Part shown: positions 1-64,000 of the stretch, piece after piece
Numbering within the stretch: position 1 is the stretch's first letter
How the letters are laid out: the number at the start of each line of letters is the position of its first letter
Source of the DNA: Fidelibacterota bacterium
Lineage (GTDB): Bacteria; Fidelibacterota; Marinisomatia; SCGC-AAA003-L08; D37C17
Length of the DNA stretch: 64,000 nt
Assembly: GCA_030747125.1 (NCBI GenBank)
Contig: JASLLI010000001.1
Span: forward strand, 1-64,000
Direction of reading: 5' to 3'
Notes under the pieces: generated by a model
What the model was told of the DNA's origin: nothing
Seen by the model: the letters and a program-made list of their open reading frames with translations, nothing else
Databases searched by the model: none
Translations under genes and position numbers: made by a program

Positions 1-2
1 AT

Positions 3-1403
3 GGGGTTACAGTAGCCGGCCCCGGGGACTGTGTAGAAACAGAGGATGGCAGCTGTGCCTGGGAAATTGTATCCTGTCCGCAAATTACCCTCAGCGGATA
101 TTTGAGACCTATAGAGGCGTCCTTTTGCATGGATGCCTGCTCATATTATTACCTTGAAGATGAATATGGAGAGTTTATCTCCAATATAACCAGTCTTAAT
201 AACTTGGAATCTCTTGCCTATTATAATCACCGATTCGTTACCATAAGTGGAGAAGATGTATGGTGTGTGGAATGCGGTGCTGTAGATGTGCATGACATTT
301 ACATTGCTGACTCTTGTGAAATGCCAGTTGACTGCTTCCAGGATCCGTGTATAGAAGCCATCTGTCCTGCCTATCCAAATGCTGAATGTACTGCTTCCTT
401 TTGTGGTAGCTGCTATGCCGATTTCTACCAGAACAGTGAACTCATCATGGATTGTTTCTCACCTGCTAATTGCCAAAATTATACTGATTGTAATTCATGT
501 ACGGATAGTGGCTGTTTTTGGCAGCCAGACATCTGTTTGGATGAATGTCTCATTGCCGATTTAGATTGCTATGGAACCGGTAATGGGTGGCAGGCAGACT
601 GTCCTGAGTTTGAACTCTGCGTTGATCTCACCGGTATTGATTTTGGTTTTTGCGATATGGTATTAGGAGTAGGGTTTGTAAATGGAGAGTGCAGCTATCT
701 CTCAGGCTGTGGATGGGGGGATATGGATGGAAATGATTGGTCACATGCATTTTTTAATAGTATTGAAGAATGTGAAACAGCATGTTTTGATGAAGAACTC
801 ACCTGTGAAGAAATATATAATGAATATGAAAATTTACACTCAGGAATATATTCCACTTGTGAATTTGATATTGACTGTATGGCTGTTTGGGGTCATTGTG
901 GAGTTGGGTTAGGAGGTTGTCATTATTCAGTGAATACTGAAAATTATCCTGAAGAAGACATTCAGGATTTAGTAGGCATGTGGAATGAAAACGACTGTAT
1001 GCAATGGGTTTGTGATTGTTCTGGTCTCCCTTACGCTCAATGTATAAATAATGAATGTACTTCCGCTTATTGTTTTGGGGATAATCCTGCCGGTTGCCAG
1101 CAGACCGGATGCCCAAATGGGTATGATTGTGTGGTAAACACTAACGATTGTATTCCATCTTATTGTGAATGTGATGGGTTTTATGGAGAGTGGGTCTGCA
1201 CTGGGGACTGCGGCGGCGGTTCCTGTGAGGCGGTGTCTGCCTCTGGCGATTTAAATGGTGATGGTGTACTCAATGTAGTGGATGTGGTCATTGCTGTTGA
1301 TTATATTTTAAATGGGGAATATAATGGCATTGGAGATATGAATGGCGACGGCTCACTGAATGTGGTGGATATTATAATTTTGGTTGGTCAGATTTTAGGA
1401 TAA
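3..1403 (+). CDS. Secreted Cys-rich protein with C-terminal dockerin type I-like repeats; 5' end lies outside the window
   Basis: Frame 3 is open from the left edge (GVTVAGPGDCVETEDGSCAWEIVSCPQITLSGYLRPIEAS...), so the tracked start at 102 (TTG) is not real. Very high Cys content. C-terminus GDLNGDGVLNVVDVVIAVDYILNGEYNGIGDMNGDGSLNVVDIIILVGQILG has two Ca-binding dockerin-like repeats. Confidence 0.8.
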   Translation, partial: GVTVAGPGDCVETEDGSCAWEIVSCPQITLSGYLRPIEASFCMDACSYYYLEDEYGEFISNITSLNNLESLAYYNHRFVTISGEDVWCVECGAVDVHDIYIADSCEMPVDCFQDPCIEAICPAYPNAECTASFCGSCYADFYQNSELIMDCFSPANCQNYTDCNSCTDSGCFWQPDICLDECLIADLDCYGTGNGWQADCPEFELCVDLTGIDFGFCDMVLGVGFVNGECSYLSGCGWGDMDGNDWSHAFFNSIEECETACFDEELTCEEIYNEYENLHSGIYSTCEFDIDCMAVWGHCGVGLGGCHYSVNTENYPEEDIQDLVGMWNENDCMQWVCDCSGLPYAQCINNECTSAYCFGDNPAGCQQTGCPNGYDCVVNTNDCIPSYCECDGFYGEWVCTGDCGGGSCEAVSASGDLNGDGVLNVVDVVIAVDYILNGEYNGIGDMNGDGSLNVVDIIILVGQILG

Positions 1404-1479
1404 ATCATTTTAACATATGTAGAAGTTTATTTTAGGAATAAAGTCCAATATCAACTATTTATTTTATATATATTCCCCC

Positions 1480-1509
1480 TTGCCTCGAATTAATTGTTTG
1501 TCCTAATAT
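1480..1509 (+). promoter_or_regulatory. Putative sigma70-like promoter (TTGCCT, 18 bp spacer, TAATAT) for the tetR-fad operon
   Basis: TTGCCT at 1480-1485 and TAATAT at 1504-1509, immediately upstream of the operator palindrome. Confidence 0.4.
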
Positions 1510-1510
1510 A

Positions 1511-1530
1511 TACCGACCGGTCGGTCGGTA
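1511..1530. promoter_or_regulatory. TetR-family operator: perfect palindrome ACCGACCGGTCGGT (1512-1525) with an extra CGGT repeat
   Basis: TACCGACCGGTCGGTCGGTA directly upstream of the ATG at 1533 of a TetR-family gene. Confidence 0.75.
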
Positions 1531-1532
1531 TA

Positions 1533-2141
1533 ATGGCAGTAAATCTACCTAAAGAAGAAAGACAATCGCAGATTTTAGATGCGGCAATGAAAGTGATTAC
1601 CCGAAAAGGGTTCTCCAATGCCCGCATGGATGACATCGTGCAGGAAGCAGGGCTCAGTAAAGGTGCCATCTATCATCATTATGAAGGCAAAAAAGACTTG
1701 TTTCTGGCCCTCATTGATCATTGGGAGACACAAACCTTTCCCGACTTCTACAGCAGAAATGGTAAAGAAAGATCAGCAGCAGATACCTTAAAAGATTTTG
1801 CCGGTGAAATCATTAAAGTGTTTAAAACCCGCAGCTATGTATTCCAGGCTGAGGTAGAGTTCTGGTCATTGGCAAACCAGGACAATGAAGTACGCAAACG
1901 CTCTCAGGAACTTTATGAAAAAATCATCAATCTCTTTGAATTGGTGATCAATAAAGGCATTCGTCAGGGAGAGTTTCTAAAAGTTGATTCCCGCATTACT
2001 GCAATTTATATTCTGTCTGTGTTTCAAGGTATTAATTGGTTCTGCATTTTCAACGATAAAAAAATTAATGCTAAAAATTATATCCAAAAGTCCATTGAAT
2101 TAACTCTCAATGGTTTGGCAATTACAAAGGAGACATCATGA
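1533..2141 (+). CDS. TetR/AcrR family transcriptional regulator, likely a fatty-acid degradation regulator
   Basis: N-terminal HTH (ILDAAMKVITRKGFSNARMDDIVQEAGLSKGAIYHHYEGKKDLFLALI). Start re-called to ATG 1533 because the tracked start (1494) lies upstream of the promoter -10 and operator. Confidence 0.9.
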   Translation: MAVNLPKEERQSQILDAAMKVITRKGFSNARMDDIVQEAGLSKGAIYHHYEGKKDLFLALIDHWETQTFPDFYSRNGKERSAADTLKDFAGEIIKVFKTRSYVFQAEVEFWSLANQDNEVRKRSQELYEKIINLFELVINKGIRQGEFLKVDSRITAIYILSVFQGINWFCIFNDKKINAKNYIQKSIELTLNGLAITKETS

Positions 2142-3988
2142 GTGAGACTGAAGTATTAGAGCAAAAAACCAAGCAGACAACCTTAACCGAGTTAGAATCA
2201 TTTCCCATAGATTATGATAAATTAGTTGGAAGAGGCGGTGCTTTTCTGGTAACCTCTGTTGATGAGGGGTATGTGTTCAGCCGTGAAGAATTTACCGAAG
2301 AGCATAAAATGTTTGACCAAACCGCTCGTGAATACGGTGAAAACCGTATTATGCCTCTGTGTGAAAAATTGAATGTGCTCAATAAAGACCTGAGTTTAGA
2401 AATTTTCCGTGAAATAGGTGAACTTGGCTTTTTAGGAGTAGATGTCCCGGAAGAGTATGGAGGACTTGCATTAGATAAAACCACCGCCTGTATCATAGTA
2501 GATGCTCTTTCTTCCGGAAGGAATGCCTCTATCATGGTAACTGCCAGTGCCCACACGGGAATCGCCATGCTGCCTATCGTTTGGTACGGTAACCCCGAAC
2601 AGAAACAGAAATATCTCCCTAAACTTGCATCTGGTGAATGGATGGGCTCCTATGCTCTGACTGAATCCGGCGCAGGGTCAGACGCACTTTCAGGAACTAC
2701 TACTGCTATGTTAAATGAAGAAGGGACACATTATCTGTTAAATGGTACCAAAATTTTTGTAACCAACGGCGGCTGGTGTGATGTGGCTGTCACATTTGCT
2801 TCAGTAAATGGGAAATATACTGCCTTCATTTTAGATAAGGATTGCGAAGGTTGGGTGATAGGTGAAGAAGAAAAGAAAATGGGAATTAAAGGATCTTCAA
2901 CGGTCACTTTCTTTTTAGAAGATTGTAAGGTGCCTGTAAAGAATTTGCTGGGCAATGTAGGGGAGGGTGGCCCCATTGCTTTTAATGTGCTCTATGTTGG
3001 TCGTTATAAACTGGGAGTTACCACAGCGGCAGGTGCAAAGTTTGTTTTAGACGGAGCTCTGGAATATGCCAACGAACGGGAGCAGTTTAATAAAACCATT
3101 AAAAACTTTGGGATGATCCAGAGAAAATTTGCCAACATGGTAACCAGAGCCTGGGAAGGGGACAGTATCAATTACATGATAACCGGTTCTATTGATCATA
3201 CTCTGAATACTGTTGATAAATCTGCTGAAAATTATTTCGAAATCGTGCAAAAGACCATCGAAGATCACGGTATTGAAGCCTCCATATCTAAGGTGGTAGG
3301 TTCTGAAGCTTTGGCATATACCGTAGATGAAGGTGTGCAGATTTATGGCGGGAACGGTTTTATTGAAGAATACCCTATGGCTTGTGCCTATCGTGATGAA
3401 CGCATTAACCGCATCTTCGAAGGCACCAATGAAATTAACCGTCTTATTATTGGTGGTACCTTGCTTAAAAAAGCAATTTTAGAGGAAATCCCTCTTCGCG
3501 ATGCAATTGCTTCCAGAATGGAGAATTGGATTCCTCAGCTGAACCTATCCGAGAATGAATTGCTGCTTTCTGAAGCCAAAGCTATTGAATTTTGCAGATC
3601 ATTCATGTTTCACTGTCTGCATGAGTCAATTTTAAAATATGGACAGGATTTAAAAAATGAACAATGGGTGATAGAACCATTAGCAAATATGGTAATTGCA
3701 CTATCCATAATGGATACTGGCTTTAAACGCTATCGTCAACTTGCAGAAGGGGAACATAAAAATCATGTGAGAGAAGTTCTGAGCCTCTCCGTTGCAGACC
3801 AGTACGAGGTTTGTCTTCAGGCAGGCAGGGATATTGTCAATTATCTCCTGTCAGGTGAAAAGCTTACTTCCTCTTTAGAATTAATCACAAAATGGGAAGG
3901 TGATACAGGTTACAGACCTGACAGAATTCGCTGCCAGAAAGCAATTGTTACCACTCTATATACACAAAAGAAATATTACTTAAATTAA
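2138..3988 (+). CDS. fadE: Acyl-CoA dehydrogenase (FadE-like, ~600 aa class)
   Basis: ALTESGAGSDA, YGGNGFIEEYPMACAYRDERINRIFEGTNEINR; ATGA overlap with the tetR stop. Confidence 0.92.
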   Translation: MSETEVLEQKTKQTTLTELESFPIDYDKLVGRGGAFLVTSVDEGYVFSREEFTEEHKMFDQTAREYGENRIMPLCEKLNVLNKDLSLEIFREIGELGFLGVDVPEEYGGLALDKTTACIIVDALSSGRNASIMVTASAHTGIAMLPIVWYGNPEQKQKYLPKLASGEWMGSYALTESGAGSDALSGTTTAMLNEEGTHYLLNGTKIFVTNGGWCDVAVTFASVNGKYTAFILDKDCEGWVIGEEEKKMGIKGSSTVTFFLEDCKVPVKNLLGNVGEGGPIAFNVLYVGRYKLGVTTAAGAKFVLDGALEYANEREQFNKTIKNFGMIQRKFANMVTRAWEGDSINYMITGSIDHTLNTVDKSAENYFEIVQKTIEDHGIEASISKVVGSEALAYTVDEGVQIYGGNGFIEEYPMACAYRDERINRIFEGTNEINRLIIGGTLLKKAILEEIPLRDAIASRMENWIPQLNLSENELLLSEAKAIEFCRSFMFHCLHESILKYGQDLKNEQWVIEPLANMVIALSIMDTGFKRYRQLAEGEHKNHVREVLSLSVADQYEVCLQAGRDIVNYLLSGEKLTSSLELITKWEGDTGYRPDRIRCQKAIVTTLYTQKKYYLN

Positions 3989-4000
3989 GGAGACTTTTAC

Positions 4001-5131
4001 ATGTCATCAGAATCATATATCATTGATGGTGCCCGCAGTCCCATTGGAACAAAAAATGGAGAAATGGTGGGTATTCGTTCAGATGATTTATCTGCCCAAG
4101 TGATTCGAGGAATTATGCAGCGGAATGAAAACATTCCCTCAGATTCTATAGAAGATGTGGTTGTAGGCTGTGCATTTCCGGAAGGACCGCAAGGCATGCT
4201 TATGGCTCGCTCCATTTCAGTGTTAGCTGATCTGCCGCTTGAAAGCGGCGGCAAAGTAGTGAACCGATTCTGCGGATCCTCAATGGACTCTGTCCATCAG
4301 CTAAGTCAGGCAGTAATTGCAGGGGATATTGATGCAGGCATTGCCGGTGGTGTAGAGGATATGTTTTCCGTCCCCATGGGAGGATTTAATCCCAGTTTTC
4401 ACCCTGAACTATATGAAAAGGAATTTTATATTGGCATGGGCGATACTGCTGAAAATCTTGCCCGGGATTTAGATATCAGCCGTGAAGACCAGGAAGCCTT
4501 TGCTATCAAATCTCATGAAAAAGCCTTAGCTGCCATGGAAGCCGGTAATTTTACTCAGGAAATTATTCCCGCTCAATTAAACGGTACCACTGTATCTAAT
4601 GATGAAGGCCCTCGTACACCAGATGTGGAAAAGATTAAATCCTTAGACCCAGCATTTGATGCAGATGGTTCAGTAACGGCAGCTACTTCCAGCCCTATTT
4701 CTATTGGTGCTGCTGCTGCACTCATAATGAGCGGGAATAAAGCAAAAGAATTAGGCATTTCTCCTAAGTATAAGATTAAATCCAGAGCAATTGCTGGTGT
4801 GGATTGGACCCGCATGGGAGCAGGACCATTACCAGCCACCGAAAAAGCACTATCTAAAGCAGGATTATCTTTGAGTGATATTGATGTGATTGAACTGAAC
4901 GAAGCCTTTGCTGCTCAGTCATTATATGTTATACGAAAAGGAGAGTGGGATATTGATAAGGTAAATTTGAATGGTGGTGCAATCGCTTTAGGACATCCAC
5001 TTGGCTGCTCAGGCGTACGCATTCTCATCACCCTTATGAATGTGATGGAGCAAAAAGATGTCAACTTGGGACTTGCCACCATGTGTATTGGCAGCGGCCA
5101 GGGAATTGCCACCATTTTGGAGAGGGTATAA
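4001..5131 (+). CDS. fadA: Acetyl-CoA C-acyltransferase (thiolase)
   Basis: NRFCGSSMDSV active site, NEAFAAQSL, NGGAIALGHPLGCSGVRI, CIGSGQG motifs. Confidence 0.93.
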   Translation: MSSESYIIDGARSPIGTKNGEMVGIRSDDLSAQVIRGIMQRNENIPSDSIEDVVVGCAFPEGPQGMLMARSISVLADLPLESGGKVVNRFCGSSMDSVHQLSQAVIAGDIDAGIAGGVEDMFSVPMGGFNPSFHPELYEKEFYIGMGDTAENLARDLDISREDQEAFAIKSHEKALAAMEAGNFTQEIIPAQLNGTTVSNDEGPRTPDVEKIKSLDPAFDADGSVTAATSSPISIGAAAALIMSGNKAKELGISPKYKIKSRAIAGVDWTRMGAGPLPATEKALSKAGLSLSDIDVIELNEAFAAQSLYVIRKGEWDIDKVNLNGGAIALGHPLGCSGVRILITLMNVMEQKDVNLGLATMCIGSGQGIATILERV

Positions 5132-5195
5132 ACGCTTTGAAATTTTGTCATCGAGTATTAGTTAAATGGTAAGGCTTGGTTTAACATTCAACTTG

Positions 5196-5215
5196 CAGCT
5201 TTAAACTTAAAGCTG
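5196..5215. repeat. Inverted repeat CAGCTTTAA-AC-TTAAAGCTG in the fadA-fadN spacer
   Basis: Nine-bp perfect arms with a 2-nt centre, about 20 nt before the fadN start. Confidence 0.6.
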
Positions 5216-5236
5216 TAATAAAAGGAAATAAATTAT

Positions 5237-7588
5237 ATGAACTCACATTTAAAAATTAATAAGGTTGCCGTTCTCGGTACAGGTGTCATGGGAGCACAGA
5301 TTGCTGCTCATCTCACCAACGCAAAAATTCCCGTATTGGCATTTGACATTTCGCAGGAAATTGCAGAAAATGGGGTAAAGGCAAGTACTAAATTAAAACC
5401 TTCTGCTTTTTATAACCCTAAAAGCGTAGAGATGATTACTCCATTGAACTATGATGACCATTTAGAACAAATTTCTGACTGTGATTGGGTTATTGAAGTA
5501 ATAGCAGAAAGATTGGATTGGAAACAAGATCTTTATAAACGCATTCAGCCTTATTTGAAAGATGAGGCTGTGGTTACCTCAAATACCTCCGGAATTTCTC
5601 TTGCTGAATTAACAGATGGTATGGATGAGAATATGGCTACTAAATTCTTCATCACACATTTTTTCAATCCACCGCGATATATGAAACTGGTGGAAATTAT
5701 CAGCTCAGAGAAAACCAATGTAGACCTCATTCCCTCAATGGCATCCTTTTTAGAAGAAGTATTGGGCAAAGGCGTTGTCTATGCAAAGGATACCCCGAAT
5801 TTTATTGCCAATCGAATTGGTGTTTATGGAATGATGGTGACCCTGGAAGAAGCACGGAAGAAGAAGTTGTCTATTGAAGATATAGATGCCCTTACAGGAA
5901 CCTTGATAGGCAGGCCAAAGTCAGCCACCTTTAGAACTGCAGATGTAGTCGGTTTGGACACCCTCTGCTTTGTTGCTAATACAGCCTATGAAAAATGTGA
6001 AGACGACTCTGAAAGAGATACCTTCAAAATTCCGGATTATCTGCAAAAGATGGTGGATAATGAATGGCTCGGTCAAAAATCAAAACAAGGATTCTATAAA
6101 AAAATTGACAAGGGAGTCATTCATTCAATTGATTTGGATACTTTAGAATATACTCCTCAGAACAAAAACAGATACCCGGGAGTTCGTCTTGCAAAAGAAC
6201 ATATAAAATTAGAGGATAAATTAAAAGCTTTGGTAAACTCAGATGATACCGCAGGACAGTTTATCTGGGAAGTTACTGCCAGGGCACTTCTGTATTCCGC
6301 AAACCGTCTTGGTGAGATCGCAGATGATATTGTGAATATTGACAGAGCAATGTGGTGGGGATTTGGATGGGAATTAGGGCCCTTTGAAGCTTGGGATGCT
6401 ATTGGGGTGGTTGAGTCAGTGGCACGCATGAAAAAGGAAAACAAAGCTATTCCTCAATGGGTTACAGATATGCTGGCGAAAGGGCATACCTCCTTTTATA
6501 CCAGAATGGAGGGCTTCAACTGCTATTGGGATGTAAATAAGCAAGACTATCTTCCGATACCCACTTCTGTTAAAGAATTGCGATTTTCAAACTTTAAATA
6601 CAATGGCAGTCTCATAGAAGATCATTGGTCTGCATCCCTTATTGATTTAGGCGATGGAGTTGCCGGTGTGGACTTTCATTCCGTATTGCAGGCTCAATTA
6701 AATCCAATTGACGGCTCTATATTGCAAACGCTTTTTAAAGCCCAAAAATGGGTGGAAGAAAATGACTATAAGGGGTTGGTTATTTCAGGAGATGGTACCA
6801 ATTTCTGTGCCGGTGCTAATCTGAATATGATTCTCAATTCAGCATATAGAAAGGATTGGGATGAATTAGACCGCACCGTAAGTACAATGCAGAATATTCT
6901 TCAGGGGTTACGCTTTGCACCTTTCCCCGTAGTTGCAGCTCCCTTTGGATTAGTACTGGGGGGTGGGTTTGAAGTCATTTCCGCCTGTGACCGCATTGTG
7001 GCTGCTGGCGAATCTTATATTGGTTTAGTGGAAGTTGGTGTAGGCTTGATTCCCGGAGCGGGAGGAAACCTGCGGATGATTTCTAATCTGAATAAGAAAA
7101 TCAAGTCCGCTATGCCAGGCGCATTTCCTATTATTCAAAAAGCCTTTGAAACAATTGGCTTTGCTAAGGTCGCCACTTCTGCAAAGGAAGCTCAGGCTAT
7201 TGGTTACCTTCAGAAAGAAGATCAGATTGTAGTGAACAGAGACCATGTTCTTGCAGTAGCAAAGGATACCGTACTGGGCATGTCAGAGGGATATGCGGTC
7301 CCTGAAATGGAAAGTTTTAAGCTGCCGGGTAAAAGTGGCAGACTGGTACTGGAAGGAACTCTGAAGGGTTTTGTAAAATCCGGGAAAATCAGTGAACATG
7401 ATGCTCACATAGGCAGAATACTGGGGAATGTGCTTACTGGTGGTGAAAAAGGCGGGCCATTTACTGCAGTTGATGAGCAGTATTTATTGGATATAGAACG
7501 AGAAGCGTTTATTTCATTAGCCGGGGAACAAAAAACAATTGACCGCATTGAATACATACTCAAAAAAGGCAAGCCTCTCAGAAACTAA
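5237..7588 (+). CDS. fadN: 3-hydroxyacyl-CoA dehydrogenase / enoyl-CoA hydratase (FadN-like)
   Basis: N-terminal Rossmann KVAVLGTGVMGAQIAAHL, 3HCDH domain, C-terminal crotonase segment (GDGTNFCAGANL, FGLVLGGGFEVISACDRIVAA). Confidence 0.9.
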   Translation: MNSHLKINKVAVLGTGVMGAQIAAHLTNAKIPVLAFDISQEIAENGVKASTKLKPSAFYNPKSVEMITPLNYDDHLEQISDCDWVIEVIAERLDWKQDLYKRIQPYLKDEAVVTSNTSGISLAELTDGMDENMATKFFITHFFNPPRYMKLVEIISSEKTNVDLIPSMASFLEEVLGKGVVYAKDTPNFIANRIGVYGMMVTLEEARKKKLSIEDIDALTGTLIGRPKSATFRTADVVGLDTLCFVANTAYEKCEDDSERDTFKIPDYLQKMVDNEWLGQKSKQGFYKKIDKGVIHSIDLDTLEYTPQNKNRYPGVRLAKEHIKLEDKLKALVNSDDTAGQFIWEVTARALLYSANRLGEIADDIVNIDRAMWWGFGWELGPFEAWDAIGVVESVARMKKENKAIPQWVTDMLAKGHTSFYTRMEGFNCYWDVNKQDYLPIPTSVKELRFSNFKYNGSLIEDHWSASLIDLGDGVAGVDFHSVLQAQLNPIDGSILQTLFKAQKWVEENDYKGLVISGDGTNFCAGANLNMILNSAYRKDWDELDRTVSTMQNILQGLRFAPFPVVAAPFGLVLGGGFEVISACDRIVAAGESYIGLVEVGVGLIPGAGGNLRMISNLNKKIKSAMPGAFPIIQKAFETIGFAKVATSAKEAQAIGYLQKEDQIVVNRDHVLAVAKDTVLGMSEGYAVPEMESFKLPGKSGRLVLEGTLKGFVKSGKISEHDAHIGRILGNVLTGGEKGGPFTAVDEQYLLDIEREAFISLAGEQKTIDRIEYILKKGKPLRN

Positions 7589-7640
7589 CAAAAATTAGCC
7601 CAAAACAATGAACTTAACATGGTTTATTGTTTTTCTCCGG

Positions 7641-7675
7641 AAAAGCCTGGCATCTGCCGGGCTTTTCTTTTTGTT
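7641..7675 (+). terminator. Rho-independent terminator after the fad operon
   Basis: AAAAGCCTGGCATCTGCCGGGCTTTTCTTTTT: long GC-containing stem plus T-tract. Confidence 0.85.
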
Positions 7676-7874
7676 GTAATATTCAGTTTTCTAAAACGAG
7701 TTTTATAAAACATTAATTTGCTTGTGAAAGTTTAGTTCTTTTGGGAGTAGTGTAAAGTTTCACCTTTTCTTCTTGTAAAGTTGCCAGATGAAAAATATAC
7801 ATTTGATACGGGGGAATCTAAAAATCTAATTGATTAATTAAAAATAAGAAAAATGGATTGCAATACCCTGAAAA

Positions 7875-8783
7875 TTACCGCCGGAAAAAGTCTTTTAGTA
7901 CATACCCTGCAATATTAGGATTCTCTTTCAATCGTCGGATTGAATAGGCGTACCAGTCCTCTCCAAACGGGACATACACTCGAACTTTATATCCATTCGC
8001 TTTATGTTTTTCCAACCAACCTGACATAGGCACTCCATATAATACCTGGAATTCAAATCTATCCTTTTGCACCTGATATTTCTCAATCAGTTTATATGAT
8101 TCTTCCAAGAGGAGCAGGTCATGGGTGGCGATGCCTACATAAATATTATTTTCAAATGCAAGTTGCAACAATTTAAGAAAGTTACTATTAATATTTCTTC
8201 TGCTTTGAATAGCGATCCTTTCAGGTTCCTTATAGATTCCCTTACACAGTCTGAAATTAAAACTACCATTTTTTGAAAGTTCGGAAAGGTCTTCTTCTGT
8301 CCGGTAAAGATACGCCTGAAAGACGGTGCCCACTCCATTATATACTTTACGCAGTCTAAGGTATTGTTGAATGGTAGTATCCGTTGAATCTGAGGACTCC
8401 ATATCAATTCGAAGGAAATTATTGGTGTCTTTCGCTTTTTTAAGAAGAATATCCAATTGGCTGTTAAGAAAGTTGTCGCCAACATCCCCGCCAATATGAC
8501 TGGGTTTAATGGAAATATTGCAATCCAGGTTTTGCCGTGCAATTTCTTCGTATATTCTCAAATACCGGGAAGTAATAAGTTCAGCCTCTACTTTTGATAT
8601 TGTATGCTCTCCTAAAATATCTATGGTAGCAGAATATCCATTTGCATTGAGTTCTGCAATAACTCTTAAGGCTTCATTAATTTTTTCACCGGCAACATAA
8701 CGGCCTGCAAATTTTTTTACAGTGGATAGGGGGAGATGAGGAGTAACCCCCAGTATTATGTAGTTAATTATCTTTTTTAGCAT
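7875..8783 (-). CDS. Proline dehydrogenase (monofunctional PRODH)
   Basis: KFAGRYVAGEKINEAL, RIDMESSDSTDTT, FQAYLYRTEEDL, FEFQVLYGVPM, YVPFGEDWYAYSIRRLKENP. Confidence 0.9.
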   Translation of the reverse strand: MLKKIINYIILGVTPHLPLSTVKKFAGRYVAGEKINEALRVIAELNANGYSATIDILGEHTISKVEAELITSRYLRIYEEIARQNLDCNISIKPSHIGGDVGDNFLNSQLDILLKKAKDTNNFLRIDMESSDSTDTTIQQYLRLRKVYNGVGTVFQAYLYRTEEDLSELSKNGSFNFRLCKGIYKEPERIAIQSRRNINSNFLKLLQLAFENNIYVGIATHDLLLLEESYKLIEKYQVQKDRFEFQVLYGVPMSGWLEKHKANGYKVRVYVPFGEDWYAYSIRRLKENPNIAGYVLKDFFRR

Positions 8784-8899
8784 AGGGAAAAATTATCAGA
8801 TTTTAAATTGCCAATCCAAAATGCAAAAAAAATTATTTAAACTCTGAATAATATTTGGTGGATATTTTTCTAAGCCGGTAAATTTAAATCTTTGTCAGA

Positions 8900-9331
8900 T
8901 TGCAATATTTGTACCAAGACTTTTTACCTATCATATTTTTCACACTGTTAGCTGCGATACTCATTGGCGCACCATTGGGTCTGCAATACCTCCTTTCCCC
9001 CAGAAAAAACAAAGGCGGGGACAAACTTATATCCTATGAATGTGGTGAATTGCCGGAAGGATCTGCCTGGGTTAAATTCAATATTCGCTTCTATGTGATT
9101 GCCCTGGTATTCCTTATTTTTGATGTGGAAGTTGTCTTCTTGTTCCCTTGGGCAGTCGTCTATCAGGAGCTTGGATTGCTTGCTTTTATTGAGGCATTTA
9201 TTTTCGTAATGATTTTAGTCGTAGGCTTTATCTATGTATGGGCTAAGGGAGATTTAGACTGGGTTAAGATGAATGTGCGTTATGGAAAGGGTCGTTATGC
9301 CAACCTACAATCTACAGGGGAAGAAAACTGA
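8900..9331 (+). CDS. nuoA: NADH-quinone oxidoreductase subunit A
   Basis: [40 protein letters not shown]. Confidence 0.95.
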
Positions 9332-9825
9332 TGGATCCTACTTTATTAGGGCAATTTAATAAAGATAATATCATTGTTGAAAAACTTGACACTTTAATCA
9401 ACTGGTCTCGGGCTAATTCTCAATGGTATTTCCAGTTTGGCCTTGCATGCTGTGCAATTGAAATGATGGCAGCTGCTGCTCCCCGCCATGATTTGGAGCG
9501 TTTTGGTGCCATGCCCAGGGCAACTCCCCGCCAGTCAGATGTTATGATAGTCGCAGGAACTGTGACGCTTAAAATGGCAGAACGGGTGAAAAGGCTCTAT
9601 GAGCAGATGTCTGACCCTAAATATGTTATCTCCATGGGCAGCTGTTCTAATAGCGGGGGACCTTACTGGCAGCACGGATATCATGTGCTTAAGGGTGTTG
9701 ATCTCGTAGTGCCTGTAGATGTGTATGTACCTGGCTGCCCTCCAAGACCGGAAGCCTTGTTGCAGGGACTTCTTGAGCTCCAGAAAAAAATTAAAACTGA
9801 AACCCCTCTTCGAAAGCAGGCTTAA
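9331..9825 (+). CDS. nuoB: NADH-quinone oxidoreductase subunit B
   Basis: [57 protein letters not shown]. Confidence 0.97.
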
Positions 9826-10310
9826 TGACCTTTTCAGAAATTACTGATCATATTGAATCTAAAACTTCAGGGAAAATTTCTCTCATTGAAGGAAAAGATG
9901 TAATTCAGGTAACTCCTGATAATTGGTTGGAAGTTGCGACTTTATTAAAGGACGACACCTCGCTTCAGTTTGATTATCTCATGTGTATTTCTTCATATGA
10001 CAAAGGGAACAATAAAACCTATGGAGCCGCCTATAATTTCTTTTCTGTTCAATTAAATCATTATATTGAGGTAAGAGTAGAGGTTGAAGACGGCACATCT
10101 ATTCCTTCAGTCGCAGGATTGTGGAGAGCAGCTGATTGGCATGAGAGAGAAGCGTATGATATGATGGGGTTACACTTTGAAAATCATCCTGATTTAAAAC
10201 GAATTCTCCTCTCTGAAGACTGGGAAGGATATCCGTTAAGAAAAAAATATACAGAGCCGGATTATTATCATGGAATGCCGGTTCCAAAAGACAAATCATA
10301 TTGGGATTAA
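9825..10310 (+). CDS. nuoC: NADH-quinone oxidoreductase subunit C
   Basis: WHEREAYDMMGLHFENHPDLKRILLSEDWEGYPLRKKY. Confidence 0.95.
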   Translation: MTFSEITDHIESKTSGKISLIEGKDVIQVTPDNWLEVATLLKDDTSLQFDYLMCISSYDKGNNKTYGAAYNFFSVQLNHYIEVRVEVEDGTSIPSVAGLWRAADWHEREAYDMMGLHFENHPDLKRILLSEDWEGYPLRKKYTEPDYYHGMPVPKDKSYWD

Positions 10311-11449
10311 TGGAAGAGCAGCTTTTAGATAAGTCGGTTATAGAAACAGGGGAGATGGTTCTCAATATGGGACCACAGCATCCCAGTACGCATGGGGTAT
10401 TGCGGCTCAAGATCCATACAGATGGTGAAGTGGTTTCAAAAATAGAACCTATTATCGGCTATCTTCATCGATGTTTTGAAAAACATTGCGAAAAGTTATC
10501 TTATGAACAAATCGTTCCATTTACAGATCGCTGTGATTATCTCGCATCCATGCACATGGATCATGCCTATTCTCTCGCTGTAGAGAAATTGTTGGATATT
10601 GAGCTGCCTGAACGTGTTGAATATATTCGGGTAATTATATCAGAGTTGCAGAGGATTGCAAGTCACTTGGTTGCAGTTGGTACTTTTGGTTTGGATGTAG
10701 GTGCTATCACTCCATTTACCTGGACAATTCGTGACAGAGAGCGCGTGCTGGACTTGTTTGAAGCGCTTTGTGGTGCCAGACTGCTCTACAATTATATCTG
10801 GCCCGGAGGTGTATCTCATGATCTGCCTCCTAAATTTCTGGAAAGAACTATCGAATTTTTGGAATACTTCGATCCTCAAATTGATGAGCTGAATAATCTG
10901 CTTACTACTAATAAAATTTTTATTGAAAGAACCGCTGATGTAGGGGTGCTGCCTCCGGAGGTTGGAATCAATTATGGTGTTACCGGCCCCAGTTTGAGAG
11001 GAAGCGGAGTAAATTTTGACCTGAGGAAGAACGAGCCATATTCAGTGTATCCAAATTTCGATTTCGACGTGCCGCTTGGTGAGGGCATTATGGGTACGCT
11101 GGGAGATTCCTGGGATCGGTATTATGTGCGTGTATTGGAGATGAGGGAGTCTGCTAAAATTATTCGTCAGGCAATTGAGCAGCTTCCTGATGGGGATGTG
11201 CATGCAGCGCTCCCGAAAAAAGTCAGACCCAATGCAGGTGAGGTCTATGGCAGATATGAGTCCGCAAGAGGTGATGTTGGCTTTTATATAATCAGTAACG
11301 GAAAAAATATTCCCCTTAGAGTGAAAATGCGTTCACCTGCTTTTTGCAATCTGTCCGTTCTGAGTGAGATTTCTGAAGGTTGGATGATTTCAGATATTAT
11401 TGCCATTCTGGGAAGCCTTGATATTGTGTTGGGAGAAATTGACAGATGA
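10310..11449 (+). CDS. nuoD: NADH-quinone oxidoreductase subunit D
   Basis: MVLNMGPQHPSTHGVLRL, GYLHRCFEKHCEKLSYEQIVPFTDRCDYL, C-terminal GEIDR. Start re-called from 10301 (TTG) to ATG 10310, overlapping the nuoC stop. Confidence 0.95.
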   Translation: MEEQLLDKSVIETGEMVLNMGPQHPSTHGVLRLKIHTDGEVVSKIEPIIGYLHRCFEKHCEKLSYEQIVPFTDRCDYLASMHMDHAYSLAVEKLLDIELPERVEYIRVIISELQRIASHLVAVGTFGLDVGAITPFTWTIRDRERVLDLFEALCGARLLYNYIWPGGVSHDLPPKFLERTIEFLEYFDPQIDELNNLLTTNKIFIERTADVGVLPPEVGINYGVTGPSLRGSGVNFDLRKNEPYSVYPNFDFDVPLGEGIMGTLGDSWDRYYVRVLEMRESAKIIRQAIEQLPDGDVHAALPKKVRPNAGEVYGRYESARGDVGFYIISNGKNIPLRVKMRSPAFCNLSVLSEISEGWMISDIIAILGSLDIVLGEIDR

Positions 11450-12546
11450 CTTCCATTTTTGATTCTCTTCAAATTACTTTTTCCGGTCTAAACCTCGATT
11501 TAATGATTGTACTTCCGGCAATCGCTCTTATGGGGGGAACGGTTATTTTTCTGTTGATGGCAGTGAATGCATTAGTTGCCGTTTATTTTGAAAGAAAAGT
11601 ATCTGCATTCATGCAGGACAGACTCGGCCCTATGGAAGTTGGTATTCTTGGCTTTAAGGGTGGTAAACGTTTCTGGGGTGGTATTGGTCAAACCCTTGCA
11701 GATGCTATTAAGTTGTTGGTAAAAGAAGATATTCTGCCTAATGACGCAGATCGTGTGCTGATGATTTTAGCTCCCTTTATTATTTTTACAGGTGCATTTC
11801 TTACATTCATTGGACTCCCCTTTGCTGAAAATCTGGTAATCTCTGATTTTAACATTGGTGTGTTCTATATTGTAGCTATGAGTTCTGTTGGGGTAATCGG
11901 GATTATTCTTGCAGGGTGGTCATCTAATAATAAGTGGTCACTATATGGCGCCATGCGTGCTGCAGCTCAGATCATCAGTTACGAAATTCCCATAGGACTC
12001 TCCTTGTTATTGGTAGTTTTGGTTGCTGGCAGTCTTAATTTTGGAGATATCGTTCAATGGCAGGCTGATAACCGCTGGTTTATTTTTCATAGTCCCTTTT
12101 CTTTTCTTGCCTTCTTTATATTTTTTATTTCTATTGTTGCTGAAACCAACAGGACGCCATTTGATATACCTGAGGCTGAATCAGAATTGGTAGCAGGATG
12201 GATGACGGAATATTCAGGATTTCGCTGGGCATTGTTTTTCCTCAGTGAGTATGCCAATATGTTGATTGTCAGTATAGTTGCCTCCACTGTCTTTTTGGGC
12301 GGATGGCTCTCACCTCTGCAAATGTTTAATGTATTACCGGAAGCATGGTTGTTTCTTGATGGACCCACTTTGGGATTGTTTTGGGTATTCTTAAAAGCAA
12401 TCATACTCATATTTGTCATGATGTGGTTTCGATGGACATTTCCCCGACTGCGTGTTGATCAACTCATGTACCTTTGCTGGAAAGTTTTTATACCCTTTGG
12501 GTTGGCCAACCTGTTTTTCATTAGTTTATGGGAGCTTTTATTCTAA
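11446..12546 (+). CDS. nuoH: NADH-quinone oxidoreductase subunit H
   Basis: ERKVSAFMQDRLGP, ETNRTPFDIPEAESELVAGWMTEYSGFRWALFFLSEYANM. Confidence 0.96.
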   Translation: MTSIFDSLQITFSGLNLDLMIVLPAIALMGGTVIFLLMAVNALVAVYFERKVSAFMQDRLGPMEVGILGFKGGKRFWGGIGQTLADAIKLLVKEDILPNDADRVLMILAPFIIFTGAFLTFIGLPFAENLVISDFNIGVFYIVAMSSVGVIGIILAGWSSNNKWSLYGAMRAAAQIISYEIPIGLSLLLVVLVAGSLNFGDIVQWQADNRWFIFHSPFSFLAFFIFFISIVAETNRTPFDIPEAESELVAGWMTEYSGFRWALFFLSEYANMLIVSIVASTVFLGGWLSPLQMFNVLPEAWLFLDGPTLGLFWVFLKAIILIFVMMWFRWTFPRLRVDQLMYLCWKVFIPFGLANLFFISLWELLF

Positions 12547-13998
12547 ATGAGTGAATATTTTAATAACATATTCTATGGTGTAAAGTCCTTTTTAACCGGG
12601 ATGAAGCTCACGCTGAGCCATTTTAAAAATAAAAAGGAGCTGGTAGCCACGCTTCAGTATCCACATGAGAAATGGCCGGTTCCTGAAAGAAATATCGGCT
12701 TTGATCATGCAGAATATAATTTAATCCGGTCGCGTCTGCATGTTGATATTGATGATTGTATTGCCTGTATGCAATGTGAAAAAGCTTGTCCTGTTGATTG
12801 TATAAAAATTGATTCCATTAAACCTCCCAAAGATAGCGATTTTGATTGTGGTATGACTTCAAATGATACGCAGAAAAAAATGATTGTGAGCCGTTTCACT
12901 ATTGATATGTCTGAGTGTATGTATTGCAATTTATGCGTTTTCCCCTGTCCTGAAGAATGTATCTATATGGTTGGGGGTCCCAATGCATCTAAACATGAAA
13001 TTGACTATGAATTCAGCCAATATGAACGCGACGGAATGATTTTTGAATTTGCCGATGCTACGGATGAACAAATCAAAGAGGCCGGCGGGGAAAAATGGAT
13101 TGAGCAAAGGGATGCCAAAATAAATAAACATGAAGAAGGTATTAAGTTAGAAGGAGAAGTGAAAATTGCCGTTCCTCCTCCTGTTACAACGCCTGTTAAA
13201 GCTGATGAATCAAAACCGGTTTCTAAAACAGCCGTTAAAGATTCAGGTACAGGCGAGTTGGAAATTAAATCGTTTAATAGTATCTCAGATAAAATGTGCA
13301 GAGGTATTGCGAAAAAGACATTCACTGCGGCTAAGAGAGCAGGCAAAGATCAAACTGCCATGCTTTCAGATATAGCCCAGGCGCTTAGTGATATGGGAAA
13401 AATGACGGATGAAATTCAAACTATACTTGATGGACTGCCTGCCCCCGTTGCTGAGCATGTGACCGAACCTGAAATAGAGCAAAAAGAGCCGGAATCAATA
13501 CCAGTTGCAGCTGAATCGCCTACTATTTTTGAAATGGATTTAAAAGATTTAAATGGCATCGAAGATAAAATGGCCAGGGGTATAGCAAAAAAAGCCTTTA
13601 TAGCGGCAAAAAGAGCAGGTGAAGATAAAGTTGAAGCAGTTAAAAATGCCTTAGAAGACGCAGGTAAGCTTGATACTGCTTCTGAGGCATTATTGTCCTC
13701 GTTCACCGCAGCATATTCAGATTCTGAGAATCTTGATCCAAAAGTAGAATCGGCTGGAGATGAAAAACCTGAATCAGGTGAACAATCTCAAGATTTACCT
13801 TTGTTTGATATAAAAGATTTAAATAGCATTGACGAAAAGATGGCTAGAGGTATGGCAAAGAAAATTTATACTGCCGGTAAAAGAGCTGAGAAATCCCGAT
13901 CAGAAGTGATCCGTGATATAAAGGCAGGCTTATCTGATGCAGGAAAATTGGACAGTGCTATTGAAGAATTATTGAATAGATTGGAGACTGGCAGTTAA
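12547..13998 (+). CDS. nuoI: NADH-quinone oxidoreductase subunit I with a ~290-aa repeat-bearing C-terminal extension
   Basis: Two 4Fe-4S motifs CIACMQCEKACP and CMYCNLCVFPCP in the N-terminal ~170 aa, followed by a linker and three repeats. Confidence 0.93.
   Translation: MSEYFNNIFYGVKSFLTGMKLTLSHFKNKKELVATLQYPHEKWPVPERNIGFDHAEYNLIRSRLHVDIDDCIACMQCEKACPVDCIKIDSIKPPKDSDFDCGMTSNDTQKKMIVSRFTIDMSECMYCNLCVFPCPEECIYMVGGPNASKHEIDYEFSQYERDGMIFEFADATDEQIKEAGGEKWIEQRDAKINKHEEGIKLEGEVKIAVPPPVTTPVKADESKPVSKTAVKDSGTGELEIKSFNSISDKMCRGIAKKTFTAAKRAGKDQTAMLSDIAQALSDMGKMTDEIQTILDGLPAPVAEHVTEPEIEQKEPESIPVAAESPTIFEMDLKDLNGIEDKMARGIAKKAFIAAKRAGEDKVEAVKNALEDAGKLDTASEALLSSFTAAYSDSENLDPKVESAGDEKPESGEQSQDLPLFDIKDLNSIDEKMARGMAKKIYTAGKRAEKSRSEVIRDIKAGLSDAGKLDSAIEELLNRLETGS
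13261..13995 (+). repeat. Three divergent copies of a 'D-L-N-x-I-x-x-K-M-x-R-G-I-A-K-K-x-F-x-A-A-K-R-A' module within the NuoI C-terminus
   Basis: Copies begin about 13261, 13531 and 13804: EIKSFNSISDKMCRGIAKKTFTAAKRAG; MDLKDLNGIEDKMARGIAKKAFIAAKRAG; FDIKDLNSIDEKMARGMAKKIYTAGKRAE. Confidence 0.9.
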
Positions 13999-14483
13999 TG
14001 GGTGAAAATATTTTTCTTATGATTGCCGGCTTGGTAATTGCCTCAGCCTTTTGGGTGGTTTTTTCACCCAATCTTATTCACTCTGCAGTTTCTCTTTTAT
14101 TCACTTTGTTTGGTACTGCAGGACTATATGTATTTCTTTATGCAGATTTTATTGCTGCCACTCAGGTGGTTATTTATGTTGGGGGTATTTTAGTTTTGAT
14201 CATTTTTGGAGTCATGTTAACCAATCGAATTGATACACCAAGTATAGCGGCCGGCAGTGCAAACCAATTTATCGGTGGAATTGGGGCATTTGCCATTTTT
14301 GTAATGCAAATAGGAGTAATTTTTAATACTCCCTGGCAAATTGGCAACAATCAATCAAGAGAAACTACTGTTGATACTATTGGCAAACTGCTTCTGAATG
14401 AATATCTTTTGCCTTTTGAGATAGTGTCAATTTTATTATTAGCTGCTCTGATGGGGGCAGCATTGTTATCCAGGAGAAATTAA
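13998..14483 (+). CDS. nuoJ: NADH-quinone oxidoreductase subunit J
   Basis: LIHSAVSLLFTLFGTAGLYVFLYADFIAATQVVIYVGGILVLIIFGVML. Confidence 0.95.
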   Translation: MGENIFLMIAGLVIASAFWVVFSPNLIHSAVSLLFTLFGTAGLYVFLYADFIAATQVVIYVGGILVLIIFGVMLTNRIDTPSIAAGSANQFIGGIGAFAIFVMQIGVIFNTPWQIGNNQSRETTVDTIGKLLLNEYLLPFEIVSILLLAALMGAALLSRRN

Positions 14484-14791
14484 TGGATTCTCTAAATTCA
14501 TATCTTGTAATCGCTGCAGTCTTGTTTGCCCTTGGTATTTATGGAGTCATTACCCGTAAAAATGCAGTGGCTATTTTAATGGGGATTGAACTCATTTTAA
14601 ATTCAGCAAATATTAATTTTATTGCATTTAATAGATTCGGCGGTATGGAAACACTGGATGGGCATGTTTTCAGTATTTTTGTAATTGTACTGGCTGCTGC
14701 AGAGGCGGCGGTTGCTCTTGCAATTGTTATCAATTTGTTTAAAAATATCGGTTCTGTCAATGTAGATGATGCCGATCTGCTTAAAGGATAG
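14483..14791 (+). CDS. nuoK: NADH-quinone oxidoreductase subunit K
   Basis: GVITRKNAVAILMGIELILNSANINFIAF, VLAAAEAAVALAIVI. Confidence 0.96.
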   Translation: MDSLNSYLVIAAVLFALGIYGVITRKNAVAILMGIELILNSANINFIAFNRFGGMETLDGHVFSIFVIVLAAAEAAVALAIVINLFKNIGSVNVDDADLLKG

Positions 14792-14793
14792 CT

Positions 14794-16854
14794 TTGGAAT
14801 CTAATCTCAATCTACTGGCATTACTAAATTTATTTCTACCATTAGTCTCTTTTGCTATTCTTATTTTTTTTGGTAAGAAAATTGGGGAGTCAGCCCACTG
14901 GGTTGCTCTAACCCTTATTGGCATTACCTTAGTAATTGCAATGTTTTTCTTCTCTACTGTTTTTTCACCTCATGAAGGTCCTATTCTTCAATCCTCAATT
15001 CAATGGTTTACTACCGGAAGTTTCACCCTTTATTTAGGGTTTTTAATCAATAATGTGGCGGCCATTATGTTGTTGGTGGTTGCCCTGATTTCCTTTCTGG
15101 TGCATTTATATTCAGTAGAATATATGAAGGGTGATCCCCGCTATTCTCGCTATTTTGCCTATCTTGGGATTTTTACATTTTCAATGAATGGTATCGTCTT
15201 GGCTGACAGCTTGGTGATGATGTATGTCTTTTGGGAATTGGTCGGGCTCAGTTCATATCTGCTCATTGGTTTTTGGTTTGAAAAAGATTCAGCTGCAAAC
15301 GCTTGTAAAAAAGCATTTCTCACCAATAGAGTGGGGGATATTGGTATGTTTATCGGCATGATGATTCTCTTTTTTACCGTAGGGACATTTCAATTGGATG
15401 GATTAGCTGATGGCGTGAAAGACGGGGCATTTTCAGGCAATATGCAACTTCTCACCATTGCAGGAATATTAGTATTTATGGGCGCTGTAGGAAAATCTGC
15501 ACAATTTCCCCTGCATATATGGTTGCCTGATGCTATGGAAGGTCCAACTCCCGTATCTGCGCTCATCCACGCAGCTACCATGGTTGCAGCAGGGGTATAT
15601 ATGGTAGTTAGAATTTTCCCGATTCTTACCCCGGGTGCTCTTGAATTTATTGCAGTTGTCGGAGCAATAACCGCACTTATGGCTGCCATTATTGCAATTA
15701 CCCAAAATGATATTAAAAGAGTGTTGGCATACTCTACTGTGAGTCAGTTAGGATATATGATCATGGCATTGGGAGTGGGTGCGTATCAGGCAGGGTTTTT
15801 CCATCTCACTACTCATGCCATGTTTAAAGCCTGTCTCTTTCTTTGCAGTGGGTCTGTTATTCATGCAATGCATCATGCACTTCATGAATTGCATGACCAT
15901 GATACTGACCCTCAGGACATGCGTTTTATGGGTGGGCTCAAAAGTAAAATGCCCATTACCTACTGGAGTATGCTCATAGCTACCCTTGCAATTGCAGGGG
16001 TACCTTTCTTCTCTGGATTTCTCTCAAAAGATGCTATTCTTGCAGGGACACTCTCATATTACCATTCTCATCATGGTTGGACTATTTTTCTACCCTTAGC
16101 CGGATTCGGTGCTGCTGCCATTACTGCTTTTTATATGTTCCGTCTGATTTTTATGACTTTTTACGGCAAACCCTACGAACAAAAAATTCATGCTCATATA
16201 CATGAATCTCCTGTAAAAATGACATTCCCCTTAATTTTACTTTCCGTATTTAGTTTGGCATTAATTTTCACGCTCCCCAATACCGTGAATCCTGTTGATA
16301 GTCATGGCTGGTTTACCCATGCAGTGCCGATGGTTCAAAATAATGCAGGTTTGGATATGCACGCTGTTGAAGAAGGAATTCATCATGCACATTATACAGC
16401 CATGACCTTATCTCTCATAGTTGCAGGACTGGGTATTTTTGTTTCTGTTTTATTTTATCTGCTTCAAAAAATTGATGCTTCTAAAATTTCTTCTTTTATG
16501 AATAAATTCAAATTTTATGATATTTCATTTAATAAATTCTACATTGATGAAATTTATAACTTTTTACTCTATAAACCATTCCTTGGGCTGTCTTGGATTG
16601 CATCAAAGTTGGATTGGGATTTATACGACCAGAAATTTATTGATGGCTGGGGGTGGATAACTCTGAAACTGTCTGATAAATCCGGAGATGCCGATTATAA
16701 TTGGTTAGACCAAAAAATAGTGGATGGTTTTGGTAATCTCACCAACTACTTCGGAAAAAATTTAAAGTTATCACAGAATGGTGTTGTGCAAAATTATCTT
16801 TTAGGTGGAATGCTTGGTGTGGTTCTGTTAATCATTATTTTTCAACAATTTTAA
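14794..16854 (+). CDS. nuoL: NADH-quinone oxidoreductase subunit L
   Basis: FWELVGLSSYLLIGFW, PLHIWLPDAMEGPTPVSALIHAATMVAAGVYMV; TTG start. Confidence 0.96.
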   Translation: MESNLNLLALLNLFLPLVSFAILIFFGKKIGESAHWVALTLIGITLVIAMFFFSTVFSPHEGPILQSSIQWFTTGSFTLYLGFLINNVAAIMLLVVALISFLVHLYSVEYMKGDPRYSRYFAYLGIFTFSMNGIVLADSLVMMYVFWELVGLSSYLLIGFWFEKDSAANACKKAFLTNRVGDIGMFIGMMILFFTVGTFQLDGLADGVKDGAFSGNMQLLTIAGILVFMGAVGKSAQFPLHIWLPDAMEGPTPVSALIHAATMVAAGVYMVVRIFPILTPGALEFIAVVGAITALMAAIIAITQNDIKRVLAYSTVSQLGYMIMALGVGAYQAGFFHLTTHAMFKACLFLCSGSVIHAMHHALHELHDHDTDPQDMRFMGGLKSKMPITYWSMLIATLAIAGVPFFSGFLSKDAILAGTLSYYHSHHGWTIFLPLAGFGAAAITAFYMFRLIFMTFYGKPYEQKIHAHIHESPVKMTFPLILLSVFSLALIFTLPNTVNPVDSHGWFTHAVPMVQNNAGLDMHAVEEGIHHAHYTAMTLSLIVAGLGIFVSVLFYLLQKIDASKISSFMNKFKFYDISFNKFYIDEIYNFLLYKPFLGLSWIASKLDWDLYDQKFIDGWGWITLKLSDKSGDADYNWLDQKIVDGFGNLTNYFGKNLKLSQNGVVQNYLLGGMLGVVLLIIIFQQF

Positions 16855-16867
16855 TTAAGAGGAAACT

Positions 16868-18439
16868 ATGGAGTCTTCAATACTCACCTTTTTAATTTTC
16901 CTTCCTGTCGCCGGGGCTGCACTTATGCTGCCTTTTTCAAAATTATACGGGAAAGAAAACACCCATTATTTTAAATGGATTGCACTGATTACCACTGGAA
17001 TCCAATTTGCTTTAGCGCTAATCCTTTACCGAAAATTTGATCCGGCTCTGTCAGTTACTGAATCACCTTTCACCGTCCAAATTGATTGGATAAAACATTT
17101 TAATATTCAGTACTTTCTCGGTGTAGATGGTCTCAGTATGCCTATGGTACTTTTAACTGCATTACTGTCTTTTATCTGTATCCTTGCCAGCTGGAAAATT
17201 GAAAAACAGGCATTAGGATATTTTTCACTTTTTCTTTTATTAGATGCTGGAATGATGGGTGTCTTTCTTGCATTGGACTTTTTCCTCTTTTATGTATTTT
17301 GGGAAGTGATGTTGCTGCCTATGTATTTCCTTATCGGCATTTGGGGTGGCCCTCAGCGAATGTATGCTGCTATTAAATTCTTCCTGTATACTTTATTTGG
17401 ATCCGTGTTTATGCTTTTGGCAATGTTGGCATTATATTACTATTCAGATCCTCATACATTTAACCTCATCACTCTCATTCAAACTGCGTCATCAATTGAT
17501 GCATCAATCTGGGGCTTTTCAGTTAAATATTTAATTTGGATCGGACTTTTTATCGGATTTGCTATAAAAGTACCAATCTTCCCCTTTCATACCTGGCTTC
17601 CATTGGCGCATGTGGAGGCACCAACAGCAATTTCTGTTATACTTGCGGGGGTCTTGCTGAAAATGGGTACTTATGGACTTCTAAGAATTAGTTATCCCCT
17701 TCTTCCCGGTGAAGTTGTAAACTTTTCCTATATACTTGCTGTACTTGGTGTCATAAATATTATTTGGGGTGCTGTGAATGCTATCGCTCAAATAGACATG
17801 AAAAAAATGGTAGCATACTCTTCTGTAAGTCACATGGGCTATGTACTGTTGGGTATGGCTGCAGCAATAAGTGAATCTTCAGCCGGCGCACAGGCAGGAA
17901 TGAATGGCGCTGTTATGCAGATGTTTAACCATGGTACTATTACTGCTATGCTCTTCCTGTTGGTCGGTATGGTGTACGACAGAGCACACCACCGCTGGAT
18001 TATTTTCCCAAGAGATTATGAAAAGCCAGAGTTAGCCGGGCAGCCTGGTTTTGGGGGTATAGGTGCACAGGTACCCATCTATACAGGCTTTGTAGCATTG
18101 GCTTTTTTTGCAGGATTAGGACTTCCTGCCTTATCAGGGTTTATCAGTGAAGCAATGTGTTTTATTGGCGGCTTCAGCGCATTTAGAACTCTTACTATTA
18201 TTGGTACTCTTGGTATATTATTGAATGCCATTTATTTTCTCCGTGCCTACCAGAGAATATTCTTAGGTCCCCTGAATGAAACCTATAAAGATTTAACTGA
18301 TATAAATAAAATTGAGCTGGCAACTATTGTACCCTTAGCTATAATTACATTAGTGCTTGGTGTATATCCTGCCCCACTATTGAATATGATTGCACCGGCA
18401 ATGGATGGAATCATTCAAATAGTACAATCTGCTCTGTAA
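16868..18439 (+). CDS. nuoM: NADH-quinone oxidoreductase subunit M
   Basis: FYVFWEVMLLPMYFLIGIWGG, FPFHTWLPLAHVEAPTAISVILAGVLLKMGTYG. Confidence 0.96.
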   Translation: MESSILTFLIFLPVAGAALMLPFSKLYGKENTHYFKWIALITTGIQFALALILYRKFDPALSVTESPFTVQIDWIKHFNIQYFLGVDGLSMPMVLLTALLSFICILASWKIEKQALGYFSLFLLLDAGMMGVFLALDFFLFYVFWEVMLLPMYFLIGIWGGPQRMYAAIKFFLYTLFGSVFMLLAMLALYYYSDPHTFNLITLIQTASSIDASIWGFSVKYLIWIGLFIGFAIKVPIFPFHTWLPLAHVEAPTAISVILAGVLLKMGTYGLLRISYPLLPGEVVNFSYILAVLGVINIIWGAVNAIAQIDMKKMVAYSSVSHMGYVLLGMAAAISESSAGAQAGMNGAVMQMFNHGTITAMLFLLVGMVYDRAHHRWIIFPRDYEKPELAGQPGFGGIGAQVPIYTGFVALAFFAGLGLPALSGFISEAMCFIGGFSAFRTLTIIGTLGILLNAIYFLRAYQRIFLGPLNETYKDLTDINKIELATIVPLAIITLVLGVYPAPLLNMIAPAMDGIIQIVQSAL

Positions 18440-18452
18440 ATAATCTTCATCC

Positions 18453-19919
18453 ATGTCTAATCTGTATAGCTTAAATTATTATATTCCTGAACTAATCATC
18501 ATTTGTTCTATTCTACTAGTAATTGTACTGGATGTAATCCCTTCTCTTAGTCGTTATACTTTTTATATTGCACTATCGTCTATTGTATTGGCTGGCGGTG
18601 TGCTCTGGAATAATTATGGAGTAACAGATTCTTTATTCATGGGGATGATTAGCATTGATCCTTTTTCTCATTTCTTTAAGTTTATATTCCTTCTAACTAC
18701 TTTTTCCATTATTCTTGTTTCCCGATATGAAAAACTGTTAGATAGAACCTATGCTGCAGAATACAATGCCATGCTCCTCATTGTACTGTTGGGATTATTT
18801 CTCATGGCGTCATCTACCAATTTAATCATGATTTATCTCTCTATTGAATTGGTGAGTATTCCTTCTTACATTTTGGCGGGTATGTTGAAAACAGACAAGG
18901 AATCAAATGAAGCTTCCTTAAAGTATGTGATCTTTGGATCTTTTGCATCCGGGTTAATGTTGTTTGGCTTAAGTATTTTATACGGAATAACCGGAACTAC
19001 AGATATTATGGGTATGAATACCGCTCTTACAGGGCTTGAATACCCTCTCACAATCTATTTACCAATTATTTTGTTATTGGTTGGCTTCGGTTATAAAATA
19101 TCAATGGTTCCCTTCCATTTTTGGACACCAGATGTTTACGAGGGAGCGCCTACACCCATCACTGCCTTTCTATCTGTAGCGCCAAAAGCTGCAGGAATCG
19201 CTATATTGATCAGAATTTTCTATACCATGTTCACGCAGGATGGCAGCGTATCTCAAACCCTTCCATTAGCTGAGATTAACTGGCCTGCCATTATTGCTGT
19301 AGGCTCTGCAATTACCATGACCTTAGGCAATGTTTTAGCAGTTCAGCAACAAGATGTAAAACGCATGCTGGCCTATTCCAGTATATCCCATGTTGGGTTT
19401 ATGTTAATGGCATTTGCCATATTAGGTCCTGAAGCAGTACGGGCAGTGATGCTGTATTTATTCATATACTTGTTCATGAATTTATCTGCCTTTTATATGA
19501 CTATTTATGCCTCCAATAATTTTAATGCCCACCATGTAGAAGATTGGAAGGGAATAGGAAAGAAAAACCCTGTTTTGGCTGCTTTCATGACGCTCAGTCT
19601 ATTATCTCTTACAGGGTTACCTCCAACAGCAGGATTTGTAGGAAAGTTTTATGTTTTTGCAGAATTGTTTAAACATCAACAGTTCTACTGGCTTGCTATT
19701 GTTGCTATTTTGAATTCAGTAATCTCTCTTTACTATTATTTCAGCATCGTTAAATCTATGTATTTAGTAGAGTCTGAAGATGTTGATGAGGTAGTGGAGG
19801 CACATCCCGTTATTAAATGGTCAATTATCATTTTTTCAGCACAAAATATCCTTTTCTTCCTTTATTGGGAACCCTTGTTTGGATTAATTGAAAAATCCAT
19901 CAGTCTCTGGGGCGGATAA
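18453..19919 (+). CDS. nuoN: NADH-quinone oxidoreductase subunit N
   Basis: YLSIELVSIPSYILAG, PFHFWTPDVYEGAPTPITAFLSVAPKAAG. Confidence 0.95.
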   Translation: MSNLYSLNYYIPELIIICSILLVIVLDVIPSLSRYTFYIALSSIVLAGGVLWNNYGVTDSLFMGMISIDPFSHFFKFIFLLTTFSIILVSRYEKLLDRTYAAEYNAMLLIVLLGLFLMASSTNLIMIYLSIELVSIPSYILAGMLKTDKESNEASLKYVIFGSFASGLMLFGLSILYGITGTTDIMGMNTALTGLEYPLTIYLPIILLLVGFGYKISMVPFHFWTPDVYEGAPTPITAFLSVAPKAAGIAILIRIFYTMFTQDGSVSQTLPLAEINWPAIIAVGSAITMTLGNVLAVQQQDVKRMLAYSSISHVGFMLMAFAILGPEAVRAVMLYLFIYLFMNLSAFYMTIYASNNFNAHHVEDWKGIGKKNPVLAAFMTLSLLSLTGLPPTAGFVGKFYVFAELFKHQQFYWLAIVAILNSVISLYYYFSIVKSMYLVESEDVDEVVEAHPVIKWSIIIFSAQNILFFLYWEPLFGLIEKSISLWGG

Positions 19920-19926
19920 TCATTTC

Positions 19927-20403
19927 ATGAGTTCCAAGACTGTAAAAGATACCTATGTGATCATGCATGAATTGGTACTCCCCAATGACACAAATTTATT
20001 AGGGAATGTTTTAGGTGGCAGGGTTATGCACCTCATGGACATGTGTGCTGCAATGTCAGCATTTAAGCATGCACGATCAGCTGTTGTGACTGCCTCAGTT
20101 GATCAATTAGATTTTCTTGCTCCGGCCAAAAAAGGGGATATCATGATATTAAAATCCTCAGTAAATTTCACCGGTCGCTCTTCCATGGAAGTAGGTGTTA
20201 GAATCGAATCTGAAAACCCAAAAACCGGAAATATTCATCATACTGCCTCCGCTTACCTAACCTTTGTATCTATAAACGATAATGGCAATCCTCAAAAAGT
20301 AGAAGAAATTACAGCTGAAACCAATGCAGAATTGCGTCGGTATGCCGAAGGGAAAGCCAGGTATATAGATCGTAAAAACAGAAAAAAGAGCAAAAAGCAA
20401 TAA
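19927..20403 (+). CDS. Acyl-CoA thioesterase, hotdog fold (YciA-like)
   Basis: HELVLPNDTNLLGNVLGGRVMHLMDMCAAMSAFKHARSAVVTASVDQLDFLAPAKKGD. Start re-called to ATG 19927, after the nuoN stop. Confidence 0.88.
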   Translation: MSSKTVKDTYVIMHELVLPNDTNLLGNVLGGRVMHLMDMCAAMSAFKHARSAVVTASVDQLDFLAPAKKGDIMILKSSVNFTGRSSMEVGVRIESENPKTGNIHHTASAYLTFVSINDNGNPQKVEEITAETNAELRRYAEGKARYIDRKNRKKSKKQ

Positions 20404-21759
20404 TTGAATATCCATATTAAAAAGGGTCATAATTTAAAAATTGCCGGTTCTCCATCGAAGGATATGTCTGTTGTATCTGTGGGTGAAACGATAAAAATTC
20501 ATCCTTTAGAGTTTCCTGGTGTTAAGCCCAAACTACTGGTTAAGTTAAACGAATCTGTTATAAAAGGCCAGCCTGTTTTTCTGGATAAAAATCACCCTGA
20601 AATACAATTCACTGCTCCGGTTTCTGGTGCTGTAATAGATATAACCTTTGGTGAACGACGCCGTCTCGAAGCTGTTACTCTTAAAGTAGAAAAGAATAAT
20701 GAGGTAAACACCTTCACATCATATTCTGCAGAGGACATTTCAACATTAGAAAGGGGCACCGTAATAAATGCCCTCTGTAAATCTGGACTTTGGCCCTGTC
20801 TGCGGCAAAGACCTTTTTCCAAAATTGCCAATCCGGAAAAGGCTCCCAAAGTGATTTTTATATCCACGCAGTCCTCGGCTCCTTTTGCACCTCAGTTGGA
20901 TGTCATAATAAAGAGCATGGATACTGAGTCCTTGCAGGCAGGTATTTCCGTACTAAATACACTTTCAGCCGGGAAAGTACATTTGGTAACTCCAAAGGAG
21001 AGTTCACAGGAACTATTTAATCACCTTAAAGGTGTAGAGCTTCATACTTTTTCAGGACCTCATCCTGCCGGAAATGTTGGCGTTCATATTTCTAAAATTG
21101 ATCCCATTGCACATAAGGATGATGTGGTTTGGTATCTGTCACTTCAGGATGTTTACAGATTTGGTGCCTTCTTTTTACAGGGTAAGGTGGATTTTACCAA
21201 AATTATTACTGTAGGAGGTACTGAGGCTAAATCCTCTCAACATTTTTCCCTCACACAGGGAACTATCATTTCAGAATTTGCAAAGCCTGCTTCTAAATCC
21301 CGGGAGATAAGGTATGTATCAGGGGATGTACTCTCCGGAAGGATTGTAGAAAAAGACACTGCAGTAGGGTTTTATGATGAAACCGTCACTCTTCTGCCAG
21401 ATTCCTTTCAAAGAGAATTCATGGGTTGGATTGCACCCGGGTTTAATAAATACTCCCTTTCTAAAACCTTTATATCTAAATTATTGCCAAAAAAGGATAT
21501 TGCATTTCATACAGCAATGAAAGGTAATGAGCGTGCCATTGTACCCATTGGCGCAATTGAAAAAGTGGTACCTCTACATGTATTGCCTACTTTATTAATA
21601 AAATCAATCATCGCTAAAGATATTGAAACGATGGAGCAGCTGGGTATTTATGAATGCAGTCCAGAAGATTTTGCTCTCTGTTCATTTGTAGATGCTTCAA
21701 AAATGGATATCTCTGGTATTATTCAGGATGGACTTGATTATGCAGAAGTTGAGGGGTAG
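20404..21759 (+). CDS. nqrA: Na+-translocating NADH:quinone reductase subunit A
   Basis: IKKGHNLKIAGSP start, GLWPCLRQRPFSKIANPEKAPKVIFISTQSSAPFAPQLD. Confidence 0.95.
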   Translation: MNIHIKKGHNLKIAGSPSKDMSVVSVGETIKIHPLEFPGVKPKLLVKLNESVIKGQPVFLDKNHPEIQFTAPVSGAVIDITFGERRRLEAVTLKVEKNNEVNTFTSYSAEDISTLERGTVINALCKSGLWPCLRQRPFSKIANPEKAPKVIFISTQSSAPFAPQLDVIIKSMDTESLQAGISVLNTLSAGKVHLVTPKESSQELFNHLKGVELHTFSGPHPAGNVGVHISKIDPIAHKDDVVWYLSLQDVYRFGAFFLQGKVDFTKIITVGGTEAKSSQHFSLTQGTIISEFAKPASKSREIRYVSGDVLSGRIVEKDTAVGFYDETVTLLPDSFQREFMGWIAPGFNKYSLSKTFISKLLPKKDIAFHTAMKGNERAIVPIGAIEKVVPLHVLPTLLIKSIIAKDIETMEQLGIYECSPEDFALCSFVDASKMDISGIIQDGLDYAEVEG

Positions 21760-21760
21760 G

Positions 21761-22936
21761 ATGAAAATATTACGCAATATTCTCGATAAAATCGAACCTC
21801 ACTTTTTAGGGAACGGTAAATATCATAAATTATATCCATTATATGAAATGGCAGATACTTTTTTGTTTACTCCCTCTGATAAAACCAAAAATGGTCCACA
21901 TGTAAGAGATGCAATAGATATCAAAAGGGTGATGTCTTTTGTGGTAATTGCCATGCTTCCTGCATTACTTTTTGGAATTTATAATATTGGCAGGCAAATT
22001 GATTCTTCAGGAGATATTTTTACCACATTTTTAGCAGGCTTACCTGTGGTGCTACCCATAATTTTGGTTTCCTATACTGTTGGCGGCTTTTGGGAAATGC
22101 TGTTTGCAGTGACTCGTAAGCATGAAATAAATGAAGGGTTTCTGGTAACCGGTATGCTCATTCCCTTGGTTATGCCTCCAACCATACCCTTGTGGATGGT
22201 GGCAGTTGCAACTTCGTTTGGAGTGGTAATCGGGAAAGAAATATTCGGCGGTACGGGATATAATATTTTTAATCCTGCACTGGTTGCCCGTGCATTTATT
22301 TTCTTTGCCTATCCTGGAGCCATTTCAGGTGATGCTGTTTGGGCAATCGCCAAAAATAGAGAAGGTTTTATTGATGGAATATCTCAAGCTACTCCATTGC
22401 TGCAGGCTTCTGCAGAACAAGGAGTGCAGGCATTAGAATTGATTAAGGGACAATTTTCATGGTGGGACATGTTTTATGGTTTCATTCCCGGATCGATAGG
22501 AGAGACATCAACCTTGGCGATTATAATAGGAGGGTTGTTTTTGCTTTTTACAGGAATCGGAAATTGGCGAATCATGGCAGGAACTCTCCTTGGAATGGTG
22601 CTCACTGCTAAACTCACCAATATATTTGCCGTAGCAGTTTCAAGTGAAAACCCTATGTTGTATCTTCCTGCTGAATATCACTTTGTTATGGGAGGCTTCG
22701 CCTTTGGAATGGTCTTTATGGCTACAGATCCTGTATCTGCATCACAAACAGATAAGGGCAGGTGGATGTATGGTATCCTTATTGGATTCATGTGTGTTAT
22801 CATCCGCTCAATTAATCCAGCCTACCCTGAAGGGATGATGCTGGCTATTTTATTCGCTAATGCGTTTGCACCGCTGATTGATTATTTTGTTATGAAATCC
22901 CATATTAAACAAAGGGTGAAGCGTTTTGCAGCATAA
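21761..22936 (+). CDS. nqrB: Na+-translocating NADH:quinone reductase subunit B
   Basis: FFAYPGAISGDAVW, DGISQATPLLQ (flavinylation region), GSIGETSTLAIIIGG, MATDPVSASQTDKGRWMYG. Start re-called from 21692 to ATG 21761. Confidence 0.95.
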   Translation: MKILRNILDKIEPHFLGNGKYHKLYPLYEMADTFLFTPSDKTKNGPHVRDAIDIKRVMSFVVIAMLPALLFGIYNIGRQIDSSGDIFTTFLAGLPVVLPIILVSYTVGGFWEMLFAVTRKHEINEGFLVTGMLIPLVMPPTIPLWMVAVATSFGVVIGKEIFGGTGYNIFNPALVARAFIFFAYPGAISGDAVWAIAKNREGFIDGISQATPLLQASAEQGVQALELIKGQFSWWDMFYGFIPGSIGETSTLAIIIGGLFLLFTGIGNWRIMAGTLLGMVLTAKLTNIFAVAVSSENPMLYLPAEYHFVMGGFAFGMVFMATDPVSASQTDKGRWMYGILIGFMCVIIRSINPAYPEGMMLAILFANAFAPLIDYFVMKSHIKQRVKRFAA

Positions 22937-23642
22937 CAATCTCTACACCTTTAAGTTTATTGCTATGATAACCATCGTGGCAAGCTTGCTTCTCACCTTG
23001 GCAGCAACTCAGCTAAAAGAACGGCAGGATTTCAATATTGAAGTGGATAAAAAGAAAAATATCCTGAAATCTATCGGCTTAGATGTGGCAGCCATGCAGG
23101 CAAATACCATCATTGAAGAGTACAAAAACAAAATTCAGGATGTGGTGCTTAAACAAAATGGAGATAGAGTTAACCATATTTCATCAGAAGATCTTGAATC
23201 TGTTGAAAATAAATCAACAGGACAACTTTCCTATTTCTATGAAAATCATGAATATCTCCCTGCTTATCTGGCATCTGAACCACAGGCATTTATTTTTCCT
23301 GTGTCAGGAAAAGGTTTGTGGAGTACCTTATATGGTTATTTAGCTTTGGATATGGATTTGAATACAGTAAAAGGTATTACTTTTTATAAACATGGCGAAA
23401 CTCCCGGACTGGGCGGAGAAATTGAAAAGAAATGGTTCCAGGATAATTTTATCGGAAAGAAAATTTTTGATAATTCGGGTAATTTAAAATCAATCACTGT
23501 AGTCAAAGGGAAAGCTGTAGATGATAAACATGAGGTAGATGGTATTAGTGGTGCTACTATAACTTCACGAGGCGTTACCGACTTTTTAAAAAGAGATCTT
23601 CAACGCTATTTTACCTTTTTAACCATTCACCGGAGTAACTAA
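22926..23642 (+). CDS. nqrC: Na+-translocating NADH:quinone reductase subunit C
   Basis: [40 protein letters not shown] (FMN attachment motif SGATx(T/S)). Confidence 0.95.
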
Positions 23643-24268
23643 TGGATAAGATCTCAAAAGCCATTATTTCTGATCCATTAGTTGATAACAATCCTATAAC
23701 CAAACAAATATTGGGAATTTGCTCGGCACTTGCTGTAACGGTAAAAATGGAACAGGCCGTTGTGATGACATTTGCCCTAACCTTCGTATTGGTTTCCTCA
23801 AATATTATCATCTCTCTCCTGAGAAAAGGAATTCCGGGAAAAGTAAGAATCATTGTCCAACTAACCGTAATTGCTTCATTGGTGATTCTGATTGATCAGG
23901 TATTAAAGGCCTATCTCTATGACATTAGCAAGCAACTATCCGTTTTTGTGGGACTAATCATCACCAACTGTATTATCATGGGTAGAGCTGAGGCCTTTGC
24001 CATGCAGAATAATTTTAAGGAATCTTTATATGATGGTTTTGGCAATTCCTTCGGATACGGATTAATTCTCATCATAGTCTCCACCTTCAGAGAATTGTTT
24101 GGTAGTGGAACTTTGTTTAACTACCAAATCATCCCAACATGGATGTATTTAGAACAGGGCGGATGGTATGTGAATAATGGTCTTATGTTATTAGCGCCTG
24201 GAGCTTTTATTATTCTTGGCCTGATAATTTGGGTGCAAAGAACTTATACACATTTCATAGAAGATTAA
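23642..24268 (+). CDS. nqrD: Na+-translocating NADH:quinone reductase subunit D
   Basis: [42 protein letters not shown]. Confidence 0.95.
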
Positions 24269-24269
24269 A

Positions 24270-24896
24270 ATGGAATTACTTGAACATTATTTGAGTCTGG
24301 CTACAAAATCAATTTTTATTGAAAATATCCTTCTTTCCTATTTTCTTGGAATGTGCTCCTTTTTAGCAATATCTAAAAAAATCGAGGCATCCATCGGTTT
24401 AGGTTTTGCAGTTATTTTTGTAAGTGGAGTCACTGTACCTCTAAATTGGGTGATTAAAGAATTTCTTCTCATAGAGGGCGCGTTAAGTTGGGTAGGCATT
24501 CCTGCATTAACAACAGTGGACTTGAGTTTCCTTTCTTTTATTACCTATATTGCAACCATTGCAGCTATGGTGCAATTAGTTGAAATGTTATTAGATAAAT
24601 TCAGTCCGGCTCTTTACAACTCCCTTGGAATATTTCTACCTCTGATCGCAGTTAACTGCTCCATTTTAGGTGCTTCTCTGTTCATGGCGGAACGAGGGTA
24701 TACCTTTGGAGAATCAGCGGTGTTTGGGGTGAGCTCAGGTGCAGGATTTGCTTTGGCTATCGTTTCAATGGCGGCGATTAGATTTAAACTTAAGTATTCA
24801 AATATTCCAGATGGACTCAAGGGATTGGGAATTACCATGATTTTAACTGGTTTGCTCTCAATGGCTTACTTATCATTTTCCGGAATAAACCTATAA
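24270..24896 (+). CDS. nqrE: Na+-translocating NADH:quinone reductase subunit E
   Basis: [51 protein letters not shown]. Confidence 0.95.
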
Positions 24897-24900
24897 TTTC

Positions 24901-26124
24901 ATGCTTATAACACTCGCCGGTACCATCGTCTTTACCACAGTTATTTTACTGCTGGTAAGTATACTTACCTTTGCAGAATCTAAATTACTCCCTCAGGGGG
25001 CAGTAAAAATTCTTATCAATGAAAATGAGGATAAATCTCCAAATGTGAATCCTGGACCTACCCTCCTGAATGCATTGTCAAATGAGGGTATATTTATTCC
25101 ATCTGCTTGTGGTGGTGGAGGAACCTGTGCACAATGTAAATGTCAGGTGCATGCCGGTGGAGGACAAATCCTCCCCACAGAATTAAATCATATTTCCAGA
25201 AAAGACGCTAAAGACGACTGGCGTCTTGCCTGCCAGGTAAAGGTGCGTGAGGAAATGGCAATTACCGTACCTGACGAGATATTCAGTATTCAAAAATGGG
25301 AGTGTACGGTAAAATCAAATAATAATGTAGCAACCTTCATTAAAGAATTAGTTTTAGAACTCCCAAAAGGAGAAAATCTTAACTTTAAAGCAGGTGGATT
25401 TATACAGATTGATATTCCTGAGTATAGTTTGGATTTCAATGAATTTGACATACAGGACGAGTATCATGAAGATTGGGACAAGTATAAAATCTGGGATTTA
25501 AAAGGGAGCAACAGCGAGCCTCAGTTTAGGGCCTATTCCATGGCAAATCATCCTGCAGAGGGAAATATGGTCATGCTGAATGTGCGGATTGCAACACCAC
25601 CGCCAACCCATTGGAATGATGTGCCACCGGGAATTGCCTCATCTTACATATTTAATTTAAAACCAGGCGATAAAGTTACCATTTCAGGGCCTTACGGTGA
25701 ATTTTTCATCAAGGACACAGAAAGAGAAATGGTGTATATTGGAGGTGGGGCAGGCATGGCTCCCATGCGTTCTCATCTTTTCCATTTATTTCACACTTTA
25801 AATACTAAAAGAAAAGTCAGTTTCTGGTATGGTGCAAGATCTATGCGGGAAATGTTTTACGATGAGGATTTCAGGCAAATAAGAGAAAAATTTCCCAACT
25901 TCTCATACAATGTGGCTCTTTCTGATCCCCTTCCCGAAGATAATTGGGAGGGACATACAGGATTTATTCATCAGATCCTCTATGATAATTATCTGGAAAA
26001 TCATGATGACCCCACCGAAATTGAATATTATATGTGTGGTCCTCCCATGATGATTGAAGCGGCTGAAAATATGCTTTATAATCTTGGCGTTGAACCTGAA
26101 ATGGTTGCCTTCGATAAGTTTTAA
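24901..26124 (+). CDS. nqrF: Na+-translocating NADH:quinone reductase subunit F
   Basis: [22 protein letters not shown] (2Fe-2S), FAD/NAD domains ([25 protein letters not shown]). Confidence 0.96.
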
Positions 26125-26158
26125 CCCTCTGGGCAGCTCCCCCATTCAATTAAAATAT

Positions 26159-27166
26159 ATGTTTTTCAGGATATTTCCTGCAGTACTGGGTATTCTGCTT
26201 ATTTCAAATTGCAGTAATCAGTCTGTTATAACTCTCAATGGAGAGACGATGGGAACCACCTACTCTATTTCTATTGTGAAAAATTCACAGACTGCCATGA
26301 ATAAAGTAAAATTTCAACATGAGATTGATTCGCTGCTTTTTGTTTTCAATTCCATATTTTCTACTTATTCTTCTTCAAGTGAAATAAGTAAAATAAATGC
26401 AGATACCAGCTGGTTTCCCCTTTCCGTTTCAGGAGAGTTTTATCAATTGCTGGAAGAATCTCAACAAATGTATTATGAAACTGGTGGGAAATTTGATATA
26501 ACTATTAAACCACTCATATCGCTCTGGAGTTTTGATTCAGAGTTTTCTTCTGAGAAAATCCCCATGGAAAATGCTGTTAATGAAGCTCTGACGCAAGTTG
26601 GTATGGATCAAATTATGTTGGATAAACACACCGTCCTAAAAAATAATCCTAATGTCCAATTCGATATGAATGCAATCGCTAAAGGTAGAGGAGTTGATAA
26701 AATAGCACATTTCCTTAAATCAGCAGGCTTTCAGCATTTTATAGTGGAAATCGGGGGAGAGGTTTATGCATCAGGTGTCAATAAAAATAATTCATTCTGG
26801 AAAATAGGTATAAAACATCCGGAAGAGTTCTCAAAGGACATTACTGCTATTGCTGCCTTTTCAAATTCTGGAATGGCTACATCAGGTACGTACCAACATT
26901 TTTTTAACTGGGAGGGGAAAGACTATTCCCATATACTTGACCCAAGGACAGGTTGGCCAGTGGAACATGATCTCATCAGCGCTACAGTAATTGCAGAAAC
27001 CTGCGCCAAAGCAGATGCAATTGCCACCGCCTTAATAGTAATGGGGTTTGAAAATGCTCTTCATTGGATTGAGCAAACTGAAGGAGTAGAATGTTATTTA
27101 ATCCGCAGGGATAAAGAATCAAGGGTATTGACTGCGGTACATTCTAAAAACTTTCCGCTACATTGA
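26159..27166 (+). CDS. apbE: FAD:protein FMN transferase (ApbE), probable lipoprotein
   Basis: GETMGTTYSISIV, FDMNAIAKGRGVDKIA, FIVEIGGEVYASG, YSHILDPRTGWPV. Start re-called from 26054 to ATG 26159, which gives a lipoprotein-like N-terminus MFFRIFPAVLGILLISNC. Confidence 0.93.
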   Translation: MFFRIFPAVLGILLISNCSNQSVITLNGETMGTTYSISIVKNSQTAMNKVKFQHEIDSLLFVFNSIFSTYSSSSEISKINADTSWFPLSVSGEFYQLLEESQQMYYETGGKFDITIKPLISLWSFDSEFSSEKIPMENAVNEALTQVGMDQIMLDKHTVLKNNPNVQFDMNAIAKGRGVDKIAHFLKSAGFQHFIVEIGGEVYASGVNKNNSFWKIGIKHPEEFSKDITAIAAFSNSGMATSGTYQHFFNWEGKDYSHILDPRTGWPVEHDLISATVIAETCAKADAIATALIVMGFENALHWIEQTEGVECYLIRRDKESRVLTAVHSKNFPLH

Positions 27167-27331
27167 AGGTTGTTCACCAGAATGGGTTGTACATTGCTCT
27201 CGTTCTTTAAAAGTGCAATTACATGATTCACCGCAGGACCCTTTTAATGCCCTGTTTGAGAAAAATGTCCCCAATCCCAATAAAAATATGAGGATGGAAA
27301 AAATGAATATCGTTAATAATACTGTAATCAT
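27158..27331 (-). CDS. nqrM: NqrM-like small membrane Cys-motif protein (57 aa), absent from the ORF track
   Basis: Manual minus-strand translation: MITVLLTIFIFSILIFLLGLGTFFSNRALKGSCGESCNCTFKEREQCTTHSGEQPSM*. One TM helix followed by LKGSCGxxCxC...C, immediately after apbE. Confidence 0.75.
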   Translation of the reverse strand: MITVLLTIFIFSILIFLLGLGTFFSNRALKGSCGESCNCTFKEREQCTTHSGEQPSM

Positions 27332-27410
27332 AAATCGGGTAAATTTACCATGTTAAACAGGCACTTTAAAAGCCATCTGCCAAAACTTAAAACCAAATAA
27401 TCTTTATTTT

Positions 27411-28820
27411 ATGAAATTCACCTTATTACTTGGAATACTGTGTTCTGTTTCCTGGGCTGGATCCGACAATTTGGGACAGGACTTACCATTGTTCAGTATC
27501 CTACCATTTATTGGCATATTGCTGTCTATTGCCATTATTCCGTTAATAGCGCCTACTTTTTGGCACAGAAATTTTGGAAAAGTCTCTGCATTCTGGGCAA
27601 TCTCATTTCTGTTGCCATTTTTATTTGTATATGGAATTCATGAAACTTCATATCAATTTCTCCACGTACTACTATTGGAGTATCTACCCTTTATAATTCT
27701 GCTGTTTTCACTATTTACCATCTCTGGCGGAATTCGGTTAAAAGGATCACTCATTGGCACACCATATGTAAACACTGGCTTAATTTTAATAGGCACACTT
27801 CTTGCTTCGTGGATGGGGACTACCGGAGCTGCTATGCTGCTCATCAGACCTGTGTTAAGAGCAAATAAAGGAAGAAAACATAAAATTCACACAATAGTAT
27901 TTTTTATCTTCCTGGTGGCAAATATTGGCGGCTCTCTAACACCCCTGGGTGATCCGCCATTATTTTTAGGGTTTTTGAACGGGGTTGACTTTTTCTGGAC
28001 AACTACTACAATGCTTATGCCCATGTTGTTGGTTTCAGCAATCTTACTCTTAATGTACTTTTTAATAGACAGTTATTATTATAAAAAGGATAATGATAAT
28101 CTAAAGGAATCCTCAGGAGATGAAAAAATAGGTCTTGATGGATCTTTCAATTTTATTCTCATAGCAGGTGTTATTGGAGCCGTCCTAATGAGTGGATTTT
28201 GGAAACCTCAAATTGAGATTCCTGCTCTATTGGGCATTCATTTAGAAATTCAAAATATTTGTCGTGATTTAATATTGCTCATCCTTGCAGGCATCAGTTG
28301 GGAATTTACCCAAATGGATATAAGAAAACTAAACGGTTATACCTGGTTTCCTATTCTTGAAGTTGCTAAATTATTTGCAGGAATTTTTATCACTATAATT
28401 CCGGCTATTGCAATCTTGAGAGCCGGAGAAAACGGTGCTTTAAGCGGAATTATTCAATTGGTAACCAATTCGGACGGTTCTCCGGTAAATGCCATGTATT
28501 TCTGGCTCACCGGTTCTCTGTCAAGTTTTTTGGATAATGCGCCCACCTATCTTGTCTTTTTTAATCTTGCAGGAGCATCCTCAGGTGATATGTCTATGGC
28601 AGCCTATCTAATGGAGGTTATACCTTCAACTTTATTAGCAATTTCAATGGGGGCCGTTTTTATGGGCGCCATGACCTATATTGGCAATGCTCCAAATTTT
28701 ATGGTGAAGTCAATTGCAGAAGAAAATAATATTTCCATGCCCAGCTTTTTCGGTTTTTTAGGTTGGTCAATACTGCTGCTTATACCAGTGTTTATCCTCG
28801 TTAGTATTTTGTTTATATAA
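27411..28820 (+). CDS. Sodium:proton antiporter (NhaD/citrate-transporter family)
   Basis: TGAAMLLIRPVLRAN, NIGGSLTPLGDPPLFLGFLNGVDFFWT, SSFLDNAPTYLVFF, YIGNAPNFMVKSIAEE. Confidence 0.85.
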   Translation: MKFTLLLGILCSVSWAGSDNLGQDLPLFSILPFIGILLSIAIIPLIAPTFWHRNFGKVSAFWAISFLLPFLFVYGIHETSYQFLHVLLLEYLPFIILLFSLFTISGGIRLKGSLIGTPYVNTGLILIGTLLASWMGTTGAAMLLIRPVLRANKGRKHKIHTIVFFIFLVANIGGSLTPLGDPPLFLGFLNGVDFFWTTTTMLMPMLLVSAILLLMYFLIDSYYYKKDNDNLKESSGDEKIGLDGSFNFILIAGVIGAVLMSGFWKPQIEIPALLGIHLEIQNICRDLILLILAGISWEFTQMDIRKLNGYTWFPILEVAKLFAGIFITIIPAIAILRAGENGALSGIIQLVTNSDGSPVNAMYFWLTGSLSSFLDNAPTYLVFFNLAGASSGDMSMAAYLMEVIPSTLLAISMGAVFMGAMTYIGNAPNFMVKSIAEENNISMPSFFGFLGWSILLLIPVFILVSILFI

Positions 28821-28832
28821 AAAGCTAAAATC

Positions 28833-29234
28833 ATGTTTAAGAAAATAATATGCGCTACTGATTTGAGTAATTTAGACCCAAATTCCATTGTGAAAGCCGT
28901 TCAATTAGCTAGTCAATTTGACGCTACTTTAATTCTACTGAAAGTTTTTGAAGAATTTATGAACAAAGATGAGATGGAAATGCTGCGAATAAAGGTAGAC
29001 TCTGTCCAGACAGTATATGAAGAGAAGGCTTTGAAAGCAAAATCAAAAATGAAAGCGATTATTGATCAATGTTCTCAGGATAATCTTCAAACTAAATATC
29101 CAATAAAAGAAGGGAAAGCAAGTAAAGTCATTTTTCAGGAAGCAGCGAAGGAAAAAGCAGATATGATTGTACTTGGAGCCAGTCATAAAGCAAACAGTCT
29201 GTCTAAATTAATTTTAGGTACCACTGCATCATAA
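28833..29234 (+). CDS. Universal stress protein (UspA family), apparently truncated by an in-frame TAA
   Basis: MFKKIICATDLSNLDPNS..., ADMIVLGASHKANSLSKLILGTTAS. Homologous C-terminus continues in frame after the stop. Confidence 0.8.
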   Translation: MFKKIICATDLSNLDPNSIVKAVQLASQFDATLILLKVFEEFMNKDEMEMLRIKVDSVQTVYEEKALKAKSKMKAIIDQCSQDNLQTKYPIKEGKASKVIFQEAAKEKADMIVLGASHKANSLSKLILGTTAS

Positions 29235-29345
29235 GTGATCGAACATGCAGAAATTCCTGTATTAGTGGTACCCATAAAAGAGTAATATTCCTTCAGCAGT
29301 GAATTGTATCTCATAAAAGTATATCCGTAAATTTATAACTATACC

Positions 29346-30368
29346 ATGACTCAAATTTCATCACATACCTGGGACGAATTATCCCAACTAATCGATGACA
29401 GCAATATAATTCTCCTATCTACCCATATCAATGCAGATGGGGATGGCTTAGGATCTGAAATTGCTTTTTACTATTATCTGAAAGAATTAGGTAAGGATTG
29501 CCGCATTATCAATGCAACCGGATTGCCATATAATTATGCAGGAATAGACCCTGACAAAGTAGTTGAGCTATACTCTGACAGCTGTGATAATTGGTTAGAC
29601 TCTGTTGATCTCACCATTGTTTTTGATATCGGTGACCATCGCAGAACCGGTCCCATAGGAGAAAAAGTTTATACTACCAGTACTGTTGTTTCTATTGATC
29701 ATCATCCTCCACGGGATAATCATCCATTTACCTTAAATATAGTAGACTTAAATGCCCCGGCAACTGGATATATGATTTGGAAATATTTCCAACATATTGG
29801 AATGACAGATAAAAATCTGGAGTTAAAAATAGCTAACGGATTATATGTCAGTTTAGTCACAGATACAGGATCATTTAAATATCAATCCACTACTTCTGAT
29901 ACTCATTTGATGGCAGCGTACTTACTAGACTGTGGTGTAGATGGATATGCTTTACAAAGGGAGATATATGAACAAAGAAGAATTCCGCAAATAAAAATGT
30001 TAGGTGATGTAATTCGCCATTTGAAGTATTCAAAAAGCGGGAAAATAGTCTGGGTCATAATTACTCAGGAAATGAAAGATGCAAATGAAGCCGAAGATGG
30101 AGATGTAGATGGGTTTACCGAATTTGTTCGTGCCATTGAATCTGTAGAAGTGGCATTTATGATTCAGGAATTACAAAACAGAACCTACAGAATTAATTTT
30201 AGATCAAGCGGAAATGTGATTATCAATGATATTGCCCAGTCCTTTGGCGGCGGTGGGCATAAGTTTGCAGCAGGTGCCAGGATATCTGATTTATCCCAAG
30301 ATGAAATTGAAACTAAAATATTACATCAATTAAGTGAAAAAATTCCCGGAGAAGTAAATGGCAATTAA
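29346..30368 (+). CDS. DHH/DHHA1 family phosphoesterase (NrnA-like)
   Basis: [37 protein letters not shown]. Confidence 0.9.
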
Positions 30369-30927
30369 ATGCGACGCATGGATAGAACAAACTGCTTTAC
30401 AGGATGGTATGATAGAACCTTTCGTGCCTGAACAAGTGAGAGATGGTAAAATTTCTTATGGTCTATCTTCTTTCGGCTATGATATTCGTGTATCTGATGA
30501 ATACAAAATTTTTACCAATGTGAATAACAGTATTGTTGACCCGAAAAATTTCGATTCTGAATCATTCATTGACTTTAAAGGTGATGTTTGTATTGTGCCA
30601 CCCAATAGTTTTGCTCTGGCGCGCTCTGTGGAATATTTTCGAATTCCCAGGGATGTACTTACAATTTGTGTTGGAAAATCAACTTATGCACGCTGCGGAA
30701 TCATTGTCAATGTTACTCCATTTGAGCCGGAATGGGAAGGGTTTGTTACGCTTGAAATTTCTAATACGACGCCTCTACCTGCTAAGATTTACTCCAATGA
30801 AGGACTTTGCCAGGTCTTGTTCTTTCAGTCTGATGAACCATGTCGCACTTCATATAAGGACAAATCAGGTAAATACCAGCAGCAGACCGGTATTACACTA
30901 CCCAGAATGAAGGAAATGGCAGATTGA
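30358..30927 (+). CDS. dcd: dCTP deaminase
   Basis: [61 protein letters not shown]. Confidence 0.95.
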
Positions 30928-31802
30928 AATTAACCATTGCTAAAGATGCCGGGTATTGCTTTGGAGTAAGAGACGCTGTGAATATGGCTTATGATGCTGC
31001 AGAAAAATATGGTAATGTGCATATGCTGGGCTCAATCGTCCATAATGAGAAGGTAGTAAATGATCTTGAAAATGCAGGTGCAAAAATTGTCAGATCTCTT
31101 TCAGATGTACCTGAAGGCAGCCCTATTCTTTTCAGAGCACATGGCACTGTAAATTCCCTTTGGGAAGAAGCAAAAGCTAAAAAGATGAATATTGTAGATG
31201 CTACCTGTCCCTTGGTAACTGAAATACATGAAGAAGTAATAAAATTAGCCGAAGACGGAAGGCAGATTATCGTCATTGGTGATCATGGACACGATGAAGT
31301 TATTGCCATAGCCGACCAGGTTGATAATTCAATTGTAGTTGCTACACCTGAGGAAGCACATCAACTGAAAAAATATAAACGAGCAGGTTTGGTAAGTCAG
31401 TCCACACAGGCAATTGAGAATGTGCAGGAGATTATTAATATCATCATGACAAAAGTTTTTGATTTACATTTTGTTAACACAATCTGTTATCCCACAAAAA
31501 GGAATCATGAACAAATCAAGGAGATGGCAGTTGAGAATGATATCATGGTGATAATAGGTTCATTCACCAGTGCTAATTCAAAGCGCTTGACGCAGCTTGC
31601 ATCAGATAGAAACCCATGTTCTTATCAGGTTACTGGTGCTTCTGATTTAAAACCTGAATGGTTTGAGAAAAAAGAAAAAATCGGGATTTCAGCTGGTGCG
31701 TCAACTCCTGACTATCTCATTACCGAAGTCAAAGAAGGAATAGAGCAAATTTATAAGGAAAAGTTATGGCAAAAGGAACATTCGAAGTTAAAGTTGGCTT
31801 AG
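30924..31802 (+). CDS. ispH: 4-hydroxy-3-methylbut-2-enyl diphosphate reductase
   Basis: [62 protein letters not shown]. Confidence 0.96.
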
Positions 31803-32647
31803 CAGAAATGCTTAAGGGCGGAGTAATCATGGATGTGACCACTCCCGAACAGGCAAAAATTGCAGAAGATGCAGGGGCTGCTGCGGTAATGGCATTAGAG
31901 AGAATTCCTGCTGATATTCGCAAAGATGGGGGAATCTCACGCATGTCAGACCCCATAATGATAAAAGGTATTCAGCAGTCTGTAACGATACCAGTAATGG
32001 CTAAATGCCGTATAGGTCATTTTGCTGAAGCTCAGATACTTGAATCTCTTGAAGTTGATTTTATTGATGAATCAGAAGTTCTCACACCTGCAGATGATAA
32101 TAATCATATATATAAAAATGACTTTAAAGTACCATTTGTATGTGGGGCGCGGAATTTAGGAGAAGCTTTAAGGCGAATCGGCGAGGGAGCAGCTATGATC
32201 CGAACAAAAGGTGAGGCTGGTTCCGGAAATATCGTGGAAGCCGTCCGTCACATGCGCACCATCATGAATGATATACAATGGCTTACTACTTTAAATCACG
32301 ATCAACTCATGTCTGCTGCACGAGATCTGCAGGCACCATTTGCATTGGTAGAACAAGTTGCTAAAATTAAAAAACTCCCTGTTCCAAATTTTAGTGCGGG
32401 TGGAATAGCTACACCTGCCGATGCGTCATTAGTTATGCAGTTAGGCGCTGAAGCTGTTTTTGTAGGGTCTGGTATTTTTAAGTCTGAAGATCCTGCATCC
32501 CGTGCTACTGCAATCGTTGAAGCGGTTACTTACTATAAAGACCCTGCAAAATTGGCAAAAGTTTCAGAAGGATTGAAATCCGCAATGAAAGGAATTGATA
32601 TGTCTGAGATTCCTGAAAATCAACTCATGCAGGAAAGAGGTTGGTAA
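31766..32647 (+). CDS. pdxS: Pyridoxal 5'-phosphate synthase subunit PdxS
   Basis: [67 protein letters not shown]. Confidence 0.97.
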
Positions 32648-33213
32648 GACCTGTCGGTATATTAGCTCTTCAGGGGAATTTTTCCCAGCATGCAGCCATG
32701 CTGCTACATCTGGGATATGCTCCAATAATGGTACGCTACCCAAAGGATTTAGAAGCATGCAGAGCACTTATTATCCCCGGCGGAGAGTCTACCACTATGT
32801 CAAAGCAAATTGACAGAAATGGATTGCGTGCACCTATAAAGGATTTTGGTAAAAAGAACCCTATTATGGGCACCTGCGCCGGTATGATATTACTTTCTAA
32901 CTCCAAAAATGGAAAGAATATGGATCCGTTAAACATTATGGATTTCACAGTTGATCGAAATGCGTGGGGAAGACAGGTATATTCTTTTACAGATACGCTA
33001 AAACTTCATTTTGATAAGAGAAAGCAATTTAAAGGAACATTTATAAGAGCACCGAAAATAAACCAAATTGGAAAACAAATTAAGGTGCTGGCAGAATATA
33101 ATGGCGAGCCTGTCATGTTGAAAAATTCAAAGCACCTTGTTTGCTCATTCCATCCTGAAATTGGGAAGGATACACGAATCCATCAATTTTTTTTAAAAAA
33201 CCTGCATGACTGA
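32641..33213 (+). CDS. pdxT: Pyridoxal 5'-phosphate synthase glutaminase subunit PdxT
   Basis: [48 protein letters not shown] start. Confidence 0.95.
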
Positions 33214-35080
33214 TTTTCCCATATTATCAAAAATTGACTCACCAACGGATATCAAAAGTTTGAACCGCAAGAGTTTAAAAAAATTATCTGTAGAAATTTC
33301 AAAATATATTCAGCAGGTAGTCGAGGAAGTAGGGGGCCATTATTCATCGCCCTTGGGTGTAGTTGACCTGACTTTGGCTCTTCATTCTATTTATAATTCT
33401 CCAAAAGATAAAATGATTTGGGATGTAGGTCATCAGGCTTATGCACATAAAATAATTACCGGCAGACGGGATGAGTTTAAAAATATGCGTACCAAAAATG
33501 GGATCAGCGGATTTTTGAAACGAGAAGAAAGTCCTCATGATATTTTTGGAGCTGGTCATGCAAGTACCTCAATCTCAGCTGCATTAGGATTCGCCCATGC
33601 AAGAGATATAAAAAAGACTAAGGATCAAATAATTGCTATAATCGGTGATGGGGCAATGACGGGAGGACTTGCCTATGAAGGAATTAATAATCTTGGATAT
33701 CACCGCACTCAGTTAACCATTGTTCTCAATGATAATTCTCATTCCATTTCGAAATCTGTAGGAGCGCTGTCTCATTATTTGACACGGGTAGTGACAAATC
33801 CCACATATAATAAAATGCGGAATGATATCTGGGATATCTCTGGAAAGCTTCCTCTTTCTGATCACATTAGAAAGATTATGAGAAAAACCGAAGAAGGAAT
33901 TAAGGGATATCTCACTCCCGGTGCATTGTTTGAAGAATTAGGCTTGAGATATATTGGCCCTGTAAACGGGCATGATTTAGATGAGTTAATCAGGGTATTC
34001 ACCGCAGTGAAAGAAATGAAAACTCCTGTTTTAGTGCATGTGAATACCCATAAAGGAAAAGGGAGTTATCTTGCGGAAAAAGATGCCATTAAATATTACA
34101 GCATGGGAGGGAAGACACCTTCCAAAAATGGTTCCACTGCCCCGGATTATTCCCATGTATTTGGTACTTCCCTTGCCCAACTTGCAGAAAAGGATGAAAA
34201 AATCTTCTGTATAACCGCCGCCATGGAAATAGGCACAGGTATGTCGCCCTTTACCCAGAAATTTCCTGAACGCTTTATAGATGTGGGCATCGCAGAAGAA
34301 CATGCCGTTACCTACTCTGCAGGCTTAGCTGCTGAAGGATTAAAACCTATTGTGCCTATCTATTCAACTTTTATGCAGAGAGCATACGACCATATTTTTC
34401 ATGACGCTTTGCTTCAAAAGCTTCCTGTGGTATATTGCATGGACAGAGCAGGGGTGGTAGGCCCCGATGGCCCAACCCATCACGGCGTTTTTGATATAGC
34501 TTTTATGCGCAGCCTGCCTGGTATGATTGTTACTGCACCAAAAGATGGTAATGAGTTGAGAAACTTATTAGCTACCGGACTGCATTCAAAACAAAACTTC
34601 TCCATTCGTTATCCTAAAGACAGCAGTATAATATTTGAGGAAAATAAGAAGGCAGAAATTCTGGAAATAGGTTCCTGGGAAAGACTTACTAAAGGAGAAA
34701 ATACGGCAATTCTTGCAGTTGGCTCTATGGTGGGAATGATAATGGGGTCAATTGATATCATTGAACATAATCTCGGATATTTACCTACGGTGGTAAATTG
34801 CCGTTTTATTAAACCAGTTGATGAAAAGATTTTATCTCAAATATGTAGCTCCCACCCCCGACTGCTTACCATTGAAGAAGGAAGTCTAAATGGAGGGTTT
34901 GGTTCTGCTGTCAGTGATTTTTTACATGATAATGGCTATTCAAATGCTTTGAGTAGAATGGGTATTGGAGATGCATTTGTAGATCATGGAACCCGAGCCG
35001 AATTACTGGCAGGATTAAATTTGACTCCAGAGGGTGTCACTGCAACCTTACAAAACAAGGAAAAGATATATGCAGGATAA
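33206..35080 (+). CDS. dxs: 1-deoxy-D-xylulose-5-phosphate synthase
   Basis: [77 protein letters not shown]. Confidence 0.96.
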
Positions 35081-36719
35081 ATTTTCCAAAGCGCAAGAAA
35101 AATGGGTAAAGGATGCTGAAAATTCAAAATCTCGTGATTATAGTTATAAGTCTGCATCGGGTGAAGAAGTAGATTTGCTATATTATCCTGATTCTGATGA
35201 ACATAACTATTCAGAACAACTAAACTTCCCCGGCCAATACCCATATACCCGTGGGATTCATCCTAACTTATATCGTGGTAAACTCTGGACCATGAGGCAG
35301 TTTGCAGGATTTGGAACCCCTTTTGAAACCAATCAACGCTTTCAATATCTTTTGAGTCAGGGCCAGACTGGATTGTCTGTTGCCTTTGATATGCCAACCC
35401 TGATGGGATATGATGCAGACCACCCCTTGGCTGATGGTGAGGTAGGTGTCTGCGGTGTTGCAGTCTCCTCTCTTCGTGATATGGAAGTTCTTTTTAACGG
35501 GATTGATCTTTCTAAAATTTCAGTGTCCATGACTATTAATGGTCCGGCGGTGATTATATTTGCCTTCTATGTGGCAGTGGCTCAAAAACAGGGATTGGAT
35601 ATTTCTCAATTAAATGGGACCCTGCAAAATGATATTTTGAAGGAATTTATTGCTCAGAAAGAATGGATTTATCCTCCCAATGAATCTATGAGGATCATTA
35701 TGGATATGATTCAATTCTGCACCGACAAAATGCCAAAATATAATACCATATCTGTAAGCGGCTATCATATAAGAGAAGCTGGTTCAACTGCAGCTCAAGA
35801 GCTTGCCTTTACACTGGCAGACGGTTTCTGTTATGTTGATCATGCAATCCAAGCCGGCCTTGATGTGGATGATTTTGCACCGCGACTCTCCTTTTTCTTT
35901 AATTCACATTTAGATTTTTTTGAAGAAATTGCCAAATTCAGAGCAGCCAGAAGAATTTGGGCTCGCATTATGAAAGGAAAATATGGAGCGAAATCTGAGC
36001 GGTCATTAAAGCTCCGCTTCCATACGCAGACGGCAGGATTCAGTCTTACAGCCCAACAGCCTGAAAACAATATAAGTCGAACTGCATTTCAGGCATTAGC
36101 AGCAGTACTGGGAGGTACCCAATCCTTACATACAAACTCCATGGATGAAACGCTGGCGCTCCCATCACAAAAAGCAGCTGAAATTGCACTGAGAACCCAG
36201 CAGGTTATCGCTTTTGAAACAGGTGTTCCTAATGTGGTTGATCCCTTAGGGGGGTCATGGTATGTAGAAGAACTTACCGATAAAATGGAAGCTGAATCTA
36301 TGAAATATTTCGCAAAGATTGAGGAACTTGGTGGAGTGATTCCCGCTATAGAAATGGGATTCTTCCAGAGAGAAATCGCAGAAGCAGCTTCAGATTATCA
36401 AAGGAGAGTGGATTCTAAAAGAAGAATTGTAGTAGGTGTTAATGAATTTTCAAAAGATTCGGAGGAAATTGAAATACCCATTTTGGAAATACGCAAAGAG
36501 GTAGAAACTGAGCAAGTTCAGGCAATTCAACAATTGAAATCTGAACGAAATGACGCTGAAGTAGAAGAAAAATTAGAAGCAATTACCGCTGCAAGTAAAA
36601 CTGGTGAAAATCTTATCCCGTTAATCATAGATGCTGCCAAGGCATATGCCACATTGGGTGAATTAGTTGATTCAATGAAAGTCGTCTTTGGCGAGTGGCA
36701 GGAAACTGCAGTTATATAA
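35070..36719 (+). CDS. Methylmalonyl-CoA mutase, large (catalytic) subunit without a B12-binding domain
   Basis: [63 protein letters not shown]. Start re-called from 35034 to ATG 35070. Confidence 0.92.
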
Positions 36720-36754
36720 ATTTTCTCACGATATAGAATTTCAAACAAGTAGTT

Positions 36755-37882
36755 ATGGCCTTATCTGCGGGAGTATTTAATCATAAACATCCCTTCACAA
36801 TTGGAGTAGAAGAAGAATATATGCTCTGCGATCCTGAATCCGGGGATTTAATCAACAGAGCAGATGAAATCATGGAAATGCTCCCAGATTCGTTAAAAGA
36901 CCGTTTCAGCTATGAACTTATACTTTCGGAAATTGAAATCAATACCTCTGTTAATACTTCTGTTCAGGACGCTATGAATGAAGTCTCTTCATTGAGACAA
37001 TTTACACGAGATATAGGTAAGAAGTTGGGTTTTCAAATAGGTATAAGCGGTACACATCCAACCGCTGTCTGTAAGGAGCAGAGCTTTGTTAGAAATGATT
37101 CTTATAATTGGGTGGCTGATCAGTTGAATTTCTATGCAAGGCGCAATGTCACTTTTGCATTACATATTCATATAGCTGTTCCAAATAAAGATGCAGCAAT
37201 TCACATTTCAAATGCTTTGCGTAGATGGATTGCCCCTCTGTTAGCTTTAAGTACTAATTCTCCTTACTTTGAAGGAGAATTCACCGGAATCAGGTCTTCC
37301 AGAACTTTTCAATTTGGAATCTTCCCCAGGACCAATATTCCTGTAATGTTTGATAATTTTGATAAATACCAACAGATTGTAGAAAATTATCTAAACACAA
37401 AAACCATTGAAAAACCTCGTCAGATTTGGTGGAAGCTGCGCCCTCATTTCGACTATGGTACCCTTGAATTTAGAATTAGTGATGTGCAGAGATCACTGAA
37501 AAAAGTAGAAATGTTCGTTGCTCTGGCACAGGCTTTAGTTTACCAGGCAAATAACGAGTATGAAAACGGAACTTTAAAGGAATCTTTTAATTTAGAATAT
37601 TTGAACGATGCACTTTGGAAAGCTGCCCGTTTCCCTTTTGATAAACAGCTTATTGATCCCCTCACAATTGAAATCAGTACAATGGCTGAACAAATCAAAA
37701 AAATGGCAGCATATTCAGAAAAAGCCTTGTCACATTTTAATACCACTCATGTTTTAAATGAAGTGGATAAGATATTAAAAAGTGGTACAGAAGGGGATGA
37801 GCAAAAACGAATCCATGATGAAAATGGAATGCGAGATTTAAAATTATTTTTAATGAACAATGTTGATTACACACTCAATTAA
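36755..37882 (+). CDS. Carboxylate-amine ligase / glutamate-cysteine ligase family 2 (YbdK-like)
   Basis: FTIGVEEEYMLCDPESGDL, ISGTHPTA, LHIHIAVPNKDAAI, LRPHFDYGTLEFRISDVQ. Confidence 0.88.
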   Translation: MALSAGVFNHKHPFTIGVEEEYMLCDPESGDLINRADEIMEMLPDSLKDRFSYELILSEIEINTSVNTSVQDAMNEVSSLRQFTRDIGKKLGFQIGISGTHPTAVCKEQSFVRNDSYNWVADQLNFYARRNVTFALHIHIAVPNKDAAIHISNALRRWIAPLLALSTNSPYFEGEFTGIRSSRTFQFGIFPRTNIPVMFDNFDKYQQIVENYLNTKTIEKPRQIWWKLRPHFDYGTLEFRISDVQRSLKKVEMFVALAQALVYQANNEYENGTLKESFNLEYLNDALWKAARFPFDKQLIDPLTIEISTMAEQIKKMAAYSEKALSHFNTTHVLNEVDKILKSGTEGDEQKRIHDENGMRDLKLFLMNNVDYTLN

Positions 37883-37898
37883 AATGGAGAAATAAGAA

Positions 37899-38966
37899 AT
37901 GTCAAGAAAGGTTGTACATGTAGTAGGAACCGGCACTATCGGAGAACCCCTCATCGGTCTATTATGTGACTTTAAAGAAGATTTAGGATTAGATGAAGTC
38001 ACCTTTCATAAAAACACTCCGCTTACAACGGATCGTTCTAAAGTGAGAAGTCTCATTAGCAGAGGTGCCAGATTATCCACCCATGAAGATAAATTTGACG
38101 GGTTTAATGCTATTGGCCTGAAACCAGAGTTGCATACAGAGGAAGCCATTGACAGAGCTTCAGTAGTCATTGATTGCACTCCTACAGGGTTTGGGCATGA
38201 GAATAAACACAAATATTATGAGAACTACCTGCATAATACTACAGGATTTATAGCACAGGGCAGTGAATTTGGATTTGGAAAGATGTATGCACGAGGGATC
38301 AATGATTCTGCTTTGAATCATGAGGAAGATCGCTTTATTCAGGTGGTTTCCTGTAATACACATAATTTATCAACCATTGTTAAAAACTTAGCTCTGGCGG
38401 ATGGTGAAGACAATTTGGTGGAAGGGAGGTTCACACTTATCCGCCGGTCGAATGATGTGAGTCAATCTTCAAAATTTGTACCCTCTCCACAGGTTGGCAG
38501 CCATAAAGACAATGATTACGGAACTCACCATGCCAGAGACGCAGCTCTTTTATTTAATACGCTTGATCTGAAACTAAATCTATTTTCATCGGCGATGATA
38601 GTAAACAGCCAATATATGCACATCCTTCATTTTCATTTGAAATTGAAAGAACCGACAACTATTCAAAAAGTGATTGCTCGTTTAGATAGCAATGATCTCA
38701 TTGCAACTACCGATAAAGTACATGCCAACGAAGTGTTTAGTTTCGGCAGGGATCATGGTCATTTTGGGCGCATTTTAAATCAGGCAGTGGTATCAATTCC
38801 ATCTTTAAATATCCGAAACGGTACAGAAATTACAGGCTTTTGTTTTACACCACAGGATGGAAATTCACTGTTTAGTTCAATTGCTGTGACAGAATGGTTA
38901 CTCTATCCTCATTCATACGAAAACAAAATACAATGTCTTGCACCCTTTTTCTTTGATGAAGTCTAG
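37899..38966 (+). CDS. Type II (archaeal-type) glyceraldehyde-3-phosphate dehydrogenase-like protein
   Basis: VVHVVGTGTIGEPLIGLL, ASVVIDCTPTGFGHENKHKYYE, VVSCNTHNLSTIVKNLA, LIRRSND, DHGHFGRILNQAVV. Confidence 0.65.
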   Translation: MSRKVVHVVGTGTIGEPLIGLLCDFKEDLGLDEVTFHKNTPLTTDRSKVRSLISRGARLSTHEDKFDGFNAIGLKPELHTEEAIDRASVVIDCTPTGFGHENKHKYYENYLHNTTGFIAQGSEFGFGKMYARGINDSALNHEEDRFIQVVSCNTHNLSTIVKNLALADGEDNLVEGRFTLIRRSNDVSQSSKFVPSPQVGSHKDNDYGTHHARDAALLFNTLDLKLNLFSSAMIVNSQYMHILHFHLKLKEPTTIQKVIARLDSNDLIATTDKVHANEVFSFGRDHGHFGRILNQAVVSIPSLNIRNGTEITGFCFTPQDGNSLFSSIAVTEWLLYPHSYENKIQCLAPFFFDEV

Positions 38967-38978
38967 TAAAGGATTAAA

Positions 38979-40343
38979 TTGACAGAAATTCTCACTTTAA
39001 CAAAAGAGAAAGTACTACAATACTGCACCGAAGCAGGAATCTCTGCCACTGATGCAACTATTATAGCTGCCATTTCCGGCGGGGTGGACAGTATGGTGTT
39101 AGCTCATACCCTAAACCAGTTTCGTTCTCAATTGAATTTTGGATTGGTATTAGTCCATTTTAACCATCATCTCCAGACTAATGCCTTCCAAATGGAACGG
39201 GTCTGTAAAAAATTCTCTTTGAAAAATCAAATTCAATTGTATTCAGTTGATCTGACTTTTGCATCTTTGAAGAACCTGGAATCCAATGCACGGGTAAAAC
39301 GCTACAATGAGCTAAATAAAATTGCAGAAGTGTATAAACATGCCTTTATATTCACTGCACATCATTTAGATGACCAAATTGAAACCTTGTTCATGAAGAA
39401 CTCAGAAGGAGGTGATTGGATTTGTAAAATTGGTATTCGTGAAAAGTATGAAAAGCTCAGACGCCCCTTGTTAAGTATCAGAAAATCTGATATCTTATCA
39501 TACGCTAAACTACACAACCTCACTTGGGAAGAAGACCCGTCTAATAATGATATTTCCCTGAAAAGAAATAAAGTAAGACATTGTATGCTTCCGGAAGCTT
39601 TAAAAAAAAATCCGCAATTAGAAACAACTTTACTATATACTTCTTTTAAAGCTGAGAAGAAATTGAATCAATGCTTTATCAAATTCAAATCTCAGGAGAA
39701 ATTATATTTTTCTGACAAAGATAGTTACCATTTGGCAGCGAATAAAAAGTTACTTAAACTCTTAGATTTAGGTGAATTAAAGGCTTTTATGTATTATTCC
39801 GCCTCATTATTAAATGTTCATGTTAGTCAACATACACATGTATTTTGGAAGGAGTTTACTCAATTCATTCATTCTGCTCAATCGGGAAAAATATTTAATG
39901 TAGACCAATTACAGTGTGCCATTCATAGAGATGAATTAATAATAGTCCATTCAGGTAGATTAAATAAAATAAAAAAAATTAAAGCAAAATTGTCTCATAA
40001 TAAAAATTGGTATGGTTCTTGCTTTACATTTTCAAAAGCAGGTGAACTGGAAAAATTCCGTTCAAAACTAAAAATGATTATTCCATCAAACCTGATAAAT
40101 AGTGGACTCTATATTAGAAATTGGAAAAAAGGAGATAAAGTTATTTCAGCTACATCAGGGAGGTCTTCCTTGCTCAGTGATATTTTTACAGATCATAAAC
40201 TTTCTCAATATGATAAAGTGACTCAACCTGTAATTGTGGATAGTAACGATACCATATTATGGATTCCAGGTCTTTTGCATGGTGAAATCAAAGATAAAGA
40301 ATTTAAAACAGGAAATACATTAGTAACATGGCTTCATCAATAA
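38979..40343 (+). CDS. tilS: tRNA(Ile)-lysidine synthase
   Basis: AAISGGVDSMVLAH PP-loop, VLVHFNHHLQ, TAHHLDDQIETLFM, RRPLLSI. Confidence 0.92.
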   Translation: MTEILTLTKEKVLQYCTEAGISATDATIIAAISGGVDSMVLAHTLNQFRSQLNFGLVLVHFNHHLQTNAFQMERVCKKFSLKNQIQLYSVDLTFASLKNLESNARVKRYNELNKIAEVYKHAFIFTAHHLDDQIETLFMKNSEGGDWICKIGIREKYEKLRRPLLSIRKSDILSYAKLHNLTWEEDPSNNDISLKRNKVRHCMLPEALKKNPQLETTLLYTSFKAEKKLNQCFIKFKSQEKLYFSDKDSYHLAANKKLLKLLDLGELKAFMYYSASLLNVHVSQHTHVFWKEFTQFIHSAQSGKIFNVDQLQCAIHRDELIIVHSGRLNKIKKIKAKLSHNKNWYGSCFTFSKAGELEKFRSKLKMIIPSNLINSGLYIRNWKKGDKVISATSGRSSLLSDIFTDHKLSQYDKVTQPVIVDSNDTILWIPGLLHGEIKDKEFKTGNTLVTWLHQ

Positions 40344-40897
40344 TTATTCCAGATGGCTATCCTTTTGAAGGGGCGCATCTTGAAGAAGTAATTTCCCCTA
40401 AGGAAATTCAAGATCGTATCAGTCAAATTGGCAGGGATATTTCTAAAAAATACAAAGGAAAGATTCCAATTATAATTGGTGTCTTAAACGGGGCATTTCT
40501 CTTCATGGCTGATTTAGTGCGCCATTTGGACATTGAATTTGAAGTTGATTTTTTAAAAATTGATTCTTATGGAGACAGCACAAAAAGTTCAGGCACCGTC
40601 CGGTTGTTGAAGGATATAAGCGCTGATATAACCGGAAGAGATGTAATAATTATTGAAGATATTGTGGATACTGGCTTATCACTCACCTTTTTAAAACACA
40701 GAATGGAAGAAGCATCACCAAAATCCCTTGCCTTTGCTTCATTTTTGTATAAACCTGAAGTAGCAAAGCATGACTTTCCAATTGATTGGGTAGGATTTGA
40801 AATTGATGAAAGATTCTATATTGGATATGGTTTAGATTTAAAACAAATATTTAGGGGACTTCCCGGTATTTACGCACTTAATGAGGAAAACACATAG
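40328..40897 (+). CDS. hpt: Hypoxanthine phosphoribosyltransferase
   Basis: IIIGVLNGAFLFMADLVRHL, VIIIEDIVDTGLSLTFL, VGFEIDERFYIGYGLD. Confidence 0.95.
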   Translation: MASSIIIPDGYPFEGAHLEEVISPKEIQDRISQIGRDISKKYKGKIPIIIGVLNGAFLFMADLVRHLDIEFEVDFLKIDSYGDSTKSSGTVRLLKDISADITGRDVIIIEDIVDTGLSLTFLKHRMEEASPKSLAFASFLYKPEVAKHDFPIDWVGFEIDERFYIGYGLDLKQIFRGLPGIYALNEENT

Positions 40898-42898
40898 TTG
40901 AAAAATAAGAAAAAAAATAAGAAGAGCCAAAAAAACCAGAATTTATGGAAAAGCCTGGGTGGGAATCTATTAATATGGATACTGATCATTGTTATGGCAG
41001 TTTCTGCACTACAATTTTTCTCTTCAGACTATAAACCACAAGCGATAACCTATACGCAATTTCAAGAATATGTAAATGATGAACAAGTAGAATCCGGTAG
41101 AATAATTGGCCGGTCATTTAAAGGTAAATTCAAAAGCCCGGTAATCATTGAATCGGAGGGACCTGGACCGGCGAAAGAATATTCTACTTTTACAACGGTG
41201 CTTCCTGAAGTTACCCTTGAAATGACCAAAATATGGGATGAGAAAAATATCACCTATCGATTTGAAGAGCAAACCTTGGGATTAGTAGATTACCTCATAC
41301 AATTTTCACCATGGCTGCTAATCATTTTCTTCTGGTTCTTCCTTATGCGAAGAATGCAGGGTCCCGGTGGGCAAAACGGAATTTTTAATTTTGCCAAATC
41401 TCGTGCAAAAATTATTTCTCCTGATAACCCAAAGACAACTTTTAAAGATGTAGCAGGTTGTGATGAAGCCAAAGTTGAACTCCAGGAAATAGTTCAATTC
41501 CTCAAAAATCCGGGAAAGTATAAAAAATTAGGCGCTAAAATTCCAAAAGGTGGTTTGTTATTAGGTCCTCCCGGAACCGGAAAAACTCTGTTAGCAAAAG
41601 CAGTTTCCGGTGAGGCGAATGTTCCCTTTTTCAGCATCAGTGGTGCAGAGTTTGTAGAAATGTTTGTGGGAGTAGGTGCCTCCAGAGTACGAGATCTTTT
41701 TGATCAGGCTAAACGCAATTCACCCAGTATCATTTTTATAGATGAAATTGATGCAGTCGGCAGACATCGTGGTGCAGGTTTAGGTGGAGGTCATGACGAA
41801 AGAGAACAGACATTAAACCAGATACTGGTTGAAATGGATGGCTTCGAAACAGATGATTCTGTTATTTTGCTCGCTGCTACAAATCGCCCTGATGTGTTGG
41901 ATAATGCTTTACTGCGGCCGGGAAGGTTTGACAGGCAAATTGTAGTTGATGTTCCCAGTGTTGATGGGAGAGAGGCTATTTTGAAAATACATGCCAAAGG
42001 TGTCCCTATGGATCGTTCTGTAGATTTTAAAGTATTGGCAAAGGGGACGCCCGGGTTGGTTGGTGCTGATCTGGAAAATTTGGTGAATGAGTCCGCGCTT
42101 CTTGCTGCCAGAAAAAATAATAAAAAAGTCACCATGACAGACTTTGAAGAAGCGAAGGATAAAGTGATGATGGGAGTTGAACGAAAGAGTATGATACTAA
42201 CTCCAAAAGAGAGAAAAGTCACTGCCTATCATGAAGCGGGCCATGCCTTAGTTGCCTATCATACTGAGGGAGCAGACCCAGTGCATAAAATTACCATTAT
42301 TCCGAGAGGAATGGCTTTGGGTATCACTGCACAACTTCCTGAAGATGAAAAACATAACTATCAGAAAAAATATCTATTGGGCAGATTAGATATTTTGATG
42401 GGGGGCAGATCTGCTGAAAAGCTCATTTTCGATGATACCTCTACCGGTGCCGGGAATGATATTGCAACTGCAACGGATACAGCTCGGAAAATGGTGTGTG
42501 AATGGGGAATGAGTGACAGGATTGGTCCATTGACCTTTGGTAAAAAATCCGAAGAGGTATTCCTTGGCAGAGAAATATCACATCCAAGAGATTACAGTGA
42601 TGAGATTTCTCAAATCATTGATGAAGAAATTACCTTATTTGTTAAACATTCTGAGAATAACGCAGACAATATTCTTAAAACGCATATTGAGCAGCTCCAT
42701 AACATTGCCAATGCATTGTTAGAATATGAGTCCATCAGTGGTGATGAAATGGGTGGTTTAATAAAAGGGAATCCCATTGTTAGACCAGAACCTAAGCCAA
42801 AAAAGAAACGCTCCCGCAGAAGAAAACGAGCAAAAGGGGAAATAAAATCCACACCGGATAAACCCAGGCAAACAATTATCACCAAGCCTGCTACTTAA
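40898..42898 (+). CDS. ftsH: ATP-dependent zinc metalloprotease FtsH
   Basis: [55 protein letters not shown] start. Confidence 0.97.
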
Positions 42899-43710
42899 TG
42901 GATTTATCCACTTTTAATTCTCCACTCATCATGGGGATTATTAACCTTACACCGGATTCGTTCTTTGATGGTGGGAAGTATGCAGATTCTCAAAATCTAA
43001 TTAAAGAGAAATTCAATCAGGCTGATATTATTGATATTGGGTGTGAATCCTCACGGCCCGGAGCAGATCCACTATCCGCTGAGCATGAAATTCAAAGATT
43101 AGACCAATATCTGGATTTTTTAAACACTTTCCAACAACCGCTATCCATTGATACATATAAACCGGAAGTTGCAGTGTATGCATTGGAAAACGGGTTTGAA
43201 ATGATAAATGATATACAGGGCGGTGGAAATGGCCATATGTTTGAAGTAGCCGAGGAATTCGGCTGTCCAATAGTTATTATGCACATGGCTGGTAGTCCAA
43301 AAACCATGCAGGAAAGTCCGTTATATTCTGATGTAGTTGATGAAATTATAACTTATTTTGATAAACAAATTGCTCTTGCAACGATTATTGGCGTAGAAGA
43401 GTCGCAAATAATTTTGGATCCTGGCATTGGATTTGGTAAAAGACTTGAGGACAATTTTAATATTTTAAAAAATATTCCTGAATTTAAAAAATTAGGGTTC
43501 CCCATACTGGTAGGGCTTTCCAGAAAATCTTTTTTATCAATAAATGGGGATACACCGGATGAAAGATTAGCAGCCACTTTAACTGCATCTGCTTATGCGC
43601 TGCAAAAAGGAGCCGATATATTAAGAGTTCATGATATAGCTGACACTTCAAAGCTTATTACCACCCATCAAAATTTGACTGCAAGTGAAATACAATTTAG
43701 TAAAAGTTGA
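42898..43710 (+). CDS. folP: Dihydropteroate synthase
   Basis: IMGIINLTPDSFFDGGKY, IDIGCESSRPGADPLSAEHE, IIMHMAGSPKTMQ, ILDPGIGFGK. Confidence 0.95.
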   Translation: MDLSTFNSPLIMGIINLTPDSFFDGGKYADSQNLIKEKFNQADIIDIGCESSRPGADPLSAEHEIQRLDQYLDFLNTFQQPLSIDTYKPEVAVYALENGFEMINDIQGGGNGHMFEVAEEFGCPIVIMHMAGSPKTMQESPLYSDVVDEIITYFDKQIALATIIGVEESQIILDPGIGFGKRLEDNFNILKNIPEFKKLGFPILVGLSRKSFLSINGDTPDERLAATLTASAYALQKGADILRVHDIADTSKLITTHQNLTASEIQFSKS

Positions 43711-43716
43711 TTTATC

Positions 43717-44821
43717 ATGAAATTTGACATTCGAGAATATAAAGAAAAATTTAATAATTCAAAGTCCCAATACCATGACTTACGGAGGTATCTTTGACCA
43801 ACCTGCCATTCAGTCATCAATTATAGAATTACAAAGTAAAACCACAGAACCAGATTTCTGGGAAGACGGTGAAAAAGCTCAGAAAATCCTAAAAAAAATC
43901 AGTTCATTAGAAAACGAGTTGAAGTTATGGAATGAATTAGATGAACAATTTCAAGAGGTAGAATCATATTTAGAACTTTTGAATGAAGGGGAAGATGTAG
44001 CAAACGATGCCCAGGACTCCCTGAATTCATTTGAATCCGTTATTGAAAGGGTCCAAATCAGAAAACTCTTAAGCGGAAATGATGATCATCGACATGCTAT
44101 TCTTACTATCCATCCAGGTGCCGGAGGAACTGAATCGCAGGATTGGGCATCAATGCTGTTTCGTCTCTATACCAGGTATTGTGAAAGGAGTGGGTTTAAA
44201 ACAAAATTATTGGATTATCAGGATGGTGATGAAGCCGGTATCAAAGATGTAAGTATTGAAATCTCAGGAGATTTTGCCTATGGTCATCTAAAGGCAGAAA
44301 GAGGGGTTCACCGCTTAGTTCGTATTTCTCCCTTTGACAGTAATTCTAAAAGGCATACCTCCTTTGCCTCAGTATTTATTTTCCCCGTTATTGATGACGA
44401 TGTGGATATTACCATTGAGGACAAGGATATTCGAATAGATACCTACCGCGCCAGTGGTGCAGGAGGACAACATGTTAATAAGACTGATTCTGCAGTGCGT
44501 ATAACTCATTCAGAAACGGGTATTGTGGTACAATGCCAAAATGAAAGAAGTCAGCTGAAAAATAAAAACATGGCATTGAAAATGTTAAAGGCAAGATTGT
44601 ACCAGCAAAAAATGGAAGAAATCCAGGCATCCCAGGAAGCACTTGCAGGTCAAAAAAAGGATATAGGGTGGGGAAGCCAGATTCGCTCTTATGTATTTCA
44701 TCCCTACAATATGGTGAAAGACCATCGTACAAAATTCGAAACTTCAAATATTCAATCCGTAATGGATGGGAATATTGACGAATTTATCAATGCATATTTA
44801 TTAACAAAACTGGAAAAATAA
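43717..44821 (+). CDS. prfB: Peptide chain release factor 2, join(43717..43794,43796..44821) with programmed +1 frameshift
   Basis: Zero frame: MKFDIREYKEKFNNSKSQYHDLRRYL then TGA (43795-43797) at GGAGGTATCTTTGAC; the +1 frame continues DQPAIQSSIIELQSKTTEPDFW... GAGGQHVNKTDSAVRITH. Confidence 0.95.
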
Positions 44822-46315
44822 ATGAGTACTGAACAAAAAAATCTCCAGGAAATAATCAAATTTAGATTGGAGAAATTGGATAAAATTAAAGCAGCCGGAT
44901 TTAATCCCTATAGCTATAATTATAACAAGGTCGATCATATAGCAGACATCATCCACAAAGGCGAAAAGAGTGTTGGATCATTTGTTAAAACTGCAGGACG
45001 AATGGTATCATTTCGAAAAATGGGGAAGGCAAGTTTTACTCATGTGCAGGATAATGAAAGCAAAATTCAGGTGTATTTGAAAAATGATTTACTACCTGAA
45101 AATATATATGACTCAATTGTTCGTAATCTTGATTTAGGAGACATCATTGGGGTTAGTGGTGAGCTATTTATTACGAAAACAGGAGAATTATCAATTAAGG
45201 CTGATGACCTTACTATCCTCTCAAAAAATATCCGTCCATTACCGAATTTAAAAGAAAAGGATGGGGAAGCCTTTAACGCATTTGAAGACAAAGAACTGCG
45301 GTACAGACATCGCCAATTAGATTTGATTGCCAATCCTGAAATAAAATCAATCTTTAAAAAACGGGCAAAAATTATTTCAACAGTGAGAGCCTTTTTAGAC
45401 ACCAATGGATACATCGAGGTGGAAACGCCGGTATTACAAACTGTTTATGGAGGCGCTTCAGCCAGACCATTCACCACGCATCATAACACTTTAGATCAAT
45501 CATTCTATTTGAGAATCGCCGACGAACTTTACCTAAAAAGACTCATTATTGGCGGATTTGAAAAAGTCTATGAATTGGCTAAAAATTTCAGAAATGAAGG
45601 GATGGACCGTAACCACAATCCCGAATACACTTCTCTGGAATATTATCAAGCATATTCGGATGTCTTCGAAATGATGGATTTTACTGAAAATCTTTTCAGA
45701 GACACTGCGGATAAAACGGGAGAATTAAAATTCGAATATAGTGGTCATACAATTGACCTATCTAAACCGTTTAAACGCAAGAGCATGTTTGATTTGTTAG
45801 AGGAGTACTGCGGTGCAGATGTTTCTTCAATGGATACGGATGCTTTGAAAAAGCTCGCTAAAGAAAAATCTCTTGAAATTGAGGATGACTTAAACTATGG
45901 TCAGGTATTGGATAAAATTTTCGGTGAATTAATTGAGCCACATCTTATAGATCCTGTTTTTGTCACTGATTATCCTAAAGCCATCTCTCCTTTAGCTAAA
46001 GAAGACCGAAATGGGAATTTAGATATTGTTGAGCGCTTTGAACTCTTTATCTGCAAAACTGAATTTGCTAATGCATTTAGTGAATTAAATGATCCCTTAG
46101 AACAGCGCCGTAGGCTGGAATCCCAGGCAAAACTACGTGAATTAGGGGATGAAGAGGCGCAAATAGTAGATGAAAATTTTCTTCAGGCCATGGAGACAGG
46201 TATGCCTCCGACGGGAGGTGTGGGGATAGGTATAGACCGACTCGTGATGCTCCTCACCCAACAGCAGTCAATTAAAGATGTCATTTTGTTTCCTGCAATG
46301 AGAACAGAGGATTAA
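44822..46315 (+). CDS. lysS: Lysyl-tRNA synthetase (class II)
   Basis: RHRQLDLIANPE, FLDTNGYIEVETPVLQTVYGGASARPFTTHHN, GVGIGIDRLVMLL. Confidence 0.96.
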   Translation: MSTEQKNLQEIIKFRLEKLDKIKAAGFNPYSYNYNKVDHIADIIHKGEKSVGSFVKTAGRMVSFRKMGKASFTHVQDNESKIQVYLKNDLLPENIYDSIVRNLDLGDIIGVSGELFITKTGELSIKADDLTILSKNIRPLPNLKEKDGEAFNAFEDKELRYRHRQLDLIANPEIKSIFKKRAKIISTVRAFLDTNGYIEVETPVLQTVYGGASARPFTTHHNTLDQSFYLRIADELYLKRLIIGGFEKVYELAKNFRNEGMDRNHNPEYTSLEYYQAYSDVFEMMDFTENLFRDTADKTGELKFEYSGHTIDLSKPFKRKSMFDLLEEYCGADVSSMDTDALKKLAKEKSLEIEDDLNYGQVLDKIFGELIEPHLIDPVFVTDYPKAISPLAKEDRNGNLDIVERFELFICKTEFANAFSELNDPLEQRRRLESQAKLRELGDEEAQIVDENFLQAMETGMPPTGGVGIGIDRLVMLLTQQQSIKDVILFPAMRTED

Positions 46316-47532
46316 TGAACCTTACTTCCCGGATTGCTTATAAACAATTACGATCCAGGCATAGTTTCGGGTTCATTTCATTTTCAACATATTTAAGTAT
46401 TCTCGGTCTAACAATAGGGATTGCATCTCTCATTATTATCGCTTCAGTATCAGATGGGTTCAGTACAGTAATACATTCGAAACTCTCATCCATCGACGGC
46501 CATTTGAGAATAAAAAACTTTCTGAATAATTCAATTGACGCTGTATCCGTTCAGGAGTTGCAGGAAAAATTGCTCCCACTGAATCAGCTCATTCATACTT
46601 CAGCTCCTTATATTGAAAAAAATGCCTTTATTCGTCATGATGGGAAAACGGAAGGTGTTATTATTTATGGTGTAACTCAGCCTGCTTTACAAAATATTTT
46701 TAATTTGAATCAATTCACTCAGGATGAACAATTATTTAGTACGCCAAACAGTATTTTCATAGGTGCACATTTGGCAGATAAACTAAGCCTGAATATTGGC
46801 GATACCATCATTTTGTTTAATGCAGAAAAATTGGAGTCCAATCAATTATTGAATGCAGAAAAATTCTATGTAGAGGGGGTATTTAAAACAGAATTCCCCG
46901 AATATGACAGATTACTTCTGTTTACTCCTGTAAAAGCAGCACAAAAGCTATTTCACATGGAAAATACATTTTCAGGATTAATAGCAAATGTATATTCCCC
47001 ATCATCTATTACCAAAATTGAGGATGGCGTTTCCGAAGCACTTGGAAATTTCCCTTACTATATCTCCACCTGGAAAACCAGACACAATCAATTATTGTAT
47101 TGGCTCAGTGTCTATGATCTTCCTATCAAGCTAATAATGATTTTTATTACTACTATTGCTATCTTCAATATTGCAGCCTCATTGTGGATGATAATCATTG
47201 AAAAAACCAAGGAGTTTGGAGTTTTGTTAGCGCTGGGTTTAACTCATGCAAAATTGAAATTTATCATTATAAAGGAAAGCATAATCATAGGATTTACCGG
47301 GGCGTTGGGAGGGATAACATTAAGTCTTTTAATATTATTACTCCAGAGGAGATATCAAATTATTCAAATTCCTAATGATATTTATTTTATGGATCACCTC
47401 CCTGTTGAATTTCATCTACACTATTTTATATTTTACCCTGTAGTTGCAATAGTGGGAACTTTTTTATTTGCATTTATCCCAGCATATAAAGTATCACATA
47501 TTTCTCCTGCAAACGCTCTGCGTTATGAATAA
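46315..47532 (+). CDS. ABC transporter permease, LolC/E-like (FtsX/MacB superfamily)
   Basis: IAYKQLRSRHSFGFISFSTYLSILGLTIGIASLIII N-terminus; C-terminal FIPAYKVSHISPANALRYE. Confidence 0.85.
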   Translation: MNLTSRIAYKQLRSRHSFGFISFSTYLSILGLTIGIASLIIIASVSDGFSTVIHSKLSSIDGHLRIKNFLNNSIDAVSVQELQEKLLPLNQLIHTSAPYIEKNAFIRHDGKTEGVIIYGVTQPALQNIFNLNQFTQDEQLFSTPNSIFIGAHLADKLSLNIGDTIILFNAEKLESNQLLNAEKFYVEGVFKTEFPEYDRLLLFTPVKAAQKLFHMENTFSGLIANVYSPSSITKIEDGVSEALGNFPYYISTWKTRHNQLLYWLSVYDLPIKLIMIFITTIAIFNIAASLWMIIIEKTKEFGVLLALGLTHAKLKFIIIKESIIIGFTGALGGITLSLLILLLQRRYQIIQIPNDIYFMDHLPVEFHLHYFIFYPVVAIVGTFLFAFIPAYKVSHISPANALRYE

Positions 47533-48688
47533 ATTTACTTTCTACAAAACTTTTATTTTAAACAGGCAAATGGGCAAATTTGGTAATTTCAGTCTGCTAT
47601 TGCCCTGTATCGGAGTAATTCTTGGATGTATGACTGTTTCACTAACCTTAGCAATCATGGAAGGTATGGAATATTCAATTTTTACCCAGTTAAAAAATGT
47701 ATCCTATCCTGCAGCTCTCTATAATATTAGTGATGAGGAATACCCAAAATTAATGGAAACACTTTCAGATTTAAAAATTCCATTTGAACAAAGTAGGGAA
47801 GGCCAGATAATGCTGTTGCATAATGGAGAGTTCAGATTAGTTGAGTTGCATGGTATTGAACAGATTAACAAATTTAAAGGGAATGCTCTGCAAATCAGCT
47901 CACAAAATGAAAATGATAATGGCTTACTCATAGGGCATTCTCTTGCATCAAAGCTGGATATATCCCGGGATGATACTGTTTTAATGGTTCTGCCATCAAA
48001 AATAAATCTGTTTACAGGGGTTCCGCAGCAGAAATATTTCCAGGTAAATGATATTTTTCAACTGAAAGTATTAGACTACGAACAACAACATATTTTCGCA
48101 CCTCTTCATAATGTCCAATATTTTTTACCACCGGAATTTAATTCTTTTTATTTGCCATTAACGTTGAGTCCGGAAGAAATCTCTGATATTACATCAATTT
48201 TTCCCTCTGTTAAATACCGTAATTGGGATGATAATTATTTCTCCTTCATATCCGCAATGAAAATGGAAAAGTATGCTTATTCCATCATTGGATTTTTGAT
48301 CGTTGGTATTGCCGGTTTCACGCTTTTAAGTATGATGAGTTTAGCCGTAATACAAAAAGTTCCTCAAATAGGTATCTTAAATGCCATGGGAGCAAAAGGG
48401 AATTTTATAAGTAATATATTCATATTTCAGGCGATATTAACTGCAAGTATCAGCGGCATTATTGGTATTTCTCTCAGTTATCTGTTTATTAAATATGATA
48501 ACCAGTTTAATCTTATTCAGAGAATTTTTCCTGAAAGCTTGTTTTTTGATTTTCCCCTCATTTTAAAAGGAGAATATGCAATTGCAATATTTGCCATTTC
48601 TACTTTATTGCTATTAATGGCAGCAATCTATCCTGCATATAAAGCTGCAAAATTAGACCCTGTACAAGCAATTGGATTTAATAAATAA
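47525..48688 (+). CDS. ABC transporter permease, second LolC/E-like subunit
   Basis: FtsX-like C-terminus IYPAYKAAKLDPVQAIGFNK. Start re-called from 47468 to ATG 47525. Confidence 0.82.
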   Translation: MNKFTFYKTFILNRQMGKFGNFSLLLPCIGVILGCMTVSLTLAIMEGMEYSIFTQLKNVSYPAALYNISDEEYPKLMETLSDLKIPFEQSREGQIMLLHNGEFRLVELHGIEQINKFKGNALQISSQNENDNGLLIGHSLASKLDISRDDTVLMVLPSKINLFTGVPQQKYFQVNDIFQLKVLDYEQQHIFAPLHNVQYFLPPEFNSFYLPLTLSPEEISDITSIFPSVKYRNWDDNYFSFISAMKMEKYAYSIIGFLIVGIAGFTLLSMMSLAVIQKVPQIGILNAMGAKGNFISNIFIFQAILTASISGIIGISLSYLFIKYDNQFNLIQRIFPESLFFDFPLILKGEYAIAIFAISTLLLLMAAIYPAYKAAKLDPVQAIGFNK

Positions 48689-49359
48689 TGGCAGTAATCA
48701 AAAGTAGAAATATTGTAAAGTCATATCTGAAAAATGGTGAATCGGTCTCTGTATTAAAGGGTGCGGATATTACCATTGAGAGGGGACAGATAGTAGTATT
48801 AATGGGGCCTTCCGGTTCAGGAAAATCTACCTTATTGAATATTTTGGGTACTCTTGACTCTGAATATGAGGGAGCCGTTGAAATTAATGGGAAGGAAATT
48901 ATTTCCACAACTGAAGTTCATACTGTCAGAACACATGAATTAGGGTTTGTTTTTCAATTTCATCACCTCCTCCCGGAATTTACATTATATGAAAATTTAC
49001 TCATTCCCGGTTTGATTGCAAATATGGAAACTAATTACCTCCACAATCAAATCACCAATATGATTGAATTTATTGGTATGGAACATAGAATTCAGCATTA
49101 TCCCAACGAAGTTTCCGGTGGAGAGAGGCAAAGGATTGCCGTACTCAGGGCATTGGTAAATCAACCGGCATTAGTTTTAGCTGATGAGCCCACAGGAAAT
49201 TTAGATAGAGAAAACAGTAAAACGTTGTTAAACTTAATGTCTGATTTGAAGGCAAAATTTAATCAATCATTCCTCATTGCATCCCATGACGAATCCATTT
49301 TGCAGATTGCGGATGAGGTATTGTATTTGAAGGACGGAAAAATAATAAAGGATAATTAA
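48688..49359 (+). CDS. ABC transporter ATP-binding protein, LolD-like
   Basis: GPSGSGKSTLLNILGTLD, VSGGERQRIAVLRALVNQPALVLADEPTGNLD. Confidence 0.9.
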   Translation: MAVIKSRNIVKSYLKNGESVSVLKGADITIERGQIVVLMGPSGSGKSTLLNILGTLDSEYEGAVEINGKEIISTTEVHTVRTHELGFVFQFHHLLPEFTLYENLLIPGLIANMETNYLHNQITNMIEFIGMEHRIQHYPNEVSGGERQRIAVLRALVNQPALVLADEPTGNLDRENSKTLLNLMSDLKAKFNQSFLIASHDESILQIADEVLYLKDGKIIKDN

Positions 49360-49367
49360 AGTTAAAC

Positions 49368-51836
49368 ATGAAGGAAAATTTTTCAAAAGGAGTACAAAGA
49401 GTACTCAAGTTTGCTAAGGAAGAAGCAGTTCGCTTAGGACACAGTTATGTTGGGTCTGAGCACTTACTATTAGGAATAATCAAAGATAATAACGGGAAAG
49501 CTGCCAGTATCCTCACCTCAATCGGGTGTGATATTCAGGAAATGAAAGTTATGGTTGAAGACATGGCAAAACCTAGTGGCGGAACCATGACTTTAGGGCA
49601 TTTACCTCTTACCAGAAGAGCTGAACGCATTCTAAGAACTACCTTTAGCGAAGCCCAAAATTATAAAGAAGAAGTAGCCAATCAAACCCATTTACTCCTT
49701 GCATTAGCAAGAGAAGACGAGGGTCTGGCCACAGAAGTATTAAATGCATACACAGTGGACTATGAGCTCCTCACAACCATTGTATCTTCTTCACCTGTTA
49801 AAAGAGAGAAGAAAGTACCTAAAAAATCTCCTACACCTACCCTGGACCTATTTAGCAGAGATATTTCCAAAATGGCAAATGAAGGGAATCTCGACCCAGT
49901 TATAGGCAGAGAACTGGAAATTGAACGACTTGCTCAAATTTTATCCAGAAGAAAGAAAAATAACCCCGTCCTTATTGGAGAACCCGGCGTAGGTAAAACT
50001 GCCGTTGTTGAAGGATTAGCAATTCGCATTTATGAGAAAACCGTTCCTCATATTCTCTGGGGACAGCGTGTGATTGTACTCGACCTTGCAGGCCTGATAG
50101 CCGGTACAAAATACAGAGGCCAGTTTGAAGAGCGTATGCGAACCCTCATGCTGGAGTTAGAAGCCAGTTCTGATATTATTGTGTTTATTGATGAGCTGCA
50201 TACCTTAGTGGGAGCAGGAGGTGCTTCAGGCTCCCTGGATGCTGCCAATATGTTCAAACCAGCATTGGCAAGAGGTGAAATTCAAATTATTGGAGCTACC
50301 ACGCTGAATGAGTATCGAAAATATATAGAAAAAGATGGTGCTTTAGAAAGACGGTTTCAGAAAATAATCGTAAATCCTCCTTCAGTAGATGATACTATAA
50401 AGATTTTAGATGGAATCAGGGAAAAATATGAAGAGCATCATCAGGTGAATCTTTCAGATAATGCGGTAAGAGCCTGTGTTGAACTGAGTGACCGCTACAT
50501 CTCAGATAAATTTTTACCAGATAAAGCCATTGATGTTATGGACGAAGTTGGCTCTCATGTACATATTCATAATATCCATGTTCCTGATGAAATCGTAAAG
50601 CTTGAGAAAAATATTTCGTCTTTGCGGAAAAAGAAAGAATCTGTCATTGCCCAACAAAAATTTGAACAAGCTGCGGAAATGCGTGATAAAGAGCGTAAAA
50701 TGATTTCAAAACTGAAAGAAGTACAGGAAAAATGGGACAATGTTGAAAAATCTTCCAGACCTGTGGTAACAGAAGAAGATGTAGCTGATATCGTGTCAAT
50801 GGTTACCGGTATTCCCCTGGCTAAAGTTGCAGAGTCAGAAACTGAAAAACTTTTGCACATGGCAGATGAGTTAAAAAAGCGTATAGTTGGTCAAAATGAC
50901 GCTATTGAAAAACTCTCCCAAGCATCCAGGAGGGCAAGAGCAGGGTTGAAAAATCCCAACAGACCAATTGGTTCATTTATGTTCCTCGGCCCCACTGGTG
51001 TAGGAAAAACTGAATTGGCAAAAGTTTTGGCGGAATACCTCTTCTCAAATACTGAATCACTGATAAAGATAGACATGAGCGAATATGTGGAACGCTACAA
51101 TGTTTCCCGGCTTATAGGTGCTCCTCCGGGATATGTTGGCTATGAAGAAGGCGGACAATTAACTGAGAGAGTCCGCCGTAAACCATATTCTGTAGTACTT
51201 TTCGATGAAATTGAAAAAGCACACAGAGATGTGTATAATATCCTATTGCAAATTCTGGATGAAGGCAGGATTACCGATAGTCTTGGCAGAATGATTGACT
51301 TTAGGAATACGATTATTATTATGACCTCAAATATTGGAACCAAGGTGGTAAGTTCAACCTCATTTGGATTTAAAACTTCCAAAGAGGACAAAAAGGAGGA
51401 CAATTATACAGACATTATGGCTGAAGTGAAGAAATATTTCATTCCTGAATTTCTCAACAGAATAGATGATATCATTGTTTTCAATTCACTTTCAAAGGAA
51501 GATTTACATTCTATTATAGAACTGCAACTTTCTGACTTAAAAGAGAATCTAAAGAAAAAGAATAATACTTTGAAAATGACAAAATCTGCAAAAGAGGACT
51601 TAATCCGCGATGGAGCTCACAGAGAGTGGGGGGCACGACCTCTTCGTAGAATCATACAAAATCAAATTGAAAATGAAATTTCAACAAGGTTTTTAACGGG
51701 AGAATTTGTAGAAAACGGAAGTATTACAGTTAAGTCTAAAAATAAAGAGTTAGTTTTTACCCAGGAAGTTAAACCTGCCAAAAAAACTTCTAAGAAGAAG
51801 TCCCCTGCTAAAGAACCTGAACCGGCACAAGAGTAA
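49368..51836 (+). CDS. clpC: ATP-dependent Clp protease ATP-binding subunit ClpC
   Basis: Clp N-domain, two AAA modules ([34 protein letters not shown]), central UVR-like segment ([17 protein letters not shown]). Confidence 0.95.
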
Positions 51837-51933
51837 AAGTCTGCCATATAGACCGATATTTTCTTTCCGGCATAGTTATTGTTATTATGCGGACAGGAAA
51901 ATTTTTGAATTTATTTTATACTAAGGAGTAATA

Positions 51934-53841
51934 ATGGCAAAAATAATCGGTATAGATTTAGGGACGACAAACTCATGTGTGTCAGTTATGGAAGGCGGTA
52001 GTCCCACTGTAATCACTAACAGTGAGGGAGGTCGTACCACTCCTTCCGTAGTAGCATTCACCAAAGATGAAGAAACTTTAATCGGACAGCCTGCAAAAAG
52101 ACAGGCAGTTACCAACCCTGATAATACAGTCTTTTCTGCTAAAAGATTCATTGGAAGAATGTATGATGAAGTTGGCACTGAAATTACGGAGATGCCTTAT
52201 AAAATTGTAAAGGGCAAAAATGGTGAAGTAAAAATTTCTACACAGGATAAAGAATATGCCCCGCCACAGATTGCGGCAATGGTTTTACAAAAACTAAAGC
52301 AGACTGCAGAAGAATACTTAGGTGAAAAAGTAACAGATGCAGTTATAACCGTACCTGCCTATTTTAATGATTCCCAGCGACAGGCAACTAAAGATGCTGG
52401 TGCAATCGCAGGACTTAGTGTTCGCAGAATCATAAACGAACCTACCGCAGCCGCATTAGCCTATGGATTGGATAAGAAAAAAGATGAGAAAATTGCAGTA
52501 TTCGATTTTGGTGGCGGTACTTTTGATATTTCCATACTGGAATTAGGTGATGGTGTTTTTGAAGTTAAATCTACTAATGGTGATACTCATTTAGGTGGTG
52601 ACGATATTAATCAGGCTCTTGTCGAATACCTTACTGCTGAATTTAAAAAATCTGATAGTATTGATCTGACTAAGGACGCAATGGCTCTCCAAAGACTCAG
52701 AGAAGCGGCTGAAAAAGCAAAATGTGAGTTAAGCTCTTCAAAACAGACAGACATCAATCTACCATTTATAACTGCCGATCAATCTGGTCCACGCCATTTG
52801 AATATCAGCCTTACCCGGGCAAAATTTGAATCTCTTATTAAAGACCTAATTGACAGAACTATTGCTCCCTGCCAGAATGCCTTGAAAGACGCAGGGTTAA
52901 CTGCAGCTGAAATTGATGAAGTCATTCTTGTGGGTGGTTCTACCAGAATCCCTATGGTACAGACCATTGTAAATGATCTATTTAAAAAAGAGCCAAATAA
53001 GGGAGTGAATCCTGATGAAGTGGTATCCATTGGAGCTGCTATTCAGGGCGGTGTAATGGCAGGTGATGTGGAAGATATCCTACTTTTAGATGTAACCCCG
53101 CTCTCATTGGGAATTGAAACATTAGGCGGTGTAATGACTCCGCTTATCGAATCCAATACCACTATCCCTGCTAAGAAAAGTCAGATATTCTCCACTGCTG
53201 CTGATAATCAACCCTCTGTTGAAGTGCATGTACTGCAGGGTGACCGCTCAATGGCTGTAGATAATAAATCTCTGGGGCGTTTTCATTTGGATGGTATTCC
53301 GCCTGCACCGAGAGGCATTCCACAAATTGAAGTAACCTTTGATATTGATGCCAATGGTATTCTCAATGTATCTGCAGTTGATAAAGCGACAAGTAAAGAG
53401 CAGTCAATCCGTATTGAAGCATCCAGCGGGCTTACGGAAGAGGAAATCCAAAAGATGAAAACAGATGCTGAAAAACATGCCAAAGAAGATGAATCCAAAA
53501 AGGAAACTGTTGATACGCATAATACTGCTGATCAATTGATTTATCAGACTGAATCTCAATTAAAAGAAGCAGGTGATAAAATTACCGATGATGAGAAGAA
53601 GCCTATTGAAGATGCATTAGAACAGCTCAAGCAGGCAAACAGCGGTTCTGATAATGAAGCTATTAAAAAGGCTATGGAAAATCTGAATACTGCCTGGCAA
53701 CCGGTTGCACAAAAAATGTACCAGACTCAGCAAAATCAGGAAGAAACACCTCCGGGAAGTAGTGATTCTTCAGGCAAATCAGATACCACATCTGAAGCTG
53801 AAGTTGAAGATGCAGATTTTGAGGTTGTGGAAGAGAAATAA
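51934..53841 (+). CDS. dnaK: Molecular chaperone DnaK
   Basis: [47 protein letters not shown]-terminal [10 protein letters not shown]. Confidence 0.98.
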
Positions 53842-53860
53842 ATAAAACCTAACGGTTATA

Positions 53861-53892
53861 AAAAAAGGGTGGAAATTCCACCCTTTTTTATT
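53861..53892. terminator. Bidirectional intrinsic terminator between dnaK and the motB-like gene
   Basis: AAAAAAGGGTGGAAATTCCACCCTTTTTTATTTTT; perfect stem with A/T tracts on both sides between convergent genes. Confidence 0.9.
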
Positions 53893-53917
53893 TTTATCCA
53901 TATCTGATGAATATTCT

Positions 53918-54598
53918 TTAAAATTTATTTATATAAATCTCTACTCTCCGGTTTTTTGCCATATTTTCGGGGATAGGAAAACCAGCATCATTCCGATTAG
54001 GGAAGAGAGGGATGGATTCAGCCCTTGCTATTGGTTTTAATTTGTGCATTTCAATTCCACTTTTTTGAAGCACCTCAACGATCCCCGTTGCTCTAATGGC
54101 TGATAGATCCCAATTGGAACTAAATTTTTCACTGTCATCAACAATAGGGATATCATCTGTATGCCCTTCCACTTCAATCATATAATTTTGATAGGTTGAT
54201 TCATTTAGTAAATCGGTAATAGTTGTTGAAATTGCTTCAATTACCGGAGTCATATCACTGTTTATATCTGCTGAAGCAGGGGAAAACAGGGTGCTTCCGG
54301 GTATCTGTACCAATATCCCTTTTGGACCAGGAATAATTTCAACTACATCTTCTAATCCTTTATTCTTAAAAACTTCAATTAAATCTTTATTTAATTCACT
54401 AAATTCATTTTGAATTTCCTTGTTACTGAAGGCTTCCTGCATGGATTCTCGAATTTCCTCATATTTACCAGGATCAGGATAAGAAACTGCAAACAATAAA
54501 ACAAAAAATGCCATTAATAGAGTTATCATATCACCATAAGTTCCCATCCAGCCATCAACTACATCTTTGTTAACTTTTTTAAGTTTTATTTTCTTCAT
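53918..54598 (-). CDS. motB: MotB-like motor protein with OmpA/peptidoglycan-binding C-terminus
   Basis: GWMGTYGDMITLLMAFFVLLFAVS (TM with conserved Asp), VEGHTDDIPI, NRRVEIYI. Confidence 0.9.
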   Translation of the reverse strand: MKKIKLKKVNKDVVDGWMGTYGDMITLLMAFFVLLFAVSYPDPGKYEEIRESMQEAFSNKEIQNEFSELNKDLIEVFKNKGLEDVVEIIPGPKGILVQIPGSTLFSPASADINSDMTPVIEAISTTITDLLNESTYQNYMIEVEGHTDDIPIVDDSEKFSSNWDLSAIRATGIVEVLQKSGIEMHKLKPIARAESIPLFPNRNDAGFPIPENMAKNRRVEIYINKF

Positions 54599-54607
54599 AA
54601 TTTTCTT

Positions 54608-55405
54608 CTACCTCTCTGCAATATCAAAATGATTTTCAGGATCTAAAAAGCGATTTAAATGATCCTGTAAAATATAAGGATGTGGTTTTTGCGGGAGCAT
54701 AGCAATTCCTTCAAGCAAGACCTTATCCCTGTATTGTATAATTGAAAATTTTTGCTCGAGTTTTCTAGCAGCTGGTTTTAATAGAAGATTCGCAAATAAT
54801 ACACCATAGAGGGTAGTAATTAATGATACTGCCATACCGGAACCTACATCAGAAGTATCTGACCCCATATTACCCAGCATTATTACCAAACCTACCAATG
54901 TACCAATCATGCCAAACGCAGGTGCAAAAGTAGCCATAGTATCTAAAATCTCAACTTGCACATTATTTCTTTCATATTGTGAATCAATAAGATCTTCTGT
55001 GAGATTTTTTACATTTTCAGATTTAGAACCTGTAAAAACCAATTCCATACTAAATTTAACAATGGGATTATCGTATTCTGCATCTTCAAACTTATTTTGA
55101 AGTTCACGCAATCCGCCCTTTTTCATTATTTCTCCCCAGGTGATGATTTTTCCCACATCCTGATATAATGTTTTAGAATTGATATCTAAATGTTTAAAAA
55201 TATTCATCAAACCTGAAAAGGATTTCATTATATAATTTTCTTTAAAGGCAATAAAAGTTGCAGCAATAGTACCGCCAATGACCATTAAAAAACTGTTTAA
55301 GTGAAGAAAAACTAATGGGTCCTTCGCTCCACCAGTAGCAATTGAATATACAAAAAGTCCAATCCCGGCAATTGTACCAATGAATGTTCCTATTGAAAAT
55401 GACAT
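54608..55405 (-). CDS. motA: MotA-like motor/proton channel protein
   Basis: [82 protein letters not shown]. Confidence 0.9.
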
Positions 55406-55588
55406 AACTCTCCTTGGATTAAAATGATTAATAAATTGTGACTTGATACTTCTTCAACTGTGATAATATACATCTTCGCTATAACTAATTTAATGGGTTT
55501 ATTTTTGTATGGTAAAGAAGTAGAATAATAATCCATCCTTTTTGTTTTAGGTTGAAGTTTTAAAACCACTTTAATTTTACCCCGTTTT

Positions 55589-55662
55589 CGAGGCGTAGCG
55601 CAGTTTGGTAGCGCACTGCGTTCGGGACGCAGGGGTCGGAGGTTCAAATCCTCTCGCCTCGA
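55589..55662 (+). tRNA. tRNA-Pro (anticodon CGG)
   Basis: Cloverleaf: acceptor CGAGGCG/CGCCTCG, anticodon stem-loop CTGCG-TTCGGGA-CGCAG, T arm GGAGG-TTCAAAT-CCTCT; 3' CCA not encoded. Confidence 0.95.
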
Positions 55663-55725
55663 CATATAGCCGTAAAACATGAATCTGAAATAAAATTCAG
55701 CCATTTTAAATAATTTTTATTTTCT

Positions 55726-57915
55726 ATGAAAAATAAAAAAAACACCGAAAATATTAAAGATATCCGTAAACGCTTAAAACGGTCCGAATTAGTTCAATCT
55801 TCTCTGTTTAAAATAGCCGAGGCAGCCCATACAGCCAACAATCTGCATGAACTTTATTCTTCTATTCACAATATTATCAGCAAGTCAATGTATGCTGAAA
55901 ATTTTTACATTGCAATTTTTGATAAAGAAAAGGAAAAACTCTACTTCCCATATTATGTAGATAAACAGGATGCGGAAAGTTTAGATGCTGCTGAAGTAAA
56001 ACTTGAAAAGAAGAGTATGACTGGACATTGTCTGGAGCTGGGAGTACCTCTTCTATATTCAAAGAAAGATATACTCGACTTAAAAAAATTAGGGGAAGTA
56101 AATCCCGTCGGTACCATCTCCGAGACCTGGCTAGGGTCACCTCTGAAAATCGGTGATAATATTATTGGCGTAGTAGTAGTGCAAAGTTATGATAAAAATC
56201 ATCTACTCACCGTTGAAGACAGGGAACTTCTCAATTTTGTATCTGAACTGGTAGCAATGGTTATCGAGAAAAAACGCCTTGAAGCAGAACAGTTGGAATA
56301 TCAATCAAATCTGGAGAAAAAAATCAGGGAGCGCACAAAGGAACTTTTCTTTGCTAAGGAAAAAGCTGAGTCAGCTGCTCAAGCAAAATCTGAATTTTTG
56401 GCAAATATGTCACATGAGCTGCGAACTCCGCTAAACGCTATAATCGGATTCTGCGAAATATTAAAAGAAGATGCAACAGAAATCGAGCAGAATGGGATGG
56501 TAGATGATCTGGGGAAGATACATAAATCCGGGAAGGATTTATTGGCGTTGATCAATGATATTCTTGATCTTTCAAAAATTGAAGTAAAAAAATTAGATAT
56601 TAATGTAACACAGTTTAAAATAGATGACATAGTCTATTCTGTTAAAGAGACTCTTGAACCTTATGCACGGATTAATAACAATAAAATTGATGTACAACTT
56701 CCTAAAATGGAGTTATCAATACGATCTGATGAATTGAAAATTAGGCAGATTCTTTTTAATTTAATCACCAATGCCTGCAAAAACTCTGAGGACAGTGTCA
56801 TTAATCTTATCATTTCACAAGAGAGAATGGACAAAAGTCATTTTCTTGTGTTAAAAGTGAAAGACTATGGAATTGGCGTCCCTAAGGAGAAAATGAAAGC
56901 CATTTTCGAACCTTTCACACAAGGAAATGAAGCTGACAACAGTAAGATTAAAGGCACCGGTTTAGGACTCACTATATCAAAGGCTTATTCCGAACTATTA
57001 GGTGGATATATTCATGTGGAAAGTCAAGAAGGAAAGGGCTCAACATTCACCAGTTATATTCTGCAGGATGTCTATGCAAAAAAAGACAATCAAAAAACCA
57101 TAGATGAAGCTGTAGAGACCCCTATAGAAGGAAATGGTCATCCAGAAGGCCAGGGCAGAATTCTGGTAATTGATGATGACAAAGTTTTTCTTGATCTGGT
57201 GAATAGAAAACTCACTAAAGATGGATATTCAGTTTACACTGCTAATAATGGTGAAAAAGGTCTCCTAAAAGCGAAGAAACTCATTCCTGATATTATCATT
57301 CTTGACATCATCATGCCGGATATTGACGGCTGGACTGTATATCAAAACCTCAAACGTATCCCTCTCTTATCGAAAATACCGGTCATCATTGTTACTATTG
57401 GCGACTATGAGAAAATGGCAAAAGATTTTGGTGTAGTTGATTTTCTGGCTAAACCCATCAACTGGAAAATGTTGAATAAACTTCTGGGAAAATATAAGGT
57501 GCATGGAAAATCTAAACATATTTTAGTAGTAGATGATGATTCAACTACCAGAATTATATTGAAAAAAATGCTACTGAAAGATGGTTGGGAGGTAGATGAG
57601 GCATCTAATGGAGAAGAAGCATTTGAGAAGGTGCAGATCAATAAACCTGAATTAATTTTGTTAGACCTTCTCATGCCTGTCATGGACGGTTTTGAATTCT
57701 TGAAATTGATGAAAGCAAATGAGAAATATGATAATGTCCCTGTAATAGTTATAACTTCGAAGGATCTCACTGCCGATGATTACTCATTTCTAACTGCAAA
57801 TGTGGACAAAGTTATTCAAAAAGGGGATTATACCCGGAAACAAATTGTAGATAAAATTGACTCGGCTATAAAAGAAAGTAATTTGAAAATGTATTTAAAA
57901 GGTACAAATGTATGA
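55726..57915 (+). CDS. Hybrid sensor histidine kinase: GAF-HisKA-HATPase-REC-REC
   Basis: [48 protein letters not shown]...[23 protein letters not shown]...[12 protein letters not shown]. Confidence 0.92.
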
Positions 57916-58271
57916 ACATATTATTAGTTGAAGATAATGAACTTAATCGGGATATGCTTACCCGCAGGTTGGAACGAAAAGGATTCTCTGTTATAACTGC
58001 CACAAACGGACAGGCTGGCATTGATCTTGCCAAGGAAAAACAGCCTGACATAATCATAATGGACTTGAGTCTTCCTGTGCTGGATGGTTGGAGTGCTGCA
58101 AAAGCTTTAAAAGGAGAGGTGAAAACAAAAGCAATCCCAATTATAGCTCTCACTGCCCATGCAATGAAAGGCGATCGGGAAAAAGCATTGGATGCAGGTT
58201 GTGATGAATATGATACTAAACCCGTTGAATTCGATAGATTAATGGAAAAAATTCAAAATCTTACGGCATAA
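57912..58271 (+). CDS. Single-domain response regulator
   Basis: [25 protein letters not shown]...[13 protein letters not shown]...[28 protein letters not shown]. Confidence 0.93.
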
Positions 58272-58307
58272 TATATACTGAAAAATATTTCCAAAAGGTT
58301 TACAAGA

Positions 58308-59897
58308 ATGCCTGAAGTGCAATATCAAAAAATTCTCCTTAGTAATTTAAAACATGATCTCACAACCCCGATTAATGCCATATTAGGATATTCTGAACTC
58401 ATACTTGACTATCTAAAAGAAGGGAGTTATTCCGAATTCACCTCCGATATACAGAGTATTTTTCAATCAGGAGAAGAAATCCTTTCTGAGATTAATGTCA
58501 TCTTCTCAAATAAAGCTGGTTCTTCAGAGGAAACTATCGGGGCATTAATTGAAAATAATAAACTACAGTTTGTCATTCGAACACCCTTGGCAACTATTCT
58601 TGGAATCACTGAACTTGCATTGGAACAATGTCACAGCTTAGCCCCTGATATAAAAAATGATGTTGAATCCTCTTTACAAAAAATATTTCAGGCAGGGATA
58701 TCTTTATCCAATAAATCTAAAAATGTAAATGCATTCTCAGATTCTGCTGTAGAATCACTTTTTACAGATTACAGGTCGGACCTTTATTCAAAAGAAATAT
58801 CAAATCGTTTATATGCCTACCATCCGCAAGTTGCTATTCAGGTATTATCCGGAAACCTTGTTATCATTGATGATGAAGTGAGCAATTTAGAATTATTGGA
58901 AAAAATCTTTGAACAGTCCAATCATTCCATTCAGTCGTTCAATTCACCTAACGTTGGGTTATCCTTTCTGGAAAAGGAATATGCCAATGTGGATTTAATT
59001 CTTTTGGATATTTTGATGCCTGATATGAATGGATTGGAACTCTTGGAAAAATTGAAATCCCACCCTGGTTGTCAAAATATCCCAGTGATTATTTTATCTG
59101 CTGTTGATGAAATTGATTCTGTCACTAAAGCTATTGAGTTAGGTGCTGATGATTTTCTGTATAAGCCAATCAACCGTACCCTCCTCAATGCCCGTATTAA
59201 TAATGCGTTGGAAAATAAATTCTTCAGAGATAAAGAAAAAAGATATCAACAGAAAATTAAAGATGAACAAGAGAAATCTGAATCTCTTCTTTTGAACATT
59301 TTGCCCAAAAGCACTGCAGAACGTCTTAAAAAAGGGGAAACTCTGATTTCGGATGACATCTCATGTGCTACAGTTCTTTTTGCAGATATTATTGGATTTA
59401 CTGGCATCTCCTCAAAGATTGGTGCAGAGAAAATAGTTCATTTATTAAATACTGTATTTTCAAAATTCGATGAACTTTGCACGATTCACTCTCTGGAAAA
59501 AATTAAAACTATAGGGGATAGCTATATGTTAGCGGGAGGAATCCCTGAAGCCAGTGATAATCATGCTATATCTGTTGTAGAGATGGCATTGGATATGCTC
59601 GCTATTATGCCAATACTTTCGGAAAAATCCGGACATCAATTAAATTTACGAATTGGTATTCATTCAGGGTCCTTATTTGCCGGCATCATCGGAAAAAACA
59701 AATTTATATATGATGTATGGGGAGACACAGTAAATGTTGCCAGCAGGATGGAAGCCTTTGGAGAAAAAGATAAAATAACCGTTTCTTCACAATCTTATAA
59801 ATTATTATCAGATAACTACCAATTTAAAAAAAGGGAAATTATTGATATTCCCGGAAAAGGGAAAATGCAAACTTATTTCCTTATAGGCAGAAAATAA
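58308..59897 (+). CDS. DHp-like N-terminus, REC domain and class III adenylate/guanylate cyclase catalytic domain
   Basis: LKHDLTTPINAILGYSELI; NLVIIDDEVSNLELLEKIF...LLDILMPDMNGLELL; TVLFADIIGFTGISSKI, EKIKTIGDSYML, YDVWGDTVNVASRMEAFG. Confidence 0.92.
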   Translation: MPEVQYQKILLSNLKHDLTTPINAILGYSELILDYLKEGSYSEFTSDIQSIFQSGEEILSEINVIFSNKAGSSEETIGALIENNKLQFVIRTPLATILGITELALEQCHSLAPDIKNDVESSLQKIFQAGISLSNKSKNVNAFSDSAVESLFTDYRSDLYSKEISNRLYAYHPQVAIQVLSGNLVIIDDEVSNLELLEKIFEQSNHSIQSFNSPNVGLSFLEKEYANVDLILLDILMPDMNGLELLEKLKSHPGCQNIPVIILSAVDEIDSVTKAIELGADDFLYKPINRTLLNARINNALENKFFRDKEKRYQQKIKDEQEKSESLLLNILPKSTAERLKKGETLISDDISCATVLFADIIGFTGISSKIGAEKIVHLLNTVFSKFDELCTIHSLEKIKTIGDSYMLAGGIPEASDNHAISVVEMALDMLAIMPILSEKSGHQLNLRIGIHSGSLFAGIIGKNKFIYDVWGDTVNVASRMEAFGEKDKITVSSQSYKLLSDNYQFKKREIIDIPGKGKMQTYFLIGRK

Positions 59898-59968
59898 ATT
59901 CTTGATGTAGCTTTAATTATCAGTAATAATCAATTATCATATAAAGTATAGCATTAACAATAATCTCG

Positions 59969-62377
59969 ATGACATTAGAGTATTCATTTAAAGATATAGA
60001 GTCAAAATGGCAAGAAAAATGGGAAATATCAGGCCTCCATACCCCAAATTTAACTGATACAGAGAAAAAGTTTTATAACCTGACTATGTTCAGCTATCCC
60101 TCGGGAGACAAACTGCATATAGGGCATTGGTATAACTATGGCCCTGCTGACACCTATGCGCGGTTTATGAAAATGAGAGGGTATAATGTCTTTCAACCTC
60201 AGGGCTTTGATGCTTTCGGACTCCCTGCAGAAAATTATGCCATAAAACATGGAGTACATCCTTCTGAAAGTACGCAAACTAATATTAACACCATGAGAAA
60301 ACAGCTGAAGTCCATTGGCGCTATGTACGATTGGAGCAACGAGGTGAATACATCTTCAGTTGCGTATTATAGATGGACACAATGGCTCTTTTTAAAGCTA
60401 TATGAAATGGGGTTGGCCTACCAAAAAACTGCTCCGGTCAATTGGTGTCCGAGTTGCTCAACAGTGCTTGCAAATGAACAGGTAAAAGAAGGCGTTTGTG
60501 ACCGCTGTAAAGACGTGGTTACTAAAAAACATCTCACACAATGGTTTTTTAAAATTACTGATTATGCAGAAGAACTTCTCCAATGTCTCGATAATCTTGA
60601 CTGGCCTGAAAAAACCAAGCAAATGCAGCGGAACTGGATTGGCAAGTCAACGGGTGCAAGTATCATTTTTAAAGAAGCAGAAAGTGGTTCAGAGATTGAA
60701 GTATTCACCACACGCCCAGATACGATTTATGGAGCTACTTACATGGTACTTGCTCCTGAGCATCCTTTGCTGTCACAGATTGTTTCTGATGACCAGCAAC
60801 AGGAAGTTGAAGCCTATATCGAAAGTTCAAAAAAGAAATCTGAAATCGAACGCACTTCTCTTGATCGAGAAAAAACTGGTGTTTTTACAGGTGCCTTTGC
60901 CATAAATCCAATTAACAATGGTAATATTCCTATTTGGGTGGCTGACTATGTTGTGATAAGTTATGGTACAGGTGCAATTATGGCCGTACCCTCTGGTGAT
61001 GAACGCGATTTTGAGTTTGCAGAAAAATATAATTTGCCAATCATTGAAGTCGTTTCGAAAGATGGTAAGGAATATGGGAACGATCATTGTTTTAGCGGAT
61101 ATGGTATAGCGATAAACTCGGGGCAGTTTTCAGGTAAAAAAACAGAAGAAGTGCAACAACTCATAATCAACCAATTGGTTGAGAGAAAATGTGGCGGGAA
61201 AAAGATACAGTACAAATTACATGACTGGCTAATCAGCAGACAGCGCTACTGGGGGACACCTATTCCTGTAGTGCATTGTAAGGCGTGTGGTACGGTTCCT
61301 GTACCAGCAGATGACCTGCCCGTATTACTTCCTGAAGATATGGAACTTTCCACCACTTATGGAGATGAACTGTCTCCCCTTGCTACTTCTGAAACCTTTT
61401 TACATACATCCTGCCCTGCCTGTAATGGATCTGTAACGAGGGATGCAGATACAATGGATACCTTTGTCTGCTCCTCATGGTATTATCTACGCTATCCCAA
61501 TGCAGAATATGAAAAAGGCCCCTTTGATCCTAACGGACTGGACTGGCTGCCGGTAGACTGTTATATTGGCGGCTCAGAACACGCTACCATGCATTTGTTA
61601 TATGCACGCTTCATTACAAAAGCCCTGAGGGATGGGGGATATCTGAACTTCGATGAACCATTTACAAAGCTTTACCATCAGGGAACAATCACAAAGGATG
61701 GGGCCAAAATGTCAAAATCGAGAGGAAACACTGTTTCTCCCGATGAATTTATTGAACGCTATGGCTCAGATACATTCAGGGCATATTTGATGTTTATGGG
61801 GCCCTTTGATGAAGGGGGTGATTGGAATGACAAAGGCATAACAGGGATAGACAGATTCTTAAAAAAGGTCTGGAAATTTTGCAATCTACCTGATTCTCAA
61901 AAAGATCCGGAAAAAACCGATCTCCAGGTTGTACATAAAACCATTCAATCCGTGCGCAATAATTTGGAAGAAATGAAGTTCAATACTTCTATAAGCCGAT
62001 TAATGGAGTTTATAAATCATTTTAATAAAAATGAAGAAATTCACAGAGATATAAAGCAAATATTTATAAAACTGTTAGCTCCTGTAACACCGCATATTGC
62101 TGAAGAATTATGGCAGATAAATGGTAATGATGCTTCTGTTTTTTTAGAAAATTATCCCGATTATGACCCTACTCTGTGTATTGATGACCATATTACCATA
62201 GCAATTCAGGTGAATGGTAAATTGAGAGGCAGTGTTGAGGTTGCAAAAGACATTGAAAAAGAGAACCTCCTCAGTGAAGCTCGTTCCAATGAGAATGTGC
62301 ATTCACATATTGAAGGTAAACAAATAATCAAGGAAATAGTCGTTCCACAAAGATTGGTTAATTTTGTGGTGAAATGA
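59969..62377 (+). CDS. leuS: Leucyl-tRNA synthetase
   Basis: KLHIGHWYNYGPADTYARF, QPQGFDAFGLPAENYAI, GAKMSKSRGNTVSPDEF. Confidence 0.95.
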   Translation: MTLEYSFKDIESKWQEKWEISGLHTPNLTDTEKKFYNLTMFSYPSGDKLHIGHWYNYGPADTYARFMKMRGYNVFQPQGFDAFGLPAENYAIKHGVHPSESTQTNINTMRKQLKSIGAMYDWSNEVNTSSVAYYRWTQWLFLKLYEMGLAYQKTAPVNWCPSCSTVLANEQVKEGVCDRCKDVVTKKHLTQWFFKITDYAEELLQCLDNLDWPEKTKQMQRNWIGKSTGASIIFKEAESGSEIEVFTTRPDTIYGATYMVLAPEHPLLSQIVSDDQQQEVEAYIESSKKKSEIERTSLDREKTGVFTGAFAINPINNGNIPIWVADYVVISYGTGAIMAVPSGDERDFEFAEKYNLPIIEVVSKDGKEYGNDHCFSGYGIAINSGQFSGKKTEEVQQLIINQLVERKCGGKKIQYKLHDWLISRQRYWGTPIPVVHCKACGTVPVPADDLPVLLPEDMELSTTYGDELSPLATSETFLHTSCPACNGSVTRDADTMDTFVCSSWYYLRYPNAEYEKGPFDPNGLDWLPVDCYIGGSEHATMHLLYARFITKALRDGGYLNFDEPFTKLYHQGTITKDGAKMSKSRGNTVSPDEFIERYGSDTFRAYLMFMGPFDEGGDWNDKGITGIDRFLKKVWKFCNLPDSQKDPEKTDLQVVHKTIQSVRNNLEEMKFNTSISRLMEFINHFNKNEEIHRDIKQIFIKLLAPVTPHIAEELWQINGNDASVFLENYPDYDPTLCIDDHITIAIQVNGKLRGSVEVAKDIEKENLLSEARSNENVHSHIEGKQIIKEIVVPQRLVNFVVK

Positions 62378-63402
62378 GAAAATACCTGTTCCTCCTTTTT
62401 GTAGGGTTTACAGTGTGGGGGAGTTATGCTGTTTTAAAGAACCCTGTATATCCATCTGTAAATTCAGAAGAGGCTATTCAAGCTGCCTATCTAAATCTGG
62501 CTAAAAACCAAGAAATTATAACATTCACCAGTAAAAACCCCTTTAATATATACGATATTTTACATCGAAAGGATGTCTTAGCGGATCAAAAAGTATTCGG
62601 GGTATTGACGCTGCCTGATGGTGAGGGGAAATTCCCTATGATAATAGGGTTTGCCGGAAGTCACGGATGGGCAGACCATCATTATGGGTATTTAGAGCGT
62701 TATCTGAAAATGGGGATTGCCGTTTTATCCGTACATAGTTTCAAAAGTAGAACCGTAGAATCTACGGTGGGGGAGCAATTGTCAGTAACTATGGCGATGA
62801 TGATTTATGATGCCTTTATGGCACTTAAAAAAGTATCACAGGATAACCGTATTAATGCAGAACGCGTAGGAATTACAGGATGGAGTTTAGGTGGTGGTGT
62901 TGCTTTATTTACTTCCTGGGAACCTGTGCAAAATACTCTTTCACCTGGAACACAATTCGCAGCCCATCTACCAATCTATCCACCCTGCATGGTACGACCA
63001 GAAATTATGGAATTTACCGATGCACCAGTTCATATTTTAATAGGAGAATTAGATGATTGGGTTCCCGCTGCACCCTGTGTTGATTTGGTAAATGAATTAA
63101 AGAACATCGGAAATGATTTTGATATAACTGTATATCCTGATTCACATCACTCTTTTGACAGAAATCAGGAAGTTATGCTACAGTCCAATGCCTACAGCTT
63201 TACCAATTGTCTCTTGACCTTGTCAGAAAACGGAAAGGTAAGGACGAATAGAGTAGGATTCCCTTTATCAACACCAATCCTTCAAAAAGTAGGATTGGCG
63301 TTTTGTGCAGAAAAAGGGGCGCATTATGGAGGGAATGATATTTCCAGGACACAGGCTAAAGAATTCGCAAAATCCTTTATGGAAACTCATCTGCTACATT
63401 AA
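62374..63402 (+). CDS. Alpha/beta hydrolase, dienelactone hydrolase family, probably exported
   Basis: N-terminal hydrophobic segment; GFAGSHGWADHHYGY, GITGWSLGGGVALF nucleophile elbow, IGELDDWVP, PDSHHSFDR. Confidence 0.8.
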   Translation: MRKYLFLLFVGFTVWGSYAVLKNPVYPSVNSEEAIQAAYLNLAKNQEIITFTSKNPFNIYDILHRKDVLADQKVFGVLTLPDGEGKFPMIIGFAGSHGWADHHYGYLERYLKMGIAVLSVHSFKSRTVESTVGEQLSVTMAMMIYDAFMALKKVSQDNRINAERVGITGWSLGGGVALFTSWEPVQNTLSPGTQFAAHLPIYPPCMVRPEIMEFTDAPVHILIGELDDWVPAAPCVDLVNELKNIGNDFDITVYPDSHHSFDRNQEVMLQSNAYSFTNCLLTLSENGKVRTNRVGFPLSTPILQKVGLAFCAEKGAHYGGNDISRTQAKEFAKSFMETHLLH

Positions 63403-63460
63403 GTCAGGACGGGGGACAAGTTTATATATTAAAAACTATACATAATATATATTATCAGCA

Positions 63461-63778
63461 TTACCCCTCAGTAGCAGTTTTAAACCAATTTTCATAGTTA
63501 TCATTTAAAATATCTGCTTCAATACTTAAAATTTCCGGAATCTCATAATTATGCTTTTTTAAAATGATATCTTTACAGGTTTGGACCAATTCGGGTTTTG
63601 TTTTAATTTGAAGACTAATTTCGTTGGCATGTTCCAATGACCCTTGCCAGGGATATAGAGATTTGATTTTCGGAATAATTTGCACACAGGATGATAATTT
63701 ATGTTCAATGAGATCCTTTGCAATTGATTTAGCTGTGTGTAGATTATCTGTTGTGGTGTATAATATTTTTATCTTCAT
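63461..63778 (-). CDS. cutA: Divalent-cation tolerance protein CutA
   Basis: KIKILYTTTDNLHTAKSIAKDLIEHKLSSCVQIIPKIKSLYPWQGSLEHANEISLQIKT, HNYEIPEILSI. Confidence 0.92.
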   Translation of the reverse strand: MKIKILYTTTDNLHTAKSIAKDLIEHKLSSCVQIIPKIKSLYPWQGSLEHANEISLQIKTKPELVQTCKDIILKKHNYEIPEILSIEADILNDNYENWFKTATEG

Positions 63779-64000
63779 AATTTTCTATTGTATTAACCTA
63801 AATTTGCGTTAATTTAAACCCGCTTTTTAAAATAAGTATTCGCAGAAGGACAGCCTTTAATTTTCAGAACTTTCAACTTATCTTATGGGAGTTTAATTTG
63901 CTTCTTCAAAAACAGGCCTTTTCTGGATTTCCCCAGAATGAAGGAAGTTTGCGATTTAGCGAGGGATTCCCACCGTAACCATATACAAAAGGTATTCTGA

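Follow-up and report, generated by a model that had tools for sequence, protein, structure and literature searches.

Tandem four-helix modules on NuoI of a complex I lacking NuoEFG in marine Neomarinimicrobiota: a possible tethered docking arm for an electron carrier

Introduction

In the cyanobacterial complex NDH-1, ferredoxin binds a positive pocket formed by NdhI (the counterpart of NuoI) and NdhH; NdhV and NdhO assist, the latter being located on NdhJ, the counterpart of NuoC (PMC7021789). In Escherichia coli, the C-terminal residues 139-180 of NuoI contact NuoG, NuoE, and NuoF (PMC8357420). For the atypical complex I of the Campylobacterota, the presumed electron source is ferredoxin or flavodoxin in place of NADH, a point for which Weerakoon and Olson 2008 is cited (PMC11238625). 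Complex I without NuoEFG (EFG-less complex I) is considered an ancestral enzyme with a wide distribution, and outside the cyanobacteria its route of electron delivery has been a question of long standing.

The stretch of DNA analysed here (“the window”, 64,000 nucleotides) lies on contig C19 of the MAG G000 (1.7 Mb, 96% complete), whose best relatives are Neomarinimicrobiota. It encodes an EFG-less complex I in which NuoI has a long C-terminal tail of three repeated modules. The survey of relatives covered 245 genomes of the phylum, and the module profile was searched within the phylum, so that the distributions given below describe the phylum and claim neither restriction to it nor uniqueness.

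An 11-subunit complex I with an extended NuoI

The complex I of the window has 11 subunits (nuoABCDHIJKLMN) and no nuoEFG, which makes it a member of the EFG-less type. The relevant features are as follows.

8900..12546, + strand: nuoA, nuoB, nuoC, nuoD, and nuoH (ORFs; NuoC_fam TIGR01961 over its cut-off)
12547..13998, + strand: nuoI with C-terminal extension, 483 aa (open ORF; TIGR01971 match)
12547..13080, + strand: NuoI ferredoxin-like core, aa 1-178 (Pfam Fer4 and NCBIfam matches stop by about aa 176)
12757..12792, + strand: first [4Fe-4S] motif, C71-x2-C-x2-C-x3-C-P (C71-C81; from the sequence, invariant in alignment A3)
12916..12951, + strand: second [4Fe-4S] motif, C124-x2-C-x2-C-x3-C-P (C124-C134; from the sequence, cysteines invariant in A3)
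13998..19919, + strand: nuoJ, nuoK, nuoL, nuoM, and nuoN (ORFs; order conserved in relatives)
20404..26124, + strand: nqrABCDEF (NqrA, NqrD, and NqrF over NCBIfam cut-offs; tblastn synteny)

The nuoI gene lies between nuoH and nuoJ with its reading frame intact. This placement, the NuoI-type core, and the presence of both CxxCxxCxxxCP motifs identify its product as NuoI. The NCBIfam NuoI model TIGR01971 matches only aa 18-144 (E=5e-19), and its 68 bits lie below the curated cut-off of 113 bits. In G148, a relative with two complex I operons, the module-free EFG-less NuoI also falls below the cut-off (52 bits), and the canonical paralogue passes it with 140 bits. These low scores of EFG-less NuoI in both the window and G148 point to a divergent EFG-less subfamily that has kept its NuoI identity.

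Structure and conservation of the tail

Beyond the core, the tail consists of alternating linkers and modules.

13081..13260, + strand: linker 1, aa 179-238 (helical start, pLDDT about 30 at aa 203-235; pN/pS 0.52)
13261..13437, + strand: module 1, aa 239-297 (profile E=1.7e-26; folded alone pLDDT 92.8, four helices)
13438..13536, + strand: linker 2, aa 298-330, acidic, Pro-rich (net charge -7; pLDDT about 32; pN/pS 0.66)
13537..13704, + strand: module 2, aa 331-386 (profile E=3.1e-21; pLDDT 93-96)
13705..13806, + strand: linker 3, aa 387-420, acidic (net charge -7; pLDDT mostly 30-38; pN/pS 0.73)
13807..13983, + strand: module 3, aa 421-479 (profile E=1.6e-24; pLDDT 93-95)

At the DNA level, the repeats appear as 95-nt units at 13259, 13535, and 13805, with 63-72% identity to the first copy, and by the profile boundaries the modules are spaced by 92 and 90 aa. 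A module is 59 aa long (56 aa in copy 2), has an acidic second half, and follows the consensus DIKxLNxIxDKMxRGxAKKAFxAAKRAGK-x8-IxxALxxAGKLTxExxxxLxxL. The per-copy domain E-values of 1e-23 to 1e-28, together with the retention of the tail in about 30 genomes of the order, show that the repeats are not due to chance.

No domain match was found in Pfam or NCBIfam for the modules or for the whole protein beyond the core, with Pfam tried on each of 63 module copies. The profile search of the PDB gave no credible match, its top results being designed helical repeats in which no individual stretch was significant. Fold comparison with structures of the PDB and of a viral library was equally without a credible match. 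Pfam showed no NdhS/NdhV/NdhO-type homology (whole protein and modules) and no Flavodoxin_1 domain in the tail. A peripheral-subunit-binding or helix-hairpin-helix domain was likewise not matched there in Pfam or the PDB, and tblastn against plasmids returned no match.

An earlier note, made from the letters alone, had described a ferredoxin-like core ending by about aa 170, then a long extension with repeats starting at 13261, 13531, and 13804 that resembled no module it could recognise. The core end near aa 178, profile boundaries within 6 nt of those starts, and the failure of Pfam, NCBIfam, and PDB sequence and fold searches to return a known domain all agree with that description. The consensus it gave missed the acidic second half, the module being longer (59/56 aa).

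When a single module was folded by AlphaFold with 34 homologous copies, four helices were predicted (residues 2-7, 11-26, 31-44, and 50-58) with a pLDDT of 92.8 and a pTM of 0.75. In the full-length NuoI prediction (pTM 0.29), pLDDT is about 88-96 in the three modules and drops to about 30 at most positions of the linkers. In other words, the tail is predicted to be a series of folded beads on a disordered string. The modules are not packed on the core in this model of NuoI alone; the core itself was poorly modelled (22 sequences), and no claim about module packing is therefore made.

Among five congeners, with synonymous sites near saturation, pN/pS is 0.14, 0.15, and 0.24 in the modules, 0.07 in the core, and 0.52, 0.66, and 0.73 in the linkers. 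Purifying selection is acting on the modules and not on the linkers. The conserved basic residues R14 (62/63 module copies), K18 (63/63), and R26 (61/63) share one arc of helix 2, and with K11 and K25 they form the basic face of each module. The basic half of a module has a net charge of +2 to +8 and the other half is acidic, leaving the whole module at -1 to +4.

Distribution of the tail among relatives

The closest NuoI proteins in the window's order (families f1, f3, f4, and f5) are about 300-590 aa long when module-bearing, and those of most sister families of the class are about 195 aa, ending at the core end. Complete tails have 1, 2, 3, or 5 modules. One genome of the window's order, G182, has lost the modules and has a NuoI of 207 aa, and many EFG-less complexes of the phylum are without them. 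Because the tail recurs across independent MAGs of the order, it is not an assembly artefact. The earlier note had asked whether close relatives have a NuoI of standard length, which would have pointed to an assembly fusion; they share the tail, and such an origin is ruled out. Two loci of family f30 (L052, L053) encode a NuoI with an unrelated C-terminal extension of about 120-170 aa, of low complexity and rich in Ala, Glu, and Ser, with no modules.

The canonical complex I as a control within the same genomes

No NuoF was found in G000, and given its 96% completeness an alternative electron donor is needed. NuoF is also absent from nearly all genomes of f1 and f4, and is present in f5. At first sight f5 contradicts the reading that modules replace NuoF only where a genome has none, a conflict resolved by the position of the f5 NuoF in a second, canonical operon. 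In f5 and several other genomes, nuoABCDHIJKLMN is followed back to back by a canonical operon with nuoE, nuoF, and nuoG; the products of these three genes were identified by NCBIfam in G148, and NuoF was found in the other two-operon genomes. In all five of the examined two-operon genomes with modules on complex I (G191, G192, G193, G183, and G076), the two operons share a contig, and every module sits on NuoI or NuoC of the EFG-less operon and none on the canonical subunits. In four two-operon genomes (G148, G062, G070, and G087), they are on neither complex I. The modules are thus a feature of the EFG-less complex I, which in some genomes does without them. A congener, G155, was left out of this control: its canonical nuo contig matches a contig of the f16 MAG G077 at 99.6% identity, and a near-identical counterpart of the module-bearing contig of G155 is likewise present in G077, so that the two bins are mixed by cross-binning of two lineages (L004/L007, L143/L144). 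In the canonical operons of G087:C22 and G076:C5 (L163, L165), two ORFs encode NuoL, and a further small ORF separates them.

By tblastn, the window shares with G192 and G193 the order proline-dehydrogenase-like gene, EFG-less nuo operon, thioesterase, X, nrnA, dcd, ispH, and pdxS/T. In G192 and G193, X is the canonical 14-subunit nuo operon, with NhaD-like and UspA-like genes between nuoM and nuoN. In the window (19888-29234), X is nqrA-F and apbE, followed by the same NhaD-like and UspA-like genes, left behind. The window lineage thus appears to have swapped its NADH-oxidising complex I for Nqr in place and to have kept the EFG-less complex. With nqr standing where the canonical complex I was, NADH is provided with a separate entry, and the survival of the EFG-less complex through this exchange is strong circumstantial evidence that it has another donor.

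Two suggestions of the earlier note bear on this locus. A link between the modules and the absence of nuoEFG holds at the level of the operon, the modules being only on EFG-less operons, and not at the level of the genome, since f5 genomes hold NuoF in their second operon. Its idea of an Nqr partner for the tail gained no positive support; the module-bearing operon of f5 adjoins a canonical complex I where the window has nqr.

Flavodoxins in place of the modules

In G168, a MAG of the same family as the window, the tail of NuoI consists of two tandem flavodoxin domains (PF00258, E=1.4e-43) and has no modules (L027, on G168:C33, and L044). This NuoI-flavodoxin fusion rests on one MAG. The fusion gene lies between nuoH and nuoJ, and its continuous frame, with nuoJ and nuoK directly after it, argues against a misjoin. 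In the tree of NuoI cores, G168 is sister to the three-module G167 (support 95/87) inside the module-bearing clade, which indicates that the flavodoxins replaced the modules or took over their place.

The restriction of the modules to EFG-less operons would also fit a tail that covers the apex exposed when NuoEFG was lost, protecting, stabilising, or gating it with no carrier bound, and the C-terminal extension of E. coli NuoI does contact and stabilise the NuoEFG interface (PMC8357420). On the contrary, copy numbers from 1 to 5 and linkers that are long, disordered, and fast-evolving look like a tether and not like a fitted cap, and both short NuoC modules and the whole flavodoxins of G168 serve in the same context. 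We consider such a structural replacement very unlikely.

Other carriers of the module

The profile search also found half-modules outside NuoI. The core motif of this short form, [LI]-N-x-[IL]-x-D-[KR]-x2-R-[GAS]-x-[AVI]-K-x7-[KR], is common to both forms; the companion helix precedes the motif in the short form and comes after it in the long form. Short modules are carried at the N-terminus of NuoC in sister families (f16, f18, and f20), at the C-terminus of NuoI in another family, f21 (G001), and at the C-terminal end of a protein resembling SRPBCC proteins; one such protein matched PF10604 (E=2.4e-6), and for another Pfam returned nothing. In a close scan of 32 genomes, in which matches not individually fetched were assigned by ORF length and position, the carriers were NuoI, NuoC, the SRPBCC-like protein, and one Cys-rich protein in G156. 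The latter (L097 3537-4235, G156:C82) is a zinc-ribbon-like protein of 233 aa with no Pfam match and one C-terminal long module. The SRPBCC-like proteins (L085, L087-L096) have 2-4 short modules; some start with a hydrophobic stretch and others with a small beta-type domain.

A basic helix and this zinc-ribbon-like carrier could be taken as signs of a module that binds nucleic acid or the ribosome and plays no part in electron transfer. The searches matched it to no family of nucleic-acid-binding proteins, and the carriers are otherwise complex I subunits and the SRPBCC protein, so that this explanation is hardly credible. The conserved basic arc on helix 2, together with the transmembrane-looking stretch at the start of some SRPBCC carriers, might instead suggest a basic amphipathic helix that anchors the arm to the membrane, through phospholipid head groups, or to another anionic surface. 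We hold this to be highly unlikely: the module is predicted to be a compact four-helix domain and not a lone amphipathic helix, complex I is already bound to the membrane, and its canonical paralogues manage without modules.

The SRPBCC-like gene adjoins genes for Rieske protein, cytochrome b, and heme A synthase in G140 and G024 (L095, L096), and these modules beside bc-complex genes in two genomes suggest a partner of the module that is more than an electron donor. Whether a genome has modules on complex I is independent of whether it has them on the SRPBCC protein. G062, G070, and G148 have modules on the SRPBCC-like protein and none on NuoC or NuoI, and in the window's order no module-bearing SRPBCC protein was found, only a stand-alone relative, of about 60 aa, of its N-terminal domain. 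Such stand-alone proteins of 58-73 aa (L137 1165-1344, on G000:C97, and L132-L136) are related to the N-terminal domain of the L095 protein, and L134 adjoins a cytochrome oxidase subunit II-like gene. Pairing of modules between complex I and the SRPBCC protein is unsupported, since the two carriers occur independently.

Multivalent scaffolds are typically built of multi-copy modules on flexible linkers. The main rival explanation is that the modules bind a common partner other than a carrier, which could be the oxoacid oxidoreductase, a structural hub, or a complex of the bc type, and that they thereby bring complex I and the SRPBCC protein together in a supercomplex or other respiratory assembly. 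The architecture of the tail and the presence of modules on both complex I subunits and the SRPBCC-like protein, beside Rieske and cytochrome b genes, speak for such a scaffold. The mutual independence of the two kinds of carrier, and the lack of a module-bearing SRPBCC protein in the window's order, speak against it, and it leaves unexplained why canonical complex I is spared and why a flavodoxin stands in G168. We judge it unlikely.

A possible docking arm for an electron carrier

We think it somewhat probable that the tail serves as a tether on which an acidic one-electron carrier docks. Electrons would enter the 11-subunit complex I directly at the NuoI cluster N6a. The three four-helix modules would hang on disordered linkers from the C-terminus of NuoI, and their conserved basic face would hold the carrier near N6a and raise its local concentration. 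In the window's organism, ferredoxin would be reduced by 2-oxoacid:ferredoxin oxidoreductase and then captured by the modules. Binding of ferredoxin or flavodoxin by the modules, the reversibility of this docking, and the direction from ferredoxin to quinone are all inferred; that the EFG-less complex takes electrons from ferredoxin or flavodoxin and not from NADH is supported indirectly.

Several observations are consistent with a docking arm. NuoI and NuoC flank the entry site in the counterparts of this enzyme, and tails from either would thus hang around the vacant entry site. A subunit of the oxoacid:ferredoxin oxidoreductase is encoded in G000 and in 38/41 genomes of the order. A ferredoxin-like protein of G000 (L002), for which the NCBIfam FdxA models stay below cut-off, has a net charge of -20, and a flavodoxin of the family has one of -25. 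No flavodoxin was detected in the window's own genus, and flavodoxin is therefore unsupported as the donor there and ferredoxin is probably the carrier; flavodoxin is present in other f1 genera, and such relatives could use it. Docking of an alternative electron donor, one of several roles proposed in the earlier note, is the best supported option, given that modules are only on the EFG-less operon and that flavodoxins hold the same place in G168.

Several findings speak against docking: whole modules are near neutral, only their first half being basic; the modules on the SRPBCC-like protein, which has no known electron role, are left unexplained; G182 has lost the modules, and many EFG-less complexes of the phylum, those of G148, G062, G070, and G087 among them, are without any. 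The single MAG behind the flavodoxin fusion, the lack of a detectable flavodoxin in the window's genus, and the unpacked modules of the full-length model count on the same side.

More speculatively, and with less confidence than even a cautious “probably” would imply, the new domain family may be a transplantable ferredoxin/flavodoxin-capture module that was attached separately to NuoI and NuoC and replaced once by tethered flavodoxins, giving a complex I with a built-in electron shuttle. A conserved tethered module, canonical paralogues that serve as a control within single genomes, and a natural flavodoxin-NuoI fusion that names a class of donor make the question of electron delivery testable with short recombinant proteins. 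For marine Neomarinimicrobiota, the locus points to a split between NADH entry via Nqr and another entry, probably of ferredoxin, via complex I.

Comparison with known systems

The class of enzyme is known. The databases and papers searched contained neither the family of covalently attached modules nor its transfer from subunit to subunit, nor a fusion of NuoI with flavodoxin. The 2-oxoacid dehydrogenases have lipoyl- and peripheral-subunit-binding domains on Ala/Pro linkers, small beads that carry or dock a redox partner. They offer a works-like analogy to the modules only, with no Pfam match between them. The extension of E. coli NuoI (PMC8357420) is at the same end of the protein as the tail of the window. 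However, it is an ordered segment of about 40 residues with almost no secondary structure that holds NuoEFG, whereas the tail has about 300 residues and no NuoEFG to hold.

In the Campylobacterota, the donor is a free protein, and the available parts of the source describe no NuoI-flavodoxin fusion or modules, unlike what is seen here. For the EFG-less complex I of a strict anaerobe (nuoA-D, H-N), ferredoxin is likewise the proposed donor and extra docking subunits are not excluded; unlike the window, no modules on a NuoI tail are described in the portion of that report available to us.

The closest parallel is the cyanobacterial and plastid NDH-1, a ferredoxin:plastoquinone oxidoreductase (PMC7021789), which is also a complex I without NuoEFG. 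It takes ferredoxin directly at the NuoI homologue, and lineage-specific parts beside NdhI help docking. Those extras have no detectable sequence relation to the modules. In NDH-1 they are separate small subunits, NdhS (SH3-like), NdhV, and NdhO, whereas in the Neomarinimicrobiota described here they are predicted four-helix repeats joined covalently to NuoI or NuoC.
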